DNA of 64,000 nucleotides from Methylomonas paludis (GTDB lineage Bacteria; Pseudomonadota; Gammaproteobacteria; Methylococcales; Methylomonadaceae): NCBI RefSeq assembly GCF_018734325.1, contig NZ_CP073754.1, forward strand, positions 2,170,001 to 2,234,000. Direction: 5' to 3'. The notes beneath the pieces were generated by a model. That model was not told the DNA's origin and made no database searches. It worked only from the letters and a program-made list of their open reading frames with translations. A program made the position numbers and the translations under genes. The stretch's first letter is position 1, and the number at the start of each line of letters is the position of its first letter. Shown here in pieces: positions 1-64,000 of the stretch.

Positions 1-267
1 TTTGGCGGTCAATTCGACCATGTAGCGCCCCCTAAAGCCGACCTGATAGGCCCTGGCACCCGCGTTCCCGGCATTATCATTTCTCCGTATGCCAAAAAAG
101 GTTACGTCGATCACAGCCTGTATGACACTGCGTCAATTCTGCGCTTTATCACTCACCGTTATTCTTTGACACCACTGAACGGTCTGAATGTACGTGATAA
201 CGCGCTGATCGCCAATGGCAACAAGCGTGTGGGTTACTTTGGCAGTGCGATTAATTTTTATCAATAA
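1..267 (+). CDS. C-terminal end of a phosphoesterase (AcpA/phospholipase C-like), 5' end outside window
   Basis: The reading frame is open from base 1 to a TAA at 265-267, giving 88 residues that begin [11 protein letters not shown]. The GGxFDHVxPP stretch followed by [22 protein letters not shown] and a DTASILRFI motif is typical of the C-terminal part of the bacterial phosphoesterase family that includes acid phosphatase AcpA and phospholipase C. These are secreted alkaline-phosphatase-fold hydrolases. The catalytic N-terminal part is outside the window, so substrate cannot be judged. The gene ends 73 bp before the PEP-CTERM gene on the same strand. Confidence 0.7.
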
Positions 268-340
268 GCTGTGCTGAGTTAACCGGGTAGCCGGGCCATC
301 CCGGCTGCCACCAGTATTTAATTTAACCTTGAGGAATTTT

Positions 341-958
341 ATGCGTACATCATTGACCTTGGGCCTGCTGAGTGCCGCCCTGATGCTGAGCAATACCGTA
401 GCCCAAGCTGACACAGTGTTCAGCACGGCTAATTACAACGCCGCTGAACCCGGCGATTTTTCCATTGATAGTGCTAATTTCTTAGCCACCAGTTTTACTC
501 TGACTCAGGCTGAACAAATCACCGCTATTGATGGGCATTTTAGTCAGTATGGCGATGGCAACACTATCTTTGCCGCCATTTCTTCTGCCGCCAATTTGGC
601 AAACTGGTCAAGCAGTGTTGTGGGCCAAACCAGTTTTGCACCTAATACCGATGGCACAGACAGCTCTGCAGCGTTGTCACTGACATTGGATCCAGGTACT
701 TACTATCTGGTGTTGGGTTCAGGCTTATCCGGCACTACCGGCGCCACTGGTCTGGCTACCGGCCAGGATGTTATCGGCAGTCCGCAATTTTATCAATCAT
801 TTGATGGCGGAGCCAGCTGGGGCAATTTGGGGCAGAATGATTTGCGCTTAGCGCTGGAAGGCACTGCGGTAAGTTCTGTACCAGTACCGGGCACTTTACC
901 ATTACTGGTTTCAGGACTGGGCGTTCTGGCTGCCGGAATGCGTAAACGCAAAGCTTGA
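341..958 (+). CDS. PEP-CTERM sorting domain protein
   Basis: A 205-residue secreted protein. It has an N-terminal signal peptide (MRTSLTLGLLSAALMLS, Ala-rich cleavage near AQA-DT) and a C-terminal VPVPGTLPLL motif followed by a hydrophobic segment and the basic tail MRKRKA. That tripartite tail is the PEP-CTERM signal handled by the exosortase system in Gram-negative bacteria. The middle is Ser/Thr/Ala-rich and resembles no enzyme I recognise; it may be a surface or matrix protein. I chose ATG at 341 over the in-frame TTG at 329 because a GAGG ribosome site lies just upstream of the ATG and the signal peptide then begins with M-R-T. The sequence implies exosortase elsewhere in the genome. Confidence 0.8.
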   Translation: MRTSLTLGLLSAALMLSNTVAQADTVFSTANYNAAEPGDFSIDSANFLATSFTLTQAEQITAIDGHFSQYGDGNTIFAAISSAANLANWSSSVVGQTSFAPNTDGTDSSAALSLTLDPGTYYLVLGSGLSGTTGATGLATGQDVIGSPQFYQSFDGGASWGNLGQNDLRLALEGTAVSSVPVPGTLPLLVSGLGVLAAGMRKRKA

Positions 959-1030
959 TAGTTGTTTTTTGATAATTATTCAGCGTAAATTCCGGATGAT
1001 TCTTTTTAAACAAGTAGTTAGCTTCGAATG

Positions 1031-1059
1031 ATGCGCCGCACTACGGTTAGCACATCCTA
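1031..1059 (+). repeat. Dispersed 29-bp intergenic repeat, copy A
   Basis: This 29-bp stretch starting ATGCGCCGCAC and ending AGCACATCCTA matches 4822-4850 at 25 of 29 positions. Both copies lie between genes, which suggests a small genome-wide intergenic repeat family (REP-like). Only two copies are visible here. Confidence 0.5.
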
Positions 1060-1115
1060 CAACTGCCTGTTTTTTAAAGTGATATTTGGACGCTGAATAG
1101 TTAGGTTTTTTGGAT

Positions 1116-1143
1116 AAAAATCCCGCTACGGCGGGATTTTTTT
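1116..1143. terminator. Bidirectional rho-independent terminator
   Basis: A perfect 6-bp stem TCCCGC/GCGGGA with loop TACG is preceded by five A and followed by seven T. It can therefore terminate both the rightward PEP-CTERM gene and the leftward gene ending at 1160. Confidence 0.85.
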
Positions 1144-1159
1144 AACGATTAAAAGCCGA

Positions 1160-1447
1160 TTATTTGATTGCCAACCATTCCTGTAAGGCATCGACTATTT
1201 CTTGCGCCTGTTTTTCGCTGGAGATATTAAATTTGGATTTCTGCTGATATTCGCCATTGCGTTTCTGATAACGGCGTATGGTAAAACGGTCAGCACTATA
1301 TTGTTCCTTGCTGGGTTCCCAGTCCTGATACCGGTAAATAACCGTGGCCCAGGCACCTTTACTGAGGACTTTTTTATCCAGTTCTTTGATAGTTTCAATT
1401 CCGCCGTCTTCATAACGTACGGTTAATTCTTCAACGGTTTCGGCCAT
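1160..1447 (-). CDS. Conserved small hypothetical protein
   Basis: A 95-residue soluble, charged protein without signal peptide or membrane segment. ATG at 1447 is preferred over an upstream TTG (1462) because a GAGG ribosome site sits about 6 nt before it. The order YEDGGIETIKELDKKVLSKGAWATVIYRYQ followed by FTIRRYQKRNGEY suggests a compact beta-rich fold. I do not recognise a function. It ends next to the shared terminator at 1116-1143. Confidence 0.6.
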   Translation of the reverse strand: MAETVEELTVRYEDGGIETIKELDKKVLSKGAWATVIYRYQDWEPSKEQYSADRFTIRRYQKRNGEYQQKSKFNISSEKQAQEIVDALQEWLAIK

Positions 1448-1512
1448 TGTTGCCTCGGGCAAAGTTTAAACGATGGGCAGTCTATCATAATAAGCAGCGG
1501 GAACCATGGGGT

Positions 1513-2457
1513 TTATGGACTGATAAACTCACCAAATGCCCGGCTACCCTCTCCCGTTTTGATGGTCTGTATCACCTGTCTGGTTTTGGCATCAATCACT
1601 GAGACATTATTATCCATCCAGTTGGCAACATAAACCAGTCTGTCATTGGGGTGGGTACTTATACCTTCCGGTTTGTCACCGACAGCAATTTGGCTTAACT
1701 GTTTTTGGCTGGCGGTATCAATGACTGAAACAGTACTATCATCCTGGTTGGTAACAAACAGCAGATTGTCTGCTTGAGCCAAACTCAATGCATAAGGCCG
1801 CGCCCCGACTTTAATGCTGGTGATGCGCTTTAAATTAACGGCATCCAGTACGGTGACATCATTACTCTCGACATTGGCGGTATAAAGGTATTTACCCTGG
1901 CTGTCGATGACTATGCCGAAGGGGTGGGCACCCACTTTGGTAGTGTTTCTAAGACTGAGGTTTTTTAAGTCGATTTGCGATATGGAGTCATCCATACGGT
2001 TAGCCACATACAACCAACGGTTGTCAGGGCTGACCGTCAAACCAGAGGGCGATTTACCCACTGTCAGTACCGCTTGTTTGGTAAAGGTTTTGGTATCGAA
2101 TACCGTGACGCTGTTTTCATACCAGTCGGCAACAAAAACTTGGCTGCCTATCCTATCAGTGGCTATGCCCAGTGAGGCGCCTCCCACTTTGACGGTATTC
2201 AACACCGTCAGCTTGCGGCTGTCCAGTACCGCAAAACCACCGGCTTCCGGCGTGCTGATGTAAACTTGCTGAGAGGCTTTGTTAATCGCCACACCAGCCG
2301 GTTTGCCGGTGACTTTAATGGTTGTCAGCAAGGCTTGGGTTTCGGTATTAATTACCGCTACGGAATTATCCAGCTGATTGGTAATAAATGCGCGCGGCTC
2401 GGCGCTAGCCCAGCCGCAGCACAAATATAAGCAAATTAAGGCAGCAAAAAATTGCAT
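1513..2457 (-). CDS. YVTN-family beta-propeller protein, secreted
   Basis: About 314 residues: a signal peptide (MQFFAALICLYLCCGWASA) then at least six about 42-residue repeats of the type N-x-V-x-VID-T...I-x-VG-x-x-P-x-G-V...xxVYV-x-N. This is the YVTN/NHL-like seven-bladed propeller pattern seen in surface and periplasmic proteins. No catalytic residues are evident, so a binding or scaffold role is likely. An in-frame TTG at 2499 would add 14 residues, but ATG at 2457 puts the start directly on the hydrophobic signal sequence. It follows the MxaD-like gene on the same strand, separated by 88 bp, so both may be transcribed together. Such propellers often accompany methanol-oxidation genes in methylotrophs, but a role here is inference. 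Confidence 0.75.
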   Translation of the reverse strand: MQFFAALICLYLCCGWASAEPRAFITNQLDNSVAVINTETQALLTTIKVTGKPAGVAINKASQQVYISTPEAGGFAVLDSRKLTVLNTVKVGGASLGIATDRIGSQVFVADWYENSVTVFDTKTFTKQAVLTVGKSPSGLTVSPDNRWLYVANRMDDSISQIDLKNLSLRNTTKVGAHPFGIVIDSQGKYLYTANVESNDVTVLDAVNLKRITSIKVGARPYALSLAQADNLLFVTNQDDSTVSVIDTASQKQLSQIAVGDKPEGISTHPNDRLVYVANWMDNNVSVIDAKTRQVIQTIKTGEGSRAFGEFISP

Positions 2458-2545
2458 AAGACGATCAGAATGTCGATAAGATTGATATTTACCATGCAAG
2501 AACGCGGCTGATACTCTGCCACACCTTAAATGCCGCCGGCTTAAA

Positions 2546-3145
2546 TTAACGTTTCAGATCGATATGAACTTCCGGGGTAGCAGCCAAATCCAGCTTTTTG
2601 GACAGGTTTTTCAGGCCGGCGGTCAAAACTTCGGTAACCGCTTTGTCAGCCGCTTCTTCATTCAATTCTGCCGGTGGATTGTTGTTAACATAGGCACGAT
2701 AATAAGTGGCTACCCATTCAACTTCAGCTTTGCCGCCTTTATCAGTTACCGACAATTCAGCGGCATAGTTACCGACTGGCAGTACCGGAATGGTTTCATC
2801 CTGACCGGCATGTTTAATGGTACCGACTGAGCTCTGGTCAGTAATTTTATATTTATAAGTATATTTGCTTTCGTCATAGGCTTTCAGCTCTTCAACAATG
2901 GTGCCACCGTGCGCCAGAGTCAGGGTACGAATTGAGCCTTTGCTGTTACCGCCATCGCCTTTGACACTTTTAACAGGGGGGAGCCAGGACAAATCATCAT
3001 AATTTTTGATTAAATCCCATACTTTTGCAGCAGGTACGTTTATGGTGATAGTGGCTGTCAATTTGGCTCTAACCGGGCCGTGTGCATTTACCACACCGGT
3101 AAACAGCAATAATGCAGCAGAAACAAATAGCGAGATTTTTTTCAT
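2546..3145 (-). CDS. mxaD: Periplasmic SRPBCC protein, MxaD-like
   Basis: 199 residues with an N-terminal signal peptide ending VVNAHG and one START/SRPBCC (polyketide cyclase-like) domain from about residue 30. The motifs VPAAKVWDLIKNYDDLSWLPPV, IRTLTLAHGGTIVEEL and VEWVATYYRAY match the layout of MxaD. MxaD is a periplasmic protein that in methylotrophs affects electron transfer between methanol dehydrogenase and its cytochrome c. Homologues also occur away from mxa operons, so the symbol is provisional. Start: ATG at 3145, with M-K-K at the head of a normal signal peptide. Confidence 0.6.
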   Translation of the reverse strand: MKKISLFVSAALLLFTGVVNAHGPVRAKLTATITINVPAAKVWDLIKNYDDLSWLPPVKSVKGDGGNSKGSIRTLTLAHGGTIVEELKAYDESKYTYKYKITDQSSVGTIKHAGQDETIPVLPVGNYAAELSVTDKGGKAEVEWVATYYRAYVNNNPPAELNEEAADKAVTEVLTAGLKNLSKKLDLAATPEVHIDLKR

Positions 3146-3305
3146 AAAACTTTCCTATCCTGGTGACATAAATTAAAGTGAGCGATTATAAAATAAAATC
3201 GCTGTATCGGTAGCTGCAAAAGCAGATATCCGGAAATATTCCCGGTTTTTGGCACTTGCCGTTGGCAGCCTCCAGACCAGCAATCAATCCTATAATCCCG
3301 CTCCG

Positions 3306-4745
3306 ATGAACACACCCACTTTTTTCTGGCATGACTACGAAACCTTTGGTACTGATCCGCAACGTGACCGGGTTTGCCAATTTGCCGGCATTCGCACAGA
3401 TGCCGAGTTTAATCCGATAGCTGAGCCTATTATCAGTTATTGCGCCCCCAGCCCGGATTATCTGCCACACCCGGAAGCCTGCCTGATTACCGGCATTACC
3501 CCGCAAGTCGCCCGGCAACATGGGGTTTGTGAAGCCGAATTTACCGGTATTATCCATGAGCAGTTCGCCCAACCGGAAACCTGTGCTTTGGGCTATAACA
3601 GTATCAGATTTGATGATGAAGTAAGCCGAAATCTGTTATACCGAAATTTTTACGACCCTTATGCACGGGAATGGCAGAACAATAATTCACGCTGGGATTT
3701 GATTGATATTGTCCGCGCTGCCAGAGCCTTGAGGCCGGAAGGCATAGTTTGGCCGCTGGATGAAGCCGGGGTAGCCAGTTTTCGGCTGGAGGCGCTCAGC
3801 AAAGCCAATCATATTGCCCATGAGGCGGCGCATGATGCGCTGTCCGATGTGTATGCCACCATTGCCATTGCCAAACTGATCAAACAACGCCAGCCCAAGC
3901 TGTTTAATTATTTGTTTGCCCAGCGCAGTAAAACTGCTGCGCAACAGCTATTGCAAGTGGGCAGCTATACGCCTTTAGTCCATATTTCCGGACGATTTCC
4001 GGCCCGTAAACACTGTCTGGCCATCATACTGCCACTCTGCCGCCATCCAACCAATGCCAATGAAGTCGTGGTATTTGATCTGGCCGCCGATCCCACGGCG
4101 CTACTGGAACTATCGGCGGCAGAAATTCAGCAGCGGGTGTTTACTGCCAGCTCAGACTTGGCGGAAGGTATAGAGCGTATTCCATTAAAAACGGTACATA
4201 TCAACAAATGCCCGGTATTGGCACCATTGAGCGTCATCAGACCGGCAGACGCTGAACGTCTGGAACTGGATATTCCGGTATGTCTGCGCCATGCCGAGCA
4301 ATTGCGAGCAACAACAGACTTGGAAAGTAAACTGGCTGCGGTATTCAAGCGCGAATACGCTGACTCCCCCAGCGATCCGGACTTGATGATCTACAGCGGC
4401 GGTTTTTTCAGCAGCAGAGACAAAAACACGCTTAGCCGTATTCGCAGTCTGTCACCACAGCAACTTAAGACGTTTAACAGCGGCTTTGATGACCCGCGCC
4501 TGGCAGAAATGTTATTCCGTTATCGGGGCAGAAATTTTCCGGAAACCTTAAGCACAGCAGAGTTGGCGGACTGGCAGGGCTTTTGTTTTGAACGTTTGCA
4601 TCAGCCACCCGATACGCGCTACCTGAATTTTGACGAATATTTCAGCAAAATTCAGGCATTACAAGCCGATCCAGCCAATAGCAAGGGGGGGTTGAGTCAA
4701 TTACAGGAGTATGGTGTCGCTTTACAAAAACATTGCGCAGCATAA
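3306..4745 (+). CDS. sbcB: Exodeoxyribonuclease I
   Basis: 479 residues, the usual length for SbcB (ExoI), a 3'-to-5' single-strand DNA exonuclease of recombination and mismatch repair. The DEDDh nuclease domain is visible: Exo I motif FFWHDYETFGTDP (Asp and Glu), Exo II GYNSIRFDDEVSRN, Exo III AHDALSDVYATIAIAKL with the His and Asp. The exonuclease/SH3-like middle and helical C-terminal domains follow (LYFGYRGRNFPET-like region here reads MLFRYRGRNFPETL). I start at ATG 3306 (MNTPTFFWHDYE); the longer in-frame opening at 3249 would add 19 residues with no family match. Single gene, divergent from the MxaD-like gene. Confidence 0.92.
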   Translation: MNTPTFFWHDYETFGTDPQRDRVCQFAGIRTDAEFNPIAEPIISYCAPSPDYLPHPEACLITGITPQVARQHGVCEAEFTGIIHEQFAQPETCALGYNSIRFDDEVSRNLLYRNFYDPYAREWQNNNSRWDLIDIVRAARALRPEGIVWPLDEAGVASFRLEALSKANHIAHEAAHDALSDVYATIAIAKLIKQRQPKLFNYLFAQRSKTAAQQLLQVGSYTPLVHISGRFPARKHCLAIILPLCRHPTNANEVVVFDLAADPTALLELSAAEIQQRVFTASSDLAEGIERIPLKTVHINKCPVLAPLSVIRPADAERLELDIPVCLRHAEQLRATTDLESKLAAVFKREYADSPSDPDLMIYSGGFFSSRDKNTLSRIRSLSPQQLKTFNSGFDDPRLAEMLFRYRGRNFPETLSTAELADWQGFCFERLHQPPDTRYLNFDEYFSKIQALQADPANSKGGLSQLQEYGVALQKHCAA

Positions 4746-4821
4746 GTGGCTAAGCAACTTTGTATTGACGTAAGCATTAAAGAGGATGAGCCGACATCAG
4801 AAGGCGCATCATACGCGACTG

Positions 4822-4850
4822 ATGCGCTGCACTGCGTTCAGCACATCCTA
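4822..4850 (+). repeat. Dispersed 29-bp intergenic repeat, copy B
   Basis: Partner of 1031-1059 with four mismatches in 29 bp. It lies in the gap between convergent sbcB and the membrane-protein gene. Confidence 0.5.
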
Positions 4851-4911
4851 TGCCCTAAAATTAATAAATTACAAAGCAATGGCCTAGCCCTACAGAATTT
4901 ATCCAAACCGG

Positions 4912-5958
4912 TTATTTAGCAAAATAAATATAACGCCGCAAGGGTGAGCCTTTTGCCCAAACAAATGCCTCGGTATAGTAATGCATTAAAGCCAGATAGC
5001 CGATCAGGCCTAAAGTCACTGCTTTATAAATCTGGGTAGCAAACAGGGTTTGGGTAATCAGATTAACCAGATCATCTCCATAAGCCTGCAACAAATAAGT
5101 CAGCACAAACGACAATACCGGCAACACGACAGCCACCGGTACACCCCAGCTTTGCGCCAGCCGGTATAGACCAGTATCCGCACCTTTGGCGTGGCGATTA
5201 ACATCGTGAGTCACATAAAAACTGTAAGCACTAATATCGTGAACCAAACGCGGCATTAATATCGCTAAAAAATAATATTGCTGAGCGTAGACATAAAAAC
5301 TACCCAGTATCAGCAAAGTATTGGCCCATAAAAACCATTTACCGAACCGGCTGGGCACCGTGTGTTGGACTATGGCCGTACTCAACAGCAGTGCCAGGCT
5401 TAAGCCAGCCGCCGTCCACAATACCCATTGAGCCTGTTCCGGGCTCAGGCTGTTTTTCATAAACACCCCCAAATAAATAAATATCCCGGCACTAATACTT
5501 AACCAGAGTTGCAGATAAAAAGCCTTACCCGATAATTGGCAAACCGACTTTGCGATACCATGCTGCTGTTTAAGGACGTGATACACCGTCCAGCAGGCAG
5601 TGATAATGTAAAGCACGGTATAGGGAATAAACAGGCTGCCGATGCCAAAAAACGCGATGATGAACACCGTCATGCCCAGCAACTTGGCTTTATAAGTGTG
5701 TAAATACTCTGGATGAGAAATCAGCAGTAAATTGCTGGCGATGATATGCGGTGTGCCAAATAGTAATTGAAACAGTACAAAATGGCTGGGGCTGCTGGGC
5801 AGCATGTCGCGCAGTTGCGAAGCAAAACCGTATTGGTCTATCAGTTGGATCAATACGCACAGCGGGACGATGGCGTACAGGCTTAACAGAAACCGGAACG
5901 AGACGGCTAATTGATACTGGCTATTTTGCTGAGTTAAGTCTAGGCTTGGTGCGGACAT
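4912..5958 (-). CDS. Multi-pass inner-membrane protein of unknown function
   Basis: 348 residues with about eight to nine hydrophobic segments spread along the length (for example FRFLLSLYAIVPLCVL, AKLLGMTVFIIAFFGIGSLF, GLSLALLLSTAIV, GVPVAVVLPVLSFVL). Histidine-containing conserved-looking patches sit at segment edges: FGTPHIIASN, YHVLKQQHGIAK, PRLVHDISAYSFYVTHDVNRH and LMHYYTEAFVWAKGSP. The His pattern recalls membrane iron enzymes such as Brp/Blh carotenoid dioxygenases, but the resemblance is weak and I do not assign it. It is transcribed alone, divergently from the cinA-like gene. Confidence 0.6.
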   Translation of the reverse strand: MSAPSLDLTQQNSQYQLAVSFRFLLSLYAIVPLCVLIQLIDQYGFASQLRDMLPSSPSHFVLFQLLFGTPHIIASNLLLISHPEYLHTYKAKLLGMTVFIIAFFGIGSLFIPYTVLYIITACWTVYHVLKQQHGIAKSVCQLSGKAFYLQLWLSISAGIFIYLGVFMKNSLSPEQAQWVLWTAAGLSLALLLSTAIVQHTVPSRFGKWFLWANTLLILGSFYVYAQQYYFLAILMPRLVHDISAYSFYVTHDVNRHAKGADTGLYRLAQSWGVPVAVVLPVLSFVLTYLLQAYGDDLVNLITQTLFATQIYKAVTLGLIGYLALMHYYTEAFVWAKGSPLRRYIYFAK

Positions 5959-6082
5959 GACGCTACCTTTGTTATTGTTATGTTTATCATTATCGCGATT
6001 TTGATTTTTTTCGCAATGTCCGGATACATTAATAAAATCGATAAAAATAAGCTAATCGTGACTAAACACGGTGGAGATGGCT

Positions 6083-6619
6083 ATGCCAGAACAGAACACG
6101 CTGTTTGATATGAAACTACTTACTTTGGTGAGGCAATTAAAAGCTCAGTTGATCGATAATTCCCTCACCATCGCCGTGGCCGAAAGCCTGAGCTGCGGGC
6201 ATTTGCAAGCTGCCTTAGGCGCGGTTAGCGGTAGTTCGGCTTATTTTGCCGGCGGGGTCACTGCCTATAACTTTCAGCAAAAAATAGTGTTACTGGATAT
6301 TGAACCGTTCCATGCCGCCACGGTTAATTGCGTTTCCCAGCAGGTTGCCAATGAAATGGCGCTGGGAGCTTGTCGGCTGTTTAATGTCGATCTGGCCATA
6401 GGCACAACCGGTTATGCTGAACCCAGTCCGGATAACCAAGTCGAGACACCTTTTGCTTATTTTGGGATTTGCCATCGGGAAGCGGATAAAATACACATTG
6501 TTGCTGAACAGCATCTGATTGGTAATGGCTTAGACCGCATTGCGATGCAAACTTATGTCGCTTCCGCCGCCTTGCAAGCTTTATTGGTTTATCTGCAACA
6601 ACTAAATAGCAGCGGTTAA
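6083..6619 (+). CDS. CinA-family nicotinamide-nucleotide amidohydrolase (PncC-like)
   Basis: 178 residues covering only the C-terminal amidohydrolase domain of CinA, the form called PncC, which deamidates nicotinamide mononucleotide for pyridine-nucleotide recycling. Visible motifs are VAESLSCGHLQAAL near residue 30, GSSAYFAGGVTAYN near 50, and VSQQVANEMALGA. The usual GIAGP signature is here IGTTGYAEP, so substrate or activity could differ. ATG at 6083 is chosen because GGAG lies 6 nt upstream; GTG 6071 and ATG 6077 are alternatives. Transcribed alone. Confidence 0.75.
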   Translation: MPEQNTLFDMKLLTLVRQLKAQLIDNSLTIAVAESLSCGHLQAALGAVSGSSAYFAGGVTAYNFQQKIVLLDIEPFHAATVNCVSQQVANEMALGACRLFNVDLAIGTTGYAEPSPDNQVETPFAYFGICHREADKIHIVAEQHLIGNGLDRIAMQTYVASAALQALLVYLQQLNSSG

Positions 6620-6750
6620 GGGCGTTGTTGAATGCCGCTGACCTGGTTTGATTAAGGCTGCGCTGCGAATTCCTCGATTCCACTGCGTTGCATCGAGGCT
6701 ACGGGTACCTCCTGCGAGGTTTTGGTGGCTTGCCTGGCGGCGAAGCCACC
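6620..6750 (+). repeat. Intergenic repeat, first copy of a degenerate direct pair
   Basis: Starts GGGCGTTGTTGAAT and runs to GGCGAAGCCACC. The same order of blocks (GATTAAGGCTGC, GCGAATTCCTCGATTCCACT, TGCATCGAGGCTACGGGT, then TTTTGGTGG and GAAGCCACC) recurs at 6813-7000. This non-coding repeat fills the gap between the cinA-like and HIT genes. Confidence 0.7.
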
Positions 6751-6812
6751 CTACGGTGGTCGCTGATTAAGGTTATGTTTGTGTTGATAGTTGATTTGGT
6801 TCATGCGGTTGA

Positions 6813-7000
6813 GGGCGTTGTTGAATTTCGCTGACTTTGCTTTGATTAAGGCTGCACTGCGAATTCCTCGATTCCACTGCGTTGCATCGAGGCTACGGGT
6901 CGCGATGCAGGCTGTGCAGCCTGTTGAGCAGGGTGTTTTGCAACAGTTAAACACCCTGCTCCTGCGAAGTTTTGGTGGTTTGTCTGGCGGTGAAGCCACC
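6813..7000 (+). repeat. Intergenic repeat, second copy carrying an insert with a hairpin
   Basis: Second copy of the 6620-6750 repeat. It is about 55 bp longer because a segment lies between the ACGGGT block and the CTCCTGCGA block. That insert includes the perfect hairpin at 6926-6961. Open frames across it are not gene-like. Confidence 0.7.
6926..6961. other. Perfect 13-bp inverted repeat (hairpin)
   Basis: GAGCAGGGTGTTT and AAACACCCTGCTC are exact reverse complements separated by 10 nt. No T-run follows, so it is not a classic terminator. It lies inside the longer repeat copy and may be a small mobile hairpin. Confidence 0.6.
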
Positions 7001-7074
7001 ACATGGCTTAAGCTTCGACTGTTTTTAAAGAGAAGTATTGATGATACTCCGCAGTTACCTATTTTAATAAAACC

Positions 7075-7485
7075 ATGCAAATATTTGAACTACACCACAG
7101 ACTGGCAGCAGATTGTTTTGAAGTAGCTGATTTAACACTATCCAAACTGTTAATGATGAACGACAGCCGCTATCCCTGGTTTATTCTGGTGCCGCGCCGT
7201 AACGATATCAGAGAAATTTATCAATTGGCCGCAGCTGACCGCCGGCAATTGCTGGATGAATCCTGCCTGCTGGCTGAAGCCTTGCAGCATAGCTATAACC
7301 CGGATAAATTGAATATTGCCGCTATCGGCAATCTGGTGCCGCAATTACATCTGCATCATGTGGTGCGCTACCAATCTGATGCGACCTGGCCGGCTCCGGT
7401 ATGGGGCAAGCTGCCTGCACTAACTTATGCTGTGGAACAGGCTCAAATTGAATTGGAGCGGATACGAAAACAATTACAGCTGTAA
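7075..7485 (+). CDS. HIT-family hydrolase
   Basis: 136 residues, a typical length for a stand-alone histidine-triad protein. These are homodimeric cytoplasmic nucleotide hydrolases or transferases acting on dinucleoside polyphosphates or AMP conjugates. The triad is at about residues 91-96 (QLHLHHVV, pattern H-x-H-x-H). The upstream substrate-binding strands (YPWFILVPRR, NIAAIGNLVPQ) are in the expected order. ATG at 7075 begins MQIFELHHRLAADC, as is common in this family. It stands alone between the intergenic repeats and the convergent formate dehydrogenase gene. Confidence 0.85.
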   Translation: MQIFELHHRLAADCFEVADLTLSKLLMMNDSRYPWFILVPRRNDIREIYQLAAADRRQLLDESCLLAEALQHSYNPDKLNIAAIGNLVPQLHLHHVVRYQSDATWPAPVWGKLPALTYAVEQAQIELERIRKQLQL

Positions 7486-7619
7486 TTGCAAACCTAAATA
7501 GACTTGACCGAAGGACTAAGACCATTTCTGGTTTTATTTATCAGCGTATGTGATTGCCCTTCTGCCAAGTTGGTGAAGAGGATGGACAGCCAGGCCCATC
7601 CTCAATTTCTGCTACTACT

Positions 7620-8819
7620 TTATTTCTTGAATTTAGCCGCCTCTTCAGAACCGCCGGTGGCATTACCTGCACTATAGGAATGAGCACCAACACCGGCCAA
7701 TTTGCCGCCGTCGACCACCAAATATTCGTTGCGGAGGGGGCGACCTTCGAACCAGCACTCCAGTACTTCCCGTACACCCGCAGCATAACGGGCCTGAGCA
7801 GACAAACTGGTGCCGGAAATATGCGGGGTCATGCCGTGATGAGGCATGGTGCGCCAGGGGTGGTCTTGCGGAGCGGGTTGCGGAAACCAGACATCACCGG
7901 CATAACCGGCCAACTGACCGCTTTCCAAGGCACGAACGATGGCATCTGTATCGCATAGCTTGCCGCGGGCGGTATTGATAATATAGGCACCGCGTTTCAT
8001 TTTTGCCAGCAGGGCATCGTTGATCATGTGCTCGGTTTCCGGATGCAATGGGCAGTTCAGCGTCACCACATCGCAAACCTTGACCAAAGATTCCACTGTT
8101 TCATGCCAGGTAAGATTCAATTCCTGCTCCACACTTTCCGCCAGACGATGACGATCGGTGTAATGCAATTTGACATCAAAAGGTTTCAGGCGGCGCAGTA
8201 CCGCCAGGCCGATACGGCCTGCAGCCACCGTCCCTACTGCCAAGCCTTCCAGATCGTAAGACCCGGCGACACAATCGGCGATATTCCAGCCGCCCTTAAC
8301 CACCCACTGATAAGAAGGAATGTAATTGCGCACCAAACCCAGGATCATCATGACCACATGTTCGGCTACGCTGATGCTGTTACAGTAGGTAATTTCTGCG
8401 ACGGTAATATTTCTGTTAATGGCCGCCTGCAAATCGACATGATCGGAACCAATGCCGGCCGTTAAAGCCAGTTTCAAATTAGGCGCTTTGGCGATACGTT
8501 CTGCGGTTAAATAGGCCGGCCAGAACGGCTGGGAAATAACGATTTCCGCATCGTGCAATTCCTGATCCAGGCGCGAATTTTCGCCGTCTTTATCGGAAGT
8601 AACCACCAGGGTGTGGCCCAGGCTTTCCAGATAGTTGCGCAAGCCCAGCTCGCCGGAAATACTGCCCAGCAATTCACCAGGGGTAAAGTCAATTGCTTTA
8701 GGTGTAGGCGCAGTTTGGCCATCTGGATAAACTTTGATTTCCGGAACTGAATCGCGGGCATAAGTTGTCGGATAGCCGTCGATAGGGTCGTCATAAAGTA
8801 CACAAACAATTTTAGCCAT
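7620..8819 (-). CDS. fdh: NAD-dependent formate dehydrogenase
   Basis: 399 residues, the same length as the well-studied metal-independent formate dehydrogenases of methylotrophs (Pseudomonas sp. 101 type) of the D-2-hydroxyacid dehydrogenase family. It oxidises formate to CO2 with reduction of NAD+ in the cytoplasm, the last step of one-carbon dissimilation. Seen: formate-site PFWPAY near residue 97, CNSISVAEH with the key Asn near 146, an NAD-binding GRIG motif near 200 followed by YTDRHR whose Asp selects NAD over NADP, catalytic Arg in INTARGKLCD near 284, and QPAPQDHPWR with HISG (catalytic His) near 332. All expected catalytic residues are present. A LysR gene lies upstream on the same strand. 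An 8-bp hairpin (7578-7603) lies just past the stop but lacks a T-run. Confidence 0.95.
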   Translation of the reverse strand: MAKIVCVLYDDPIDGYPTTYARDSVPEIKVYPDGQTAPTPKAIDFTPGELLGSISGELGLRNYLESLGHTLVVTSDKDGENSRLDQELHDAEIVISQPFWPAYLTAERIAKAPNLKLALTAGIGSDHVDLQAAINRNITVAEITYCNSISVAEHVVMMILGLVRNYIPSYQWVVKGGWNIADCVAGSYDLEGLAVGTVAAGRIGLAVLRRLKPFDVKLHYTDRHRLAESVEQELNLTWHETVESLVKVCDVVTLNCPLHPETEHMINDALLAKMKRGAYIINTARGKLCDTDAIVRALESGQLAGYAGDVWFPQPAPQDHPWRTMPHHGMTPHISGTSLSAQARYAAGVREVLECWFEGRPLRNEYLVVDGGKLAGVGAHSYSAGNATGGSEEAAKFKK

Positions 8820-8928
8820 ATTAGTTTTTGCCGTAGGTATGTTGTTATGAACGGGAATATCCTGTTGGACATGCCCTTATTAGTCCCGGCCGGGTTCATA
8901 TATTGTTGGCTGTAAGTGCTGGTGGCGT

Positions 8929-9867
8929 CTAATCGTTTTGAGGTATGGTTTGATAGTTCCCGGCTATGAAGCTATCAAGGTGTTGCTGTAAATTAAGCTG
9001 TTGGGCTATGTCCCATGCCGCTTCCTGTATAGGTGAGGGTAAATCCTGACGGCGCATTATCAGGCCAATTTCTCGGGATAATTCCGGTATTAACGGTAGT
9101 GCGCTTATATCCAGCTGAGTTTCAAACTGGTTTAACATGCTGTGCGGCACCACACTATACAAGCCGGCACTGCGCACATGGGCATATAAGGCAAATATGG
9201 AATCGGTTTCCAGCATGACTTTGGGTGTAATGCCGACATCGCGAAAAGCGGCATCAATCAGACGGCGGTTTTGCATATTCTGAGTTAACAAACACAAAGG
9301 CAGGTTGGCCAGATCGCGCCAGTTTAAATTTTGTTTTAGTAGACCGGGATCCGGATGGCGCGCCAGCAACACATGGCGTTCGCGGTATAACACCATGGTT
9401 TTAAAGCCTTTCAGCCTGAGGTCATCCAGATAGCTGAGCCCCAAATCCAGCTCAAAGCTATCCAGTTGATGGATTATTTCTTCGGCACTGAGCGATACCA
9501 ATTTGATGGCAATACCGGGATATTGACTTTGCCAAGGTTTGGTCAACTGCGGGGTGACGGCCAGGGTAGTGGGGATTGCACCTATACGTAACACACCGCT
9601 GAGTTGGCGGCTATATTGAACCGCAGCCTGCCGCATCCCCTCCCAGTTTTGAGCCAATATGCGTGCCCATTCCAAAACCCTCTCACCTTCTTCGGTAAAC
9701 CCCTGAAAACGCTGGCCGCGTTTGATAACGGTAACGCCCAACTCCTCTTCCAGATGCTGAATGGCGGTGGATAGAGCCGGTTGGGAAACATGACTGATTT
9801 CAGCGGCACGCCCAAAGTGGCCGGTTTTGGCAAGTGCAAGCAGATAATGAATTTGTCGAATAAACAT
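8929..9867 (-). CDS. LysR-family transcriptional regulator
   Basis: 312 residues. The N-terminal winged helix-turn-helix (residues 1-60) contains HFGRAAEISHVSQPALSTAIQHLEEELG, the classic LysR reader; a long linker helix and a periplasmic-binding-protein-like effector domain (from about 90) follow. LysR proteins control neighbouring genes in response to a small metabolite. This gene is 109 bp upstream of formate dehydrogenase in the same direction, so it could regulate fdh. That is inference from position; the effector is unknown. Confidence 0.88.
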   Translation of the reverse strand: MFIRQIHYLLALAKTGHFGRAAEISHVSQPALSTAIQHLEEELGVTVIKRGQRFQGFTEEGERVLEWARILAQNWEGMRQAAVQYSRQLSGVLRIGAIPTTLAVTPQLTKPWQSQYPGIAIKLVSLSAEEIIHQLDSFELDLGLSYLDDLRLKGFKTMVLYRERHVLLARHPDPGLLKQNLNWRDLANLPLCLLTQNMQNRRLIDAAFRDVGITPKVMLETDSIFALYAHVRSAGLYSVVPHSMLNQFETQLDISALPLIPELSREIGLIMRRQDLPSPIQEAAWDIAQQLNLQQHLDSFIAGNYQTIPQND

Positions 9868-10173
9868 TAAGAGACCGGGATTGTTACTTTAAAGAGCATC
9901 AAGGCCTGTTTAAGCCCATATCGTTGTCTGTATAAGCTGACAAACATGCCCGCTTAGAATTCCCATGATATTGAAGTATTGAGGCTTTAGACTGTAGGCT
10001 GTTCAATATGTTATGAATTGATCAGATTGGCTTTGGGTATGAGGTATCTATTACGTAAATATTAACACCTAAGCATTTCGATATATATAATAATAAATAA
10101 CGAAGCCTGGATATAGTGCGCTTCTAAAATTAATCACTAGTCCGCTGCTGCGGCTTGCTAAATTCGGGAGACC
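9868..10173. other. AT-rich divergent intergenic region
   Basis: 306 bp between the divergent LysR and ModE genes. It is AT-rich with a run of TA steps near 10080-10105. It must hold both promoters, but I see no convincing paired promoter boxes or known RNA element. Confidence 0.5.
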
Positions 10174-10986
10174 ATGCCTAATACGTCTAAACACAGCACT
10201 ACACCTTCCTGGGTATCAGGTGAAATAAAACTGGTTAGAGCATTGGACAAGAGGGTTATCAAACTGCTTGAATCTATTGATGAAGGCGGCTCTATCAGTC
10301 AGGCAGCCAGAGTTGTGGGTTTAAGTTATAAGGGTGCCTGGCAGATATTGGAACATGCCAATAATTTAGCGCCCTACCCTTTGATAACCAGTGCCACCGG
10401 CGGCTATATGGGCGGTGGCACTACGCTGACCAGTAGCGGAAAGGCCTTGTTGGATTTGTTTAAACTAGTGAACAATCAGTATGAATTGTTTTTGCAACAA
10501 TTGAACCAAAGCCTGACCGAGGATGCATTGACACCCTTGCTGTTAGAACCGCTGAGCATCAAAAGCAGCGCCCGCAATCAACTGCTGGGTAGGATATTGG
10601 TGATACAGCCCAGTTTGGATGCTGTAGATGTTATGGTGCAATTAATTGGCGGCGAGCGGATTTGTGCTACATTAAGTTTTGCTGAACTAGATGATTTACA
10701 ACTGGATATCGGCTGTGCGGTACTGTTGTTAATTGATGATCAAGCCACTTGTCTGCTGACTGATTATGAACAGCTTGGCGTTACAGTCCGTAATGCTTTG
10801 CATTGCTCGGTAAGCAGAATTCGCCAACAGGATGAAAATTATGAGGTGACACTTAGATTAATCGGCGGTGACCATCTGCAGACTTTGATAAGTCCAGCCA
10901 CTATGGAGACCATGGCTTTGAAGCCAGGCACAGCGGCGCGACTTATGTTTAACAGCAGCGATGTACTGGTGGCGGCTAAAATATGA
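10174..10986 (+). CDS. modE: ModE-family molybdate-responsive regulator
   Basis: 270 residues with the ModE layout. An N-terminal winged helix-turn-helix (about 20-120) contains SIDEGGSISQAARVVGLSYKGAW and the GGYMGGGTTLTSSGKALL wing. Two TOBE/molbindin repeats follow from about residue 130 (SARNQLLGRILVIQPSLDAVDVMV and a second, more diverged one, ALHCSVSRIRQQDENYEVTLRL). ModE dimers bind molybdate through the TOBE domains and repress molybdate transport or activate molybdoenzyme genes. The nearby formate dehydrogenase is the molybdenum-free type, so no direct link is implied. No modABC genes are in the window. Confidence 0.88.
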   Translation: MPNTSKHSTTPSWVSGEIKLVRALDKRVIKLLESIDEGGSISQAARVVGLSYKGAWQILEHANNLAPYPLITSATGGYMGGGTTLTSSGKALLDLFKLVNNQYELFLQQLNQSLTEDALTPLLLEPLSIKSSARNQLLGRILVIQPSLDAVDVMVQLIGGERICATLSFAELDDLQLDIGCAVLLLIDDQATCLLTDYEQLGVTVRNALHCSVSRIRQQDENYEVTLRLIGGDHLQTLISPATMETMALKPGTAARLMFNSSDVLVAAKI

Positions 10987-11007
10987 CCTGCCTGAAATCT
11001 GGATGCA

Positions 11008-12279
11008 TTAGAGATAGCGCCGTTTTAGTCTGCTAATCAGACTGGATAACCGAACTTGTAACCAAACTGTGGTTTTAACTGCCAACCGATATAGCCGGTA
11101 CAGCTGTGTCAGTAATTGACGTTTTATTTTAGGCACATCAACGGGTCGGTCAGCAACCACGCCTTTTCGGTGTAGCCAGTGCACTACACCACTGATATAC
11201 AGTAGTAAAGGCATTAATCCGGTAAAAAACCACAACAGCCTGGTACCTGATCCAAAGGCTTCGCCGGTATGTACCGGCCACAACCAGACGGTGAAGGCCT
11301 GAGCAGTGCTGAATTTAACCGGATTACGCACATCCCGGATCTGGCCGCTCCAGCGATCCACCCACACGGAGGTGAAGGGATGGTGTTGGTTAATTTCATG
11401 ACGCTGGCGCAAATTGATACGATAAGTGCCGGTTTCACCTTGCGGGGTGCTGATACGGCGGACTTCTGAGCTGGGAAACAGCCCGCGCGCGACCAGGACC
11501 GCTTCGGACAGACTGACGGGTCTATCATTAGGAATAGCGGTACTGCGTACATTGGGGCCGGCATCACCATGTCCCATGCCTTCCGATGCAGTCAAGGTTT
11601 CCAGCAAGGCCGGATAAGCCAGATGAAAACCGGTAAAGGCTAACAGCAGCAGAATAGCGGCACTGAGCAGCCCAAACAAACGATGAGTATCCAATAACAG
11701 ACGCATTAGCCCGGCATTGTGTTTTAAACCAAAGGCCTGACGCAAGCCTGCCAAGCCGGGCCACCATAAATAAATACCGCTGCATACTGACAGGCATAAC
11801 AACACTGCCGATACCGCTACCACATTGCGGCCAAAGCCATCCATCTGCAATTGGGTATGTAAATCCAGCACCCAGGTAGTGAGCGTTTGCCCCCAAAACC
11901 GGCTGTTGATGACATGGCCGGTATACGGATTGACCGCTACCATTAATGGAGCATAAAAGGCATCAACCGTTTCTCGGGGTTTTTCAAACCAGGCGATGGC
12001 CGGGCTGTGCGCGGAACGCGGCATTTCCAGAGTCCAAACGCCGTAGCGGTTGGACTGGGCAGTTTTGACCGCTGCCAACAACTTGTCCGGTGACAGCATC
12101 GGGCCTTGTTCGGCAATAACCAGTTCGGGATTGAATAATTCATCAAGTTCATCACGATAAATACTCAAACTGCCGGTCAGGCCCAGCACAGCAAAGACTA
12201 ATCCCATACTAAGCGCGAGGTAAATGTGAATTTGCAACCAGAGTTTACGGGTGAAAACAGCGGAAAACTTATAATGCAT
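11008..12279 (-). CDS. PepSY-associated transmembrane protein
   Basis: 423 residues with four main membrane segments: KLWLQIHIYLALSMGLVFAVLGLTG at the N-terminus, two in the middle (VVAVSAVLLCLSVCSGIYLWW and LLSAAILLLLAFTGFHLAY) and one near 360 (LLWFFTGLMPLLLYISGVVHWLHR). PepSY domains lie in the extracytoplasmic loops (SPDKLLAAVKTAQ region and VSLSEAVLVARG region). The family is often found with TonB siderophore receptors and is thought to act as an inner-membrane ferric reductase or iron-uptake partner. No receptor gene is adjacent here. It is divergent from the aminotransferase gene. Confidence 0.82.
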   Translation of the reverse strand: MHYKFSAVFTRKLWLQIHIYLALSMGLVFAVLGLTGSLSIYRDELDELFNPELVIAEQGPMLSPDKLLAAVKTAQSNRYGVWTLEMPRSAHSPAIAWFEKPRETVDAFYAPLMVAVNPYTGHVINSRFWGQTLTTWVLDLHTQLQMDGFGRNVVAVSAVLLCLSVCSGIYLWWPGLAGLRQAFGLKHNAGLMRLLLDTHRLFGLLSAAILLLLAFTGFHLAYPALLETLTASEGMGHGDAGPNVRSTAIPNDRPVSLSEAVLVARGLFPSSEVRRISTPQGETGTYRINLRQRHEINQHHPFTSVWVDRWSGQIRDVRNPVKFSTAQAFTVWLWPVHTGEAFGSGTRLLWFFTGLMPLLLYISGVVHWLHRKGVVADRPVDVPKIKRQLLTQLYRLYRLAVKTTVWLQVRLSSLISRLKRRYL

Positions 12280-12382
12280 TTTGCGGGTGGTCCAAGTATC
12301 AAGATGTTTTTAGATTCAGTATTTTACCGCTATGCAATGCGCTTAGCTGGAAATATTGGCGTTTTGTCGCACGGCTTTACTG

Positions 12383-12411
12383 TTAAAAGTTTTACAATCA
12401 TGCTGTATAAT
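12383..12411 (+). promoter_or_regulatory. Candidate sigma70 promoter for the aminotransferase gene
   Basis: A consensus -10 TATAAT at 12406-12411 lies 17 bp from a weak -35 TTAAAA at 12383-12388. This is about 35 bp before the aspC-like start. Confidence 0.45.
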
Positions 12412-12445
12412 CCGTGGAATTTTGTTTCAGGTTTGATTTTGCCAT

Positions 12446-13627
12446 ATGTCTATTACACTGTCCCACAGAGTTAAAGCTGTTAAGCCATCCCCTACTCTGG
12501 CCATAACTGCTCGTGCTGCCACCATGCGTGCCGCCGGGAAAGATATTATCGGCTTGGGCGCTGGAGAACCGGATTTTGATACTCCGGATAACATCAAAAC
12601 CGCTGCCATTAACGCTATTAATAATGGTTTTACCAAATACACGGCTGTTGACGGCACTGCCGGCCTGAAAAAAGCCATTATTGCCAAATTTAAGCGTGAT
12701 AACGGCTTTGATTATCAAGCCAAGCAAATTCTGGTTTCCTGTGGCGGCAAACAAAGCTTTTTCAATCTGGCTCAAGCTCTGTTGAACACCGGCGATGAAG
12801 TCATCATTCCGGCACCTTACTGGGTATCTTATCCGGATATGGTGCTGCTGGCCGATGGCGTCCCGGTTATCATTGAAACCGGACAGGCGCAAAATTTTAA
12901 AATTACCCCGGCGCAATTGCGCGCCGCGATTACCAGTAAAACCCGTTTATTGGTAATAAATAGCCCATCCAACCCTACCGGTGCTGCCTATAGCTTGGCA
13001 GAGCTGAAAGCATTGGGTGAAGTATTGCGCGAATTTCCGGATGTGTTGATCGCCAGCGATGATATGTATGAACACGTACTTTGGCATAAAGGCGAGTTTG
13101 TTAACATTCTGAACGCCAATCCGGATTTTTATGATCGCACTATTGTATTAAATGGTGTATCCAAAGCTTATTCCATGACCGGCTGGCGCATTGGTTACGC
13201 TGCCGGCCCGGCAGATTTGATAGAGGCCATGTGTATCGTGCAATCGCAAAGCACATCCAATCCGACTTCGATATCTCAAGTTGCTGCCGAGGAAGCTTTA
13301 AACGGCGATCAAAGCTGTATCGACAACATGCTGGCTGCATTTAAAAAACGCCATGATTATGTGGTGGCCGAGCTTAACACCATAGACGGCATTGAATGTC
13401 TGCCGACTGACGGCACTTTTTATGTGTTTCCCAATGTGGAAAAACTGATTGCCAAGCTGGACGGCATTAATGACGATCTGGAATATGCCGAATATTTAAT
13501 CGAAACCGCCGGCGTGGCCCTGGTACCCGGCTCCGCTTTCGGCTGTCCTGGGCATATCCGCGTTTCTATTGCCACCAGCATGGACAATCTGGTCAATGCC
13601 TTGGCACGAATTAAACAAGCCAGTTAA
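12446..13627 (+). CDS. aspC: Aspartate-type aminotransferase (class I, PLP-dependent)
   Basis: 393 residues of the class I/subgroup I-gamma aspartate aminotransferase type (AspC/AatA). It transfers the amino group between aspartate and 2-oxoglutarate with pyridoxal phosphate. Seen: GLGAGEPDFDTP near residue 37, SNPTGAAY near 175 (Asn that contacts PLP), the Asp in ASDDMYEHV near 205, PLP-lysine in GVSKAYSMTGWRIGY near 240, and the substrate Arg in HIRVSIAT near 375. Some members also act on prephenate or aromatic acids, so the exact substrate is not fixed. It lies 48 bp before tRNA-Thr. Confidence 0.88.
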   Translation: MSITLSHRVKAVKPSPTLAITARAATMRAAGKDIIGLGAGEPDFDTPDNIKTAAINAINNGFTKYTAVDGTAGLKKAIIAKFKRDNGFDYQAKQILVSCGGKQSFFNLAQALLNTGDEVIIPAPYWVSYPDMVLLADGVPVIIETGQAQNFKITPAQLRAAITSKTRLLVINSPSNPTGAAYSLAELKALGEVLREFPDVLIASDDMYEHVLWHKGEFVNILNANPDFYDRTIVLNGVSKAYSMTGWRIGYAAGPADLIEAMCIVQSQSTSNPTSISQVAAEEALNGDQSCIDNMLAAFKKRHDYVVAELNTIDGIECLPTDGTFYVFPNVEKLIAKLDGINDDLEYAEYLIETAGVALVPGSAFGCPGHIRVSIATSMDNLVNALARIKQAS

Positions 13628-13634
13628 AATTAGC

Positions 13635-13663
13635 TTGTCAGGAAGATATATATAGCGTAAAAT
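13635..13663 (+). promoter_or_regulatory. Promoter of tRNA-Thr
   Basis: TTGTCA (13635-13640) and TAAAAT (13658-13663) are separated by exactly 17 bp. They end 12 bp before the mature tRNA 5' end. Confidence 0.65.
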
Positions 13664-13675
13664 AGACGAAGTTTT

Positions 13676-13751
13676 GCTGGTGTAGCTCAGTTGGTAGAGC
13701 AGCTGATTTGTAATCAGCCGGTCAGGAGTTCGAATCCCCTCACTAGCTCCA
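13676..13751 (+). tRNA. tRNA-Thr (anticodon TGT)
   Basis: A 76-nt cloverleaf. The acceptor stem GCTGGTG pairs with CACTAGC with one G-T. The D-arm contains GTAGCTCAGTTGGTAGAGC, the anticodon stem-loop CTGATTTGTAATCAG has TGT at the centre, the T-arm has GTTCGAATCCC, and the CCA end is encoded. Its 3' part from 13707 is the left attachment site of the genomic island; the gene stays complete after integration. Confidence 0.97.
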
Positions 13752-13757
13752 TATAAA
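13707..13757 (+). repeat. attL: 51-bp direct repeat at the tRNA-Thr 3' end
   Basis: Identical over 51 bp to 62250-62300. It spans the anticodon loop through CCA plus six bases. Flanking bases differ on both sides, which sets the limits of the duplicated core. Confidence 0.95.
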
Positions 13758-13760
13758 ACA

Positions 13761-13792
13761 AAGGCTTAGGTTATTAACCTAGGCCTTTTTTA
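13761..13792 (+). terminator. Terminator following tRNA-Thr on the island side
   Basis: AAGGCTTAGGTT pairs with AACCTAGGCCTT (one mismatch) around a 3-nt loop and is followed by a T-run. The island thus supplies a replacement terminator for the tRNA; the original-looking one is at 62303-62336. Confidence 0.8.
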
Positions 13793-13808
13793 TTGCTCGT
13801 AAGAAATT

Positions 13809-13832
13809 TAGTGGCAGTTTTAGTGGCAGTTT
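13809..13832 (+). repeat. Left-end tandem 12-bp repeat (candidate integrase arm site)
   Basis: Two tandem copies of TAGTGGCAGTTT, 51 bp inside attL. The same arrangement occurs near attR (62110-62133), with 22 consecutive identical bases shared. Confidence 0.75.
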
Positions 13833-13891
13833 GTTTTTTGATGCCAAACAGCTATTTCCATTTTAGACAAACTAATAAATTTCTATAACGT

Positions 13892-13981
13892 ATGACAATT
13901 ATTTCAGTTCGACCGAATAAAACCGGTAAAACCAACAAAACCTATTTTGATATTGTCCCGTTCTTAGGAACACTCAGCTAA
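13892..13981 (+). pseudogene. 29-residue open frame, possible remnant of a replication gene N-terminus
   Basis: ATG at 13892 to TAA at 13979. The segment KTGKTNKTYFDIV resembles the N-terminus of the primase-like protein at 52503 (ETDKTAETYFVS). Both are encoded by 9-bp-period DNA. It could be what remains of a third replication module at the island's left end, or a coincidence caused by the shared repeats. Confidence 0.3.
13916..13942 (+). repeat. 9-bp-period repeat (AATAAAACC/GGTAAAACC/AACAAAACC)
   Basis: Three consecutive 9-mers ending in AAAACC. Related 9-mers recur at 14839-14856 (AACAAAACC, AATGAAACC) and at the start of the primase-like gene (52542-52568). Confidence 0.5.
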
Positions 13982-13998
13982 GAGGACACCTAATCTGT

Positions 13999-14622
13999 AT
14001 GATGCATGATCCAATATTCTTAGAATCTGACAAATTCGCAGCTGAACTTTACCAGCTTATTTCCTTACCGCTTTATGATGACTCCCCACGTATTGTGATA
14101 TCTGATGTTGCATGCTCCTTGTCCCTAGAGCACTGGGGTGCCGCACGTGCGCTCCTTAGTTCAGGACTACTTCCTTCAAGCTTGGTTGTTCATCGAGCCC
14201 AGTTTGAAGCATTGGTTCGATCAGTGTGGATTCTTTATGCAGCCACAGACGAGAACGTTGCAAAGCTTTCGGCGAACCTAGATCTTGAAAACGAACAGGC
14301 TGCTAAGAATATGCCGCAGACTTCAGACATGATGAGCGCGATAGAGAAAAATGCACCGCCGCAAGCTTACGACGCACTTAATAGGTTTAAGAAGAACTCA
14401 TGGAAAGCACTAAATTCCTATGCACACGCGGGCATCCATCCAATTCGAAGACACCATGAAGGTTACCCAGTACATTTGATCCACGACGTAACGAGGAACA
14501 CCAATGGGTTAGCAACAGTTTGCGCAATGCAAGCAGCAGTGCTTAGTGGTTTGCAGCCATTGCAAAAACAAGTGCTAGAGCTGGCAGCAAGTTATCCAAA
14601 TTGTATGCCTCCGCCTTTGTGA
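13999..14622 (+). CDS. Helical hypothetical protein (DUF6988/DUF5677-like)
   Basis: 207 residues, mostly helical, no signal peptide or membrane segment. The stretch AARALLSSGLLPSSLVVHRAQFEALVRSVWIL followed by a lone SYAHAGIHPIRRH resembles small proteins annotated as DUF6988 or DUF5677-like, which may be HEPN-like. Function is unknown. ATG at 13999 has AGAGGA upstream, spaced rather far (about 12 nt). It is convergent with mcrC and is the first complete gene inside the island. Confidence 0.6.
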   Translation: MMHDPIFLESDKFAAELYQLISLPLYDDSPRIVISDVACSLSLEHWGAARALLSSGLLPSSLVVHRAQFEALVRSVWILYAATDENVAKLSANLDLENEQAAKNMPQTSDMMSAIEKNAPPQAYDALNRFKKNSWKALNSYAHAGIHPIRRHHEGYPVHLIHDVTRNTNGLATVCAMQAAVLSGLQPLQKQVLELAASYPNCMPPPL

Positions 14623-14625
14623 AAA

Positions 14626-14918
14626 ACTCTTGCTTGAAACAGCCAATTTCTTGCGCTCGCCGCCGCTAGTCGAATTCATCCTATATTAAGTTTGAGTTTT
14701 TAGATGATAAATAAAGACTTAAAAATATCTTTTTACTCTACTTTTGAATCACCACTTTAAGTGGTTCAAAAATTCTGTTACTGTCGTGACTTATAAAAAT
14801 TTTTTTTGACAGTTTTCATTTCTTGCGAATTTGTAAGCAACAAAACCAATGAAACCAATTTTCAGTCTTTCTAGTAAACCAGCCGTAATTGTTACTTCCC
14901 TGCATACACCCCTTCCGT
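14626..14918. other. Gene-free AT-rich gap between convergent genes
   Basis: 293 bp with one imperfect hairpin (14742-14772) and two 9-mers of the AAAACC repeat family (14839-14856). No open frame here looks coding. Confidence 0.5.
14742..14772. terminator. Possible terminator hairpin past mcrC and the DUF6988-like gene
   Basis: TTTTGAA(TCA)CCACTT pairs with AAGTGGTTCAAAA with a 3-nt bulge. A/T-rich on both sides, it may stop transcription from both convergent genes. Confidence 0.4.
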
Positions 14919-15974
14919 TCATACAGCGGCAGGTTGAAACATTTCAATGATCTCAGACTTTAGGACTTGCCAATCATTGTTCAAGTCAACAGTATTTACT
15001 CTAACGTCAAAACCAAGAATTTCAAAGCGCTCTCGCAGCCGTCTGTTTACCTGCGGATAGATCAACATACCCTGCACTTTCCGACCTGAATCAGATTTAG
15101 CATTTGCCAGATAGCTTAGCAACTGATAAAGATGACCACTTCGAAATTTTTCAGAACCATAACGTGATTGAACAGCATCTCGATAATATTTGGCATCAAT
15201 TATGACGTACTGTTTATCTGATTTCAGCGAAATGTCAGTTACCATCATAGGTATTAGCTGTAGATCTGAAGATTCAAGTGCACTGGCATTCCACTTTATC
15301 AGTTCTTTTCTTGCCTTGCCCTTCCATTCCTGTACTTCCAAATTAATGAAGTTAAAGAGGAATCGTTCGAAGACACTAGCCATTGCCCTTTCATCATCCC
15401 GAAATTCCCGGAATCTATAAATCCCTGTTTGCTCCTCTACCAACCAAGATCCATTGATTAACTCGCAGACATTTAGCAGGAACCTATAAAATCGATTGTT
15501 TGCTCGGAGTTGGACTCGTTGAAATAGAGCTGGACTCAATACTATTTCATTGATTCCATGCAAATCCCGATGCTTAGCATTGACTTTTGCACGCAATTCT
15601 TTATCCAAGTTTTCAGTCGATAGCAGATGGGACAAAGTAGTTTTTATAATCTGATTCGGTAAAGTATTGACACTTAATTCATCGAAAGTGCAGGCAGCCC
15701 GCCCATGTTGCGGCAAAAAATGGCTGACTGTCACCAATAAGTCTATCCGCCCCCGAACACCGGAAATCTCATCTATCCTCCGCACATAATCCTGTTCTAG
15801 TCCTCTCTTGACCAAATGATTGAGGCCCTCGCATAATACAAAAGCAAATAGATCTACAAGTTCTGTGCTAGGTAGTTTGTCTAAATCTAGCAATTCGCCC
15901 TGCTCAAGCTCATTCCAAGCATAGCAGAGCAAATAATATATATTCTTAATAGGAATACGATTAAGCCTAGACAT
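14919..15974 (-). CDS. mcrC: McrC, nuclease subunit of a McrBC-type restriction system
   Basis: 351 residues, the usual McrC size. McrC provides the nuclease of the McrBC complex, which cleaves DNA with modified cytosines when the McrB GTPase motor translocates. The PD-(D/E)xK core is visible as the Asp in VTDISL and IIDAKYYRD (about residue 260). The N-terminal half carries the IPIKNIYYLLCYAWNELE start and VRGRIDL motif typical of McrC. Start at ATG 15974, which overlaps the mcrB stop as ATGA; a longer opening at 16004 is unnecessary. Last gene of the DISARM-McrBC operon. Confidence 0.9.
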   Translation of the reverse strand: MSRLNRIPIKNIYYLLCYAWNELEQGELLDLDKLPSTELVDLFAFVLCEGLNHLVKRGLEQDYVRRIDEISGVRGRIDLLVTVSHFLPQHGRAACTFDELSVNTLPNQIIKTTLSHLLSTENLDKELRAKVNAKHRDLHGINEIVLSPALFQRVQLRANNRFYRFLLNVCELINGSWLVEEQTGIYRFREFRDDERAMASVFERFLFNFINLEVQEWKGKARKELIKWNASALESSDLQLIPMMVTDISLKSDKQYVIIDAKYYRDAVQSRYGSEKFRSGHLYQLLSYLANAKSDSGRKVQGMLIYPQVNRRLRERFEILGFDVRVNTVDLNNDWQVLKSEIIEMFQPAAV

Positions 15975-17743
15975 CAAACCTCCAGCAGCAACTTTATCTT
16001 CCACTCATCAACTTTATTTGGATTATCAAACCAGTATTCCTGCAACAATGGCAGAATCTCGCTATCAATGATGTCCTGATACCAGTTGTCATTCAGTTCC
16101 GAAGAGTTATCTGGACAAAAATAACTGTGACCGATACGAAACCCAGCACCCAAGTTTCTATCGCGTACAATTTCATCATTAAGCAATTGCATGTTTTTTC
16201 TAATTCGCGCTATCAGTTGCTCCGATGCGCCAAGAGTGAATAAATACTCCGCAAACGGCTGTGTTTCGAAACAGGGTTCTAAATTGATGAAAGCAAATCT
16301 CCTTCGTAACGCATAATCGACCATGGCTATAGACCTATCTGCTGTATTCATCAAGCCCAATAAAAAAACATTGTCTGGTACAAAAAATGGTTTATCCGAG
16401 TCACCTGTATAGGTCAACGGAACAGCCCAAGCACTTGAACGCTTGTCCGCTTCGATCAACATCATCAGTTCACCAAAAACTTTGCTCAAATTGGCTCGGT
16501 TGATTTCGTCTATGATGAAAACATAAACCTTATCTGGATTTGCCATAGCATTCATGCAGAATTTAAAAAAAACACCATTCTTCAATGCAAAATTTGACGA
16601 TGACTTATCATCTGGACGATAACCTTGAACAAAATCCTCGTATGAATACGACTGATGAAATTGAACCATACCGACTCGATCAGAATCACTGCATCCAATC
16701 AATGTGTAAGCTATGCGTCGCGCTAAAAAGGTTTTTCCAACCCCCGGAGGTCCTTGCAGGATAATATTTTGCTTTCTGCGCAAGCGATCAACTATAAATT
16801 GAAACAATTCAGTACCCAAAAATACGCCATCGTTAAAAGATTCTGGCGTGAACGGTTCCGAAACAGTTTTATCTTGTGCATAAGTTTCAACGGGGCTATT
16901 GTCGGTATCTTTTGAGCCAGTCTCTTGCCATAGAGATACTATTGGATCTTTGTAGAAGTCTAAATCACTGGTGTGGTATTGAATTTCCAGACGAATTCTA
17001 ATTTCCCGAATTAATTTATCCAGTTCCAATACTGACAACGATTTGGCATTTTTGATTTCTTTGTTTTCAGAAAGTTTATTGACAATTTTAACCTTATTGC
17101 CTTTAGAAAAAACTCTCTCAAAATCATCAGGAAACAATAAAAATAAAAGCATATGCCTGAATTGACGATTTTCCGCCTCTTCAATATGTTGTAACCATTC
17201 TGCAAACGTCCAGCTATCACTGATAAGCATAACTTGTTCATTTTTTGGGAGTTGCTTGAAGGCTGTTATCAACTTAATACAGAAAACCAGTTCTCTCCAG
17301 GTATGTATGCTGTAATATGTACCTCCACTGCCGATGCCACTCATAACTTGATCATCAAGAAGATAAGCTTGATTTGGAGGTGGTTCCAGAGTATTACCGG
17401 ACCAGGACCATACTTTTGAAATATTTTCCTTCTTTTTACCAAGGGTTATGTTGCTTGGACAAAGCATTAACAACCAAATCATTTCGGAAGCTAACTGCTG
17501 AACTCCAGGCGATGCGGGTTCAATTTGTTCGTATAGCTTCTCCAAAAAATCACCATTTCCAGCATCCAGGTTTTGTACAAAATGCTTGTTAAGGCCAGCT
17601 AAGTTATCAAGAGTCCATAATTGATTTTGGCTAAAAATTGAGCCATCTGCAAGCAACGCTTGATCCTTCCAAAACGAAACAGCATTCATAATTGGTACTA
17701 AATTTACCCTTCCACAATATCTGCTCATATAAACACTATTCAA
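15974..17743 (-). CDS. mcrB: McrB-type AAA+ GTPase motor
   Basis: 589 residues. The C-terminal AAA+ domain has Walker A GPPGVGKTF near residue 334, Walker B IIDEINRANLSKVFGEL near 411 (the NRA-type McrB signature) and MNTADRSIAMVDYALRRRF (sensor 1 and arginine-finger region). The N-terminal about 300 residues match no DNA-binding domain I recognise and probably set target choice; it is not obviously the DUF3578 domain of E. coli McrB. The first codon is TTG at 17743, overlapping the drmC stop (TTGA); ATG at 17728 is an alternative. With McrC it should cut modified DNA. Its coupling to drmC makes it part of the DISARM transcription unit. Confidence 0.88.
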   Translation of the reverse strand: MNSVYMSRYCGRVNLVPIMNAVSFWKDQALLADGSIFSQNQLWTLDNLAGLNKHFVQNLDAGNGDFLEKLYEQIEPASPGVQQLASEMIWLLMLCPSNITLGKKKENISKVWSWSGNTLEPPPNQAYLLDDQVMSGIGSGGTYYSIHTWRELVFCIKLITAFKQLPKNEQVMLISDSWTFAEWLQHIEEAENRQFRHMLLFLLFPDDFERVFSKGNKVKIVNKLSENKEIKNAKSLSVLELDKLIREIRIRLEIQYHTSDLDFYKDPIVSLWQETGSKDTDNSPVETYAQDKTVSEPFTPESFNDGVFLGTELFQFIVDRLRRKQNIILQGPPGVGKTFLARRIAYTLIGCSDSDRVGMVQFHQSYSYEDFVQGYRPDDKSSSNFALKNGVFFKFCMNAMANPDKVYVFIIDEINRANLSKVFGELMMLIEADKRSSAWAVPLTYTGDSDKPFFVPDNVFLLGLMNTADRSIAMVDYALRRRFAFINLEPCFETQPFAEYLFTLGASEQLIARIRKNMQLLNDEIVRDRNLGAGFRIGHSYFCPDNSSELNDNWYQDIIDSEILPLLQEYWFDNPNKVDEWKIKLLLEV

Positions 17744-18531
17744 TTTTTTAATTTACAGATGACTTTCGCAGTCACCAGATGGTCAAAATAGCTTTTGATC
17801 TTGGCTTGAAAAGTAGCTTCATGGATTAACACACCCACTTCGAGATTGCGGTTGAAAGCGTCGTCAGTCAGGTTTGCACTGGTGACCAGTACCTCATCAT
17901 CGACAACGGCTATTTTGGCGTGTAGCTTTCCAGGACGCCCCGCGTGGTTACGTTCTCGATTTTCCAGAGGCCAGTAATAGACCTGAATACCGGCAACTAA
18001 TGATGACGGAAAGGCTTTCAGTGCGTCGTAGCTTAGCTGGCCTTCCGAACTTTGCTCGAATTCCAAAATTAATCTGATATTTACGCCACGCTTTTTAGCG
18101 TTTATCAATTCATTGACCAAGCGCTCGATTTTTGCAGCAGCAAAGGTGATTAATAGAATTTCCTGTTTGGCGTTAGCTATCAAATCGTATAGCACTTGAT
18201 CAATACGCCGGGCCGTGATTTGGCTATCGGGTTTCGGGCCAGACCACAGTAATTCAATATGTTGGTGAGCTATGCAACGATGATAAGTTGTAAAGCTGGA
18301 CTGGAGTGTCCAACTAAGAGCTTCGCAGGTCATCAACTTTGCCGCTGCATTTACCGTTTGGGCTATCAAGAATGACAAGTCAGAGTTATTGGTAGGTGGC
18401 AGGCTTTTTAGTACAAACTCCGTTGAAATTGTAGCTGGCAAAGTACGTAATGTCTCACAGGCAGCTTTCATCCAGCCTGCTGGGGCTTTACGGATTAGAT
18501 TTTCGACAGTAGCAAAAAAATGGTCAGACAT
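17740..18531 (-). CDS. drmC: DrmC, phospholipase-D-fold protein of DISARM
   Basis: 263 residues with one phospholipase-D/nuclease-like HKD motif near residue 204 (HAKIAVVDDEVLVTSANLTDDAFNRNLEVGV). This is the layout of DrmC in DISARM systems. The PLD fold here is more likely a nuclease than a lipase; in published work on a class 2 DISARM, DrmC was not essential for protection. It starts 5 bp after drmB and its TGA overlaps the TTG of mcrB. Confidence 0.88.
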   Translation of the reverse strand: MSDHFFATVENLIRKAPAGWMKAACETLRTLPATISTEFVLKSLPPTNNSDLSFLIAQTVNAAAKLMTCEALSWTLQSSFTTYHRCIAHQHIELLWSGPKPDSQITARRIDQVLYDLIANAKQEILLITFAAAKIERLVNELINAKKRGVNIRLILEFEQSSEGQLSYDALKAFPSSLVAGIQVYYWPLENRERNHAGRPGKLHAKIAVVDDEVLVTSANLTDDAFNRNLEVGVLIHEATFQAKIKSYFDHLVTAKVICKLKN

Positions 18532-18536
18532 GGAAT

Positions 18537-20384
18537 TCAGTCAAAAAACGCAGTACCGCGATCAGCAAAGGTATCTACCAATAATGAGCGATCCAGATAG
18601 CGGTTACCACGCTCGCAAGATGTCTCGGATGCAAACTGGCACGCATGGCAGCAAGCCCCCTGAATGCCACGCCCTAAAATATCCGGGCGATGTTCGGCGC
18701 AAAGCGGATCTGATGCACATAACCGCATGCTTTCCAGTGCCTGCTGCACATGGCGACCCATGGTCAAGGGTTCGCCCATTTCCACTAAACCACCCAAGGT
18801 GCCTTCACTATCAGGTGCTGCTGTATAAAGTAGAATTCCAGCCATAGGACCTCCCTCTTCATCCGGATTTCTTGAGTACAAACGCTCCCTGACGCTGGAA
18901 GCGGTATAACCGCAGTCCAGAACGATCTGCCGCATTAGTGCATGAGCTAATGAGTGTAAAAGCACCAAGCGAATACCGGGAAAGCCTTCATCCAATGGTT
19001 CAAGTTTTCTTAACTTCCGCCACGCCTTATGGGAATCGAGAAATTCCTGTTGAAGTTGTTGAACCTCTGCTTTGGCTTGCCAAGACAACAATACTTCCTC
19101 GCGAATCCGCAAAAACACACCTTCGCCGCGCACTTCCGAAGCAGGTAACCAGCGCGGGCTCTCACGGGATATCCGTGTCAAGCGGCCATCTTCGATAACG
19201 GTTGCTTCAGCAAAATCGGCATTGGATTCAATCCGGGTAAAGCCAAGCAAGGTGCGTACCTCACGAATACGCTCAACCAACACAGTCTCTTCAAAAAAAG
19301 CTGCAAAGCTATTGGGAGGGGCAACGGCTCTTAATTTAAAATCGGCGCTTTCTCCTGCGCTAGCGGGATTTGAAAAGATCTGCCATTCCGGCAATTTCAA
19401 ATCCTCGGCGGGAACATCCCCTTGTTGCCGTCCAGTTCGTTTAGCCTCTATAGCAGACCAAATATCCTGATCGCTATATTCAGAAAATAGATGTATCAGC
19501 GTTTGAAATTTATGCAGTTTTTTTCTAAGCAGCCGGACTTCATCCAGTTCTTCAGTATCTTTTAACTCAAGCCATTGTTCTTCGACTAATTTACCAAGCT
19601 TATCAACGGCCCTGGGAATAGATAAGGCAGATAAAGATGAAGGAAACCAGCTATTGGATGAACCTAACAAAATCGGCTTGGCATTTTCTGCGCATCCCTG
19701 CTCTATAAGCCGTAAATGCGGATGGTGACCAGGGCAGGCAAAATTCGGATTCTGGTCTTGAGAGAAAGCATCGGCCATCCGGCGCTCAGTCCCACAGCTA
19801 TGGCATTTGACGATAATGTCAGATGCGTCGCCGGATGCACCAAATTCACGTAGACTTAAAGTTGCCGGACGACAAGGTACATTACCTTTGTGGACAAAAT
19901 TCAACCACGGAAAATCGGTCAGATGACCTTCCCGGCAAGCTAACAGAAATCGTACCGATATGGCTGAAGGCGCTTTATTACCCTGGCTTTTCAAGCAGCC
20001 CTGATGCACATATTGAGTTTTATCCGAGCGATAGGGATCTTGGACCAACTTATAGACACCGGACTCCACTGTTGCCAACGTATCACACAAAGTACAACGC
20101 AACCAACGCGGAAAAGGCACGACTGGAACACCGACTGCCGGCGCGGCGGGATCAGCCTCCATACTTTCCAGCTTTATAGGCGGTAAATACAGCTTAGTCA
20201 TTTGCGCCCCCAAACGTCTTTGCACGGCCGCAATCAAGCGATCTTCCTCAATTTCTTGACTATAGCGGATGTCCCAGTCATCAAGACCCATGATCATAGC
20301 CGACATATTGGGCAAATCGACCAGAGAGCCAATGCCGAAAGTAAATATTAATTGACTGGGGCGGATTTCGCCTAATTCATTCAT
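18537..20384 (-). CDS. drmB: DrmB, DUF1998-containing DISARM protein
   Basis: 615 residues. It has Zn-binding cysteine pairs near the N-terminus (CTLCDTLATVE and CHSCGTERR), a DUF1998 domain near the C-terminus (LVLLHSLAHALMRQIVLDCGY ... GILLYTAAPDSEGTLGGLVEMG), and a final Cys cluster (CCHACQFASETSCERGN). DrmB forms a complex with DrmA that binds and unwinds phage DNA. I start at ATG 20384, which has AAGGA 7 nt upstream; the in-frame TTG at 20405 would overlap drmA. It lies 10 bp after drmA and 5 bp before drmC. Confidence 0.93.
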   Translation of the reverse strand: MNELGEIRPSQLIFTFGIGSLVDLPNMSAMIMGLDDWDIRYSQEIEEDRLIAAVQRRLGAQMTKLYLPPIKLESMEADPAAPAVGVPVVPFPRWLRCTLCDTLATVESGVYKLVQDPYRSDKTQYVHQGCLKSQGNKAPSAISVRFLLACREGHLTDFPWLNFVHKGNVPCRPATLSLREFGASGDASDIIVKCHSCGTERRMADAFSQDQNPNFACPGHHPHLRLIEQGCAENAKPILLGSSNSWFPSSLSALSIPRAVDKLGKLVEEQWLELKDTEELDEVRLLRKKLHKFQTLIHLFSEYSDQDIWSAIEAKRTGRQQGDVPAEDLKLPEWQIFSNPASAGESADFKLRAVAPPNSFAAFFEETVLVERIREVRTLLGFTRIESNADFAEATVIEDGRLTRISRESPRWLPASEVRGEGVFLRIREEVLLSWQAKAEVQQLQQEFLDSHKAWRKLRKLEPLDEGFPGIRLVLLHSLAHALMRQIVLDCGYTASSVRERLYSRNPDEEGGPMAGILLYTAAPDSEGTLGGLVEMGEPLTMGRHVQQALESMRLCASDPLCAEHRPDILGRGIQGACCHACQFASETSCERGNRYLDRSLLVDTFADRGTAFFD

Positions 20385-20394
20385 CTTTTTATCC

Positions 20395-23300
20395 TTAATC
20401 GACAAGAAGTCCTGTGCTGCGTTGATCCAGGATAAGATCTACAGTGCCTTCCACATCCCGCAATGAGTCAAGACAGGAAAAATCATCTTTAACCGGATAA
20501 TGACTAAGCAAACCCACTGTTGCGCCGCCTTCCGGCTTATAAACCAATTGGTGATCAGTCTGATTGTGCACCCGGCGCAGCCATTCATCCCGTCGTCTAT
20601 CCAGCATTTCAAGAATTCTAGCCGTGACCGCAGGGTTATCGGAGGCATTGCCGCCACGTTTACTCAATACATCAGAAACCATACTCCAGAACTGATCAGT
20701 ATCAACCACCTGTCCAGCTTGCAAATTGGCGTTCAAATGCTCATCCCAGAGCCGCATTAAAGCGACCATCACTCCCGATAAGCCACGATCCAAAGCCCGC
20801 GCCGAAAAAGGGGTGACTGACAAGGCCTCGACATGCTTATAAAATGTTTCATGGTAATGTTCAAAGCGTTCGTAATGAGAAAGATCCCGCGGACGCGCCC
20901 AATTGAACACTGTGCAAACCAGTCCTGGCCCATGATTAGACCGCCCAACCCGGCTAGTGGCCTGAATATATTCGGAAGTGTTTTTGGGTTGGCCGGCTAC
21001 CAACATTAAGCCCAGACGTTCAATATCCACCCCGACCGAAATCATATTGGTGGCAAGAATAACGTCATAAGGTATGGATGATGTTACCGGCAGCCCGGTT
21101 TTGCGTTCAAGCATCCGCTGAGCTTCAAGCGTCTTATCAAAAACAGCTTCCAGCCGTTCTAAAATTTTGGGAATGTCAGAACCGGATTTGCGTGAAGTAA
21201 GCTCTTCAACGGCCCCCATTCGAATCCGCCGTTTTGCCAGACCGCGCTGATCCGCATCGCGTAAACGTGCGCGTATATCATCTTCAACCAGCCTTCGGGT
21301 TCCGGCCAATTCGCGTATCGAGTTGAAATAGCCCGTTAACGTCATCCAGGGATCAGCCAAATTATCGTATTTTTCAAACAAGGCCTGAGCCGCGGCCATA
21401 TGCGCAACAAAGCTGCGGATCATTGCTACCGGATAACGCCGCCCGAAAGCACTAATGCCAAGATAGCGCCGGCCTGGATATTCAGGTCCGGTTGGGCGCT
21501 GGATGGCGAAAAAGCTATCCCGTATGCTGGTGCCTTGCGGCGGAAACACGTCTAACTTACGTACAAACAGCTTTTGCACCTGATCGGGCGCCCGCCGAAT
21601 GGTTGCAGTCGATGCAACGACTTTTGGCCGCACTTTCTTGCGATCCACTATCCATGAACAGAGTTCATCGACCGCTGCTTCATAGAGTCCGACCATAGAA
21701 CCCAACGGACCGCTGATTAAATGTAATTCATCCTGAATAATTAAATCGGGCGGACGCAATACGCCATGCGGGCGATTATTGACACCCGGCAAACCGTTCC
21801 GGGACGGATGGGACTGTCCATCGTCAACTTCCGGCGACAAAAAACCGTGGCGGTCGCAAACTTGCGTGACTTTACCGAATAACATTTGGGTTTCACCCTT
21901 CCAGGGCATCTGGGCAAACTTATCCACCGTAGCAATTAATAAGGACGGCGGGCGGCGGTAAATTTCTTCATCCACAACCATGACCGGCAAACCCTCTTTA
22001 GGCGATTTAGCTTCGGTAAATTCGCAACGCCCAAGATCATCACCGCAATAAGTCACACACCGGCCTATATCGCTAGGGGCTTCATAAACGCGCAAATGTT
22101 TTTCTTTAATCTCACTACCACACCAGGGGCAGGAAGTGATTTGCTGCGGCGTACCGTTAGCGGAGGGTCTACCGCCAACATTGCGCTGGCGTAAGGCGCT
22201 GGCCGCCCCAGCCAAAGTATTCGGTGTAGTTTTATTGCCTACCCATAGACCCAGCCGGAACGGCGCTTCACCCCACTTGGGGACATCGGCACGGCGGATG
22301 GCTTCGCAAGCGCAAATTAAAGCCGCGGCCCGTTGAAATTGTTGTAAGGTCAATAGACGTAAGGTGTAGCGCATTAACACGGCAATGCCATAGTCACCGC
22401 TACGGCCAGCTATCTCGCCTTGCAACCTGCGTAAAGCCAAGGTGTAAGCTGTTAAGCCCAGATAAGCTTCGGTTTTACCACCACCAGTTGCAAACCATAA
22501 CAAGTCGGCTACCGCATCGGTTTCATGACTGCGGTCTGGATGATGCAAGTCCGTCAAACTAGGTAGGTTTAGCAGGATAAAAGCCAACTGGAATAAGCGC
22601 CAACTGCGGTTTGGGGCATTATCCAACACTGAAATATCATCACCGGATTTTAACTCTTTTTTCCGCACTTTACGGGCAAAAGCAGAATGTATCCGCTGTT
22701 GCCACATGGCGCGGTTGGCAAAACGGAAAGCTTCTTCGGCCAGAGCATCGGTTTCAATCAAATCAATCCCGGCTTTAATACGTTCTTGCGCCCTGGTGCA
22801 ACGCTTCACGGCTAGGATTGCGGCTTCCTCATGACCAGCCAGTTTTTCACTCGGCAAAGTCAGCTTATTGGCTTCTGCTTTTATCCAAAGGCAATAAGCG
22901 GTCTCGATATGGCGCAAACTGGCGATCAAGCCTGCCTTAGGCAGTTCGGCAAGTGCCTGCATATCCATGGTAATACCTGCCAAATTTTCATCATCGGCGA
23001 CAGACCGCGGGGTTTGTTGCGGTACTTCAAAACAAGGCACCCATTCGGTTTCCACCTGGATGGCGCGCTCTGCTAAGGGTTCAGGCAAGGTAGCATGGAT
23101 GGAAATACCATGGCCTACTGCAAATTCGCGCTGATGGCGGTAGAGCATTTCTAAAGTTTCCGATTCCTCGCGTGTCAACGGGTCCATCTTGGACAAATCA
23201 GCTTTGGCATTTTTACGCTGCACAAAAACAGCTTGTTGATCAGCGCCATAAATTCGTAATTTTGGCTGAAACACCCAGGCTTCGTCCTTTCGGCCTTTTG

Positions 23301-23871
23301 GTTCTACCTGCTGGTTGATCATAAACAACGTTACTATCCAGCCGTCTTTACTTAAACGCATTCGGCCTTGCAGCACCACCAGTGGATGCCCGGGATGCAA
23401 TAACTTAGGGGAAATACCGCCCTCTTTTAGTTGCAAAGACAGTTCATCTGCAATTATCGGCTGCCGCTTCCTGACTGTCGCCGGATTCCCGTCTTTTCTC
23501 TGCTGGGTTTCGCTTTTAATCACCTGATACTGGCCCCACTCGGCAGCCACGATGATTTCGTTCACTTCGGTGCTGACGACAAAGCTCAAACCCATAGACG
23601 ATGGAAAATAAGTAGCGCCAGCCGGAACACCGGCATCAGAATTGCCGTCTTCACCGGTCTCTCCATCAGCAGTTGCCAGTTCATCCAGTTCGCCTGAAGC
23701 CACTTCTTTATCTTTAGGCGCTAACATGCCCACCAGATAGCGTTGATAGGCGTTATCCTCATACTGACTCAGTTCCTCTCCCGGGCCGCCGGCAGGACCC
23801 AGTAAATCACGGATCACCATTTGCGTGAGTTCATCACGAATTTGTACAGGAGTGGCAGTAGTAAGCGTCAT
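20395..23871 (-). CDS. drmA: DrmA, DISARM superfamily 2 helicase
   Basis: 1158 residues. Helicase motifs: I GGGKTEAYLG near residue 460, II DELHLISGPLGSM near 712, III ASTATIRRA, V ATNMISVGVDIERL and VI QATSRVGR near 970-1010. A zinc-knuckle insert CPWCGSEIKEK lies between motifs I and II. DrmA is the core helicase of every DISARM system and works with DrmB on incoming DNA. ATG at 23871 overlaps the PIN-toxin stop as ATGA, so its translation appears coupled to the toxin gene. Confidence 0.95.
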   Translation of the reverse strand: MTLTTATPVQIRDELTQMVIRDLLGPAGGPGEELSQYEDNAYQRYLVGMLAPKDKEVASGELDELATADGETGEDGNSDAGVPAGATYFPSSMGLSFVVSTEVNEIIVAAEWGQYQVIKSETQQRKDGNPATVRKRQPIIADELSLQLKEGGISPKLLHPGHPLVVLQGRMRLSKDGWIVTLFMINQQVEPKGRKDEAWVFQPKLRIYGADQQAVFVQRKNAKADLSKMDPLTREESETLEMLYRHQREFAVGHGISIHATLPEPLAERAIQVETEWVPCFEVPQQTPRSVADDENLAGITMDMQALAELPKAGLIASLRHIETAYCLWIKAEANKLTLPSEKLAGHEEAAILAVKRCTRAQERIKAGIDLIETDALAEEAFRFANRAMWQQRIHSAFARKVRKKELKSGDDISVLDNAPNRSWRLFQLAFILLNLPSLTDLHHPDRSHETDAVADLLWFATGGGKTEAYLGLTAYTLALRRLQGEIAGRSGDYGIAVLMRYTLRLLTLQQFQRAAALICACEAIRRADVPKWGEAPFRLGLWVGNKTTPNTLAGAASALRQRNVGGRPSANGTPQQITSCPWCGSEIKEKHLRVYEAPSDIGRCVTYCGDDLGRCEFTEAKSPKEGLPVMVVDEEIYRRPPSLLIATVDKFAQMPWKGETQMLFGKVTQVCDRHGFLSPEVDDGQSHPSRNGLPGVNNRPHGVLRPPDLIIQDELHLISGPLGSMVGLYEAAVDELCSWIVDRKKVRPKVVASTATIRRAPDQVQKLFVRKLDVFPPQGTSIRDSFFAIQRPTGPEYPGRRYLGISAFGRRYPVAMIRSFVAHMAAAQALFEKYDNLADPWMTLTGYFNSIRELAGTRRLVEDDIRARLRDADQRGLAKRRIRMGAVEELTSRKSGSDIPKILERLEAVFDKTLEAQRMLERKTGLPVTSSIPYDVILATNMISVGVDIERLGLMLVAGQPKNTSEYIQATSRVGRSNHGPGLVCTVFNWARPRDLSHYERFEHYHETFYKHVEALSVTPFSARALDRGLSGVMVALMRLWDEHLNANLQAGQVVDTDQFWSMVSDVLSKRGGNASDNPAVTARILEMLDRRRDEWLRRVHNQTDHQLVYKPEGGATVGLLSHYPVKDDFSCLDSLRDVEGTVDLILDQRSTGLLVD

Positions 23872-24254
23872 GAGATTAGCGGAGCAGGATATTGGGTAAA
23901 AACGGCATCTACAGACAAAATAGTCATATTTTCTTGCAGGGCCTGAGCAATCAGCAAACGATCAAACGGGTCGCGATGGAAAGACGGGAGATTTTCCAAA
24001 GCGCTAATATGCTTAATTTCAATAGGCAATAGCAGCAAACCATTGTCCTGCTGTTGCGTCTCCAGCATCTGCCGCCAGGGCAGATCAAGTTGCAGTTTGC
24101 CTAATTGTTGTTTGATCTGGATCTCCCACAATGAAACTAGACTGATAACCAGTGTGTTGGCCGGATCATCGCAAACCTGACGCATGGTCGGCGATAGTTT
24201 GTCAGGTTCCTCATTTAGCCAGAGAAAAATATGCGTATCCAGCAAATACTTCAT
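23868..24254 (-). CDS. PIN-domain toxin (VapC-like) embedded in the DISARM operon
   Basis: 128 residues with a PIN ribonuclease fold. Acidic residues are in the expected places: LLDTHIFLWL at the start, WEIQIK near 43, HRDPFDRLLIAQAL near 95 and the Asp in LSVDAVF near 115. Family members are usually RNA-cleaving toxins held by a small partner. Its ATG (24254) overlaps the antitoxin stop and its stop overlaps drmA's ATG, both as ATGA. The pair therefore sits inside the DISARM unit rather than beside it. Confidence 0.85.
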   Translation of the reverse strand: MKYLLDTHIFLWLNEEPDKLSPTMRQVCDDPANTLVISLVSLWEIQIKQQLGKLQLDLPWRQMLETQQQDNGLLLLPIEIKHISALENLPSFHRDPFDRLLIAQALQENMTILSVDAVFTQYPAPLIS

Positions 24255-24478
24255 CTAGCCTCACCCAGCCAGAACTCGTCCGGCAATGGGGCATCGAAAT
24301 CATCCGCCATATGAATTTTGCCTTTAAACTGGCCGAATTGCCGCTTTTTGCTCGGCACGGGGCTTATAGTTTCCAGCAAGACTATGACTTTTGCTGCTTG
24401 CGGCGGATAATCCTCAGGCAATTGCAAATGTATCTGGTGATTTTCATCAATGGTGGTGTGTAGTTCAATGGCTTGCAT
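24251..24478 (-). CDS. Antitoxin partner of the PIN toxin (DUF2281-like)
   Basis: 75 residues. It begins MQAIELHTTIDENHQIHLQLPEDYP, the beta-strand start typical of DUF2281-type antitoxins. A proline/lysine-rich linker and an acidic C-terminal tail (ADDFDAPLPDEFWLG) follow, the latter likely to bind the toxin. Translationally coupled to the PIN gene. A 118-bp gap to the KAP gene upstream could hold its own promoter, but I see no clear boxes. Confidence 0.75.
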   Translation of the reverse strand: MQAIELHTTIDENHQIHLQLPEDYPPQAAKVIVLLETISPVPSKKRQFGQFKGKIHMADDFDAPLPDEFWLGEAR

Positions 24479-24596
24479 GGCGACCCCTTGAATAGATTAA
24501 AGTTTGTTGCATTTTTAGCATAGCCACCCCGGTTCTACCGTACCTTGACCATTTTCATAGAATATTATTGCTTTTCTGATTACGATTAAATTGTCT

Positions 24597-26735
24597 TCAA
24601 TCATCAAAAGCCCCAAAACCGTCAGGATTCCTGCCATCCTTAAGCATTGTAAATTCTTTAAGAAACTGAGAAACCGCAACTGTAGCAAATTCTGGAACCC
24701 GTCCCTCTGATTCAATTTTCTGAAGTCTTTCAGCCACTGTATCAATTTCTAGGTATTCATCCAACCATTTCGGGTTTAGTCTAGGCTGGTTATGTACTGC
24801 CCAAGCACCAAAAGCTTGCCCTCTTGACTGAGTTAAAAAATGAGATAGGAATATGAGTAGTTGCTCATCAGAGTTAACTTCATTCGTACACCAGACTTTT
24901 ACCTCATCAGGAGAACCAAACTTTTGCCATAAACGCAATATCCTTGAAAACTGTGAATTGCTCAATAATTCAGATGAATCAATGCTTCTTATTTTTTCAA
25001 TCCAAATGGATTTTAATTCATCGACACTGTTTATATCCAGTAACGAAAAACTATTAATTTCAGATTGTTTAGAAATTTCCTCCACAAAAATCCCCAACAT
25101 ATAGCTCTGAACACCTATCGCGTGGCCTTGGTTAAAACCATTTTTAAAATATTCCGAACGTTGAAAGTTTTCTACTCGCTTGAGCAGGTGATAAATGATT
25201 CTTCCAACCCTTTGTTCATTTCTTAAATCAAATCCACCAGTGTTATCGCTTGGCAAACTTAACTTGTCACCAATATTTAAAAGCTCATTACAAATAATTG
25301 AAATATGTTCAGCAGGAATATCTTGTTCTACATAATCCATCAACCGTTCAAGTATTGCTCGAACCTTTGAAAGCCCATCAGGTCTTTTTACAAGACAAGC
25401 GGAACATAATTTTTCACCAAATAAGTTTGGCGTTATTACTGAATTGAGAATATCCAATATTTCGCTTCTTCTTATTTCTCCATCGGCGATAGATAATCGG
25501 AAGTAAATTGGGAATAAGTCTGGAACACAAACACGCTGACTTTTACGCCAAATTGCTATCCATTCTCCACCATACCCTGTATCCTCAGTTTTTGGAAATA
25601 TCCTCTGAATTAAAGCCATGGTACTTGCTTGCAAGTTTTCAGGGACATTCTTTTGCCAAGCCGCATGAAATTCCTGCGTAGTATTGTCCCTGCTTCCGCC
25701 GTAACGATTGTCTGGTTTATGGCCAGCAAATTTATCCTGATTAGATCGAACAACGTCATATACACCAGGCAGAAAAACCCGTAAAGCTTCGATGGCAATA
25801 AAGTCAACTGGATTTACCTCACCGACGACCGTAGGATAAGTTACTGACAAGGTATTTATAAAACGCACAATATCTCTAGGCACTTTTATTAGCTGATTAA
25901 TGCCTTCATAAAAAACATTGGTCCAGTACGAGTGATCCAACATACCGTCTGGTGTTGCAATCAAGACTTCATCTAGCCGTTTAAATAATGCACTTTGTAA
26001 CGAGACTCGATCAATTGGTGGCATTTCAAAGGGTACTTGAATTATTTTCTCCAGAAACCGTTCACCGGGTAAACCTGTCTGTTGATTTATAGCCTTAACG
26101 GCCACTTCTCGATCAAATGCCAAGAGGTATATGATGTGAGGAAAATCAGCCAGCGCCTTAATCACTGTGAATAGCTGACGCACTTCTTCAGGTGTTAATC
26201 TATCAATATCATCAATAATTACCAGAACTCGTTTGTTTTCTTTTAACAAAACCTCAGAAATCATTTTCTTAAGGGCTGGCACGTCTTTGGGTTTGGGCGC
26301 AATCAGTTTTAAACCATGCCCAACCACGCCGCCAACGCCAGCTACCGCTCCGGCAAGTTCAACCAAACCACCAATACCTTCTGAAAAATCCGCCAAAATA
26401 CCAGCTAACCCTTTAAATCCAGCATATTTTTCAGGCAATACAGCCTGCAACTGTCCTAAAAATGCACGCGCCAGATTTTCTTGTCCTGAAAACCACCAAG
26501 GATTAAAAGTGACAACTACAGGCCTTTTGTCTTCATCTTGTTGATCAAGATAATGTTGTACATAATTTAATACAGTTGATTTCCCTGACCCCCATGGACC
26601 ATAAAGTGCAAGAACCAAACCATCATTACTTGGATAACGACTGATACTTTGTGCCAGGTTTTTAGCGAATGGAGCATGACCGAACAGATCATCTTCAGGG
26701 TCTATGCTTGGGCGGTCTGCAGACAGAGCAGTCAT
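24597..26735 (-). CDS. KAP-family P-loop NTPase
   Basis: 712 residues. Walker A GPWGSGKST near residue 49 and Walker B VLVIIDDIDRLTPEEV near 174 are the KAP NTPase signatures. Hydrophobic Gly/Ala/Val-rich residues near 110-130 (GGLVELAGAVAGVGGVVG) fit the membrane-dipping insert common in this family. KAP NTPases often occur in defence islands, but the role is unsettled. ATG at 26735 is used (MTALSADRPSIDPEDDLFGH); the opening to 26843 overlaps drmMI too far. The start lies 19 bp after drmMI, inside the DISARM operon. It is not one of the defined class 1 DISARM genes. Confidence 0.87.
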   Translation of the reverse strand: MTALSADRPSIDPEDDLFGHAPFAKNLAQSISRYPSNDGLVLALYGPWGSGKSTVLNYVQHYLDQQDEDKRPVVVTFNPWWFSGQENLARAFLGQLQAVLPEKYAGFKGLAGILADFSEGIGGLVELAGAVAGVGGVVGHGLKLIAPKPKDVPALKKMISEVLLKENKRVLVIIDDIDRLTPEEVRQLFTVIKALADFPHIIYLLAFDREVAVKAINQQTGLPGERFLEKIIQVPFEMPPIDRVSLQSALFKRLDEVLIATPDGMLDHSYWTNVFYEGINQLIKVPRDIVRFINTLSVTYPTVVGEVNPVDFIAIEALRVFLPGVYDVVRSNQDKFAGHKPDNRYGGSRDNTTQEFHAAWQKNVPENLQASTMALIQRIFPKTEDTGYGGEWIAIWRKSQRVCVPDLFPIYFRLSIADGEIRRSEILDILNSVITPNLFGEKLCSACLVKRPDGLSKVRAILERLMDYVEQDIPAEHISIICNELLNIGDKLSLPSDNTGGFDLRNEQRVGRIIYHLLKRVENFQRSEYFKNGFNQGHAIGVQSYMLGIFVEEISKQSEINSFSLLDINSVDELKSIWIEKIRSIDSSELLSNSQFSRILRLWQKFGSPDEVKVWCTNEVNSDEQLLIFLSHFLTQSRGQAFGAWAVHNQPRLNPKWLDEYLEIDTVAERLQKIESEGRVPEFATVAVSQFLKEFTMLKDGRNPDGFGAFDD

Positions 26736-26754
26736 AGTTAAATACCCCTGTTCA

Positions 26755-29700
26755 TTAAAATAAGTCCATTTGACCGCTATTCTCGGTCGCTTTAGTTTTC
26801 CGTTTGCCTCCAGATCCAGAAGTTTTTGCGACTTTCTTTTCATGCAAACCGGCCGCGACCTCTTCGGCGTAGTGCTTGTGATTCAGTTCCAGCAGTCGGT
26901 CAAACACTTCAAGGCGGACGGCTTCGCTGATGGTATAGCGGATGCCTTGTTTGGTTTCGTGGAAACCGTGGTTAAGATTTAAGTCTTGCCAGCCATAAGC
27001 GTTTGCTACAGCTTTGTCCATTTCCACATGCAGGCGTCGCATTTCAGCTATGTCGGCGGCAGTTTCACCGGTGTTGTGAAAACGGTTATAAGTTTTGGTT
27101 AAACCTTCTTGACGCATTTGCATTATGAGCTGCCGATATTGGCAATAGCATTCGCCTATGGTTTCCAAATCATCTAAAGTTGCGGGGAATGGGAAAGTTT
27201 CGAAACAATCTGAGGCAGTGTACCTCAAATCTCCTTTCATTGAAGATGCCAGATTTCTAACCCATATTTCATGTATAAAACTTTGCATAACAGCAAAGTG
27301 TTTCGGTTTATCTAAGGCAAACACATATGTCGCATGAGAAAAAACTGGTGAAGCTTCTGACATACTAAAAGCTAGAGTTCTACTTGTCGCGGCAACAACT
27401 AAAACTAGCTGCTTATCCGCTATAGCCGTATAAAGCTTATCCCTTCTGTCCCAAAACTTCCAAAAGCAGTATTCGTGGATTTGTTTACCTTTTGCAACAA
27501 GTATATCCCTATCTGCCTTAACTCTTTCGTTCACAATTTCAATCAAATCTGGATAATCTTCTGCAACTGGATCAGGATAATCAAAAGGTACATAACCGGC
27601 TCGTAACCACTGTTTTCGCTGTTCTTCATTTGCTGAAACCCACGCACCATCTACTGTGCGATTAAGTGGAAAATTGCGAAAATTGATGACCCAACGTGAC
27701 GGCGATTGGTCGGGACGGCTATTTAAATCTTCACCGTTTAGATAAGGAAGTAGACAATCCTTGTTTTTCGGGTTTCGAACAATCAATTCGGTGGCTTCTT
27801 CAGGATCAAGCACAAAACCCATACCCAAAACAATAGATCCCTGAAATGACTTATTTTCGTTGGCTTTTAAGCGATATGGCTTACCATGTAAACGTCCTGG
27901 TGGCGTTAAGAACGGCGTGATGCCGGCTACCAACGCATCATTTAGAACGAAATCACCCGCCCAAACGCCGCGATAAAGCCAAACGTGAGCCACTTCTAAA
28001 GTCGCCTCACCCGGCCAAGGCCGGGATGGCACGGCTCGCGGAATGCTAAAACCCGCTTCCGTCAGTTGATCTAAGCCTACTTCCCTGCTGTCGCCCTGTG
28101 AGATGGTGTTAGTAGCCAGCAATCCAGCTGTGCCTTTTTCTTTCAACAATTGCCGGATACGCAAGAAAAAATAAGCGCATAAATCTGCACTGCCTCTTAT
28201 TCCTTTAGCAAGATGTGCAACCAAATATTCCTTATAATCTGATCCCAAAGATGCGGAAAATTTTTTTCCACCAACAAACGGCGGATTGCCAACAAAGGCA
28301 TGAAAACCGCTTGCACCGGTAATTTCCGGAAACGCCAACGCCCAATGAAAACAATCCCGTTTACCCAATTGCTGTTGTGCATAACCTTGTAGCTCGGACA
28401 ACCCTTGAGCCCAGTACACCATCATATGATCGACCAATTCGTCACGTTTTGCATCGTATGCCCTATCGCTTAAACCCTGTAATTCCAACACAATCAACAC
28501 ATCAGCGGCAGCATTCAGCTTGGCGACAGTCTCTTCGGCTTCGACAAACAACGCCACTTTCGCTGCGATCTGATCCGGCGTGTCTGACGGCATCACTTCC
28601 AGCGCTTCACGCTTGGTTTTTGCATCGTCGATGTGCCTCCATAAATTCATAGTCGCAAACGAGGTTTGCTTGGTTTCCTCCGGTCGTAAACTGAAATACT
28701 CCAGTTGCTTTACCGAGGTAATGCCCAATAGAGAATCACCGCATTTGAAGGCATGATCCAAGAAGGTAAATGGTCGATGTTTATCAATGGTAATCAGCCA
28801 CATGGACAGCTTAGCCATTTCCACCGCCATCGGGTTAATATCCACACCATACAGGCAGCGATCCGCCACCACCCGCCGGGCTATGGCTATGCGTTCATCA
28901 GCATCATCGGGAATCAAGCGTTCGCTGGGTTCGGCTTTGGAAAACTCGCCCTCCGGGCTGATCAGCACTTCACCGGGATGTATACGTTCCTGATTTTCCC
29001 AGGCTTCCACCAAGCGTTCGGCCAGAAAGCGGCAGGCTTGCACCAGAAAAGCGCCGGAGCCCATCGCCATATCGCAGACTTTGAGTTCCAGTATTTCCTT
29101 AGGCGTCTTCAATCGCCATTGTTCCCGCGGCCAGCCCTCCGCCGGGCCTTGGTAAACTAGCGGCTCCAAGGTATGTTGGACTATGGGCTGCGTCAGCGAC
29201 GGCGGCGTGTAATGCGTGCCGGTGCTGCGTCTGGTGTTGCCGGCGGTGACGTAGACGCTGCCAGCTAATACCACCAAGGGGCGCTCGAAAGAATCTTCCC
29301 GAATCAATGCGGCGAAAGGCAACAGCCGGGTGAATAAATCCTGATCGTGATGACAGGCAATCAACAGTTTGTGCTGATCCAGTTCCAGATCCGACTGCAG
29401 GGCTTTCCGCAGTGCGGCCGGGGAACGTCCGGTTTCTTCCTTGAGAAAATCGATTAATTTATCCTGCCCTTGCGCCAATATATCTTCCAGCGTGGCCAGA
29501 GGGATTTCCGCCTGTTTTTTTGCGGCGCATTTAATGCCTAAGATGATTTCACCGGCGCGGACTCCAGTATGATCCAGCAAACCTTCATAAACATGACCAA
29601 TTTGCTCCACACCCAAGGCGCGAAAAGAGACGCGACGGGTTTCGGTAACGCCGCCGGCGCTGGACTTGCTGCGCAAGCGTTGCAGAGAGTTAAGCAAATG

Positions 29701-30897
29701 CAAAACCACCCGATTATTGACCGCCAAAGGTTCGGCCAGACTAGTGCGCCAGTGACTGCCTCTATCACGACCTTCCAGAAACGGATAACGGTCAGGATCG
29801 AACAAGGAGCCACCATAGGCTTGCATCAACAAATCCTGATGATTTACCCCGCCATGCACAGCGCGGAAGCTTGCCAGCAGTCGTGTCCAAGCGTCGTAAC
29901 GGCGTTCCAACACTTCTTCACCATAACGGTCAGCGACTTCCTGCAATTGTTCCTGCAAGGTGGAGACGGCATAATTCTCATCATAGAGCGGCTTGCCTAG
30001 GTGTAACAGCTCGCGTTCTTCCGCGGAAAACAGAAATACCAACCGCATCATCACAGTCAGAGCGGCTTCATATTGATTTTTAGCGCTGACGCCTTGCAAT
30101 AAGTTTTGATTGTTTTCTCTGTCCAATGCATCAAAAGATTGCACCAATACTTCCACGGCTTCCCGTACCTGATTGCCCAGCTGGTCGGTAACTTCTTGCT
30201 GGTCTTGGGCGCTTTCCTTGAGCATAGCCAGTAAAGTGTTATCCGCGGCAACACCGAAAAAACGGTGGCTACCCAACAGGGAATGAAAAGCGCGGAGGGT
30301 AATCGCTTCATCCAGCCAGAGACTGGCATCCCATGTGGCATAGCCGGTGATTTCGCCACGCGGCGCATAGACCAGCAACCAATGTTCGCCATTGGTAACT
30401 AAACCCAAGGCAACCCCAGCACCGTGCAACAGTTCCATCATGCGGGTGGCGGGTGTGGCTTTCCAGTGTTTGCCAATCAGGGGTTTGTCGAGCAGTTGTT
30501 CCCGCGGATAACAGACAATCAGCAGTTGCGCCTGGCCGGCGTTTTCTGTACTTGCGGGTGACAGCAAAGCAAAATCCGGGCGCAAAGTTTCTGCCATTTC
30601 CGGCAGACTGGCTTGCAATCCTCCGGGTATGGCTTGACCTTGAGCAAGCAGTTCCGGCGGAAAGACTAATAACTGGCTAAGCACATGCTCTATCCAGGCG
30701 TGTTGAATGCCGGGCGCATTGGGTGCTTCCTGCCATTGCTGATAAACGGCGCGTAAGGCTTTGGCTTGTATCGGGTCACGGACATCCAGACCTTGCGGAA
30801 ACACCCGCAGTAACACTGGTAGCGAGACGAACGGGCCGGAAACCTCTACTAAAGACAACCAATCGGCATGATGGCGGGGAATACTGGGATGGCTCAT
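26755..30897 (-). CDS. drmMI: DrmMI, DISARM class 1 adenine-specific DNA methyltransferase
   Basis: 1380 residues, a large Type IIG/PglX-like enzyme. SAM-binding motif I MGSGAFLVQACRF lies near residue 612, CLYGVDINPMAVEMAKLSMW follows, and the catalytic NPPFVGGKKFS (N6-adenine type) is near 872. The N-terminal region and the C-terminal target-recognition part are long, as in the DISARM class 1 methylase. It should mark host DNA so DISARM spares it. ATG at 30897 overlaps the drmD stop (ATGA). The recognition site cannot be read from sequence. Confidence 0.92.
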   Translation of the reverse strand: MSHPSIPRHHADWLSLVEVSGPFVSLPVLLRVFPQGLDVRDPIQAKALRAVYQQWQEAPNAPGIQHAWIEHVLSQLLVFPPELLAQGQAIPGGLQASLPEMAETLRPDFALLSPASTENAGQAQLLIVCYPREQLLDKPLIGKHWKATPATRMMELLHGAGVALGLVTNGEHWLLVYAPRGEITGYATWDASLWLDEAITLRAFHSLLGSHRFFGVAADNTLLAMLKESAQDQQEVTDQLGNQVREAVEVLVQSFDALDRENNQNLLQGVSAKNQYEAALTVMMRLVFLFSAEERELLHLGKPLYDENYAVSTLQEQLQEVADRYGEEVLERRYDAWTRLLASFRAVHGGVNHQDLLMQAYGGSLFDPDRYPFLEGRDRGSHWRTSLAEPLAVNNRVVLHLLNSLQRLRSKSSAGGVTETRRVSFRALGVEQIGHVYEGLLDHTGVRAGEIILGIKCAAKKQAEIPLATLEDILAQGQDKLIDFLKEETGRSPAALRKALQSDLELDQHKLLIACHHDQDLFTRLLPFAALIREDSFERPLVVLAGSVYVTAGNTRRSTGTHYTPPSLTQPIVQHTLEPLVYQGPAEGWPREQWRLKTPKEILELKVCDMAMGSGAFLVQACRFLAERLVEAWENQERIHPGEVLISPEGEFSKAEPSERLIPDDADERIAIARRVVADRCLYGVDINPMAVEMAKLSMWLITIDKHRPFTFLDHAFKCGDSLLGITSVKQLEYFSLRPEETKQTSFATMNLWRHIDDAKTKREALEVMPSDTPDQIAAKVALFVEAEETVAKLNAAADVLIVLELQGLSDRAYDAKRDELVDHMMVYWAQGLSELQGYAQQQLGKRDCFHWALAFPEITGASGFHAFVGNPPFVGGKKFSASLGSDYKEYLVAHLAKGIRGSADLCAYFFLRIRQLLKEKGTAGLLATNTISQGDSREVGLDQLTEAGFSIPRAVPSRPWPGEATLEVAHVWLYRGVWAGDFVLNDALVAGITPFLTPPGRLHGKPYRLKANENKSFQGSIVLGMGFVLDPEEATELIVRNPKNKDCLLPYLNGEDLNSRPDQSPSRWVINFRNFPLNRTVDGAWVSANEEQRKQWLRAGYVPFDYPDPVAEDYPDLIEIVNERVKADRDILVAKGKQIHEYCFWKFWDRRDKLYTAIADKQLVLVVAATSRTLAFSMSEASPVFSHATYVFALDKPKHFAVMQSFIHEIWVRNLASSMKGDLRYTASDCFETFPFPATLDDLETIGECYCQYRQLIMQMRQEGLTKTYNRFHNTGETAADIAEMRRLHVEMDKAVANAYGWQDLNLNHGFHETKQGIRYTISEAVRLEVFDRLLELNHKHYAEEVAAGLHEKKVAKTSGSGGKRKTKATENSGQMDLF

Positions 30898-33800
30898 AGC
30901 TTACCCCCGGTAATTTCCAGCACAGCTTTACGCGGTATCAACCAGGTGACCGCCACCGGAAATAAACGGGCACTGGGGTTGGCGAAGCGGGCGCGGATAT
31001 GCTCAGCTTCGCGGGCGATTTCGTCCGGGATTTCCGCTACCCGACGGCGCAAGGCGGACAAATCGCGTTCATGCTGTTGCTTGCCTAGGTCGTCATCCAT
31101 TAAGAATATATCGAGTTGCTCTATTTGTTGCGGGGCCAGTTCGGCCTGAATGGAGCGGAGTAATTCAGTCATGATGGCAGTCATCTTGCTAACTTCGGAT
31201 TCTGCACGTTCTTGCAGAGTTTTTTCCAGGTTTTTGGTGCGCTCATTACAGCGAGCATCTAAGGCTGCCAGCAATGCCTCTTTATGATTGGGCCAAAGGT
31301 TTTGAAATCGGGCTTCAATTACGGCCGTCGCGGGAATTTCCGTAGTGGCTTCAAAGGCGGTTTTGGTTTGACCAACATTTAACCTGTTAAATTTACCACC
31401 GTTAAGAGCGCCACCGGCAATAATGATTTCTTCATGCAATCTATGGTTATCGCCGCCTAATACCACGATACGGCCATGGGCGATCAGCACCGGATGGCTT
31501 AAGGCAGAATCGTCGGTTATGCAGGCGGACACGCGGGATAAATGCTTGGTTTGACTATCCAGCGACCAGATTTCGGCGCGGAGCAGCCGCAAGCACATTT
31601 GCACCAGTCTGTGGTTAAGGTGCGCCAGCACCACATCGTCTCTGCCGGTGGCTAAGCAGGCATCAAATACTATGGGTCGGCGTTTTTTGCTGTGTGGATG
31701 ATCAAGACCATCGACGCAGTGCGCCCAGCTATTGGATAGGGCCGGCAAATGAAATACCGGGCAGGTTTTACGTAGACCGGTGGGATCGGGCCAGATACCG
31801 TCTATCTCTAGGGGGATTAAGGCGGGCTGCTCGGCCAGTTCCAGGCCGACACGCACAACATTTTCGACATGCTCAGGGGTAAGATTCAGGTCGTGCTGGG
31901 TCTGGTGTAACTGGCCGGCGAGTTTTTCCAGTTGTTCACGCAGTTTGCGCTCAAATTTGAGCATGCGCCGCACCGGTTCCGCGTCTAGTTCCGCGCGACT
32001 GGTATCCAGTTGCTTGCGTTTACCAAGCATGGCTTCTTCTACTTGCTGGGCAATCACCGGGCCGACTTTGCCAAGATCTTCGCGGATGGTTTCCACTTTT
32101 AGCGCGGCGCGCATCAGGAATTCCAAATCCGCTTCCAACTCCCCTACTTTGCCGACTGATTGCGCGGTTTTAAAGCCTTTGCCGACAAAATGGTGGATAT
32201 GCACTTCATCAGCTTTTTGTCCGTGCCTATCTACCCGGCCATTACGTTGCTCCATGCGATTAGGGTTCCAGGGGATTTCAACATGGATTAAGCGCGAACA
32301 GTAGTTTTGCAGGTTGACGCCTTCCGAGGCGGCATCGGTTGCCAACAGTATCCGCACCGTGGACTCTTTAGGGTGGGTCTGAAAAGCGGCTTTGATCGCT
32401 TCGCGCTGATCATTAGGCATACCGCCGTAAATCATGGCTAGCCGGTCATTTTCGGCAAATCCTTGTCTGGCAAACAAATCGAACAGCCATTTTTGCGTGG
32501 CGCGGTATTCGGTAAAAATGATAACGCGTTCTTCATTCCAGACACCCTCAGGACGTAAGGTGTTTTTAAGCCAGTTAATCAGGGTATCGGCTTTGCTGTC
32601 CGGGCGCTGGCTGTTCTTGACGGCGTAGTTACTGAGTTGCTGCAGCAGTTGCTGTTCTTCGGCAAGCAAGGGCGATAGCGCCTGACTGATGGAGCTGACC
32701 GCTTCGGCGGTTTCTAGTTCGTATTCTTCATCGTCGGCGTAATCGTCGGAAAAATCAGTGATGTCGCGGCTATAATTGATGGCTTTGGTTTTACTGCCAA
32801 CACTGGCAATATGTTTTTCCAAGGTACTGCCGAAGGCCGCCGGGGATGAAAAGAGACGCTTTTTGAGTAGTTTCAGCACAAATTCGGCGGCCATGCGTTC
32901 GCCGTCACTGGTCGCCTGTTTCAGTCGTAATTCCGAATAGCGTTGCAAGGCTTTATGGGCCTGACGCTCTTCCTCGGTATAAGGAACTTCCAGATGTTTA
33001 ACTATACGTTCGGCAAAGCGCCGGCTGCCGTCCCAGCGTAGCTTGAGTTCTGACTTCATGCGCCTGACCATCACTGCTTCGAGCTGGGCGCGATCCGGTG
33101 TGATGGCTCGGGCGAAACGCTGGCTGTCCAGCAATTCCAGCAGCGCGGCGAAACTTTCTCTGTAGCCGTTATGTGGGGTGGCGGATAAGAATAGTTTGTG
33201 TTCAAAATGCGGAGCTATTGTTCGCATGGCCTGGGTGCGCATGGAATCGGTCGCGTATTTGCCGCGGCCTGAGGGAGCGATGTTATGGGCTTCGTCGACG
33301 ATCAACAAATCGTAAGCGCGAGGGTAAGTTGGCTCATCACCCGCGGGCAAGGTTTCCCGAAATGAACGTAAAGGCCGTTCACGCTTGAGATAATCGGTAG
33401 AGGTAATCAGCCGCGGAAAATGCGTCCAGGGATTGACGTGTATACCGCGCTTACGTCGCAATTGGCTGATGGCGGCGCTATCGATAATACGGAATTCCAA
33501 GCCAAATTTATCGCGCATTTCTTCTTTCCACTGCACTTGCAAGGAAGACGGGCAGACTATTAACACCGAGCGTACCCGGTGGCGTAAGATCAGTTCCTGG
33601 ACTACCAAGCCGGCTTCTATGGTTTTGCCTAAACCAACGTCATCGGCAATCAGCAGATTGACACGCGGCATAGACAGCGCCCGGACTACCGGATCAAGCT
33701 GGTAATCGTCTACTTCGATACCACTACGAAATGGGGATTGCAGTGCGCGATCATCGGCTTGAGAGACTGCACCCCAGCGAACCGCATCCAGAAAAGCTTG

Positions 33801-34055
33801 AAGGCGTTTCGGGTGATCAAAGCTGTCTGGGTTAGGAAGTGTGGATTTTTCGTGAACCGAGGTTCCAGGTTCCAGTTCCCAAATTACTTGCAGTTCTTCG
33901 CCTAGACCATCGTCCTCTACTGAAGAAAGTTTAATAAGATGACTGGTTTTACCTGATTCTGTTACCAATCCAGGGGCTGATGGGATGATTTCAGTGACGA
34001 CGAAGGGGCGCTTACGCACGATGGCAAGCTGTCCGATTTCTGGTGTCGTCTGCAT
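30894..34055 (-). CDS. drmD: DrmD, SNF2-like helicase of class 1 DISARM
   Basis: 1053 residues. SNF2/superfamily 2 motifs: I ADDVGLGKTIEAG near residue 138, II LLIVDEAHN near 253, III LSATPHNGY near 290, and the C-terminal lobe IIFTEYRATQ, ATDAASEGVNLQ and NRMEQRNGRVDRHGQ. DrmD is the gene that, with drmMI, defines class 1 DISARM. It is first in the operon, so the promoter should be in 34056-34212. I see no unambiguous promoter boxes there. Confidence 0.92.
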   Translation of the reverse strand: MQTTPEIGQLAIVRKRPFVVTEIIPSAPGLVTESGKTSHLIKLSSVEDDGLGEELQVIWELEPGTSVHEKSTLPNPDSFDHPKRLQAFLDAVRWGAVSQADDRALQSPFRSGIEVDDYQLDPVVRALSMPRVNLLIADDVGLGKTIEAGLVVQELILRHRVRSVLIVCPSSLQVQWKEEMRDKFGLEFRIIDSAAISQLRRKRGIHVNPWTHFPRLITSTDYLKRERPLRSFRETLPAGDEPTYPRAYDLLIVDEAHNIAPSGRGKYATDSMRTQAMRTIAPHFEHKLFLSATPHNGYRESFAALLELLDSQRFARAITPDRAQLEAVMVRRMKSELKLRWDGSRRFAERIVKHLEVPYTEEERQAHKALQRYSELRLKQATSDGERMAAEFVLKLLKKRLFSSPAAFGSTLEKHIASVGSKTKAINYSRDITDFSDDYADDEEYELETAEAVSSISQALSPLLAEEQQLLQQLSNYAVKNSQRPDSKADTLINWLKNTLRPEGVWNEERVIIFTEYRATQKWLFDLFARQGFAENDRLAMIYGGMPNDQREAIKAAFQTHPKESTVRILLATDAASEGVNLQNYCSRLIHVEIPWNPNRMEQRNGRVDRHGQKADEVHIHHFVGKGFKTAQSVGKVGELEADLEFLMRAALKVETIREDLGKVGPVIAQQVEEAMLGKRKQLDTSRAELDAEPVRRMLKFERKLREQLEKLAGQLHQTQHDLNLTPEHVENVVRVGLELAEQPALIPLEIDGIWPDPTGLRKTCPVFHLPALSNSWAHCVDGLDHPHSKKRRPIVFDACLATGRDDVVLAHLNHRLVQMCLRLLRAEIWSLDSQTKHLSRVSACITDDSALSHPVLIAHGRIVVLGGDNHRLHEEIIIAGGALNGGKFNRLNVGQTKTAFEATTEIPATAVIEARFQNLWPNHKEALLAALDARCNERTKNLEKTLQERAESEVSKMTAIMTELLRSIQAELAPQQIEQLDIFLMDDDLGKQQHERDLSALRRRVAEIPDEIAREAEHIRARFANPSARLFPVAVTWLIPRKAVLEITGGKL

Positions 34056-34212
34056 TTTCTCTCCCTGATAAGCGATCTCTAACTGAATTGTGGGCTAGCA
34101 TCTTATTAAGTCCATTTTAAACCAATAAGGCTTTTAATAGGTGTTTCGATAACAAAACAGTGTTCGATTTATGATCAAACCTTGCATCTTCCGGTTAAAT
34201 CGCTAATTTCGT

Positions 34213-34677
34213 TCATTTTGGCGCGACCCACTTGGAATAATCCTGCACCTTATCCCGAATCTTGCCCAGCATATCCACTTGCCGCCTGATTTCGGCAAAT
34301 TCGGTTTCCAGCTCTTCGATAATCTCCGCCTCCCAGTCCGGTTCGTTTTTTAGCATTTTCTCCAGCGGATAGCGGTAACTGCGGCCTTTGCGGATATAGA
34401 TGGCAATCACTTTGTCCTCGAAATCTTTCCGAATTTTCTTGATCCGAAACCATTCAATGCTGAAGGACAGGCAGTGCTCTCTGCGGCGGATTCTGACGCC
34501 AATATGTCCCCGTTCCGATTTGTCATGCTGTTTTTGGCCTTGCGCCAATCTGGCCCAGTAATCGTCTACTAGCAACTTGGCTTGCTGATAAAGATCCTCA
34601 ATTTTCAGCTCTATCCAGGCCAGAAAATGTTCTTCAGTAAGATCGGCTACTATCTGTAAATCGTCATTGTGCAACAT
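34213..34677 (-). CDS. MobI-like mobilisation protein (provisional)
   Basis: 154 residues, strongly charged, with a helical C-terminal half rich in Glu/Lys. The core pattern GHIGVRIRRREHCLSFSIEWFRIKK resembles the FSIEWYR-type core of MobI(A/C) proteins, small factors that act at oriT in SXT/R391-type integrative elements and in islands mobilised by them. In those elements oriT lies just upstream of mobI, and here a 1-kb gene-free repeat-rich stretch lies upstream. The assignment rests on remembered family pattern plus context. Confidence 0.45.
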   Translation of the reverse strand: MLHNDDLQIVADLTEEHFLAWIELKIEDLYQQAKLLVDDYWARLAQGQKQHDKSERGHIGVRIRRREHCLSFSIEWFRIKKIRKDFEDKVIAIYIRKGRSYRYPLEKMLKNEPDWEAEIIEELETEFAEIRRQVDMLGKIRDKVQDYSKWVAPK

Positions 34678-34702
34678 CGTAAAAAACCTATATTTAACTT
34701 TT

Positions 34703-34723
34703 GGGATTTAGCATGTAAATCCC
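34703..34723. repeat. Perfect inverted repeat GGGATTTA/TAAATCCC
   Basis: Arms of 8 bp around a 5-nt spacer, 26 bp upstream of the mobI-like start. It shares its half-site with 35103-35122 and 35234-35256 but points the other way. Confidence 0.7.
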
Positions 34724-35046
34724 TAGTGAAAAAACGTGCAAAAGTCGGTTCTGTCTCTGAGTTTTGCCGGAAAAATTTAACGCAAAAACCTAGCAAACTA
34801 ATTGCTTATTAGTATCTGATTTCATTGGCAATATTGACGCAACCTATCTTTGTATTTTTGGTGGTTTTCCCTAATATAGGGTTTTTGGTAAAATTTTCAG
34901 TTTTCCCTATAATAGGTTTTTGCTAAAGCCATAATTTGTGTTGTACTGATATTTGTTATTTCAAATCAACAGCTTGCGCTAACCGATTTTCTTAGGGTTT
35001 TTAAGCCTAAAACTGTAGGTCTTCAAAACGGCAAGCGCAGAGTATT

Positions 35047-35066
35047 TTGCCGGTCATTACCGGCAA
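35047..35066. repeat. Perfect hairpin TTGCCGGT/ACCGGCAA
   Basis: 8-bp arms and a 4-nt loop (CATT). No T-run follows, so it is more likely a protein-binding or nicking-site hairpin than a terminator. Confidence 0.6.
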
Positions 35067-35100
35067 TATTGCTAAAAACCTACTTAGGATTTTTACCCTT

Positions 35101-35256
35101 AAATCCCTATAGTATTTGGGATAGCTGATAGCGCTAGACAGCTAGTTTTCAAACTGTTTTCCCTAATAAAATTTATTTTCGGGTTCCCTAGCTTGGTTTT
35201 TAGACTGAGTTATTTCACCCTTCTTGCCGATAGAAATCCCTCAGTATTTGGGATTT
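35101..35256 (+). repeat. Direct pair of palindromic units AAATCCC...AGTATTTGGGAT
   Basis: The unit at 35101-35122 recurs at 35234-35256 with a one-base length change in the spacer. Each unit is itself an inverted repeat (ATCCC/GGGAT and AAATCCC/GGGATTT). Probably two operator-like sites for the same protein. Confidence 0.6.
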
Positions 35257-35705
35257 ACCTCTTACAAAGCCTAAATAGGCATTACCAAAACACGTTCATG
35301 CTATTGCCGCAGACCTTTAGCCAACATTGCCATTGTGTAACGAATTTTTTTTCGTGTTGCTTGCGAAAAATCGCAAATTAGCGATTTATTGCAGAAGACT
35401 ATGAAAAATTTTCAAGGACAATAATCCAGGACAGTCCAAAGGCTTTGAAAATTGATTTCAGTTGGAATCAGCGACGAATTCGGCGCATTGGCATTTTAAT
35501 TTAATTTTTTTTAACCCTATTGCAGCTAATGGCAAATACGACATTTGCTGCAATCGTAATAGCAATCAATTTATGGACAATAGGCACATATCAAAACTAC
35601 TTAATAGGACGACTCATGACGCTTATCAAAATTTCGTTACTGCGGATCAAAAACTTTATTGAAAGCCTTCAAAAATATAACTTACCTGAAGTTAGGAGAA
35701 CAATT

Positions 35706-35921
35706 ATGTCCCGTCTACCCGAGGCTGGTTATCTGCGCTTGGTGCAAATCATCGGCAATTCCAAAGTGCAACCACCGATTCCGGCCATAATTCCGGTCAG
35801 TAAATCCACTTGGTGGGCTGGCATTAAAACCGGGCGCTATCCGGCCCCGGTGAAATTGGGGCCGCGTATCAGTGCTTGGCGGGTGGAAGACATTCGGGCA
35901 TTGATAGAGCGGACAGCCTGA
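35706..35921 (+). CDS. AlpA-family regulator (first copy)
   Basis: 71 residues with the AlpA/MerR-type winged helix seen in satellite and prophage regulators. The core reads ISKSTWWAGIKTGRYPAPVKLGPR-like here as PVSKSTWWAGIKTGRYPAPVKLG, followed by SAWRVEDIRALIE. AlpA proteins activate excision or integrase genes, or control mobile-element genes. I chose ATG at 35706 because TTAGGAG sits directly upstream; the frame is open further but that part is not conserved-looking. It heads the DUF927 module. A second AlpA-like gene is at 52250. Confidence 0.85.
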   Translation: MSRLPEAGYLRLVQIIGNSKVQPPIPAIIPVSKSTWWAGIKTGRYPAPVKLGPRISAWRVEDIRALIERTA

Positions 35922-35938
35922 GGGTGGATGGCTGAAAT

Positions 35939-36391
35939 ATGCTGCAAACCCATTATTACCCGAAATTGCCTCCCTTCGGTAGAGCCTTGGCTTGCAGACT
36001 GCAATCCGTTCATCCGCCCTGGCTGGTGGTGGTCTGCATTGGCCGCGATTGCTGGCAGCGGGCAAGACACTGGCAGAAAAATCAAACCCTATGGGCTTTG
36101 GTCATGCCGGCGTCCAAGCCGGCTTCCTGGTATATCTGGCAGGTGCTTGAACTGTGTGTGCTGATAGACTGGGATATAGGCCCGAGTCGTGATCAGATTA
36201 TTGAACTGGTGAAAATCCTATTGCTCTCCGGTGCTGAGCAAGTCACCGTCCGGCCTTGCTGGGTTGATGTCCGGCAACCGGCTGTCGAGTATGATGCGTC
36301 AAAACCGGTGGGTGAGCGTTGGGTTCAGGTGCGAGAGCAGATCGTCACCTATATTCGTTGTCCGCAGACCGGCATGGCGAGGGCGCTATGA
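35939..36391 (+). CDS. Hypothetical protein preceding the DUF927 gene
   Basis: 150 residues, Trp/Cys-rich first half (LVVVCIGRDCWQRARHWQ, LWALVMPASKPASWYIWQVLELCVLIDWDIGPS) and a basic C-terminal half. No domain recognised. The stop overlaps the DUF927 start as ATGA, and the gene lies 17 bp after alpA, so it belongs to the alpA-DUF927 operon. Confidence 0.65.
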   Translation: MLQTHYYPKLPPFGRALACRLQSVHPPWLVVVCIGRDCWQRARHWQKNQTLWALVMPASKPASWYIWQVLELCVLIDWDIGPSRDQIIELVKILLLSGAEQVTVRPCWVDVRQPAVEYDASKPVGERWVQVREQIVTYIRCPQTGMARAL

Positions 36392-38484
36392 ATGAATTTC
36401 TGCCAGAGACCATTGAGCTGGATTTTCCGGATGATAGCCACACTGCAGTGAGATATGGCAAAAAACCTCTGTCTGACCCTAAACCGGTTGATGGCTCGCG
36501 GATGGGGTTGGTAGTGCTTCCAGAGCCATTGCGGGGAAATACCTCGTTACCGCCGATAGACAAACTTGCTTTAAGTAAGGAACCTGCGTCAGCCAGTGCT
36601 GAGCCACAAAGTATTTTTAACATGGATGAATATACCGGTGTTACTGGTGTTACCGGTGCTACCGCCAGTGAATTCAAGGTTTCCAGCGCTAACCCGATAG
36701 TAACATCGCATGATTTTGGTGTTACCGGAATAGCTAGCGGAAACTCGATAGATCAAAACCAGTTTCCAGATCCCGGCAGCCGTCCTTGTTACCGTGTCTA
36801 TGAAACTGGCTGCGGCCCGAATTTAAGCTGTCCTCCCGGCGTGTATTATCACTGTTTTGGCAAGTCCGCCCCAAAAGCGCCGCCTATCCTCCATGATGTG
36901 CGCCTTTGCGGCGTCCTCCATGTCACCGCGATTGCCCGGAACAAACAAGGGCATGAATTTGGCTTGATTTTAGAATTCAAGGATAAACTCGGCCAGCCTA
37001 AACGTTGGAATATGCCTAGCCGTTTGTTGGGCGGTCGCGGCGATGAATTGCAGAAGGAATTGTTCGATAACGGCCTGGACATCAATTATCTGCAACGTAG
37101 TAAACTGGCCGACTACATCAGCCGGCAATCTCCGGCAAAAACGGTCTGGACAACATCAGTCTGTGGTTGGTTTGACCAGGTATTTGTATTACCGCATCGG
37201 GTGGTAGGGGATGCCACCGAAGACGTTTGGTTTCAAGCGGACTCAGCGCCAAATTTGGTTTCGAATGGTTATCGGGCGTCCGGTTCGCTGCTTGAATGGC
37301 AACATCAGGTCGCCCGGTTTTGTCTGGGTAATCCCTTGCTGTTGTTGAACGTCTCGCAAGCGTTTAGTGGCGCTTTACTGGGTAAATGCCAGTTGGACTG
37401 TGTGGCTGTGCATGTATTTGGTGGTTCGAGTCAAGGCAAAACCAGCGGCATGTTGCTGGCGGGTAGTATCTGGGGCGAACCGAAACGCTATAACCGCTCC
37501 TGGACGGCTACCCTGAATGGCTTGGAATCTGCAGCACTCAGCGTCAATGACGGTTTGTTATGCCTGGACGAAATGAGCAAGGCCGATGCCGCAGATGTGA
37601 GCAAATCCCTGTATATGCTGGCTAACGGCATGGGAAAACAGCGTTCTACTATCAGTGGAAAGACTAAAGCTTTGCACATCTGGCGGGTGTCGATCCTGTC
37701 CAATGGCGAAGAGTCGATAGAGGCGCATTTGCAGAAAGCCGGCCTATCCGCCAAAGCCGGGGAACTGGTGCGTTTTCTGCAGTTGCCGGTGTTTGGTCTG
37801 TATGGTGCTTTCAGTGAACTGCATGGCATGAAGTCCGGTCGGGAGTTTTCGGCGCTGCTGGCCCGCAATGCGGCGCACGTTCACGGTAGCGCCGGGCTGG
37901 CCTTTCTGGAAAAACTCACAAGGGATGAACGCGATTTCTCTGAATATTTGGATCGTTTTCTGGCTATCTTCGAAAAACAGCATGGCCCATTATCACCGCA
38001 AGAAGGCCGGGCGGCACGGGGATTTGCCTTGATCGGCCTGGCCGGTGAACTGGCTAGCGAATATGGCGTAACCGGCTGGCCGGAACGAGCGGCAATGGAT
38101 GCCGCGCTGGTATGTTTTGGCGAGTGGCGCAAACATCGTGGCCCCGGTGAGCTGGAGCCCAAAAAACTGATCGAAGCTGTCCGCCAGTATATTGAACTGT
38201 ATGGCGACTCACGCTTTACTAAAACGGATGACAATTCTCGTTTACATGGTGAACGTTCCGGTTACTGGCGTATGACAGACCAAGGCTACAAACAATGGTT
38301 GTTCAGCTCTGCCGGTTTGAAAAAGGCGATTGGGAATACGGATTTCCAGCCAGCCGTGCAACTATTGATCAAGGAAGGCGTGTTGAAACGTGGCCCAAAA
38401 AAGTACGTCACGCTGGTGAAAATCCTGGGCGTACCAGACTGGTTTTACGTGATTCAGCTTCAGGATGACGATCATGCTGGATGA
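36388..38484 (+). CDS. DUF927 domain protein, replication helicase-like
   Basis: 698 residues. DUF927 ATPase core: VWTTSVCGWFD near 255, Walker-A-like FGGSSQGKTSGM near 347, LLCLDEMSKADAADV near 390 and SILSNGEESIEAHL near 440. DUF927 proteins of plasmids and satellites look like primase-associated superfamily 3-type helicases for element replication. The N-terminal 180 residues hold a VTGVTGAT repeat made of 9-bp DNA repeats and a Cys-rich patch (GCGPNLSCPPGVYYHCFG). ATG at 36388 overlaps the previous stop. Confidence 0.82.
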   Translation: MNEFLPETIELDFPDDSHTAVRYGKKPLSDPKPVDGSRMGLVVLPEPLRGNTSLPPIDKLALSKEPASASAEPQSIFNMDEYTGVTGVTGATASEFKVSSANPIVTSHDFGVTGIASGNSIDQNQFPDPGSRPCYRVYETGCGPNLSCPPGVYYHCFGKSAPKAPPILHDVRLCGVLHVTAIARNKQGHEFGLILEFKDKLGQPKRWNMPSRLLGGRGDELQKELFDNGLDINYLQRSKLADYISRQSPAKTVWTTSVCGWFDQVFVLPHRVVGDATEDVWFQADSAPNLVSNGYRASGSLLEWQHQVARFCLGNPLLLLNVSQAFSGALLGKCQLDCVAVHVFGGSSQGKTSGMLLAGSIWGEPKRYNRSWTATLNGLESAALSVNDGLLCLDEMSKADAADVSKSLYMLANGMGKQRSTISGKTKALHIWRVSILSNGEESIEAHLQKAGLSAKAGELVRFLQLPVFGLYGAFSELHGMKSGREFSALLARNAAHVHGSAGLAFLEKLTRDERDFSEYLDRFLAIFEKQHGPLSPQEGRAARGFALIGLAGELASEYGVTGWPERAAMDAALVCFGEWRKHRGPGELEPKKLIEAVRQYIELYGDSRFTKTDDNSRLHGERSGYWRMTDQGYKQWLFSSAGLKKAIGNTDFQPAVQLLIKEGVLKRGPKKYVTLVKILGVPDWFYVIQLQDDDHAG
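36637..36663 (+). repeat. 9-bp tandem repeat GGTGTTACY (three units) in the DUF927 gene
   Basis: GGTGTTACT, GGTGTTACC, GGTGCTACC in tandem; a further half-copy lies at 36718-36728. The first 18 bp occur as an exact reverse complement at 38548-38565, past most of the gene. Confidence 0.85.
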
Positions 38485-38968
38485 AGTGATCAATTATTAT
38501 CTGCAATCAGCCGAAACGCTTGCAGTGACCGCTTTCCCTGAAAATACGGTAACACCAGTAACACCCGCCATAAATTCGGTATTACCGCTACAAGCCGCAG
38601 CAGCACAGGCGGTAATACCGGTAACACCTGAAAAACGAGTAACGCAAACAAAATCCAAAAACGAGCTGTTAGCATCGGATAAGGCAAAACTATTGTCATA
38701 CCTCGACGCCATCGGCGAAACTGATCAGGAAATGATCAATGATTTTTTGGACGAATGCGCCGGTAATCCGGAAATTTTGATATATTCCTTGCAGTTGGCT
38801 GAGGATACTTTACGGGTTAGGCGTGGCGATACCGCTGGCTTGGTGCGTTGCATGGGGTGTAAGCACTTAACTGTTGATACCTGTAATTTGTTTGGCTGGC
38901 GGATTGTGCTTGATAAATGGCGGCGGTGTGCGGATTTTGATCAAAATAGAGATGGACCGATAATTTAA
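38474..38968 (+). CDS. Small protein with C-terminal zinc-type cysteine cluster
   Basis: 164 residues (167 if ATG 38465 is used). ATG 38474 has AGGA 8 nt upstream and overlaps the DUF927 gene by 11 nt. The first third is a low-complexity VTPVTP/VIPVTP segment encoded by inverted copies of the DUF927 9-bp repeats. The last third has RCMGCKHLTVDTCNLFGW...WRRCADF, four cysteines likely to bind zinc. Function unknown; conserved position in the module suggests a replication or mobilisation accessory role. Confidence 0.65.
   Translation: MLDEVINYYLQSAETLAVTAFPENTVTPVTPAINSVLPLQAAAAQAVIPVTPEKRVTQTKSKNELLASDKAKLLSYLDAIGETDQEMINDFLDECAGNPEILIYSLQLAEDTLRVRRGDTAGLVRCMGCKHLTVDTCNLFGWRIVLDKWRRCADFDQNRDGPII
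38548..38628 (-). repeat. Inverted copies of the 9-bp GGTGTTACC repeat
   Basis: 38548-38565 is the exact reverse complement of 36637-36654. 38611-38628 is a further imperfect copy (GGTAATACCGGTAACACC). With 36637-36663 they bracket the ATPase part of the DUF927 gene. Confidence 0.85.
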
Positions 38969-39091
38969 TTTGGCTGTATTTCTCTGAGACCGGCAATCGG
39001 ATCTGGCTCTAACACATTTAGGCTGCCTTTTATCCTGATTTAAGCAATCTGCGTTTATAATTAAGGTCTTTCTGCCTCAAGGAATGAACCC

Positions 39092-39397
39092 ATGGCCAGA
39101 CCTTATTCACATACCCAGTTTTTCCGGAGGGTTCCCAATGCGCTGTTGGCGCGTTATTTTCAGGATAAGCATGGGGTTTTGCTGGACGTTGATTTTACTA
39201 AGCTAAAAGAAACTGAGGTAGAGCTTGTTTTTAAAGGGTTTAATGCCTTATCTGAAGAGAAACATTTGGCGATTGAAGCCGAATGCCAGAACATTGATGG
39301 CATGACCTGTAAAGGTGGTATTACCGCTTTGGCTGATGAGGCAGGTTTTCATCTGGATAGCCATTTTCTCCAGGCAATTGAAGATACTCATGGCTAA
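39092..39397 (+). CDS. Unknown protein, short paralogue of the next gene
   Basis: 101 residues beginning MARPYSHTQFFRRVPNALLARYF. It aligns with the first 100 residues of the next protein (YSTRSFFRQMPNAWLDLYF; LKETEVELVFKGFNALSEEKH versus MKETKPDALFDAWLELSDSQRKH). It ends where the longer protein continues, so it is either a truncated duplicate or a separate short subunit. The next gene's ATG overlaps its end by 8 nt, so the two are translationally coupled. Confidence 0.6.
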   Translation: MARPYSHTQFFRRVPNALLARYFQDKHGVLLDVDFTKLKETEVELVFKGFNALSEEKHLAIEAECQNIDGMTCKGGITALADEAGFHLDSHFLQAIEDTHG

Positions 39398-40604
39398 AAA
39401 TTATTCGACAAGGAGTTTCTTTCGGCAAATGCCTAATGCTTGGCTGGATTTGTATTTTAAAAGCAAAGGTATGTTTGTTGATTTGGATTTTTCAGCAATG
39501 AAAGAGACAAAACCGGATGCCCTATTTGATGCATGGTTAGAGTTATCAGATAGTCAACGTAAACATCTTGATGCCGAGTTGCTCGAAATTTTCGAGATGT
39601 GTAATGCTAAAGGATTTCAGGCGATCATTGATGAAATGCATTGGCAGTTTCGCAATTACCCAGAAGAAATAGTCGCTTATGTAGAATTATTATCCTCCTT
39701 GCCCAACCATTTTGAACGGGCGATGTTTACTTTTTTATCATTCACTATGTGCTGGCCAGGAGCGGTTCGGTTTCACCATGCCGATGTGCTTACCTACTGG
39801 CGTAAACGTAACCATCTACCTAATAAACCAGCAGCAGTCGATGAAGACAGCCTTAAACAATTAGCAATGGAGATTGCAAACTACTACCACACTATTGAAG
39901 GTCGAGGCAAAAACTGTGTAGTTGAGCCTTTTCGTCGTGGAGAGTTAGATTATTTCTTTGCTTATCCAGAAGATTACTCTCAACGAAGCATTGAATGGGT
40001 GGATGGTGACTTCAATCATCGCCCGCATAATCCTGCTCTTGAAGTGGTTTTTGTTTATTCACAAAAAGAAGGTTCTTTGGACTTGAATTTTCGCGGTTCC
40101 AAAAAACCATTGGAAATTTTACAGGGGATGTTCTGTACGACGATCCTTAAATTAAAGGAATTACCTCCTGACCCAAAAGATGTTCGGGTTTATAACCTAA
40201 ATCCTTTGCGATCTAAAAGTTTTAATTTTGTATATAGAATGAGTAGTCGTATTCAATCAGTGACAGTAAAAAAGCTAAGGTTGTCCTCTCGCCATAAGAA
40301 AGGTGATCGGATTACCGTTGAAGCCGATACCAATGATGACTCTAAAGCAATTTATGCTTTGTTGGAAAAATTAGGTAAATCAATTCCGCTACATCAATTT
40401 AATGTTTCCCAGGTTGAGCTTATAGCAATATTACAGTCCGATCCTGAAAAACCAACCAAGTCCATAACTATCCGGATTAGTCATCCAAATTCTTGTTCAT
40501 TGAAATATGATGAAGTAGATTTACAATTACGCAAAATGTTAGCGGATTCTGGAATTGAGCCTAAACCTGAATCCGAAATTGCTATCCCATGGGATAGCGA
40601 TTAG
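39390..40604 (+). CDS. Unknown 404-residue protein of a three-gene cluster
   Basis: 404 residues, no signal peptide or membrane segment, no nucleotide-binding motif seen. The N-terminal region (YSTRSFFRQMPNAWLDLYF, AMKETKPDALFDAWLEL) is shared with the preceding short protein. The middle is Phe/Trp-rich (FERAMFTFLSFTMCWPGAVRFHHAD) and the C-terminal region is beta-rich. ATG at 39390 fits the overlap with the upstream gene; the longer opening (39315) runs inside it. The next gene starts 2 bp later, so the three form one operon. I do not recognise the family; such pairs occur in accessory islands. Confidence 0.65.
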   Translation: MAKNYSTRSFFRQMPNAWLDLYFKSKGMFVDLDFSAMKETKPDALFDAWLELSDSQRKHLDAELLEIFEMCNAKGFQAIIDEMHWQFRNYPEEIVAYVELLSSLPNHFERAMFTFLSFTMCWPGAVRFHHADVLTYWRKRNHLPNKPAAVDEDSLKQLAMEIANYYHTIEGRGKNCVVEPFRRGELDYFFAYPEDYSQRSIEWVDGDFNHRPHNPALEVVFVYSQKEGSLDLNFRGSKKPLEILQGMFCTTILKLKELPPDPKDVRVYNLNPLRSKSFNFVYRMSSRIQSVTVKKLRLSSRHKKGDRITVEADTNDDSKAIYALLEKLGKSIPLHQFNVSQVELIAILQSDPEKPTKSITIRISHPNSCSLKYDEVDLQLRKMLADSGIEPKPESEIAIPWDSD

Positions 40605-40606
40605 TC

Positions 40607-41395
40607 ATGAGACCAGTGGACGCAGTGATTGAACTTTTTGACCGATTTGCAGCTTACCAAACCGAAAAGGTATTCATAACTGAAGCGGAACTGTCTGATT
40701 GGCCTATTGCTGCTTATTCGGCAATGAAAAAGCAACGTATCATCAGCAAGGCGAAAGCTGCAAAAAGTGCTGTGTGTCCTGGTTGTGAGCAAGAATGCAT
40801 TATGCCGGTACATGTGTTACCTGATGATTACCGAACTCCAGAACTGTTTGTATTATGCGATAAGCGTAGTGACACCAACCGGGTAAAGATAAAGGCAACA
40901 GATTTAATGCAATGGTATTGTAATGCCGAAGCGATATGCCGGTTTATTGCTGATGCTTTGGGTCTCAGGCGCACTGAACAAACTTCAGACTTGGCTAACC
41001 ATTGGTATATTGGCGTGGCTACCGGGAATAAACGCAGCCAAATGTTATGTTTGCAGGTTGATGATTTTTGTATGCTGGTGGCTGGGGGTAACGCTTTACC
41101 CCTTGCGGATTTTATTAGATTCGATAGTGAGCTTTATACACTGGATGTCGGTATGCTCACTAAGTTGGTCGACACTGCCAATACTGCTGATGATCGTTAT
41201 ACGCCAAGTACTGCCAAACAGGAGGTGCGAAAGCAGGAAACCCAAGAGATGTATAGGGATTGGCAGAAGGAATATAAGAAGTTAAAGCGTGCGAATACGA
41301 ATATGAAAGATACGGATATTGCTAGGAAGATTTCCCGAATGGTCATTGCAAGTGGTCGAAGTGCGGATACCATCCGGAAATGGATGGTGAAGTGA
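40607..41395 (+). CDS. Unknown protein with zinc ribbon and C-terminal helix-turn-helix-like region
   Basis: 262 residues. A CPGCEQEC motif near residue 63 suggests zinc binding. The N-terminal part (AELSDWPIAAYSAMKKQRII) looks like a winged helix, and the end (MKDTDIARKISRMVIASGRSADTIRKWMVK) reads like a DNA-binding helix-turn-helix of the kind fused to recombinases and regulators. It starts 2 bp after the 404-residue gene. The two-domain nucleic-acid-binding look and fixed coupling suggest it is the sensor or regulator of the cluster; that is inference. Confidence 0.6.
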   Translation: MRPVDAVIELFDRFAAYQTEKVFITEAELSDWPIAAYSAMKKQRIISKAKAAKSAVCPGCEQECIMPVHVLPDDYRTPELFVLCDKRSDTNRVKIKATDLMQWYCNAEAICRFIADALGLRRTEQTSDLANHWYIGVATGNKRSQMLCLQVDDFCMLVAGGNALPLADFIRFDSELYTLDVGMLTKLVDTANTADDRYTPSTAKQEVRKQETQEMYRDWQKEYKKLKRANTNMKDTDIARKISRMVIASGRSADTIRKWMVK

Positions 41396-41576
41396 TTTAA
41401 AAAAATACTGAATTAAGTAACGTTGTCACACACTCAATATATGTGTTTTTACAAGAAAGTTTTGAAAATGTGTACTTGAAAATAATAATTTGTTTTCAGT
41501 GAACATAGTGTATGTATTGTCCAACCTTAATTCTTATTTAATATTAAGAGTAAATATCAAGCTTGAGAGTTTAACC

Positions 41577-43676
41577 ATGCCTTCATTTAGTGAATTCCTT
41601 TTACAAATTCAAAACATAGACAACATTAATGCTATTCCTTATCGTAAAGACTTAGTTGAATATGATAATTACGTTTACATAGGATGTGGAAATTCACCTG
41701 CCAAAGGGTTACTTCTTAACAACAAAGTAAACGAAATGAAATATTCATCTGTAACGAGGCTAGTCTTAGATATGCCAGATGACATTTTGGATAACTGGGT
41801 GGTATGGCACCAAAGACCTCTCACTCCTGTTCAAACACTAGAAAAAATTGTACTTGTTGTTGAAGATGCGAGTCCAGATTCTATTTTAACTCTATTCATC
41901 TTATTGGCCAAACTCAACGGGGTAGATTCTTCAGAGATTCCAGCAAAATGGCTAGCTGCTATTGATAACTGGGAGAAAATAGGAAATGCTTTTAATCCTG
42001 AAACATCATGGTGCGCCCTCTCTTCATCACTTATTCATGCCCGTTTTCCTAAAAATCATCCAATTGATGACACAATTTATAGAACCACATGGAAAGATGC
42101 TTTACGTTTTCTTTCTGAATGTATAAGTGAGAATCATAATCCAGAAAATCTCCCGAGTATGTTTCATCTTGAGCAATGGAGAGCTGCTAACGCAGCGTTA
42201 AAACAAGAGAGACTTGCTTATCTAGATTGGTTAACTCATGCCACTATCGTGCAGGTTTCATTACCACTTAGCCATGGTCTTCGAAGGCGCCTGCTTGATG
42301 CACTTATCTTCGTAGAAGACGAAGCAACTGGTGCAGCCAAGACCTACTATCGTAATGATCGAGAGAATTCACCAATGGGAGAAGGATTTGGCTTTGCAGC
42401 GCACTATCGACCAACAGCAAAACCCGGTGATAATATTACTATATCTGTTGATCCTTTTACAGGGACTAACCTTTATGAATTATGGACTGAACTTGAACAT
42501 CTAGAGAGTTTAGCTTGGCAAGCCGCTGGGGAAATTAGACCGACGGATGATCCACGTCTTGTAAACACAATTATTGGGAATACATTTAATGAACCATGGT
42601 TCATTAATTTAGACAAAACATTGATTGCTGCACCAAGAGAACTAAGTGAAGGCCGTCCAGGTTCAAAACTTTCTTGGAATGATGTAAGAGAAGCAATTTG
42701 GCGTGTGTATTATCCGCTACAGGATGCAATGGTACACACGATACCAGGCAGTTCCATTTTGGTACCTTTGAATAATTTAAGATATGAATCAATTTCAGAT
42801 ACTGGTCAAGACAATACATATTCGAAGCGATTTTTGATAGCACACTGGCCACATGGGAATTCAAGCAGAGTTACAACATACGCACTTTCAAACGCGCCAA
42901 TTACTTACCGAATACTTGCCGGGATGATTCAAAATAATCCTAATGAGCATCATTCACTTGATGATCTTCCAAATCCAGATACTTGGCAATTCATATCGCT
43001 AAGTGGTGGATTTGCACTAGTTACAGGAAAAGGACTGTTTGTACTTGATGATTGGAGTCAAAACAAACTTAACATCCAGGCGATACGTGATACTTTCAAT
43101 TCTGCCGCAATCTTAGATAATAAATTGCGTGCGCTGAATATTGAACAGTTAAAGCCATTGCTTGAGCGCGTAAGCATAATTTTAAGAAAAAAAGGGAATC
43201 GTAGCGGTATTAGTGAAGCTTTATATGAAGCAAGTATGGTTAGAACAACACTAGCTGAACTTCGGGGTAATCATGTAATTCCTCCCGAGGATATTGATGC
43301 TTGCGCTATAAAAAACGCACTTGAAAATAGGTGGGCACTTGTTCAAAGACTTGCCGCGATTGATTCTGAAGCTCAAGCGTTGGAAAATTCAATGCGGACT
43401 TTGATTGAGTTGGGTACGAACCAAATTAATCGCTGGATAGGAGTTCAAGGTTTTGCCTTAGTAGTCGCCCTAGGTTTAGCTGAACCAGTCGCAAAGTTCA
43501 GCGAAAAAATAATGAAAGTTAGCAATGGACAAGCTGATGCATTTGGTGAGCATATTTTAATTTCTGCAACAGCGATTTTTATTTTTTTATTATCAGTGTT
43601 CTCTGCATGGAAACGTCGTGAAGATCCCATTATCAAAAATAAAAGAATTTCGCAATCAAGAACAGATGATGGCTAA
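41577..43676 (+). CDS. Unknown 699-residue protein with two C-terminal membrane segments
   Basis: Starts at ATG 41577 (MPSFSEFLLQIQ) with GAGAG upstream; the frame opening at 41490 is in the AT-rich leader. A soluble N-terminal region contains YIGCGNSPAKGLLLNNKV and IVLVVEDASPDSILTLFILL. There is a long unrecognised middle, then two hydrophobic segments near the end (WIGVQGFALVVALGLAEPV and ISATAIFIFLLSVFSAW) before a basic tail KRREDP. Orphan gene with its own leader, more AT-rich than DISARM. The soluble-plus-C-terminal-anchor design is typical of stand-alone defence effectors, but I know no matching family. Confidence 0.6.
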   Translation: MPSFSEFLLQIQNIDNINAIPYRKDLVEYDNYVYIGCGNSPAKGLLLNNKVNEMKYSSVTRLVLDMPDDILDNWVVWHQRPLTPVQTLEKIVLVVEDASPDSILTLFILLAKLNGVDSSEIPAKWLAAIDNWEKIGNAFNPETSWCALSSSLIHARFPKNHPIDDTIYRTTWKDALRFLSECISENHNPENLPSMFHLEQWRAANAALKQERLAYLDWLTHATIVQVSLPLSHGLRRRLLDALIFVEDEATGAAKTYYRNDRENSPMGEGFGFAAHYRPTAKPGDNITISVDPFTGTNLYELWTELEHLESLAWQAAGEIRPTDDPRLVNTIIGNTFNEPWFINLDKTLIAAPRELSEGRPGSKLSWNDVREAIWRVYYPLQDAMVHTIPGSSILVPLNNLRYESISDTGQDNTYSKRFLIAHWPHGNSSRVTTYALSNAPITYRILAGMIQNNPNEHHSLDDLPNPDTWQFISLSGGFALVTGKGLFVLDDWSQNKLNIQAIRDTFNSAAILDNKLRALNIEQLKPLLERVSIILRKKGNRSGISEALYEASMVRTTLAELRGNHVIPPEDIDACAIKNALENRWALVQRLAAIDSEAQALENSMRTLIELGTNQINRWIGVQGFALVVALGLAEPVAKFSEKIMKVSNGQADAFGEHILISATAIFIFLLSVFSAWKRREDPIIKNKRISQSRTDDG

Positions 43677-43884
43677 GATACTGGAGAAGAAAAGATTATA
43701 AAAACTCACTTCACAAAGATTAACCCTAGTATTTAAATTAGACATGTTAAAATACCATGAACAACAGGTTGATGACTTGGTAAACAATTATCTATGAATA
43801 AAATATGGTTTTATAACCTATAGGGTGAAACTTAACCTATGAAACAAAAATCAATACTAATTTCTTGAGAAATTAGAAATAATC

Positions 43885-45496
43885 CTATTTTTTCTCTGTT
43901 ACTGGCTCTACTAGTTCCCAGCCTCCAGGGCAATTACTTATGTATGGATAATAGCCTTTTGGTTTTTTGCAATAGTGCCAGAATTTATCTTGTATATTGT
44001 GCTGTGCATTTAGTAATTTTTCAATTTTTTCAATATCAGTATTGTATATATGAAAATTCTTAAATATTGCAATTCTATTTAATAGTTCTGAGTTAAAAAC
44101 ATTATGGATATCCTTCGGATATTTATTGTATTTATTTAAGATATCTTCCGCAAGATTATATTTATTATTTAATGAATATGCTATCACTAATAATCCATTA
44201 GCTGATAGAGAGTCTGGCAAAAAGGAAATAGCTTTCTTTGCTGATTGAATCGCCTCAATAAATTGATGATTGGTGATATTGATCCTTGCAAGTAATTCAT
44301 ATTGATCTGCCAAAATCCTTTTAGTAGAGATACGCTCAGACTTTGCCAAAATATCATGCTCCAAAAGTCCTACTGATTTTTCCAACAGGCGAGTTGCTTT
44401 AGCCAATCCCGAAAACCCACGATCTATACTTACGTTAGCTAAGTCATGATAATTTCTACAAAGGGCAAAGACAATTTGGTATGAATTAGGATATTTATCA
44501 TTTAAATTCTCCAGAATTTCAAGAGCAGTTTTATAAGACTCTATGGCTTTATGACTATCTTGTTTTGAGAAGTAATAAAATCCTATTTTATTATAAAGCC
44601 TTGAAAGATACAGTCGATGGATTTTATTATCTTGATTATCGTTAGATAGTATTTCAAGCTCAGACAAAGCTTCGTTATACTTATCTATCATTAAATCAAA
44701 ATTATTGTAATATTGCATATTTTTGTAAAATTGTATATTATTTTGAGTAGAAAAAACTATTTCGTAACTATCTTGATAACCTAATATTGAGAAAATTTTA
44801 GAATAAACATAACCAGGCATATTTTGGCTGTTTGATTTCAGCCGATCTAATATTTTAACCATTTTTTCATTAGCTAAACTTTTCTCGGACGAGAGCATGG
44901 TAGTCCTATAGTACTGAGAGTAAATTGCAGATAATATATTTTCATAAAATGGTATTTCTGGATATTTTTTAGTGAGGTTTTCAAATTCACTAACCAAATT
45001 ATCTACGATATTTTCTATGCCATTTTGGTTATATACCTGGGAATAAAAGCCAAAATATAAATCATAGGCATGATAATCTGGATTATCTGGAAACTCATTG
45101 GATAACTCACTGAGATAGTTTTTAGACTCTTTAAAATAACTTTTTTCTGGGTCATATCCTTCCATTAAGGTTGAAATCACCCCCCTTTTATATAAAGACA
45201 AAGCTAATTCAAATTTATATTTTTTTAATTTAGGATGCTCGGCTACCAATGATTTTAAAAGTGTCAAGCCATTATCATAATCTACAGATGGAGATGTTTC
45301 AAAATCGCGGTAATTTATAAGCATAGGCAAGAAACTAGCTTGTATTTCACCAAAGTTTAATTTCATGAGAGTTACAGATTTTATGAATTTATATCTTGCC
45401 ACATCTGGATATTTAGCTAATAAAGAATCAATTAATACTAAGCCTTCTTCACCCACTTTGAATGCTGAATCAGTATCAAAAGTAATTTGCATTAAA
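43885..45496 (-). pseudogene. 3' half of the interrupted STAND-NTPase/TPR gene
   Basis: About 535 codons of tetratricopeptide-like repeats (YKFIKSVTLMKLNFGE, YKFELALSLYKRG, IGFYYFSKQDSHKAIESYKTALEIL, INITNHQFIEAIQSAKKAISFLP). Its natural start is at 49753, beyond IS copy 1. The sequence directly left of the IS ends with the 5-bp duplication TTAAA and reads on in frame (LMQITFDTDSAF) from the other half. A start codon inside the IS could still express this part alone, but without the NTPase. Confidence 0.85.
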
Positions 45497-47184
45497 CCTG
45501 AATCCGTGTTCAGGCTCGCATAATAACGCATAAGCCAATGATAAATAAGGTATAATATAGACTTTCTGTGTTCACCCAATTTGATTATGGCACGTTTTAA
45601 GCTAAAAGAATCCAAGAAGGAACTGACTTCCTATGCCGGGCTGTCGTTAATCGGCCAATGCCTGGAAGCCATCAATGTCGAAGCGGTGGTGGATGGACAA
45701 ATTCCGGTATCCCAAGGGATTAAGACCTCTGATTTATTGAAAACGATGGTCGGTCTGTTATGTATAGGCAAAAGCGATTTCGAAGCAGTTGAACCGTTTC
45801 GTGAGGATCGTTTTTTCAAGAAAGCATTGGATGTACGCAAGGTTCCTGGCAGTGTCTGGCTGCGGCAACGGCTTGATCGTATCAGCGGTAAGCTACTGGA
45901 ACCGTTGGACGAATGTTCGATTCGACTCATTGAGCGAATACAAGCCCCGATCACACCCCATAAAGGTTACGTCTGCCTGGATTTGGATACCTTCGTCATG
46001 GATCAGAGTGGCACCAAGAAGGAAGAGGTCAGCCGAACCTATCAAGGTGTGGATGGTTATACGCCGGTTGCGGCGTATATAGGCAATGAGGGCTGGTGTG
46101 TCGGCTTGGAGTTACGCCCCGGTCGCTGGCATTCATCGCTGGAGATTGATTATTTTTTAGAGCGGCTATTTCCTCGCGTTGAGCGTTTGGTTGCACCGAC
46201 TTTACCGGTACTGCTTCGCAAAGATTCAGGGTTTGATAGCGCCAAGCTGTTGTTTGCCATCGCCGATGAGAAAGTGCGCTGGGCGGCTATGGATCGGTGC
46301 TTTGACTACTTGGTCAAATGGAATCCCAGAAAACAGGACAAAACAGCTTGGGTCGAAAAAGCACAAGCAGCCGGAGCCTTTGTTGAAAAACGACCCGGTA
46401 AACGGGAAGCGTTAATGACGTTGATCGTAGAACGCGCCTGGAAAAAACAGATTCGTCATTTCAGACTGGTCATACGGGTCATTGAGCGCACCACGAATAA
46501 ACATGGACAGATGCTGTTGTTGCCGGAGGTAGAACTGGAAGGTTGGTGGACAAGTCTGGAGGAAGCGGAGGAAATGGTCATTGAACGCTATCGCGATCAC
46601 GGTACACATGAGCAATTCCATTCGGAATTCAAAACCGACCTGGATTTGGAGCGGTTACCCTCAGGTAAGTTTGAGACCAACGACTGCCTGTTGAGAATGG
46701 GCATGCTGGCCTATAACTGCTTGCGGCTGATTGGTCAACTGGGCTTGACGGGTCACTTGGCACCGATACGCCATCCTGCAAAGGTTACGAACCGTGCTGC
46801 AAGAAGTCATGTATCGAGCCGCTCAGGTCATCCATAAGCCCGGCAATGGTGGCTTGATTTGGGGCACGATTCGCCAGTCGCTAAAGTATTCGCTTTTTTG
46901 CAGGAGCGATTGGTGGTACAGCCTGGCTTTGCATCGGGATAATCCTGGGAAACAGAAACGGAAACGCAAGGTTTGAGCTGATTCTCAGGATTGAGAAGAG
47001 GATTGCTTGTCTGGATGTCTGGTTTTTCACTCGTGGAGAGCGGCAAAGCCGGAGAAACGTGGGATTTTTACCGTCAGGGGGTTGATGGGCGGCAGTTAAG
47101 CTGTGATGGGGGAACGTTATTTTTTAAAAAAAGCGTAAAAAACGCAGTGGCTACCCCGTAAACCCAAAGGAACACGGATTCAGG
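45497..47184 (+). mobile_element. IS1380-family element, copy 1 (inserted in the STAND gene)
   Basis: 1688 bp with 15-bp terminal inverted repeats CCTGAATCCGTGTTC, flanked by the target duplication TTAAA (45492-45496 and 47185-47189). Nearly identical to copy 2 but 9 bp shorter. Both missing pieces (8 bp and 1 bp) lie near the end of the transposase gene. Confidence 0.93.
45587..46942 (+). pseudogene. IS1380-family transposase, copy 1, frame disrupted
   Basis: Reads normally from ATG 45587 through the DDE core (DLDTFVMDQSGT, RKDSGFDS, HEQFHSEFKTD). An 8-bp deletion after CATCCTGCAAA near 46783 then shifts the frame to a stop at 46837. A further 1-bp loss near 46840 would restore frame but comes after that stop. 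About 38 C-terminal residues are lost relative to copy 2; activity is doubtful though the catalytic triad remains. Confidence 0.88.
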
Positions 47185-49753
47185 TTAAATTCTCAAGTTC
47201 ATAATAACTGACTGCCAAATTAAATTGGTAATTTATGTTATCTGGATGTTCAAAAAAAAGTCGTTTTTGTAAAAAAATAGCATTTTCTATTAATTTTTTA
47301 GCATTAATATTTTTATCTGTTTTGATTAAAAGTTTTGCCTGAGCAATCAAATTCAAGGCATAGGCATCTTGGTAATCACTAATGCCGGGTGACTTATCTA
47401 TCAAATCATCTAATATAGATTTTGCTTTTTCATATACATTTTTTGCATTTATCACATCGTTTTCATCAAGATATAGATTTCCTAAATTCGTATATGTTTG
47501 CGCCAACCTAAAAATATAACTTACATCAGAATTACTTATTGATAAACTTTCCAAGTTATTTATTAAATTAATATATAATTTTTCTGTGTCTTTATTGTTG
47601 TCAATATCGTCACTTAATTGTGCGGATTTTAATTCAACCTCGATTTGTTCACGTTTAAAATCTACGCTATCTTTAGCATTTTCTGCCAATTCATCATAAG
47701 CTTGCTTTGCTTGGATTACTAAAGAATTACGCAAACTTTCAGATTCCGGTTTATTAAGAAGTGTTGATTCTGCAACACTTAATAAAAAATCATGAATTAC
47801 CTTTCTAGCTTTATTCATATTCTCTTTTGCATGTGTGGCTTGATTTTCTGCTATGTCAGCCTGTTTGCTTGCGGTTTTCCAAAAAACCACAGAAATAAGA
47901 GTTAATATAAAGAGAGATATTAGCAAAAGTCGATTTAACCATAAACTTCTACTATGCACATTTTTACTGGCAACATAAAAATCATCTTGTAATTCCGTTA
48001 GCTTTCCTAATGAGCTATTTTTTACAAATGTATTCATTAAATCTAGATCAGGTGGTCGCCACAACGATCCACTTTTACGACCTGTATTACTCCAACTTTT
48101 AGCTGCTATATCAATTCTATCAAGTAAACGTTTATCTTCACGACAAGACTCTAACCATTCTCGTAATTCATACCAATTATTGATTAAAATATCATGTGTA
48201 ATTTCAATAAGCTCTTTACCATCATTGCTAGCTCCAAATGTGAGTAAACGTGAATCACGCGTTGCAAATTTACTTAGTACAATGCGTATAGTTTCGCGAT
48301 TGTCGTCTTTTGTGACTAAATCATTAACAAGTAGCTTACGTCTTGTATCAGGTGTCCCTTCGCCTAATTGTATCAACTTGACAAAAGCATTTCGGGCGAT
48401 TTTTTGCTCGGATGATGATAGTTGTTCATAAATTTGTTGTGCACATCTAGCTAATGCCCCACCAACGCCACCAATTTTGTTTAGTGTTTCTGTTGCGGAT
48501 GTGCCTTGTGTAATACCCTGCCAAATTTCACTAAGTGCGTGCTGCAACAGTGGTAAAGCACCTTCTCGACCAATACTTTGATCTATTAATAATTGTACAA
48601 CACCCTCCTCCAATATTTGACCTGACAATTGCGCAGGCTCAGTTATTGCTTCTCGAAGACACTGTTCGTCAAGTACTGGAACGATGATTGAGTTTTGGCT
48701 TAAATAAGTATTAAAATCTGGATTTATTTGAGTTTCCGATAGAAAATCGCTACGAAGTGTAATCAATAAACAAAAATTTGCAATAGGGTTATTTATTGCA
48801 GCACACAAATTAGATAAATATCGCTTCTCCATTTCTTTATCATTACATTGGAGAAATTCTTCAAACTGGTCGATCACTAATATTAACGTTTTACCATTTT
48901 GTTCATACATTTGACTAACAATACGCCTAAGACTTTCATAATCATTTTGCATTAACTCCAAAAATTCATGAGATTTTTTTGCTGGTAATTTATCTTCTAC
49001 TTCAACTAATTTTGCTAAACTAAATGCCAGCGCCTCTAATGGCTTGGCTGTCGGAACAGTTACAGCAATTTCATATTCTGGATAAAACTTTTTAATTAAA
49101 GGTATAAGTCCTGCTCGGGCAACAGAAGATTTTCCTGATCCAGAAGGCCCAATTAATGCCAATAACTTAGTAGAGGATGTCATTATAGTCTTAAAAAATG
49201 GAAATAATCGTTCTTCCAAAAACTGATTACGTCCAAAGAAAATACCAGCATCTTTTTCATCAAAAAAATATAAACCCATATATGGATTTTTATTTTTTAA
49301 TTCATTTGCAAATGACGCTTTAGGTGAATTATTTTTGCCTTTAATATCTATAAACCATTCCAATATAATTCTCAGAGAGCGGAATACAGATTTTATATTA
49401 TCTAATTCATATTTATCGATTACAGTTTTAATATTATTGTCTCGTCTTGGGTGCACGCCAATATTACTAAGAGATCGAACATGATGCATGTGAATAATAA
49501 TTATATTGTCAATGTGGCTATTAAGCTGGCTAATTGCGGTTTCCAGATTATCTTTTTTGCTAAAATTACGATTTAAAATACTTTCACATAAATTGTAAAC
49601 AATATGTTCTAATATTCTACGAGATCTCCACATTACAGGATCGTGTTTTTGTGCTTTAATTAATTCTCTTAAATCATCTTCAAATAATAATTGAATTTCT
49701 ACTTGTTCTAGAAAAGAATTAAGCTCTAATCTTTCTTTTTCCCATTCATTCAT
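47185..49753 (-). pseudogene. 5' half of a STAND-NTPase/TPR protein, cut by IS copy 1
   Basis: 856 authentic codons from ATG 49753. An N-terminal helical region (residues 1-150) precedes an nSTAND1-type NTPase: PYMGLYFFDEKDAGIFFGR leader, Walker A GPSGSGKSS near 204, Walker B LILVIDQFEEFL near 291 and a long helical arm. A membrane segment LLLISLFILTLISVVFW lies near 614 and the first TPR-like repeats follow. STAND NTPases of this kind sense a trigger and oligomerise; many are anti-phage sensors. Joined to 43885-45496 with one TTAAA removed, the frame is continuous and the parent protein would have about 1391 residues. Confidence 0.85.
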
Positions 49754-50032
49754 AAGTAATTTTGTATAGAAAATAAAAATAACAATTTTTCATAACCTTA
49801 AGTGACGAGAATCTAATAAATATCGGGGACTATAGAGCTCGCTTAAAAAAGTAATTGACAAATAAATTAGTTGTATAATACGGTGACTTTCAATGCTATT
49901 CTTAGTATAAGATATAATTTTGCCTTGATCTTGATGATCACAAGCGGCAGAAATTATTGCTACATCATATAAAATCTTACGTTTGTTAACATCGAAATGC
50001 AAATATCACTTTTTTTCAATGTGTTAAGAAAT

Positions 50033-51729
50033 CCTGAATCCGTGTTCCTTTGGGTTTACGGGGTAGCCACTGCGTTTTTTACGCTTTTTTTAAAAAATAA
50101 CGTTCCCCCATCACAGCTTAACTGCCGCCCATCAACCCCCTGACGGTAAAAATCCCACGTTTCTCCGGCTTTGCCGCTCTCCACGAGTGAAAAACCAGAC
50201 ATCCAGACAAGCAATCCTCTTCTCAATCCTGAGAATCAGCTCAAACCTTGCGTTTCCGTTTCTGTTTCCCAGGATTATCCCGATGCAAAGCCAGGCTGTA
50301 CCACCAATCGCTCCTGCAAAAAAGCGAATACTTTAGCGACTGGCGAATCGTGCCCCAAATCAAGCCACCATTGCCGGGCCTTATGGATGACCTGAGCGGC
50401 TCGATACATGACTTCTTGCAGCACGGTTCGTAACCGCCGACGTTTTGCAGGATGGCGTATCGGTGCCAAGTGACCCGTCAAGCCCAGTTGACCAATCAGC
50501 CGCAAGCAGTTATAGGCCAGCATGCCCATTCTCAACAGGCAGTCGTTGGTCTCAAACTTACCTGAGGGTAACCGCTCCAAATCCAGGTCGGTTTTGAATT
50601 CCGAATGGAATTGCTCATGTGTACCGTGATCGCGATAGCGTTCAATGACCATTTCCTCCGCTTCCTCCAGACTTGTCCACCAACCTTCCAGTTCTACCTC
50701 CGGCAACAACAGCATCTGTCCATGTTTATTCGTGGTGCGCTCAATGACCCGTATGACCAGTCTGAAATGACGAATCTGTTTTTTCCAGGCGCGTTCTACG
50801 ATCAACGTCATTAACGCTTCCCGTTTACCGGGTCGTTTTTCAACAAAGGCTCCGGCTGCTTGTGCTTTTTCGACCCAAGCTGTTTTGTCCTGTTTTCTGG
50901 GATTCCATTTGACCAAGTAGTCAAAGCACCGATCCATAGCCGCCCAGCGCACTTTCTCATCGGCGATGGCAAACAACAGCTTGGCGCTATCAAACCCTGA
51001 ATCTTTGCGAAGCAGTACCGGTAAAGTCGGTGCAACCAAACGCTCAACGCGAGGAAATAGCCGCTCTAAAAAATAATCAATCTCCAGCGATGAATGCCAG
51101 CGACCGGGGCGTAACTCCAAGCCGACACACCAGCCCTCATTGCCTATATACGCCGCAACCGGCGTATAACCATCCACACCTTGATAGGTTCGGCTGACCT
51201 CTTCCTTCTTGGTGCCACTCTGATCCATGACGAAGGTATCCAAATCCAGGCAGACGTAACCTTTATGGGGTGTGATCGGGGCTTGTATTCGCTCAATGAG
51301 TCGAATCGAACATTCGTCCAACGGTTCCAGTAGCTTACCGCTGATACGATCAAGCCGTTGCCGCAGCCAGACACTGCCAGGAACCTTGCGTACATCCAAT
51401 GCTTTCTTGAAAAAACGATCCTCACGAAACGGTTCAACTGCTTCGAAATCGCTTTTGCCTATACATAACAGACCGACCATCGTTTTCAATAAATCAGAGG
51501 TCTTAATCCCTTGGGATACCGGAATTTGTCCATCCACCACCGCTTCGACATTGATGGCTTCCAGGCATTGGCCGATTAACGACAGCCCGGCATAGGAAGT
51601 CAGTTCCTTCTTGGATTCTTTTAGCTTAAAACGTGCCATAATCAAATTGGGTGAACACAGAAAGTCTATATTATACCTTATTTATCATTGGCTTATGCGT
51701 TATTATGCGAGCCTGAACACGGATTCAGG
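50033..51729 (-). mobile_element. IS1380-family element, copy 2
   Basis: 1697 bp, 15-bp terminal inverted repeats, target duplication GAAAT (50028-50032 and 51730-51734). Inserted between genes upstream of the STAND gene, in opposite orientation to copy 1. Complete transposase. Confidence 0.94.
50275..51639 (-). CDS. IS1380-family transposase, copy 2 (complete)
   Basis: 454 residues from ATG 51639 (MARFKLKESKKELTSYAG); a TTG two codons earlier is an alternative. DDE transposase with Asp in CLDLDTFVMDQSGT near 125, Asp in RKDSGFDS near 203 and Glu in THEQFHSEFKTD near 330. The ISEcp1 group of the same family also gives 5-bp target duplications, matching what is seen here. It looks functional and could move the shortened copy 1 in trans. 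Confidence 0.93.
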   Translation of the reverse strand: MARFKLKESKKELTSYAGLSLIGQCLEAINVEAVVDGQIPVSQGIKTSDLLKTMVGLLCIGKSDFEAVEPFREDRFFKKALDVRKVPGSVWLRQRLDRISGKLLEPLDECSIRLIERIQAPITPHKGYVCLDLDTFVMDQSGTKKEEVSRTYQGVDGYTPVAAYIGNEGWCVGLELRPGRWHSSLEIDYFLERLFPRVERLVAPTLPVLLRKDSGFDSAKLLFAIADEKVRWAAMDRCFDYLVKWNPRKQDKTAWVEKAQAAGAFVEKRPGKREALMTLIVERAWKKQIRHFRLVIRVIERTTNKHGQMLLLPEVELEGWWTSLEEAEEMVIERYRDHGTHEQFHSEFKTDLDLERLPSGKFETNDCLLRMGMLAYNCLRLIGQLGLTGHLAPIRHPAKRRRLRTVLQEVMYRAAQVIHKARQWWLDLGHDSPVAKVFAFLQERLVVQPGFASG

Positions 51730-51734
51730 GAAAT

Positions 51735-52249
51735 GTAACAAATACTCATTTTATAGCTACCTGTTTTAGTTGATTAATATTTCAATAACTGAATTCTTGG
51801 AAACGGTTCGTAATCGTAATCGTAATTTAAATTTTTAGCCCCCTTTCCGAAGAATGGTCGAATTTTAGATTCGTAAACGGACAAAACCTGTAAAGCATCG
51901 CGAAAAGCATCAAGTAACCAGAACATATATCTCCCCCCCCTATTGGTTAGGAACCGTGCGAATTGGGCAAATTGGAACTGTAACTGGTATAAGTCTATTA
52001 TTTTTTCGTAAAAGTTGGGCGGAATTTTTTCGCCCAGATTTTCGCCTTTCCCAACCCAGTATTTTCAACCAACTAGACGCAAAGGATTGCCCTAATGCAT
52101 AATAAATTTTTCATTAGCCGCCAATCATAAATAATTGTTTTAATTGACTTTCCGTACAATATTCTGGTGCGATTCCCGCTGTTTTATTGCCCAAATCGCC
52201 CAACTACCATCTCTCTCAACATTCCATTAGTAGTTAGAGAGGTTCCAAA
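51735..52249. other. 515-bp gene-free region upstream of the second alpA
   Basis: No coding frame. Contains a CGTAAT triple repeat near 51809-51823, a run of nine C near 51931 and several AATTGGGC/GCCCAA words (51960, 52188). It probably holds the promoter and possibly the origin for the downstream alpA-primase module, but no clean iteron array is visible. Confidence 0.45.
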
Positions 52250-52492
52250 ATGTCACATAGAATATTAAGACTTCCAGCCATTTTAAAAGAACGAGGCCGG
52301 TCCCGTAGCGCCCATTATCTCGATATTCAAAACGGCCTGTTCACCAAACCAGTACAGATTGGCACCCGTGCGGTCGGTTGGCCTGATGCTGAATTGACAG
52401 CCTTGAACGCAGCACGTATTGCGGGCAAATCTGATGAAGAAATCCGCGCACTGGTTGTAAAACTGGAAGCTGCACGCAAGACTGCGCTATAG
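52250..52492 (+). CDS. AlpA-family regulator (second copy)
   Basis: 80 residues: MSHRILRLPAILKERGRSRSAHYLDIQNGLFTKPVQIGTR is the AlpA winged-helix pattern with a variant recognition helix, followed by GWPDAELTALNAARIAG. Different from the first AlpA (35706). Upstream of and almost touching the primase-like gene (10 bp apart), so it leads the second replication module. Likely a regulator of excision or element replication. Confidence 0.85.
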   Translation: MSHRILRLPAILKERGRSRSAHYLDIQNGLFTKPVQIGTRAVGWPDAELTALNAARIAGKSDEEIRALVVKLEAARKTAL

Positions 52493-52502
52493 GGAGTATA
52501 TG

Positions 52503-55061
52503 ATGAATGCTCCCCTGACAGTTTTTCCCATCAGTACGCTGGAAACCGATAAAACCGCTGAAACCTATTTTGTAAGCAATGCAGATTTTTTGCAGACAGT
52601 GTTTGGTGGCGATGCAAAAGATACCAAGCCTATCGTAGTTGGGTTCTCTGGTAATCCTAACAAAGTCACTAAAGGCGTTTGGTTTGGCCAGGTGTATCAG
52701 CAAGGCAAGACAGTGTTTTCGGTAGATTCCAATAATTATTTTAGTCTGGCAGACTTTCATCCAAATGATTCTGGTGAATACCGGCGCAAAAAAACACAAT
52801 TTAATGCGTTGTATGCCGTGGTGTTGGATGATGTAGGCAGCAAGGTTGATATTGATAGGTTGATACTGTTGCCAAGCTGGCTACTGGAAACATCACCTGG
52901 AAATTATCAAGCAGGCTATCTGTTGGATGTACCCTTAACTGATGGCCTTTTGGCTGATCGACTAGTGAATGCCATTATTACTGCACAGTTGTGCGATCCT
53001 GGCAACAATGGCCCGCGGGCTCGCTTGGCTCGTTTACCAGTCGGGGTGAATGGTAAGCATAGCCCGCCCTTTGTTTGCAGATTGGAAAAGTGGAATCCTG
53101 AATTGCGTTATTCAGTTGAGGATTTGGTTGAGGGTTTTCAGTTAGAGCTGCTGGAAAGCAAACGCCCAAAACCTAAATCAAAAAAGGAAGTTCAGGAACC
53201 ACATGTGGAAGGTGATCCTGTTTGGTTGCCGCAGCCGGAGGTTAATCCCGTGCTAACGGCTTTGAAGCATAGCGGTTTGTATAAAACACCCTTGGGCACT
53301 GGTAAGCACGATATTACCTGTCCATGGGTTTCAGAACATACTGATGCGGTAGATAGTGGTACGGCCTACTTTGAGCCGGATGCCAACTGGGCGATCGGTG
53401 GTTTTAAATGTATGCATGGCCATTGTGCTGGTCGTAATATTCGCAATCTGCTGGACTATCTTGATTTGCAGGCTAATGCGGTACGTATGAAGCCTACTAT
53501 CCGGGTGGTGAATGGTGAAATCCATCGGGTTGTGGATGCTGCCGAACTGGAATTGGCAAAATCTGGACTCTATTATCAGCAAGGTGGATTGATCGTTACG
53601 GTAATCACTGATCCGGGTACATTTGAAACCCGAGTACAGGATGTCCGGCAACCAGCTTTGGTCAGAGCTTTGGCAGGCGTGGCACGCTGGGAAAAGTATG
53701 ATGCTCGTGGTCAGGATTGGGTGGCTACTGATCCGCCTGGCAGACATGCCGGTGTGTTGTATGATTCTATCGAGTACAAACATCTAAATGTCATCAAAGG
53801 ATTGACTCGTCAACCTTATTTGCGTGGTAACGGCAGCTTGATGACCAAAGCAGGATATGACCCTGATACCCAAATGTTTGGGATGTTTGATGCACGTGAG
53901 TTCTATGTACCAGAAAATCCTAGCCGTAAAGATGCTGAAGAGGCTTTAGCATTATTGAAAGGCCTGTTCGAGGAATTCAGCTTTGCTCGTGAAACCGATC
54001 TTGCTGCCGCACTCGCTGCCATTTTGACCGCCACGGTACGTCCGAGCTTACCCCATGCCCCGATGTTTCATGTTCGTGCCCACATGGTCGGTTCAGGTAA
54101 ATCTTATCTCTGTGAATTGTTTACCGCATTTGCTACACCTCGCAAAGGCTCACCTTCCAGCTTTCCTGCTGATGATGAGGAATGCCGCAAAATGCTGTTG
54201 GCAGAATTGTTGTGCAGTCCGGCAGTCATAGAGTTTGATAATTTGACTTGTGATTTGCTGGCGCATAAGAGTTTATGTACGGTGCTAACCTCTGAACATT
54301 TCAGTGGCCGTATTTTAGGTATTTCCAAAATGGCAACCGTGAATACCCGCACCTTGTTTTTATCCAGTGGTAACAATGTCGGGCCGATCCAGGATATGTC
54401 CAGACGTTGCATTACGATTAATTTATCACCTCAATGTGAAATACCGGCAACCCGTAATTTTAAAAGACCGGATTTGATACAGGATGTACTGAATCTGCGC
54501 AGTGTTTATGTCTGTGCGGCATTGACTATTATACGTGCCTGGATATTTGCCGGCAGACCAATAACTGAAGTCAAATCGGTGAACAGCTTTGGTGAATGGT
54601 CAGCACTTTGCCGACAACCCTTGCTTTGGCTTGGCTGTGCCGATCCAGCTGTATCGGTATTTGAAGCCATGGCTGAAGATCCAGAGCGCGAAAACTTGTC
54701 CCGGTTGTTGAATGCATGGCACCAGAGGTTTGGTAACAAGCCCACCATGGTGCGCCAAGCTGTCTTTGAGGCACCTAGAGTGTTTCTTCAACATAACGAA
54801 CTCAAAGAAGTGTTTGAAGATATTGCCGAGGAACGCGGGGAAATTAATCGCCGCAGACTGGGTCGCTGGATAAAACGTAATTCAGGTCGCATTGTGGACG
54901 GCCTGCGTTTTGTTGCTGCTCCCGGTACCCGTTCTGCTGAAGCCTGGATGGTTGAATCGGTTTTATCGGTTCCATCGGTTTCTGATCCTGCATATCAAAA
55001 AACTGTCAACAATACAGAAATTAATGCAGATGAATATGCCCGCGCCAGTCGCGGCGAATAA
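52503..55061 (+). CDS. Primase/helicase-like replication protein
   Basis: 852 residues. The N-terminal part (about 40-230) resembles RepB-like primases (AVVLDDVGSKVDIDRL, TSPGNYQAGYLLD, GPRARLARLPVGVNGK). A Cys/His region follows (ITCPWVSEHTD, CMHGHCAGRN), then a C-terminal ATPase with VGSGKSYLCELF near 530 and VIEFDNLTCD. This layout matches primase-helicase fusions of plasmids and satellites. ATG at 52503 has GGGAG 6 nt upstream; ATG 52500 is also in frame. It carries 9-bp-period repeats at both ends. Confidence 0.8.
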   Translation: MNAPLTVFPISTLETDKTAETYFVSNADFLQTVFGGDAKDTKPIVVGFSGNPNKVTKGVWFGQVYQQGKTVFSVDSNNYFSLADFHPNDSGEYRRKKTQFNALYAVVLDDVGSKVDIDRLILLPSWLLETSPGNYQAGYLLDVPLTDGLLADRLVNAIITAQLCDPGNNGPRARLARLPVGVNGKHSPPFVCRLEKWNPELRYSVEDLVEGFQLELLESKRPKPKSKKEVQEPHVEGDPVWLPQPEVNPVLTALKHSGLYKTPLGTGKHDITCPWVSEHTDAVDSGTAYFEPDANWAIGGFKCMHGHCAGRNIRNLLDYLDLQANAVRMKPTIRVVNGEIHRVVDAAELELAKSGLYYQQGGLIVTVITDPGTFETRVQDVRQPALVRALAGVARWEKYDARGQDWVATDPPGRHAGVLYDSIEYKHLNVIKGLTRQPYLRGNGSLMTKAGYDPDTQMFGMFDAREFYVPENPSRKDAEEALALLKGLFEEFSFARETDLAAALAAILTATVRPSLPHAPMFHVRAHMVGSGKSYLCELFTAFATPRKGSPSSFPADDEECRKMLLAELLCSPAVIEFDNLTCDLLAHKSLCTVLTSEHFSGRILGISKMATVNTRTLFLSSGNNVGPIQDMSRRCITINLSPQCEIPATRNFKRPDLIQDVLNLRSVYVCAALTIIRAWIFAGRPITEVKSVNSFGEWSALCRQPLLWLGCADPAVSVFEAMAEDPERENLSRLLNAWHQRFGNKPTMVRQAVFEAPRVFLQHNELKEVFEDIAEERGEINRRRLGRWIKRNSGRIVDGLRFVAAPGTRSAEAWMVESVLSVPSVSDPAYQKTVNNTEINADEYARASRGE
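52542..52568 (+). repeat. 9-bp-period repeat at the start of the primase-like gene
   Basis: GAAACCGAT, AAAACCGCT, GAAACCTAT in tandem. ACCGATAAAACCG (52545-52557) is the exact reverse complement of 54958-54970 at the gene's 3' end. Confidence 0.65.
54956..54982 (-). repeat. 9-bp-period repeat at the end of the primase-like gene, inverted
   Basis: ATCGGTTTT, ATCGGTTCC, ATCGGTTTC in tandem (encoding SVLSVPSVS), the reverse-complement family of 52542-52568. Confidence 0.65.
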
Positions 55062-55074
55062 AGGAGAACTACCC

Positions 55075-55887
55075 ATGCAAACTATTGAAAATACCCCTCT
55101 GGTCATAGCTTCCGAAACTACGGAACACCAAGCTGCTTTGCCAAACCCTAATTATGCGCCGGTTCGTTACAATGCGTTGAAACATGGCATTTTATCCAAG
55201 CTGGTTGTGTTACCACATGAAGACCGGAGTGAATTTGATACGCTGTTGGCTGGCTTAATCGAAGAACATCAACCATCTGGTGTTACTGAAATGCATTTGG
55301 TTGAAGAGCTGGCCAGTATTTTATGGCGTAAACGCCGGGTATTAATGGGTGAAAGTGCCACGCTCAACAGTAGTCTGTGGAATGTCGCCCATGAAAAAAG
55401 CAACAGAAGTACCGTTCGGGCCTCGGTGCCATTAGAGATGGGCTTATCAAACGATACCCACGATTTGGTGGAACTGCTGACTTCCAGCCCAGAAGAAATT
55501 GCCGAACGTCAGCGCGATGCAGAAACAGATCTTGAAGCCACCTATAAGGCGGCAAAGATTTTGCGTAAAGGTGGTACCAATGCCTATAAACGCGCCAGGC
55601 TGGCATTGACTGAGGATTCGCGCGATTGGTGGGATAGCCGTGTCAAGGAAGAAGAATATCCGGCAACGGCCGAAGGCTTGGAGGATTTTATGCACGACGT
55701 TTTATTCCCAATCGGCTACCGCATGGAGAAAGAAGCACGTTACCAACCGGCAATCCGAGCGCAAACTTTGGGTGAAGGCGTGCAAGCACATCGGTTAGAG
55801 AAGCTAAATCGCTACGAAACCCATTTGGACCGCAAATTTGAACGCACATTAGCCATGCTTTTAAAGCTAAAAGAGCTAAAAAACTAG
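55075..55887 (+). CDS. Hypothetical mobile-element protein
   Basis: 270 residues. YAPVRYNALKHGILSKLVVLPHEDRSEFDTLLAGL near 28-60 is a pattern I associate with accessory-element proteins near primase genes; the C-terminal half is helical and charged (YETHLDRKFERTLAMLLKLKEL). ATG at 55075 with AAGGAG 8 nt upstream; the frame opening at 54892 lies in the primase gene. No function known. Follows the primase by 13 bp, so same operon. Confidence 0.7.
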   Translation: MQTIENTPLVIASETTEHQAALPNPNYAPVRYNALKHGILSKLVVLPHEDRSEFDTLLAGLIEEHQPSGVTEMHLVEELASILWRKRRVLMGESATLNSSLWNVAHEKSNRSTVRASVPLEMGLSNDTHDLVELLTSSPEEIAERQRDAETDLEATYKAAKILRKGGTNAYKRARLALTEDSRDWWDSRVKEEEYPATAEGLEDFMHDVLFPIGYRMEKEARYQPAIRAQTLGEGVQAHRLEKLNRYETHLDRKFERTLAMLLKLKELKN

Positions 55888-56012
55888 GCAAAAAGGCAAC
55901 AGTTAAAAATGCCTGTAAGCCTTGGTATTTCTAGATTTAAGTAATTTTTTGCAAAACAAAGCGGTTAATTTACTTAATGATTTAGGCAAAATCTGGTGGA
56001 GAAAAAATTAAT

Positions 56013-56633
56013 ATGGGCGGCATGGGTAGTGGCAGACAAGATCAGGGTGGAAAAAATACCACCAATGACTATCACCATCTGGATATCAGGCGATTGCAGC
56101 GGGATGATTTACTCAGAACTGGGCTGTCCTACACCTTGAATTGGAGCCGAAATAATGAAAAAGTGGCGTCTATCCAAATTCAAACCCAAGACGATAGGCT
56201 TACTCTGGATTACCGCTACCGCAAGAATGGTGGAGACTGGAAAAACCAGAACTATTCGGTAATGCTGGATAGCACTGAATGCAGCTATGGTGGCAAACGA
56301 GTTTGGTTTAAGTGTCCGGCCAATGGATGCGGTCGGCGGGTGGCATTGTTGTATCTGGGTAGCTCTGGTATTTTTGCCTGTCGGCATTGTTATAAACTGG
56401 TTTATGAAAGTCAGCGAGAATCAGCGGATGATCGGTCATCAAGAAAGGCTGATAGGATCCGAGACAAACTGGCTTGGCAGCGTGGAATATTAAATCCGAA
56501 TGGTGACAAGCCCAAGGGTATGCACTGGAAAACTTATGACCGGTTAAAGGCTCAGCATGATGCTTATGTGGATGTTACCTTGAGGGGAATGGCGAAACGG
56601 TTTGGGTTTTTGGATAAGATTTTGGGGGAGTGA
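56013..56633 (+). CDS. Zinc-finger mobile-element protein, unknown function
   Basis: 206 residues. It starts MGGMGSGRQDQGG (a Gly-rich lead common in this group), has a beta-rich N-terminal half and a CPANGCGRR...FACRHCYKLVYESQ zinc ribbon near 100-130, then a basic helical end (RIRDKLAWQRGI, YDRLKAQHDAYV). Likely nucleic-acid binding. Proteins with this look are widespread in integrative elements. Own leader of 125 bp. Confidence 0.7.
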   Translation: MGGMGSGRQDQGGKNTTNDYHHLDIRRLQRDDLLRTGLSYTLNWSRNNEKVASIQIQTQDDRLTLDYRYRKNGGDWKNQNYSVMLDSTECSYGGKRVWFKCPANGCGRRVALLYLGSSGIFACRHCYKLVYESQRESADDRSSRKADRIRDKLAWQRGILNPNGDKPKGMHWKTYDRLKAQHDAYVDVTLRGMAKRFGFLDKILGE

Positions 56634-56810
56634 AATTTGTTTCGCAAAAATGCAATTTCCCACTATCAAGCGTTAGACATTTATTAAATGTGAATTTTCG
56701 AAGAACTCAGAAAAATTTTATTTACAACAAGAAAATTCCTAAAAATAACTTTATTTTTTGCATAAAAAGCGCATAATTGCCTATAATTTTTTATATTAGG
56801 CTTGTTTTTT

Positions 56811-58058
56811 ATGCTTTTGGAATTTCGCGTTCGCAATTTTCGATCAATTCGTGACGAAATTATTGTAAGTTTTATAGCCTCAAATGATAAAAAACTGGCC
56901 GAAACCAATTTAACCTCAACTAGCCTAAAAAGTTTATCCTATGTTGTGCGAAGTGCTGTGATCTATGGCCCAAACGCTAGTGGAAAATCCACTATTCTAC
57001 AGGCTCTCAATTACATGCGTTCTGTAGTATCTGAATCTGCCACCAGCATGCAATCTGGACAACATTTCAACGTACAGCCTTTCCGACTAGATTCCTCTTG
57101 TGTAACGATGCCCACAGAGTTCGAAATTACTTTCTTACTTTATGGTATCCGATATCAGTATGGCTTTAGCCTTACGCCTGAAAAAATTATTGATGAATGG
57201 TTACTGGTTTATCGCGCAGCCAAACCGCAGCAATGGTTCAACAGACACTATGATGAATCAACTCAAAACTCAGTTTATGAATTCAGCAGCCACCTATCCG
57301 GTCCTCGTAAGGTATGGCAAAAAACAACTAGATCAAATGCACTATTTCTATCAACAGCAGCACAATTTAATAGCCTCCTCATACTGCCAGTGTATCGTTG
57401 GATTGTGGAACAGCTTGTTCCATTAAATACTGGGTTTAATTTATCTGCCGATCTCACAACAGCATTGCTACAATCTGACATAGGTAAGCGCGAAATTTGT
57501 GAATTCCTCGCTTCTGCCGATATTAGTATTAGTGAAATTTTTAGCGTTCCACGCCAAGGATATCGTCAACTAATTTTATTTAGCCCAGAAGGCCCTCATA
57601 TAACTAGTGAGGAAAATGAAATTATTATCCCTCAATTTGTTCATAAAACAGAGAAAGGATCGGCAACTTTTGAATTACATGAAGAATCCATTGGAACCCA
57701 ACATCTCTATGCCCTGGCTGCTCCAATACTTGATGCGCTCAGATATGGAAAGCTTATAATTGTGGACGAATTGGACAGCAGTTTGCACCCACTGATGGTC
57801 AGGAAACTAGTAAGAATGTTTCACGATACCAAAATTAATAAACTCGGCGCACAACTCCTGTTTACTACACACGACACTTCGTTACTAGATCGAGCATTAT
57901 TCCGAAGCGATCAAATTTGGTTCACTGAAAAAGATCAAAATCAGGCAACAAATTTGTATCCACTGACTGACTTCAGTCCAAGAGAAAATGAAGCTTGGGA
58001 GCGAGGATACCTAATTGGGCGATATGGTGCAGTTCCTTTCTTTAACGAATCCAATTAG
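56811..58058 (+). CDS. RloA-like AAA ATPase (OLD/ABC type)
   Basis: 415 residues. Starts MLLEFRVRNFRSIRDEI, the usual opening of AAA15/AAA21 ATPases. Walker A YGPNASGKST is near residue 53, ABC-like acidic motif KLIIVDELDSSLHPLMVRKL near 318 and the His switch LLFTTHDTSLLD near 350. With the adjacent RloB-type gene this is the RloA/RloB-like pair thought to act in abortive infection. ATG 56811 is used; an in-frame TTG three codons earlier is possible. The gene is intact, but its partner is split. Confidence 0.85.
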   Translation: MLLEFRVRNFRSIRDEIIVSFIASNDKKLAETNLTSTSLKSLSYVVRSAVIYGPNASGKSTILQALNYMRSVVSESATSMQSGQHFNVQPFRLDSSCVTMPTEFEITFLLYGIRYQYGFSLTPEKIIDEWLLVYRAAKPQQWFNRHYDESTQNSVYEFSSHLSGPRKVWQKTTRSNALFLSTAAQFNSLLILPVYRWIVEQLVPLNTGFNLSADLTTALLQSDIGKREICEFLASADISISEIFSVPRQGYRQLILFSPEGPHITSEENEIIIPQFVHKTEKGSATFELHEESIGTQHLYALAAPILDALRYGKLIIVDELDSSLHPLMVRKLVRMFHDTKINKLGAQLLFTTHDTSLLDRALFRSDQIWFTEKDQNQATNLYPLTDFSPRENEAWERGYLIGRYGAVPFFNESN

Positions 58059-58084
58059 ATTGTTTATCCAACAGACTAACAAAC

Positions 58085-58333
58085 ATGGCAATAGACAATC
58101 ATCCTAAGGTACGTCAAGCTAGAAAACTAGAGCGTAGACAGGGCAAACGAACAGGAAATAGCAGGATTTTAATCGTAAGCGAAGGTTCTAAAACTGAGCC
58201 AAATTATTTTAATGAAATCCGTTCTGAATATCGCCTTAGTACTGTAAATGTTTTAGTGCAACAAAGCGGTTACGGCACCACTCCATTACAAGTTGTCAAT
58301 TATGCCGAACACTTGCTGATAAATGGAGATGAA
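58085..58333 (+). pseudogene. rloB-like gene, 5' part, cut by IS copy 3
   Basis: 83 codons from ATG 58085, 26 bp after rloA. RILIVSEGSKTEPNYFNEIRSEY is the typical RloB start (Toprim-like fold). The genuine sequence ends at the ATGAA target duplication 58329-58333; translation would run into the IS and stop at 58360. The rest is at 60027-60457. Confidence 0.88.
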
Positions 58334-60026
58334 CCTGAATCCGTGTTCCTTTCGGTTTAAGTGAGGGCAGTCGCGTTTCAGACGCGTTTTTTAAAAAAAT
58401 CTACCACCAATCGAAATTTAACTGCCGTTCATCAAGCCCTCAGTCGCAAAAATCAATCGTTTCCATGGTATTGCCGGCATCGCCAGATGAAAAACCTGAC
58501 GCCAAGACAAGCAATCTTCTTCTCTACCCGGAGAATCAGCTCGTAACCAGCATCTCAGCTTTCGCGCCGCTTATCCTGATGCAAAGCCAGGCTGCACCAC
58601 CAATCGCTCTTGTAAATAAGCGAATACTTTTGCCACGGGTGAGGCGCACCCTAAGTCCAGCCACCATTGCCGGGCTTTGTGGATCACCTGGGCTGCTCGA
58701 TACATGACTTCTTGCAGCACCGTTCGTAACCGCCGTCGTTTTGCCGGATGACGTATTGGCGCCAAGTCGCCAGTCAAGCCCAGTTGACCAATCAGTCGCA
58801 AGCAATTATAGGCAAACATACCCATTCTCAATAGACAGTCGTTGGTCTCAAACTTTCCAGATGGTAAGCGTTCCATATCCAGGTCAGTTTTGAATTCCGA
58901 ATGAAATTGTTCATGGGTGCCGTGGTCGCGGTAGCGTTCAATGACGGTTTCTTCGGGTTCCTCCAGACTCGTCCACCAGCCTTCCAGTTGAATGTCCGGC
59001 AGTAATAGCATCTGGCCGTGCTTATTGCTCGTGCGTTCAATGATCCGCACGACCAGTCTGAAGGGGCGAGTCTGTTTTTTCCAAGCACGTTCCACCGTCA
59101 GTGTCATTAACGCTTCCCGTTTACCGGGGCGTTTTTCAACAAAGGCGCCGGCCGCTTCCGCTTTTTCTAACCAGGATGTCTTATCTTGCCGTCTTGGATT
59201 CCACTTGATCAAGTATTCAAAGCGCCTGTTCATGGCTGCCCAGCGTTCTTTCTCAGCCGCAACCGTAAATAACAGTTTGGCGCTATCAAACCCTGAGTCT
59301 TTGCGTAATAACAACGGCAAACCCGGTGCAACCAAGCGCTCAACTCGAGGAAACAGCCTTTCTAGAAAATAATCAATCTCCAGCGATGAATGCCAGCGGC
59401 CTGGACGCAGTTCCAATCCTATACACCAGCCTTCATTGCCCAAATAAGCCGCGACAGGCGTATAGCCATCCACTCCCTGATAGGTTCGACTCACCTCTTC
59501 CTTCTTGGTACCGCTCTGATCCATGACGAAGGTGTCCATGTCCAGACAGACGTAGCCTTTATGCGGCGTAATTGGGGCTTCTGTTCGTTCGATGAGTCGT
59601 ATCGATAGATCATCCACCGGCTCCAGCAGGCTGCCGCTGACACGATCAAGACGTTGCCGCAGCCACACGCTGCCGGGAACCTTACGTACATCCAATGCCT
59701 TCTTGAAAAAACGATCTTCACGAAACGGCTCAACAGCCTCGAAGTCGCTTTTGCCTATACTTAAAAGGCCAACAGTGGTTTTGACTAAATCCGAGGTTTT
59801 GATACCCTGTGAAACAGGTATTCTACCGTCCACCATCACTTCGACATTGACCGCTTCCAGGCACTGGCCGATCAAGGATAGTCCGGCATAGGAGGTAAGT
59901 TCCTTTTTGGATTCTTTAAGCTTAAAACGTGCCATAATCAAAACGGGTGACTATAGAAAAACTATATTATACCTTTTTTATCATTGACTTATGACTATTT
60001 ATAAAAAAAACGAACACGGATTCAGG
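58334..60026 (-). mobile_element. IS1380-family element, copy 3 (inserted in the rloB-like gene)
   Basis: 1693 bp, the same 15-bp terminal repeats as copies 1 and 2, target duplication ATGAA (58329-58333 and 60027-60031). Its transposase differs from copies 1 and 2 at many residues, so it is a diverged sister, not a recent copy of them. Confidence 0.94.
58571..59935 (-). CDS. IS1380-family transposase, copy 3 (complete, diverged)
   Basis: 454 residues from ATG 59935. DDE residues are in the same places as copy 2 (CLDMDTFVMDQSGT, RKDSGFDS, THEQFHSEF). Scattered changes (for example VNVEVMVDGRIPVSQG versus INVEAVVDGQIPVSQG) indicate a separately evolving copy. Complete frame. Confidence 0.93.
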   Translation of the reverse strand: MARFKLKESKKELTSYAGLSLIGQCLEAVNVEVMVDGRIPVSQGIKTSDLVKTTVGLLSIGKSDFEAVEPFREDRFFKKALDVRKVPGSVWLRQRLDRVSGSLLEPVDDLSIRLIERTEAPITPHKGYVCLDMDTFVMDQSGTKKEEVSRTYQGVDGYTPVAAYLGNEGWCIGLELRPGRWHSSLEIDYFLERLFPRVERLVAPGLPLLLRKDSGFDSAKLLFTVAAEKERWAAMNRRFEYLIKWNPRRQDKTSWLEKAEAAGAFVEKRPGKREALMTLTVERAWKKQTRPFRLVVRIIERTSNKHGQMLLLPDIQLEGWWTSLEEPEETVIERYRDHGTHEQFHSEFKTDLDMERLPSGKFETNDCLLRMGMFAYNCLRLIGQLGLTGDLAPIRHPAKRRRLRTVLQEVMYRAAQVIHKARQWWLDLGCASPVAKVFAYLQERLVVQPGFASG

Positions 60027-60457
60027 ATGAACATAAACACATAGAGCCTCACGCCTTTGAGGAAGTTTATGCTGTATTTGACCGTGACGATCACGCAACC
60101 TATCATGATGCTTTAGATAAAGCAAAATCATTAGATGGTAAGTTTAATAACGATATAAAGCAGAAAGTGCGTTTTGAAGCAATAGCATCTGTTCCCTGCT
60201 TCGAGCTTTGGCTATTACTTCATTTTGTCAATATACAAGCACCTTTGCACCGCAATGATGTCTACACTCGGCTTAACCAATTCCTAGATAACTATGAAAA
60301 AGGGCAAGCCGGATACTTTTCTAGAACTTGTCAGTGTTTGCCTTTAGCTACTAAACATGCTATTTCCTTAGCCGAGCAATTCTCAGCTTATGATTCGATA
60401 CAGCCATATACAGATATTCATCGCCTAGTCCATCAGATCATAAATCTTAAAGCTTAA
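60027..60457 (+). pseudogene. rloB-like gene, 3' part
   Basis: Continues the 5' part when the IS and one ATGAA are removed: ...LLINGDE|HKHIEPHAFEEVYAVFDRDDHATY... The DRDDH Toprim-like metal motif and CFELWLLLHF helix are here, so the catalytic end is separated from the start of the gene. The stop lies in the 7-bp tandem repeat at 60446-60471. Confidence 0.88.
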
Positions 60458-60471
60458 AGCTTAAAGCTTAA
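60446..60471 (+). repeat. Tandem repeat of CTTAAAG (about 3.7 copies)
   Basis: Seven-bp unit CTTAAAG repeated across the end of the rloB-like gene; the stop codon TAA falls within it. Probably slippage-prone. Confidence 0.8.
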
Positions 60472-60589
60472 TATAATTGGCATAGTGCGAATTTAGAGAA
60501 ACTCCTTTGTTTATCAATAACGGTCATTCTTAAAGGGTTCAGCTTCACAATATTATCTAAACATCAATCTAATATTAAAAGGATCCAGT

Positions 60590-60670
60590 ATGGCTAATAA
60601 GTTCAATTGGGAGTGCCCACATTGCCAACGATTTTCAATAATTAGACACACGCAAAAACATTATTCATAG
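60590..60670 (+). CDS. Very small zinc-knuckle-type protein or remnant
   Basis: 26 residues, MANKFNWECPHCQRFSIIRH..., with AAGGA about 8 nt before ATG. One CPHC pair resembles the N-terminus of larger zinc-ribbon proteins, so this is probably the stump of a gene truncated near the integrase. It is the only coding-like stretch in the 330-bp gap 60458-60786. Confidence 0.4.
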   Translation: MANKFNWECPHCQRFSIIRHTQKHYS

Positions 60671-60786
60671 AGTGTTCCAGATGTTAACGAGCGCAGATTT
60701 TTTTTGCAGTGTACTCTTTTGTTGAGTACGGTAAGTGACATATTTTCTTGATTTTTCAAGTTTAAGCTAAGCTGTTGACGAAGCGA

Positions 60787-62100
60787 TCAACTGCCTATTC
60801 CAGGATTATCTCCCCAGAGAAAAAATTCCCATTTTTCCAATGCCTCTAGCTTTTCAGGTAAATACGCATAGCGGTCGTAATGCTTGGCCTGTACCCCAGA
60901 AGATCTTCCATGGCTCAAGAGTTGGGCACGAACTTCTTTTTGCACCCCAATAGAAGCAAGCAGGGTCTCACATGTACGACGGATATCTCCACCTCGAAAT
61001 AGCGGGACATCATAATCAGTGTTTAATTGTTTAGCTATTTTTTGAACCAGTTTCGATGGTGTACCAACGTCCATACGCTTTCCTCCTATGGTAGTAAATG
61101 GATGGCAGCCGGAATTGATTTGGCGCAAGGGCTCTAATATTTCCAACGCCCTATCAGTAAGTGGAACCAGATGATCCCGGACACCCAATCCCGGCCTACC
61201 CTTACCATCTCTTAAGGTCAGAACTCGATTGATAAAATCGTAATCTGACCAGTCAGCACGCAACAGTTGTTCGATCCGTTGCCCACCAAGTGCAACCAGT
61301 AACTTCAAAAATGCAGCCGGAATTTCCGGGGCAGTTTCCAAGACCGACAGAAACAATAGCAACTCTTCCTTACTCAGCGAGCGCTCGCCGGCACGATTAA
61401 ATACCGTTATAGCTGGCACCAGCGCTACTGGATTTGAAGTTAAGCTGAATCCTGTCGAACCTGAAGCCAGACGTCTTGGATCGTTGTCATGACGCGCAGC
61501 CAGGTTAAATGACGCCATCAGGTAGCCCCTTAATAGGTTAACCTGTCTGGTGACTCCTTGTTGAACCAATTTAGCAAGTATGGTTTGAATATCGGTTGGC
61601 GTGATTTCATTAGCTCGTTTGGTGAGCATCCGTGGGAAAGCCGACCGAACATGCTTGTTGATGGTACCCTCGACCTTATTCACTCTGACTGTGCCGGCAT
61701 CATTTAGATGTTGGATATACAATTCAAGAAGATCGGCAAAACTTCCTTGCTGCCTTTTTGCTGCCTCCTGCTCAGCCTGCTTACTTTCGTAACTGATTAT
61801 GTCGCCGTGCTCCTCAACGATATTTGCAATTGCTCGAGCACCATCCTTTGCAGCAGACAGACCTATTTCTGCCCCCCTGTTCCCATCCCAGTTGCGTTTA
61901 CCTTTGGTGTTGAAGCTGCCAATTTGGACAAAGCGCTTTTTTCCCTCTTGAAAGTGCCGATAATAAAATACTTTTTTGCCATCGGGTTGAACTCTTAACA
62001 ATAGACAGCCTTTTCCCAACCCAAGTTTTTCAATGGTCACATCTTGTGTCTTTGCGGTTGGTTTGATGGCATCAAGCTGGGTTGCAGTGAATGTGGTCAT
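60787..62100 (-). CDS. int: Tyrosine site-specific integrase of the island
   Basis: 437 residues. An N-terminal DUF4102-like arm-binding domain (FTATQLDAIKP, GCLLLRVQPDGKKVFYYRHF) precedes a core-binding region and the catalytic domain. Catalytic Arg is in LVALGGQRIEQLLRADWSD near 275, box II reads GGDIRRTCETLL (the usual first His is Gly here), then LLSHGRSSG and the nucleophile Tyr in AKHYDRYAYL near 406. ATG 62100 is used; TTG 62106 is also in frame. It sits 150 bp inside attR, next to the arm-type repeats, and should catalyse recombination at tRNA-Thr. No separate excisionase other than the AlpA proteins is seen. Confidence 0.92.
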   Translation of the reverse strand: MTTFTATQLDAIKPTAKTQDVTIEKLGLGKGCLLLRVQPDGKKVFYYRHFQEGKKRFVQIGSFNTKGKRNWDGNRGAEIGLSAAKDGARAIANIVEEHGDIISYESKQAEQEAAKRQQGSFADLLELYIQHLNDAGTVRVNKVEGTINKHVRSAFPRMLTKRANEITPTDIQTILAKLVQQGVTRQVNLLRGYLMASFNLAARHDNDPRRLASGSTGFSLTSNPVALVPAITVFNRAGERSLSKEELLLFLSVLETAPEIPAAFLKLLVALGGQRIEQLLRADWSDYDFINRVLTLRDGKGRPGLGVRDHLVPLTDRALEILEPLRQINSGCHPFTTIGGKRMDVGTPSKLVQKIAKQLNTDYDVPLFRGGDIRRTCETLLASIGVQKEVRAQLLSHGRSSGVQAKHYDRYAYLPEKLEALEKWEFFLWGDNPGIGS

Positions 62101-62109
62101 AATCAAATC

Positions 62110-62133
62110 CAGTGGCAGTTTTAGTGGCAGTTC
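62110..62133 (+). repeat. Right-end tandem 12-bp repeat (candidate integrase arm site)
   Basis: Two units AGTGGCAGTTTT/AGTGGCAGTTC, matching 13809-13832 over 22 consecutive bases and in the same direction. Overlaps the int leader, so integrase could also repress its own gene. Confidence 0.75.
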
Positions 62134-62249
62134 ATGTTGGATAATTATACATCCTACCGGATTTAATTGGACAATGAAATTTTACATACTATTGTTTTTA
62201 ATAGATATAATGACTTGTATTGGATGACAATGGACTAATCGCCGTGTGG

Positions 62250-62300
62250 TTTGTAATCAGCCGGTCAGGAGTTCGAATCCCCTCACTAGCTCCATATAAA
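62250..62300 (+). repeat. attR: 51-bp copy of the tRNA-Thr 3' end
   Basis: Identical to 13707-13757. Only the 3' part of the tRNA is here, so no second functional tRNA is made. Confidence 0.95.
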
Positions 62301-62302
62301 TC

Positions 62303-62336
62303 AAGCCCTTAGATGGTAACGTCTAAGGGCTTTTTT
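62303..62336 (+). terminator. Original tRNA-Thr terminator (chromosome side)
   Basis: AAGCCCTTAGA pairs with TCTAAGGGCTT, followed by a T-run. Before integration it would have followed tRNA-Thr directly. Confidence 0.85.
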
Positions 62337-62555
62337 ATGCCCGTTCGGCATTGGTGGAGCAATTCAGGAAAAGAAGCCGCAACAAACCACAATACTTACT
62401 GCTCATTAATAGATACAGGTGCTGCCATACCAAGATTGGACAATTGGCCTTGGAAATCGAATTATTGGTGATTGACTCTCACCTCAAACACTTAAGACCA
62501 GCTCTCTTATCTCGTGCTATGATTTGAAGAAATGACCAACTATTAGGCGAAGCCA

Positions 62556-62978
62556 TTGTATCGGGTAGTGATTGATACTAATGTGATTATTTCTGCATTA
62601 CGTTCAAAACAGGGGGCATCTAACCAATTTTTAAGACTATTGGGGCAGGAGCTGTTTGAATGCGTGATCTCTGTTCCATTGGTGTTGGAATACGAAGAAG
62701 TCTGTAAACGACTGATGCCGCCCTTGGGTATCTCGAATACACAGATTGACAGTTTTATCGATTACATCTGCCAGGTAAGCTTACATCGCAAGATTTTTTA
62801 TCTTTGGCGACCACAGTTACCGGACGCTGACGACGATTTTTTGCTGGATTTGGCTGTTGAAGCTCAAGCTGAATTTATTATTACTTTCAACCAAAGAGAT
62901 TTTCCGGGTGTTGAGCGTTTTAATATTCGCTTAGCCACACCCAAAGCATTTATGCAGATTTTAGGGGTATCCTTATGA
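62556..62978 (+). CDS. PIN-domain toxin (COG1569-like)
   Basis: 140 residues starting at TTG 62556: YRVVIDTNVIISALRSKQGASNQFL gives the first Asp; Glu lies in VLEYEEV near 50, and LPDADDDFLLDLAVEAQAEFIITFNQRDFPG near 90-115 supplies the remaining acidic residues. Typical of PIN proteins listed as putative toxins. Its stop overlaps the partner gene start (ATGA). This pair is in the chromosome, not the island, and is unrelated to the island PIN pair. Confidence 0.85.
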   Translation: MYRVVIDTNVIISALRSKQGASNQFLRLLGQELFECVISVPLVLEYEEVCKRLMPPLGISNTQIDSFIDYICQVSLHRKIFYLWRPQLPDADDDFLLDLAVEAQAEFIITFNQRDFPGVERFNIRLATPKAFMQILGVSL

Positions 62979-63211
62979 CACAAGTAGTTATCGATTTTCC
63001 TGACTCCCTTTTTAGAGGAGCAGAAGCTTTGGCTCAAAAAGAAAAAATATCAATCGAGCAATTGATTACCTCGGCATTGGGAGAAAAAATAGCGGCATTG
63101 ATGACTGAAGACTATTTAACTCAGAAAGCTAAGCGTGGCAGCCGAGATGTCTTTTTGTCGATCTTAGATCATGCTCCTGATGTCGATCCTGCAGAAGAAG
63201 ATAAGCTTTAG
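62975..63211 (+). CDS. Probable antitoxin partner of the PIN protein
   Basis: 78 residues, MTQVVIDFPDSLFRGAEALAQKEKISIEQLITSALGEK resembles a ribbon-helix-helix DNA-binding start; the acidic tail DPAEEDKL fits toxin binding. Coupled to the toxin gene in the order toxin then antitoxin. Confidence 0.7.
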   Translation: MTQVVIDFPDSLFRGAEALAQKEKISIEQLITSALGEKIAALMTEDYLTQKAKRGSRDVFLSILDHAPDVDPAEEDKL

Positions 63212-63357
63212 ACTGATGGGACTACTGAGTTTCGAATTTTTGCTTAAATCTTATTGGCAAGCTCAAATCAGTCAATAAGGTTAGTAACATTTAGGATACC
63301 ATTTGCATACGCTCTATTTATCTGGCGCCACCAGCCTTTGCTTAACGATCTAGAAGT

Positions 63358-64000
63358 TCAAATTACTCCAAGTATCCAACCTTCAACCTCGGCTATCCCG
63401 CGAAGATTTCCCGGTAGATTGGGTGTGAAAAATGATAATAATTTGCCGTCTTGATCGTTTTGGCGCATCCACGCAGCTATACTGTAAGCATCGTGCTGGT
63501 CGCTAGTCCGGTTCTCTACGGGAAAAAATTGTTTATACAAAGCAGGGTAAGCTTCAACGATGACGGACTTGCCAGGTGGGATATCCCAACCGTCGAAAGG
63601 CCAGAAATGTACAGCCTCACCCAACTCATAGCGTAAATAACGTAGCCAAGGAATGCCGGCATGAGTGGATTTGGCCACTGAACCTTGCACGTCGAATTGA
63701 AAAACGGATTTTGCTTTACAACGTTCTTCGCAGATGCGACGCCAGCGTGGATTACCCATGCGTGCGTCACCATTACCAGCAGAACCGTGACGTACAAAAT
63801 CGACATAGGTATACGGCTGGTCGGTAGGCCAATGGCATTGAAAATCGTTCAAAAAGTTTGGCCAATCCGGCGGTAACTGGTGAACTTCAAAATAACGTAG
63901 CGGAAATGAAAAACTGTGATCAATGCCAACCAGTGTCGGCAAGTCTTGGGTCAAGGTTTGGCGCAACCATTCGGCAATTCCGCGCCGGGTCCAGTATTTA
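63358..64000 (-). CDS. Partial DUF429-like / RNase H-fold protein, 5' end beyond window
   Basis: At least 213 residues; the frame stays open to the window edge (KYWTRRGIAEWLRQT precedes the internal Met at 63966). VGIDHSFSFPL with its Asp near the start, and SVIVEAYPALYKQF and RTSDQHDAYSIAAWM near the end, form the acidic pattern of an RNase H-like fold similar to DUF429 proteins. Function unknown. Confidence 0.6.
   Translation of the reverse strand, partial: KYWTRRGIAEWLRQTLTQDLPTLVGIDHSFSFPLRYFEVHQLPPDWPNFLNDFQCHWPTDQPYTYVDFVRHGSAGNGDARMGNPRWRRICEERCKAKSVFQFDVQGSVAKSTHAGIPWLRYLRYELGEAVHFWPFDGWDIPPGKSVIVEAYPALYKQFFPVENRTSDQHDAYSIAAWMRQNDQDGKLLSFFTPNLPGNLRGIAEVEGWILGVI

Follow-up and report, generated by a model that had tools for sequence, protein, structure and literature searches.

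The window analysed is a stretch of 64,000 nucleotides from Methylomonas paludis (contig NZ_CP073754.1), which holds a 48.5-kb island set in a tRNA-Thr gene and bounded by a 66-nt direct repeat (Table 1). The island has the features of integrase/AlpA genomic islands, namely the tRNA-Thr att repeat, a tyrosine integrase and AlpA. Three consecutive open frames, termed P1, P2 and P3, are real, and their spacing as described in an earlier note on this DNA (an 8-nt overlap of P1 with P2 and a 2-nt gap between P2 and P3) is exact. The start of P2 was set at the ATG at 39390, from which its relatives align; the longest frame begins with the GTG at 39315. The weakly matched AlpA-like gene opens a co-directional run that reaches the trio, and its product clusters with that of the gene after P3 in one related locus (L044). 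A second module, of a type that comes after P2-P3 in other loci, here lies about 11 kb from P3. The name of its ‘primase-position’ gene (cluster 4) reflects position only, as no Pfam or PDB match was obtained. By eye, the frames between P3 and this module look transposase-like.

Table 1. Features of the island, in window coordinates
Feature	Position	Strand	Description
attL-like repeat	13704..13769	+	tRNA-Thr 3′ end (gene 13676-13751) and following bases; 92% identical to 62247-62312
DISARM DrmD-type helicase	30894..34055	-	PADLOC DrmD, 1425 bits; nearest tested defence cargo
AlpA-like protein	35520..35921	+	Pfam Phage_AlpA 0.0075, below cut-off; weak
DUF927 primase/helicase, mobile element	36388..38484	+	Pfam DUF927 8.7e-69; phrog_1139 DNA primase 2.4e-61
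Protein between primase and trio, 167 aa	38465..38968	+	No significant family match
P1, 101 aa	39092..39397	+	N-terminal fragment (quarter) of a P2 of another clade
P2, 404 aa	39390..40604	+	Helical N-domain to ~133, then beta-rich part; 59-row alignment
P3, 262 aa	40607..41395	+	wHTH-like N-terminal part, four-Cys zinc-type site, C-terminal helices
Module AlpA/primase-position/c13/GSGR	52250..56633	+	Clusters 3, 4, 13 and 6, common to P2-P3 loci
AlpA	52250..52492	+	Phage_AlpA 3.7e-9
Primase-position gene	52500..55061	+	No Pfam match
c13	54892..55887	+	No Pfam match
GSGR	56013..56633	+	No Pfam match
Tyrosine integrase by attR	60787..62106	-	Pfam Phage_integrase 3.7e-10; cluster 2, common to other P2-P3 elements
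attR-like repeat	62247..62312	+	Right end of island

The trio is a P2-P3 pair plus a relic, P1. The resemblance of P1 to the N-terminal of P2 is not due to chance, given blastp E-values of 1e-13 and 4e-15 (35-39% identity). It had been taken for a partial internal duplication, with P1 as a duplicated ‘sensor’ of the system. The likeness stands, but its interpretation does not, as P1 is closer to the P2s of another clade than to its neighbour: over all 101 residues it is 60% identical to the P2s of L094 and L118, and in the tree it falls in a 12-row clade (99/94), while the P2 of the window falls in a 48-row clade (99/97). This cross-clade identity and the tree rule out a tandem duplicate of the window P2, and P1 is the relic of a second P2. 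A P1-like frame directly before a full P2 was found in none of 82 loci; the trio was seen only in this window, and the ‘fixed coupling’ once ascribed to all three genes holds for P2 and P3 alone. The ATG of P1 is preceded by AAGGA and its stop codon lies within the first codons of P2, which is probably translated here by coupling to P1 across the overlap (39390-39397, + strand). Elsewhere, L075 carries a short broken piece of a P2 N-terminal about 2.3 kb upstream of its own full P2, and P2 is split into two frames in L051, L084 and L090.

P2-P3 is an undescribed, tightly linked gene pair of many bacterial mobile elements. By profile count, P3 comes directly after an intact P2 at 58 of the 59 loci, and in 44 of these 58 the two genes overlap by 4 nt; the exception is L061, in which no frame matches P3. 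Both proteins of the window are full length and align end to end with their relatives. The P3 residues C57, C60, C64 and C84 are invariant in all 43 aligned rows, including that of the window, and the N-terminal part is read here as wHTH-like. P3 looks DNA-binding, with an invariant cysteine pattern and a C-terminus predicted to be helical, which agrees with the nucleic-acid-binding role proposed for it earlier.

The description of P2 and P3 as unrecognised also held. At E<=0.01, no Pfam family occurred in more than one of the 59 aligned P2s and none in any of the 43 aligned P3s; NCBIfam gave no match to P1, P2 or P3 of the window, and PADLOC none to P1 or P3 and a single weak one to P2 (LmuA, E 0.016). 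The only PHROG to match all 59 P2s, and the sole solid PHROG match, was phrog_37634, of unknown function. Membership of P2 in a named family was consequently rejected. By tblastn, P2 had no match in phage and plasmid records, nor P3 in phage records. Among viral contigs, a scan with the single sequence found none and a scan with the alignment found five. No publication on the pair was recognised in the literature covered, which was judged mostly by title or abstract and lay mostly outside subscription journals.

The predicted structure of P2 (pLDDT 86.5, pTM 0.68) may resemble CENP-N/Chl4, RdgC and Iml3, at borderline significance. The top seven Foldseek matches were CENP-N or CCAN chain N (prob 0.80-0.97), none reaching E<=0.001. 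In VIA, ranks 1-15 were occupied by CENP-N/Chl4-type chains, RdgC and Iml3 at Z 5.9-8.0, the best of which lies in the range (Z 7-8) that the tool warns is usual for models with no clear match. The first 12 rows begin between model residues 56 and 67 and run as far as residues 261-393 (Z 6.7-8.0, 4-9% identity), with the subunit named in the titles of three of the 12 and assigned by chain letter and residue range in the others. The RdgC rows, at Z 6.6 and 6.2, cover model residues 129-394, with 216-218 residues superposed at an rmsd of 7.6-8.0. Sequence comparison gave no corresponding relation: the P2 profile matched no PDB chain at E<=1, neither RdgC (PF04381) nor a CENP-N-type Pfam family was found among the 59 P2s at E<=0.01, and a profile-profile comparison with 17 RdgC sequences (hhalign) gave a prob of 0.2. 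Members of the RdgC/Iml3/Chl4 fold class bind DNA (PMC11077077, PMC5777823, in the portions available). The P3 model (pLDDT 90.7) is mixed alpha/beta with a helical C-terminus and had no Foldseek match at E<=0.001, its best VIA Z being 5.0. A viral structure library returned three uncharacterised phage proteins (E 0.004-0.02), none of them decisive.

Across loci, P2-P3 is commonly flanked, within integrative elements, by restriction- or helicase-type cargo on the 5′ side and by an AlpA/primase-position/integrase module on the 3′ side. Clusters of the hsd/SNF2 type are found 5′ of the pair in 22 of 61 loci and 3′ in one of 61, and primase-type clusters (4, 10 and 15, the label of cluster 4 being positional) anywhere in the locus DNA covered in 29 of 61. 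Among the nearest 5′ genes (n=56; best 25 of 57 families), N6_Mtase was recorded 12 times, ResIII nine, Helicase_C and Eco57I eight each and SNF2 seven; the families listed also include non-defence domains, with resolvases in four and phage integrases in three. The nearest 3′ genes (n=52; best 25 of 40 families) include Toprim_3 (nine), integrase (six), RepB primase (five) and DUF3987 (four). Greedy gene calling may have mislabelled some neighbours in these neighbour and cluster counts. In L024 the pair directly adjoins a Cas3-Csd1-Cas7 set. The cargo varies between loci while P2-P3 stays, accompanied by tyrosine or serine recombinases and by different or no primase-type genes. The defence setting noted earlier was thereby borne out, the pair being tied to defence-type genes, with the DrmD-type helicase as the example in the window; the survey did not place the families as housekeeping accessories found mainly outside defence contexts, the finding that the earlier note had named as fatal to its proposal. 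That proposal, an undescribed defence or regulation system, survives in part, since the usual place of the pair fits a backbone or control function better than stand-alone defence.

In 40 of 71 loci P2 is preceded by a conserved site of about 38 nt, and most of these loci have a divergent gene as their nearest 5′ neighbour. These 40 upstream regions, which also trained the model, outscore every one of 1,420 shuffles, and the other 31 have no site above threshold. The count leaves out L113-L116, removed by hand, and loci in which P2 starts less than 160 nt from the locus end; L114, one of those removed, shows the site by eye. The information content is 30.2 bits, whereas none of 30 retrained shuffles exceeded 10.6, and held-out halves recovered the site in 17, 18, 18 and 23 of 36. 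Only one further site occurred in 1.08 Mb; where present, the site is nearly always single per locus. In the 55 of the 71 loci classed by nearest 5′ gene, it accompanies 27 of 33 divergent and six of 22 co-directional genes, a classing in which greedy gene calling may likewise have mislabelled some neighbours. L046, which is co-directional and lacks the site, has kept both the P2 and the P3 frame.

The left repeat of the site is kept alongside a divergent ribbon-helix-helix (RHH) gene and mostly decayed otherwise (p 1.8e-6), and the right part is kept with or without that gene (p 0.41), p-values that overstate independence because the loci are related. The RHH protein is a candidate reader in 14 site-bearing loci. 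It is absent from the other 26 of the 40, and for this reason an account by the RHH protein alone was rejected. The same site precedes P3s with different C-termini (L042, L045 and L101), which suggests that the P3 C-terminus may not read it. The site appears to contain a -10-like sequence. In the window, consensus patterns with up to three mismatches did not find the site, and the best score of the full model, 11.1 at position 4624, is below the threshold of 13.7; a short half-pattern had 10 matches, with 5.7 expected.

A possible DNA-gripping fold in one of the two proteins, together with a frequent place between anti-virus and maintenance genes, suggests that the pair may control or protect the elements. 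The preferred reading, held tentatively at a little under an even chance, is that P2-P3 is a co-translated DNA-binding control or clamp pair of defence-carrying integrative elements; on this best reading it is not a housekeeping accessory. In the mechanism inferred, P3, with its winged-helix-like part, zinc-type site and variable C-terminus, would recognise DNA, while P2, through its RdgC/CENP-N-like fold, would clamp or coat it, probably as a dimer. Acting at or from the upstream site, the two would govern their own expression, and the cargo and early element genes would probably also come under their control. Such control could prevent the ill-timed release of restriction-type cargo, for example on entry to a new host or on excision. 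It counts against control that the site could be a mere strong promoter or the target of a host factor. The window pair, which lacks the site and stands behind the AlpA-like/DUF927 run and P1, probably depends for its expression on read-through and translational coupling.

A rather unlikely, still serious, alternative is that P2-P3 is an RdgC-like replication or recombination accessory, acting in concert with the AlpA/primase-position module to bind the excised or replicating element and shield it from RecA or nucleases. The RdgC matches in VIA, the direction and order that the pair shares in many loci with AlpA and the primase-position gene, the frequency of primase-type clusters and the Toprim and RepB-primase families among the 3′ genes listed all agree with such a role. 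However, the recombinase type varies, primase-type genes differ or are absent, the pair is strongly tied to its divergent neighbour, the host has an RdgC of its own, and the sequence profiles of P2 and RdgC do not match. That the pair is itself anti-phage in the manner of lambda RexA, with P2 sensing phage or recombination DNA and P3 relaying the signal, is decidedly improbable. It adjoins defence-type genes, in L069 lying co-directionally behind hsdM-hsdS-hsdR, and RexA has the RdgC/Iml3/Chl4 fold (PMC11077077, available part); yet neither protein has an effector Pfam domain, the weak LmuA match is all that PADLOC offers, and the cargo changes while the pair stays.

There is a very small chance that the window pair is a silent leftover in a composite island. 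The relic P1, the missing site and the distant AlpA module, with transposase-like frames between, would fit such decay, whereas P2 and P3 are open, full length and alignable from end to end, and site-less co-directional relatives such as L046 retain both frames. Scarcely credible is a role as a partition clamp by which dividing cells would retain the excised element: this would draw on the CENP-N/Chl4 resemblance and the nearly always single site, but the elements are integrated in chromosomes and the site has its -10-like sequence. A bolder form of the control reading, considered unlikely, makes P2 a bacterial relative of CENP-N/Chl4, with a helical domain plus CLN-HD, which together with P3 would form an operator-anchored DNA clamp for carrying and controlling toxic defence cargo.

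Defence systems are spread by mobile elements, and little is understood of how these elements escape damage by restriction-type cargo when they enter a cell or are excised. An unnamed and nearly invariant pair with a conserved putative control site at the boundary of cargo and element offers a handle on this question. P2-P3 can also serve as a marker, the genes 5′ of P2 being candidate defence cargo. If the RdgC/CENP-N-like fold holds, P2 would form a new branch of a DNA-clamp superfamily common to bacteria, phages and kinetochores; if P2 is kin to CENP-N/Chl4, the DNA-gripping subunits of the kinetochore would have relatives in the mobile elements of defence islands.

Of the known systems, RdgC may be resembled over most of its length by the predicted fold of P2 from about residue 130 to 394. 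P2 differs in its additional N-terminal helical domain, its partner P3 and the lack of a detectable sequence relation, and the host genome encodes a separate RdgC. The best structural matches, although borderline, are the inner-kinetochore proteins CENP-N/Chl4 and CENP-L/Iml3. In CENP-N a CLN-HD-like domain comes after a helical one (PMC5777823, in the part available), a layout that the P2 model may share; P2, in contrast, is a protein of bacterial mobile elements and the match is structural only, at the low identity given above. Lambda RexA is a DNA-binding phage-exclusion factor of this fold class, encoded in a two-gene set (PMC11077077, available part). P3 seems unlike the membrane protein RexB, and RexA was not among the PDB matches listed for P2 by Foldseek and VIA; a search with the RexB family matched nowhere, controls included. 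The Pseudomonas AlpA/IntY islands I55 and I44 likewise combine an integrase, AlpA and defence genes, including DISARM in I44, and integrate at tmRNA; P2-P3 is not among the core genes given in the available part of that source (RadC, YqaJ, Gp2-like and HTH; PMC12595487). BrxR/CapW and RptR are small regulators associated with defence genes of various kinds, and repeats lie at a promoter or overlap it (PMC9122601, PMC12255303, available parts). P2-P3 is linked to cargo and, in the loci counted above, preceded by a conserved candidate control site. P2 and P3 differ from these regulators as proteins, neither having matched a WYL or other Pfam family, and they come as a pair of proteins encoded to the element's side of a divergent cargo operon.

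Relatives of P2 occur in 4 of 61 genomes near that of the window, in 14 of 369 of its class and in 27 of 398 of its phylum, its own genome being counted each time. Species genomes supplied 77 loci and viral contigs five (L numbers below denote individual loci); as many of the species genomes are metagenome bins, the phylum is uncertain for some. P2 is intact in 61 of these 82 loci, and 59 of the 61 extend at least 300 nt beyond it. P3 lies directly 3′ of P2 in 58 of the 59, with a 4-nt overlap in 44 of the 58 pairs. All 59 aligned P2s match PHROG 37634 (function unknown), and in Pfam (E ≤ 0.01) no family was matched by more than one of the 59 P2s or by any of 43 P3s. No description of the pair was found in the libraries and papers searched. 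Prophage-like loci carry a distant P2 together with a 318-aa CxxC protein, the P2 being called as a gene in L025 and detected as a DNA match in L034-L036. Its neighbours in L025 are a serine recombinase and XRE-like and ImmA-like genes, labels given partly by eye. At L039 (4862-9543) a gene distantly like P2 and its 305-aa partner adjoin genes judged by eye to be ThiF/E1-like and JAB-like, perhaps a ubiquitin-like defence set.

The three frames in the window, with their coordinates, the 8-nt overlap of P1 and P2 and the 2-nt gap between P2 and P3, were confirmed on its sequence. The longest P2 frame opens at GTG 39315; the length of 404 aa is kept because the alignment of relatives begins at ATG 39390. 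An earlier note had also taken P1 as a duplication of the neighbouring P2 and as part of a trio in fixed coupling, and neither claim was confirmed. By alignment and tree, P1 is nearer to P2s of another clade: the P2 starts of L094 and L118 match it at 60%, and that of L098 at 59%, across all 101 residues, against 39% over only 83 residues for the window P2. A tree of 64 N-terminal rows places P1 within a 12-row clade (support 99/94) and the window P2 within a separate 48-row clade (99/97); the tool cautions that columns are few, but both branches are well supported. None of the 82 loci has a P1-like frame immediately before a full P2. The first codons of P2 contain the P1 stop codon, which places the junction at the P2 start. 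Judged from its sequence, P1 is a relic of a P2 from another clade. P2 is split in two at L051, L084 and L090, and L075 carries, some 2.3 kb upstream of its P2, a broken piece of the N-terminus. Fragments of the P2 N-terminus resembling P1 at L032, L033, L038 and L075, the first three close to type I restriction or methylase-like genes, suggest that broken ends of P2 are no rarity.

The pair has a recurrent setting, with variation from locus to locus: integrase, cargo, P2, P3, AlpA, a primase-position gene or HTH8-int7, c13 and GSGR. These cluster labels are our own, from sequence, Pfam tallies and position. Among the 61 intact loci, a recombinase cluster is present in 36 within the DNA covered for each locus (20 of 29 where this is at least 18 kb), an AlpA or HTH8 gene in 30, and a cluster labelled primase-type in 29; for the main 'primase' cluster, the gene in the window matched nothing in Pfam or the PDB. 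On the 5′ side, 22 of the 61 have an hsd or SNF2 cluster, and on the 3′ side one does. For the nearest 5′ genes of 180 aa or more (n = 56; 25 of 57 families listed), the commonest Pfam families listed are N6_Mtase (12), ResIII (9), Helicase_C (8), Eco57I (8) and SNF2 (7), with resolvase (4) and phage integrase (3) also present. PADLOC returned DrmD-type and BrxH-type helicase matches, overlapping on the same proteins. For the nearest 3′ genes (n = 52; 25 of 40 families listed) they are Toprim_3 (9), integrase (6), Toprim_4 (5), RepB primase (5) and DUF3987 (4), with SWI2_SNF2 once. Cas3, Csd1 and Cas7 genes abut P2-P3 at L024, from the window's genus; Csd1 is a marker of type I-C. At L048 (3658-7686) a large protein with Roc-COR-LRR-type domains probably follows P3; these domains were detected in pooled sequences, so their assignment to it is indirect.

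In the window, the end of tRNA-Thr is repeated over 66 nt, the two copies being 92% identical and delimiting an island (13704-62312), and an integrase adjoins the right-hand copy. Other genomes of the genus (e.g. G002, G013 and G032) carry the same tRNA end several times at short spacing, as would be expected at an integration hot spot. The island order is DrmD-type cargo, AlpA-like, DUF927, a 167-aa protein, P1, P2, P3, other genes, AlpA, primase-position, c13 and GSGR. The last four form the module found after P3 at other loci, and the island looks composite.

Features of the window island around P1, P2 and P3
Feature	Window position	Location	Remarks
P1, 101 aa	39092-39397 (+)		
P2, 404 aa	39390-40604 (+)		
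P3, 262 aa	40607-41395 (+)		
699-aa protein	41577-43673	directly after P3	hydrophobic, membrane-like C-terminus; no significant Pfam or PADLOC match
nSTAND1 NTPase with TPRs, defence-type	47183-49753	inside island	Pfam 1.4e-92
AAA_21/AbiEii-type ATPase	56802-58055		same cluster on cargo side of L054, another P2-P3 element
Two 456-aa reading frames	50275-51645 (-), 58571-59941 (-)		DNA shares 300-nt repeat (86%); probably insertion sequences

A candidate control site with the consensus GATGTACTGCAATGTACAGTAAAGTCCAGCATAATCCA was found in 40 of 71 regions (160 nt before P2), scoring higher there than any of 1,420 shuffles and beginning 63-86 nt before the P2 start in all 40. The model was cross-checked because it was trained on the same 40 regions. 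Its information content is 30.2 bits, compared with no more than 10.6 across 30 retrained shuffles, its position spread is 6 nt against at least 31, and held-out halves recovered the site in 17, 18, 18 and 23 of 36. A scan of 1.08 Mb gave one other such site. Among further genomes it is present at L024, L027 and L028 (the latter two coincide with L042 and L080) and scores below threshold at L030; it was not found in the window. The site accompanies 27 of 33 loci with a divergent nearest 5′ gene versus 6 of 22 with a co-directional one (p = 7e-5; loci not independent). Next to P2, 15 of 71 loci have a divergent ribbon-helix-helix (RHH) gene, sometimes weak or broken, and 14 of these 15 have the site; the RHH_5 match of the gene (3e-5) is just below the cut-off. 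Where the RHH gene is present, the left 11 nt of the site are conserved; where it is absent, they have mostly decayed (p = 1.8e-6). The rest of the site has no such difference (p = 0.41). This pattern points to the RHH protein as the probable user of the left box and to a constant factor (P2, P3 or RNA polymerase) as that of the right part.

The P2 model (pLDDT 86.5, pTM 0.68) is helical up to residue 133, followed by beta-rich parts. Its top seven Foldseek matches in the PDB (E 0.003-0.025, probability 0.80-0.97; none at E ≤ 0.001) are four named CENP-N entries and three chains N of CCAN complexes, taken as CENP-N. In VIA the first 12 places (Z 6.7-8.0) go to CENP-N/Chl4-type chains, the subunit being named in three titles and otherwise assigned by chain letter and range; RdgC follows at ranks 13-14 (Z 6.6, 6.2) and Iml3 at 15 (Z 5.9). 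These rows represent few independent proteins. As the tool itself cautions that Z 7-8 is commonly reached by models lacking a clear match, the fold call rests on one fold class heading the list. Profile comparison of P2 with 17 RdgC sequences was negative. The P3 model (pLDDT 90.7) gave no clear structural match. C57, C60, C64 and C84 are present in every one of the 43 aligned P3 rows, the C-terminus varies by lineage, and a putative wHTH is our own reading from sequence and secondary structure.

The data establish that P2 and P3 are adjacent, the context in which they lie and the site before P2. Tentatively, P2-P3 is best read as a control or clamp pair, which would bind DNA and exert control. 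This is ranked above a role as replication accessory, which is unlikely, and above a stand-alone defence system, which is improbable. For comparison, an excerpt of PMC11077077 gives RexA, RdgC, IML3 and CHL4 a common fold, with non-specific DNA binding by RexA and RdgC and contact of IML3-CHL4 with centromeric DNA. In the excerpted text of PMC5777823, CENP-L without the CENP-N front part does not bind nucleosomes, and CENP-N combines a helical PYRIN domain with a CLN-HD, both in contact with DNA.
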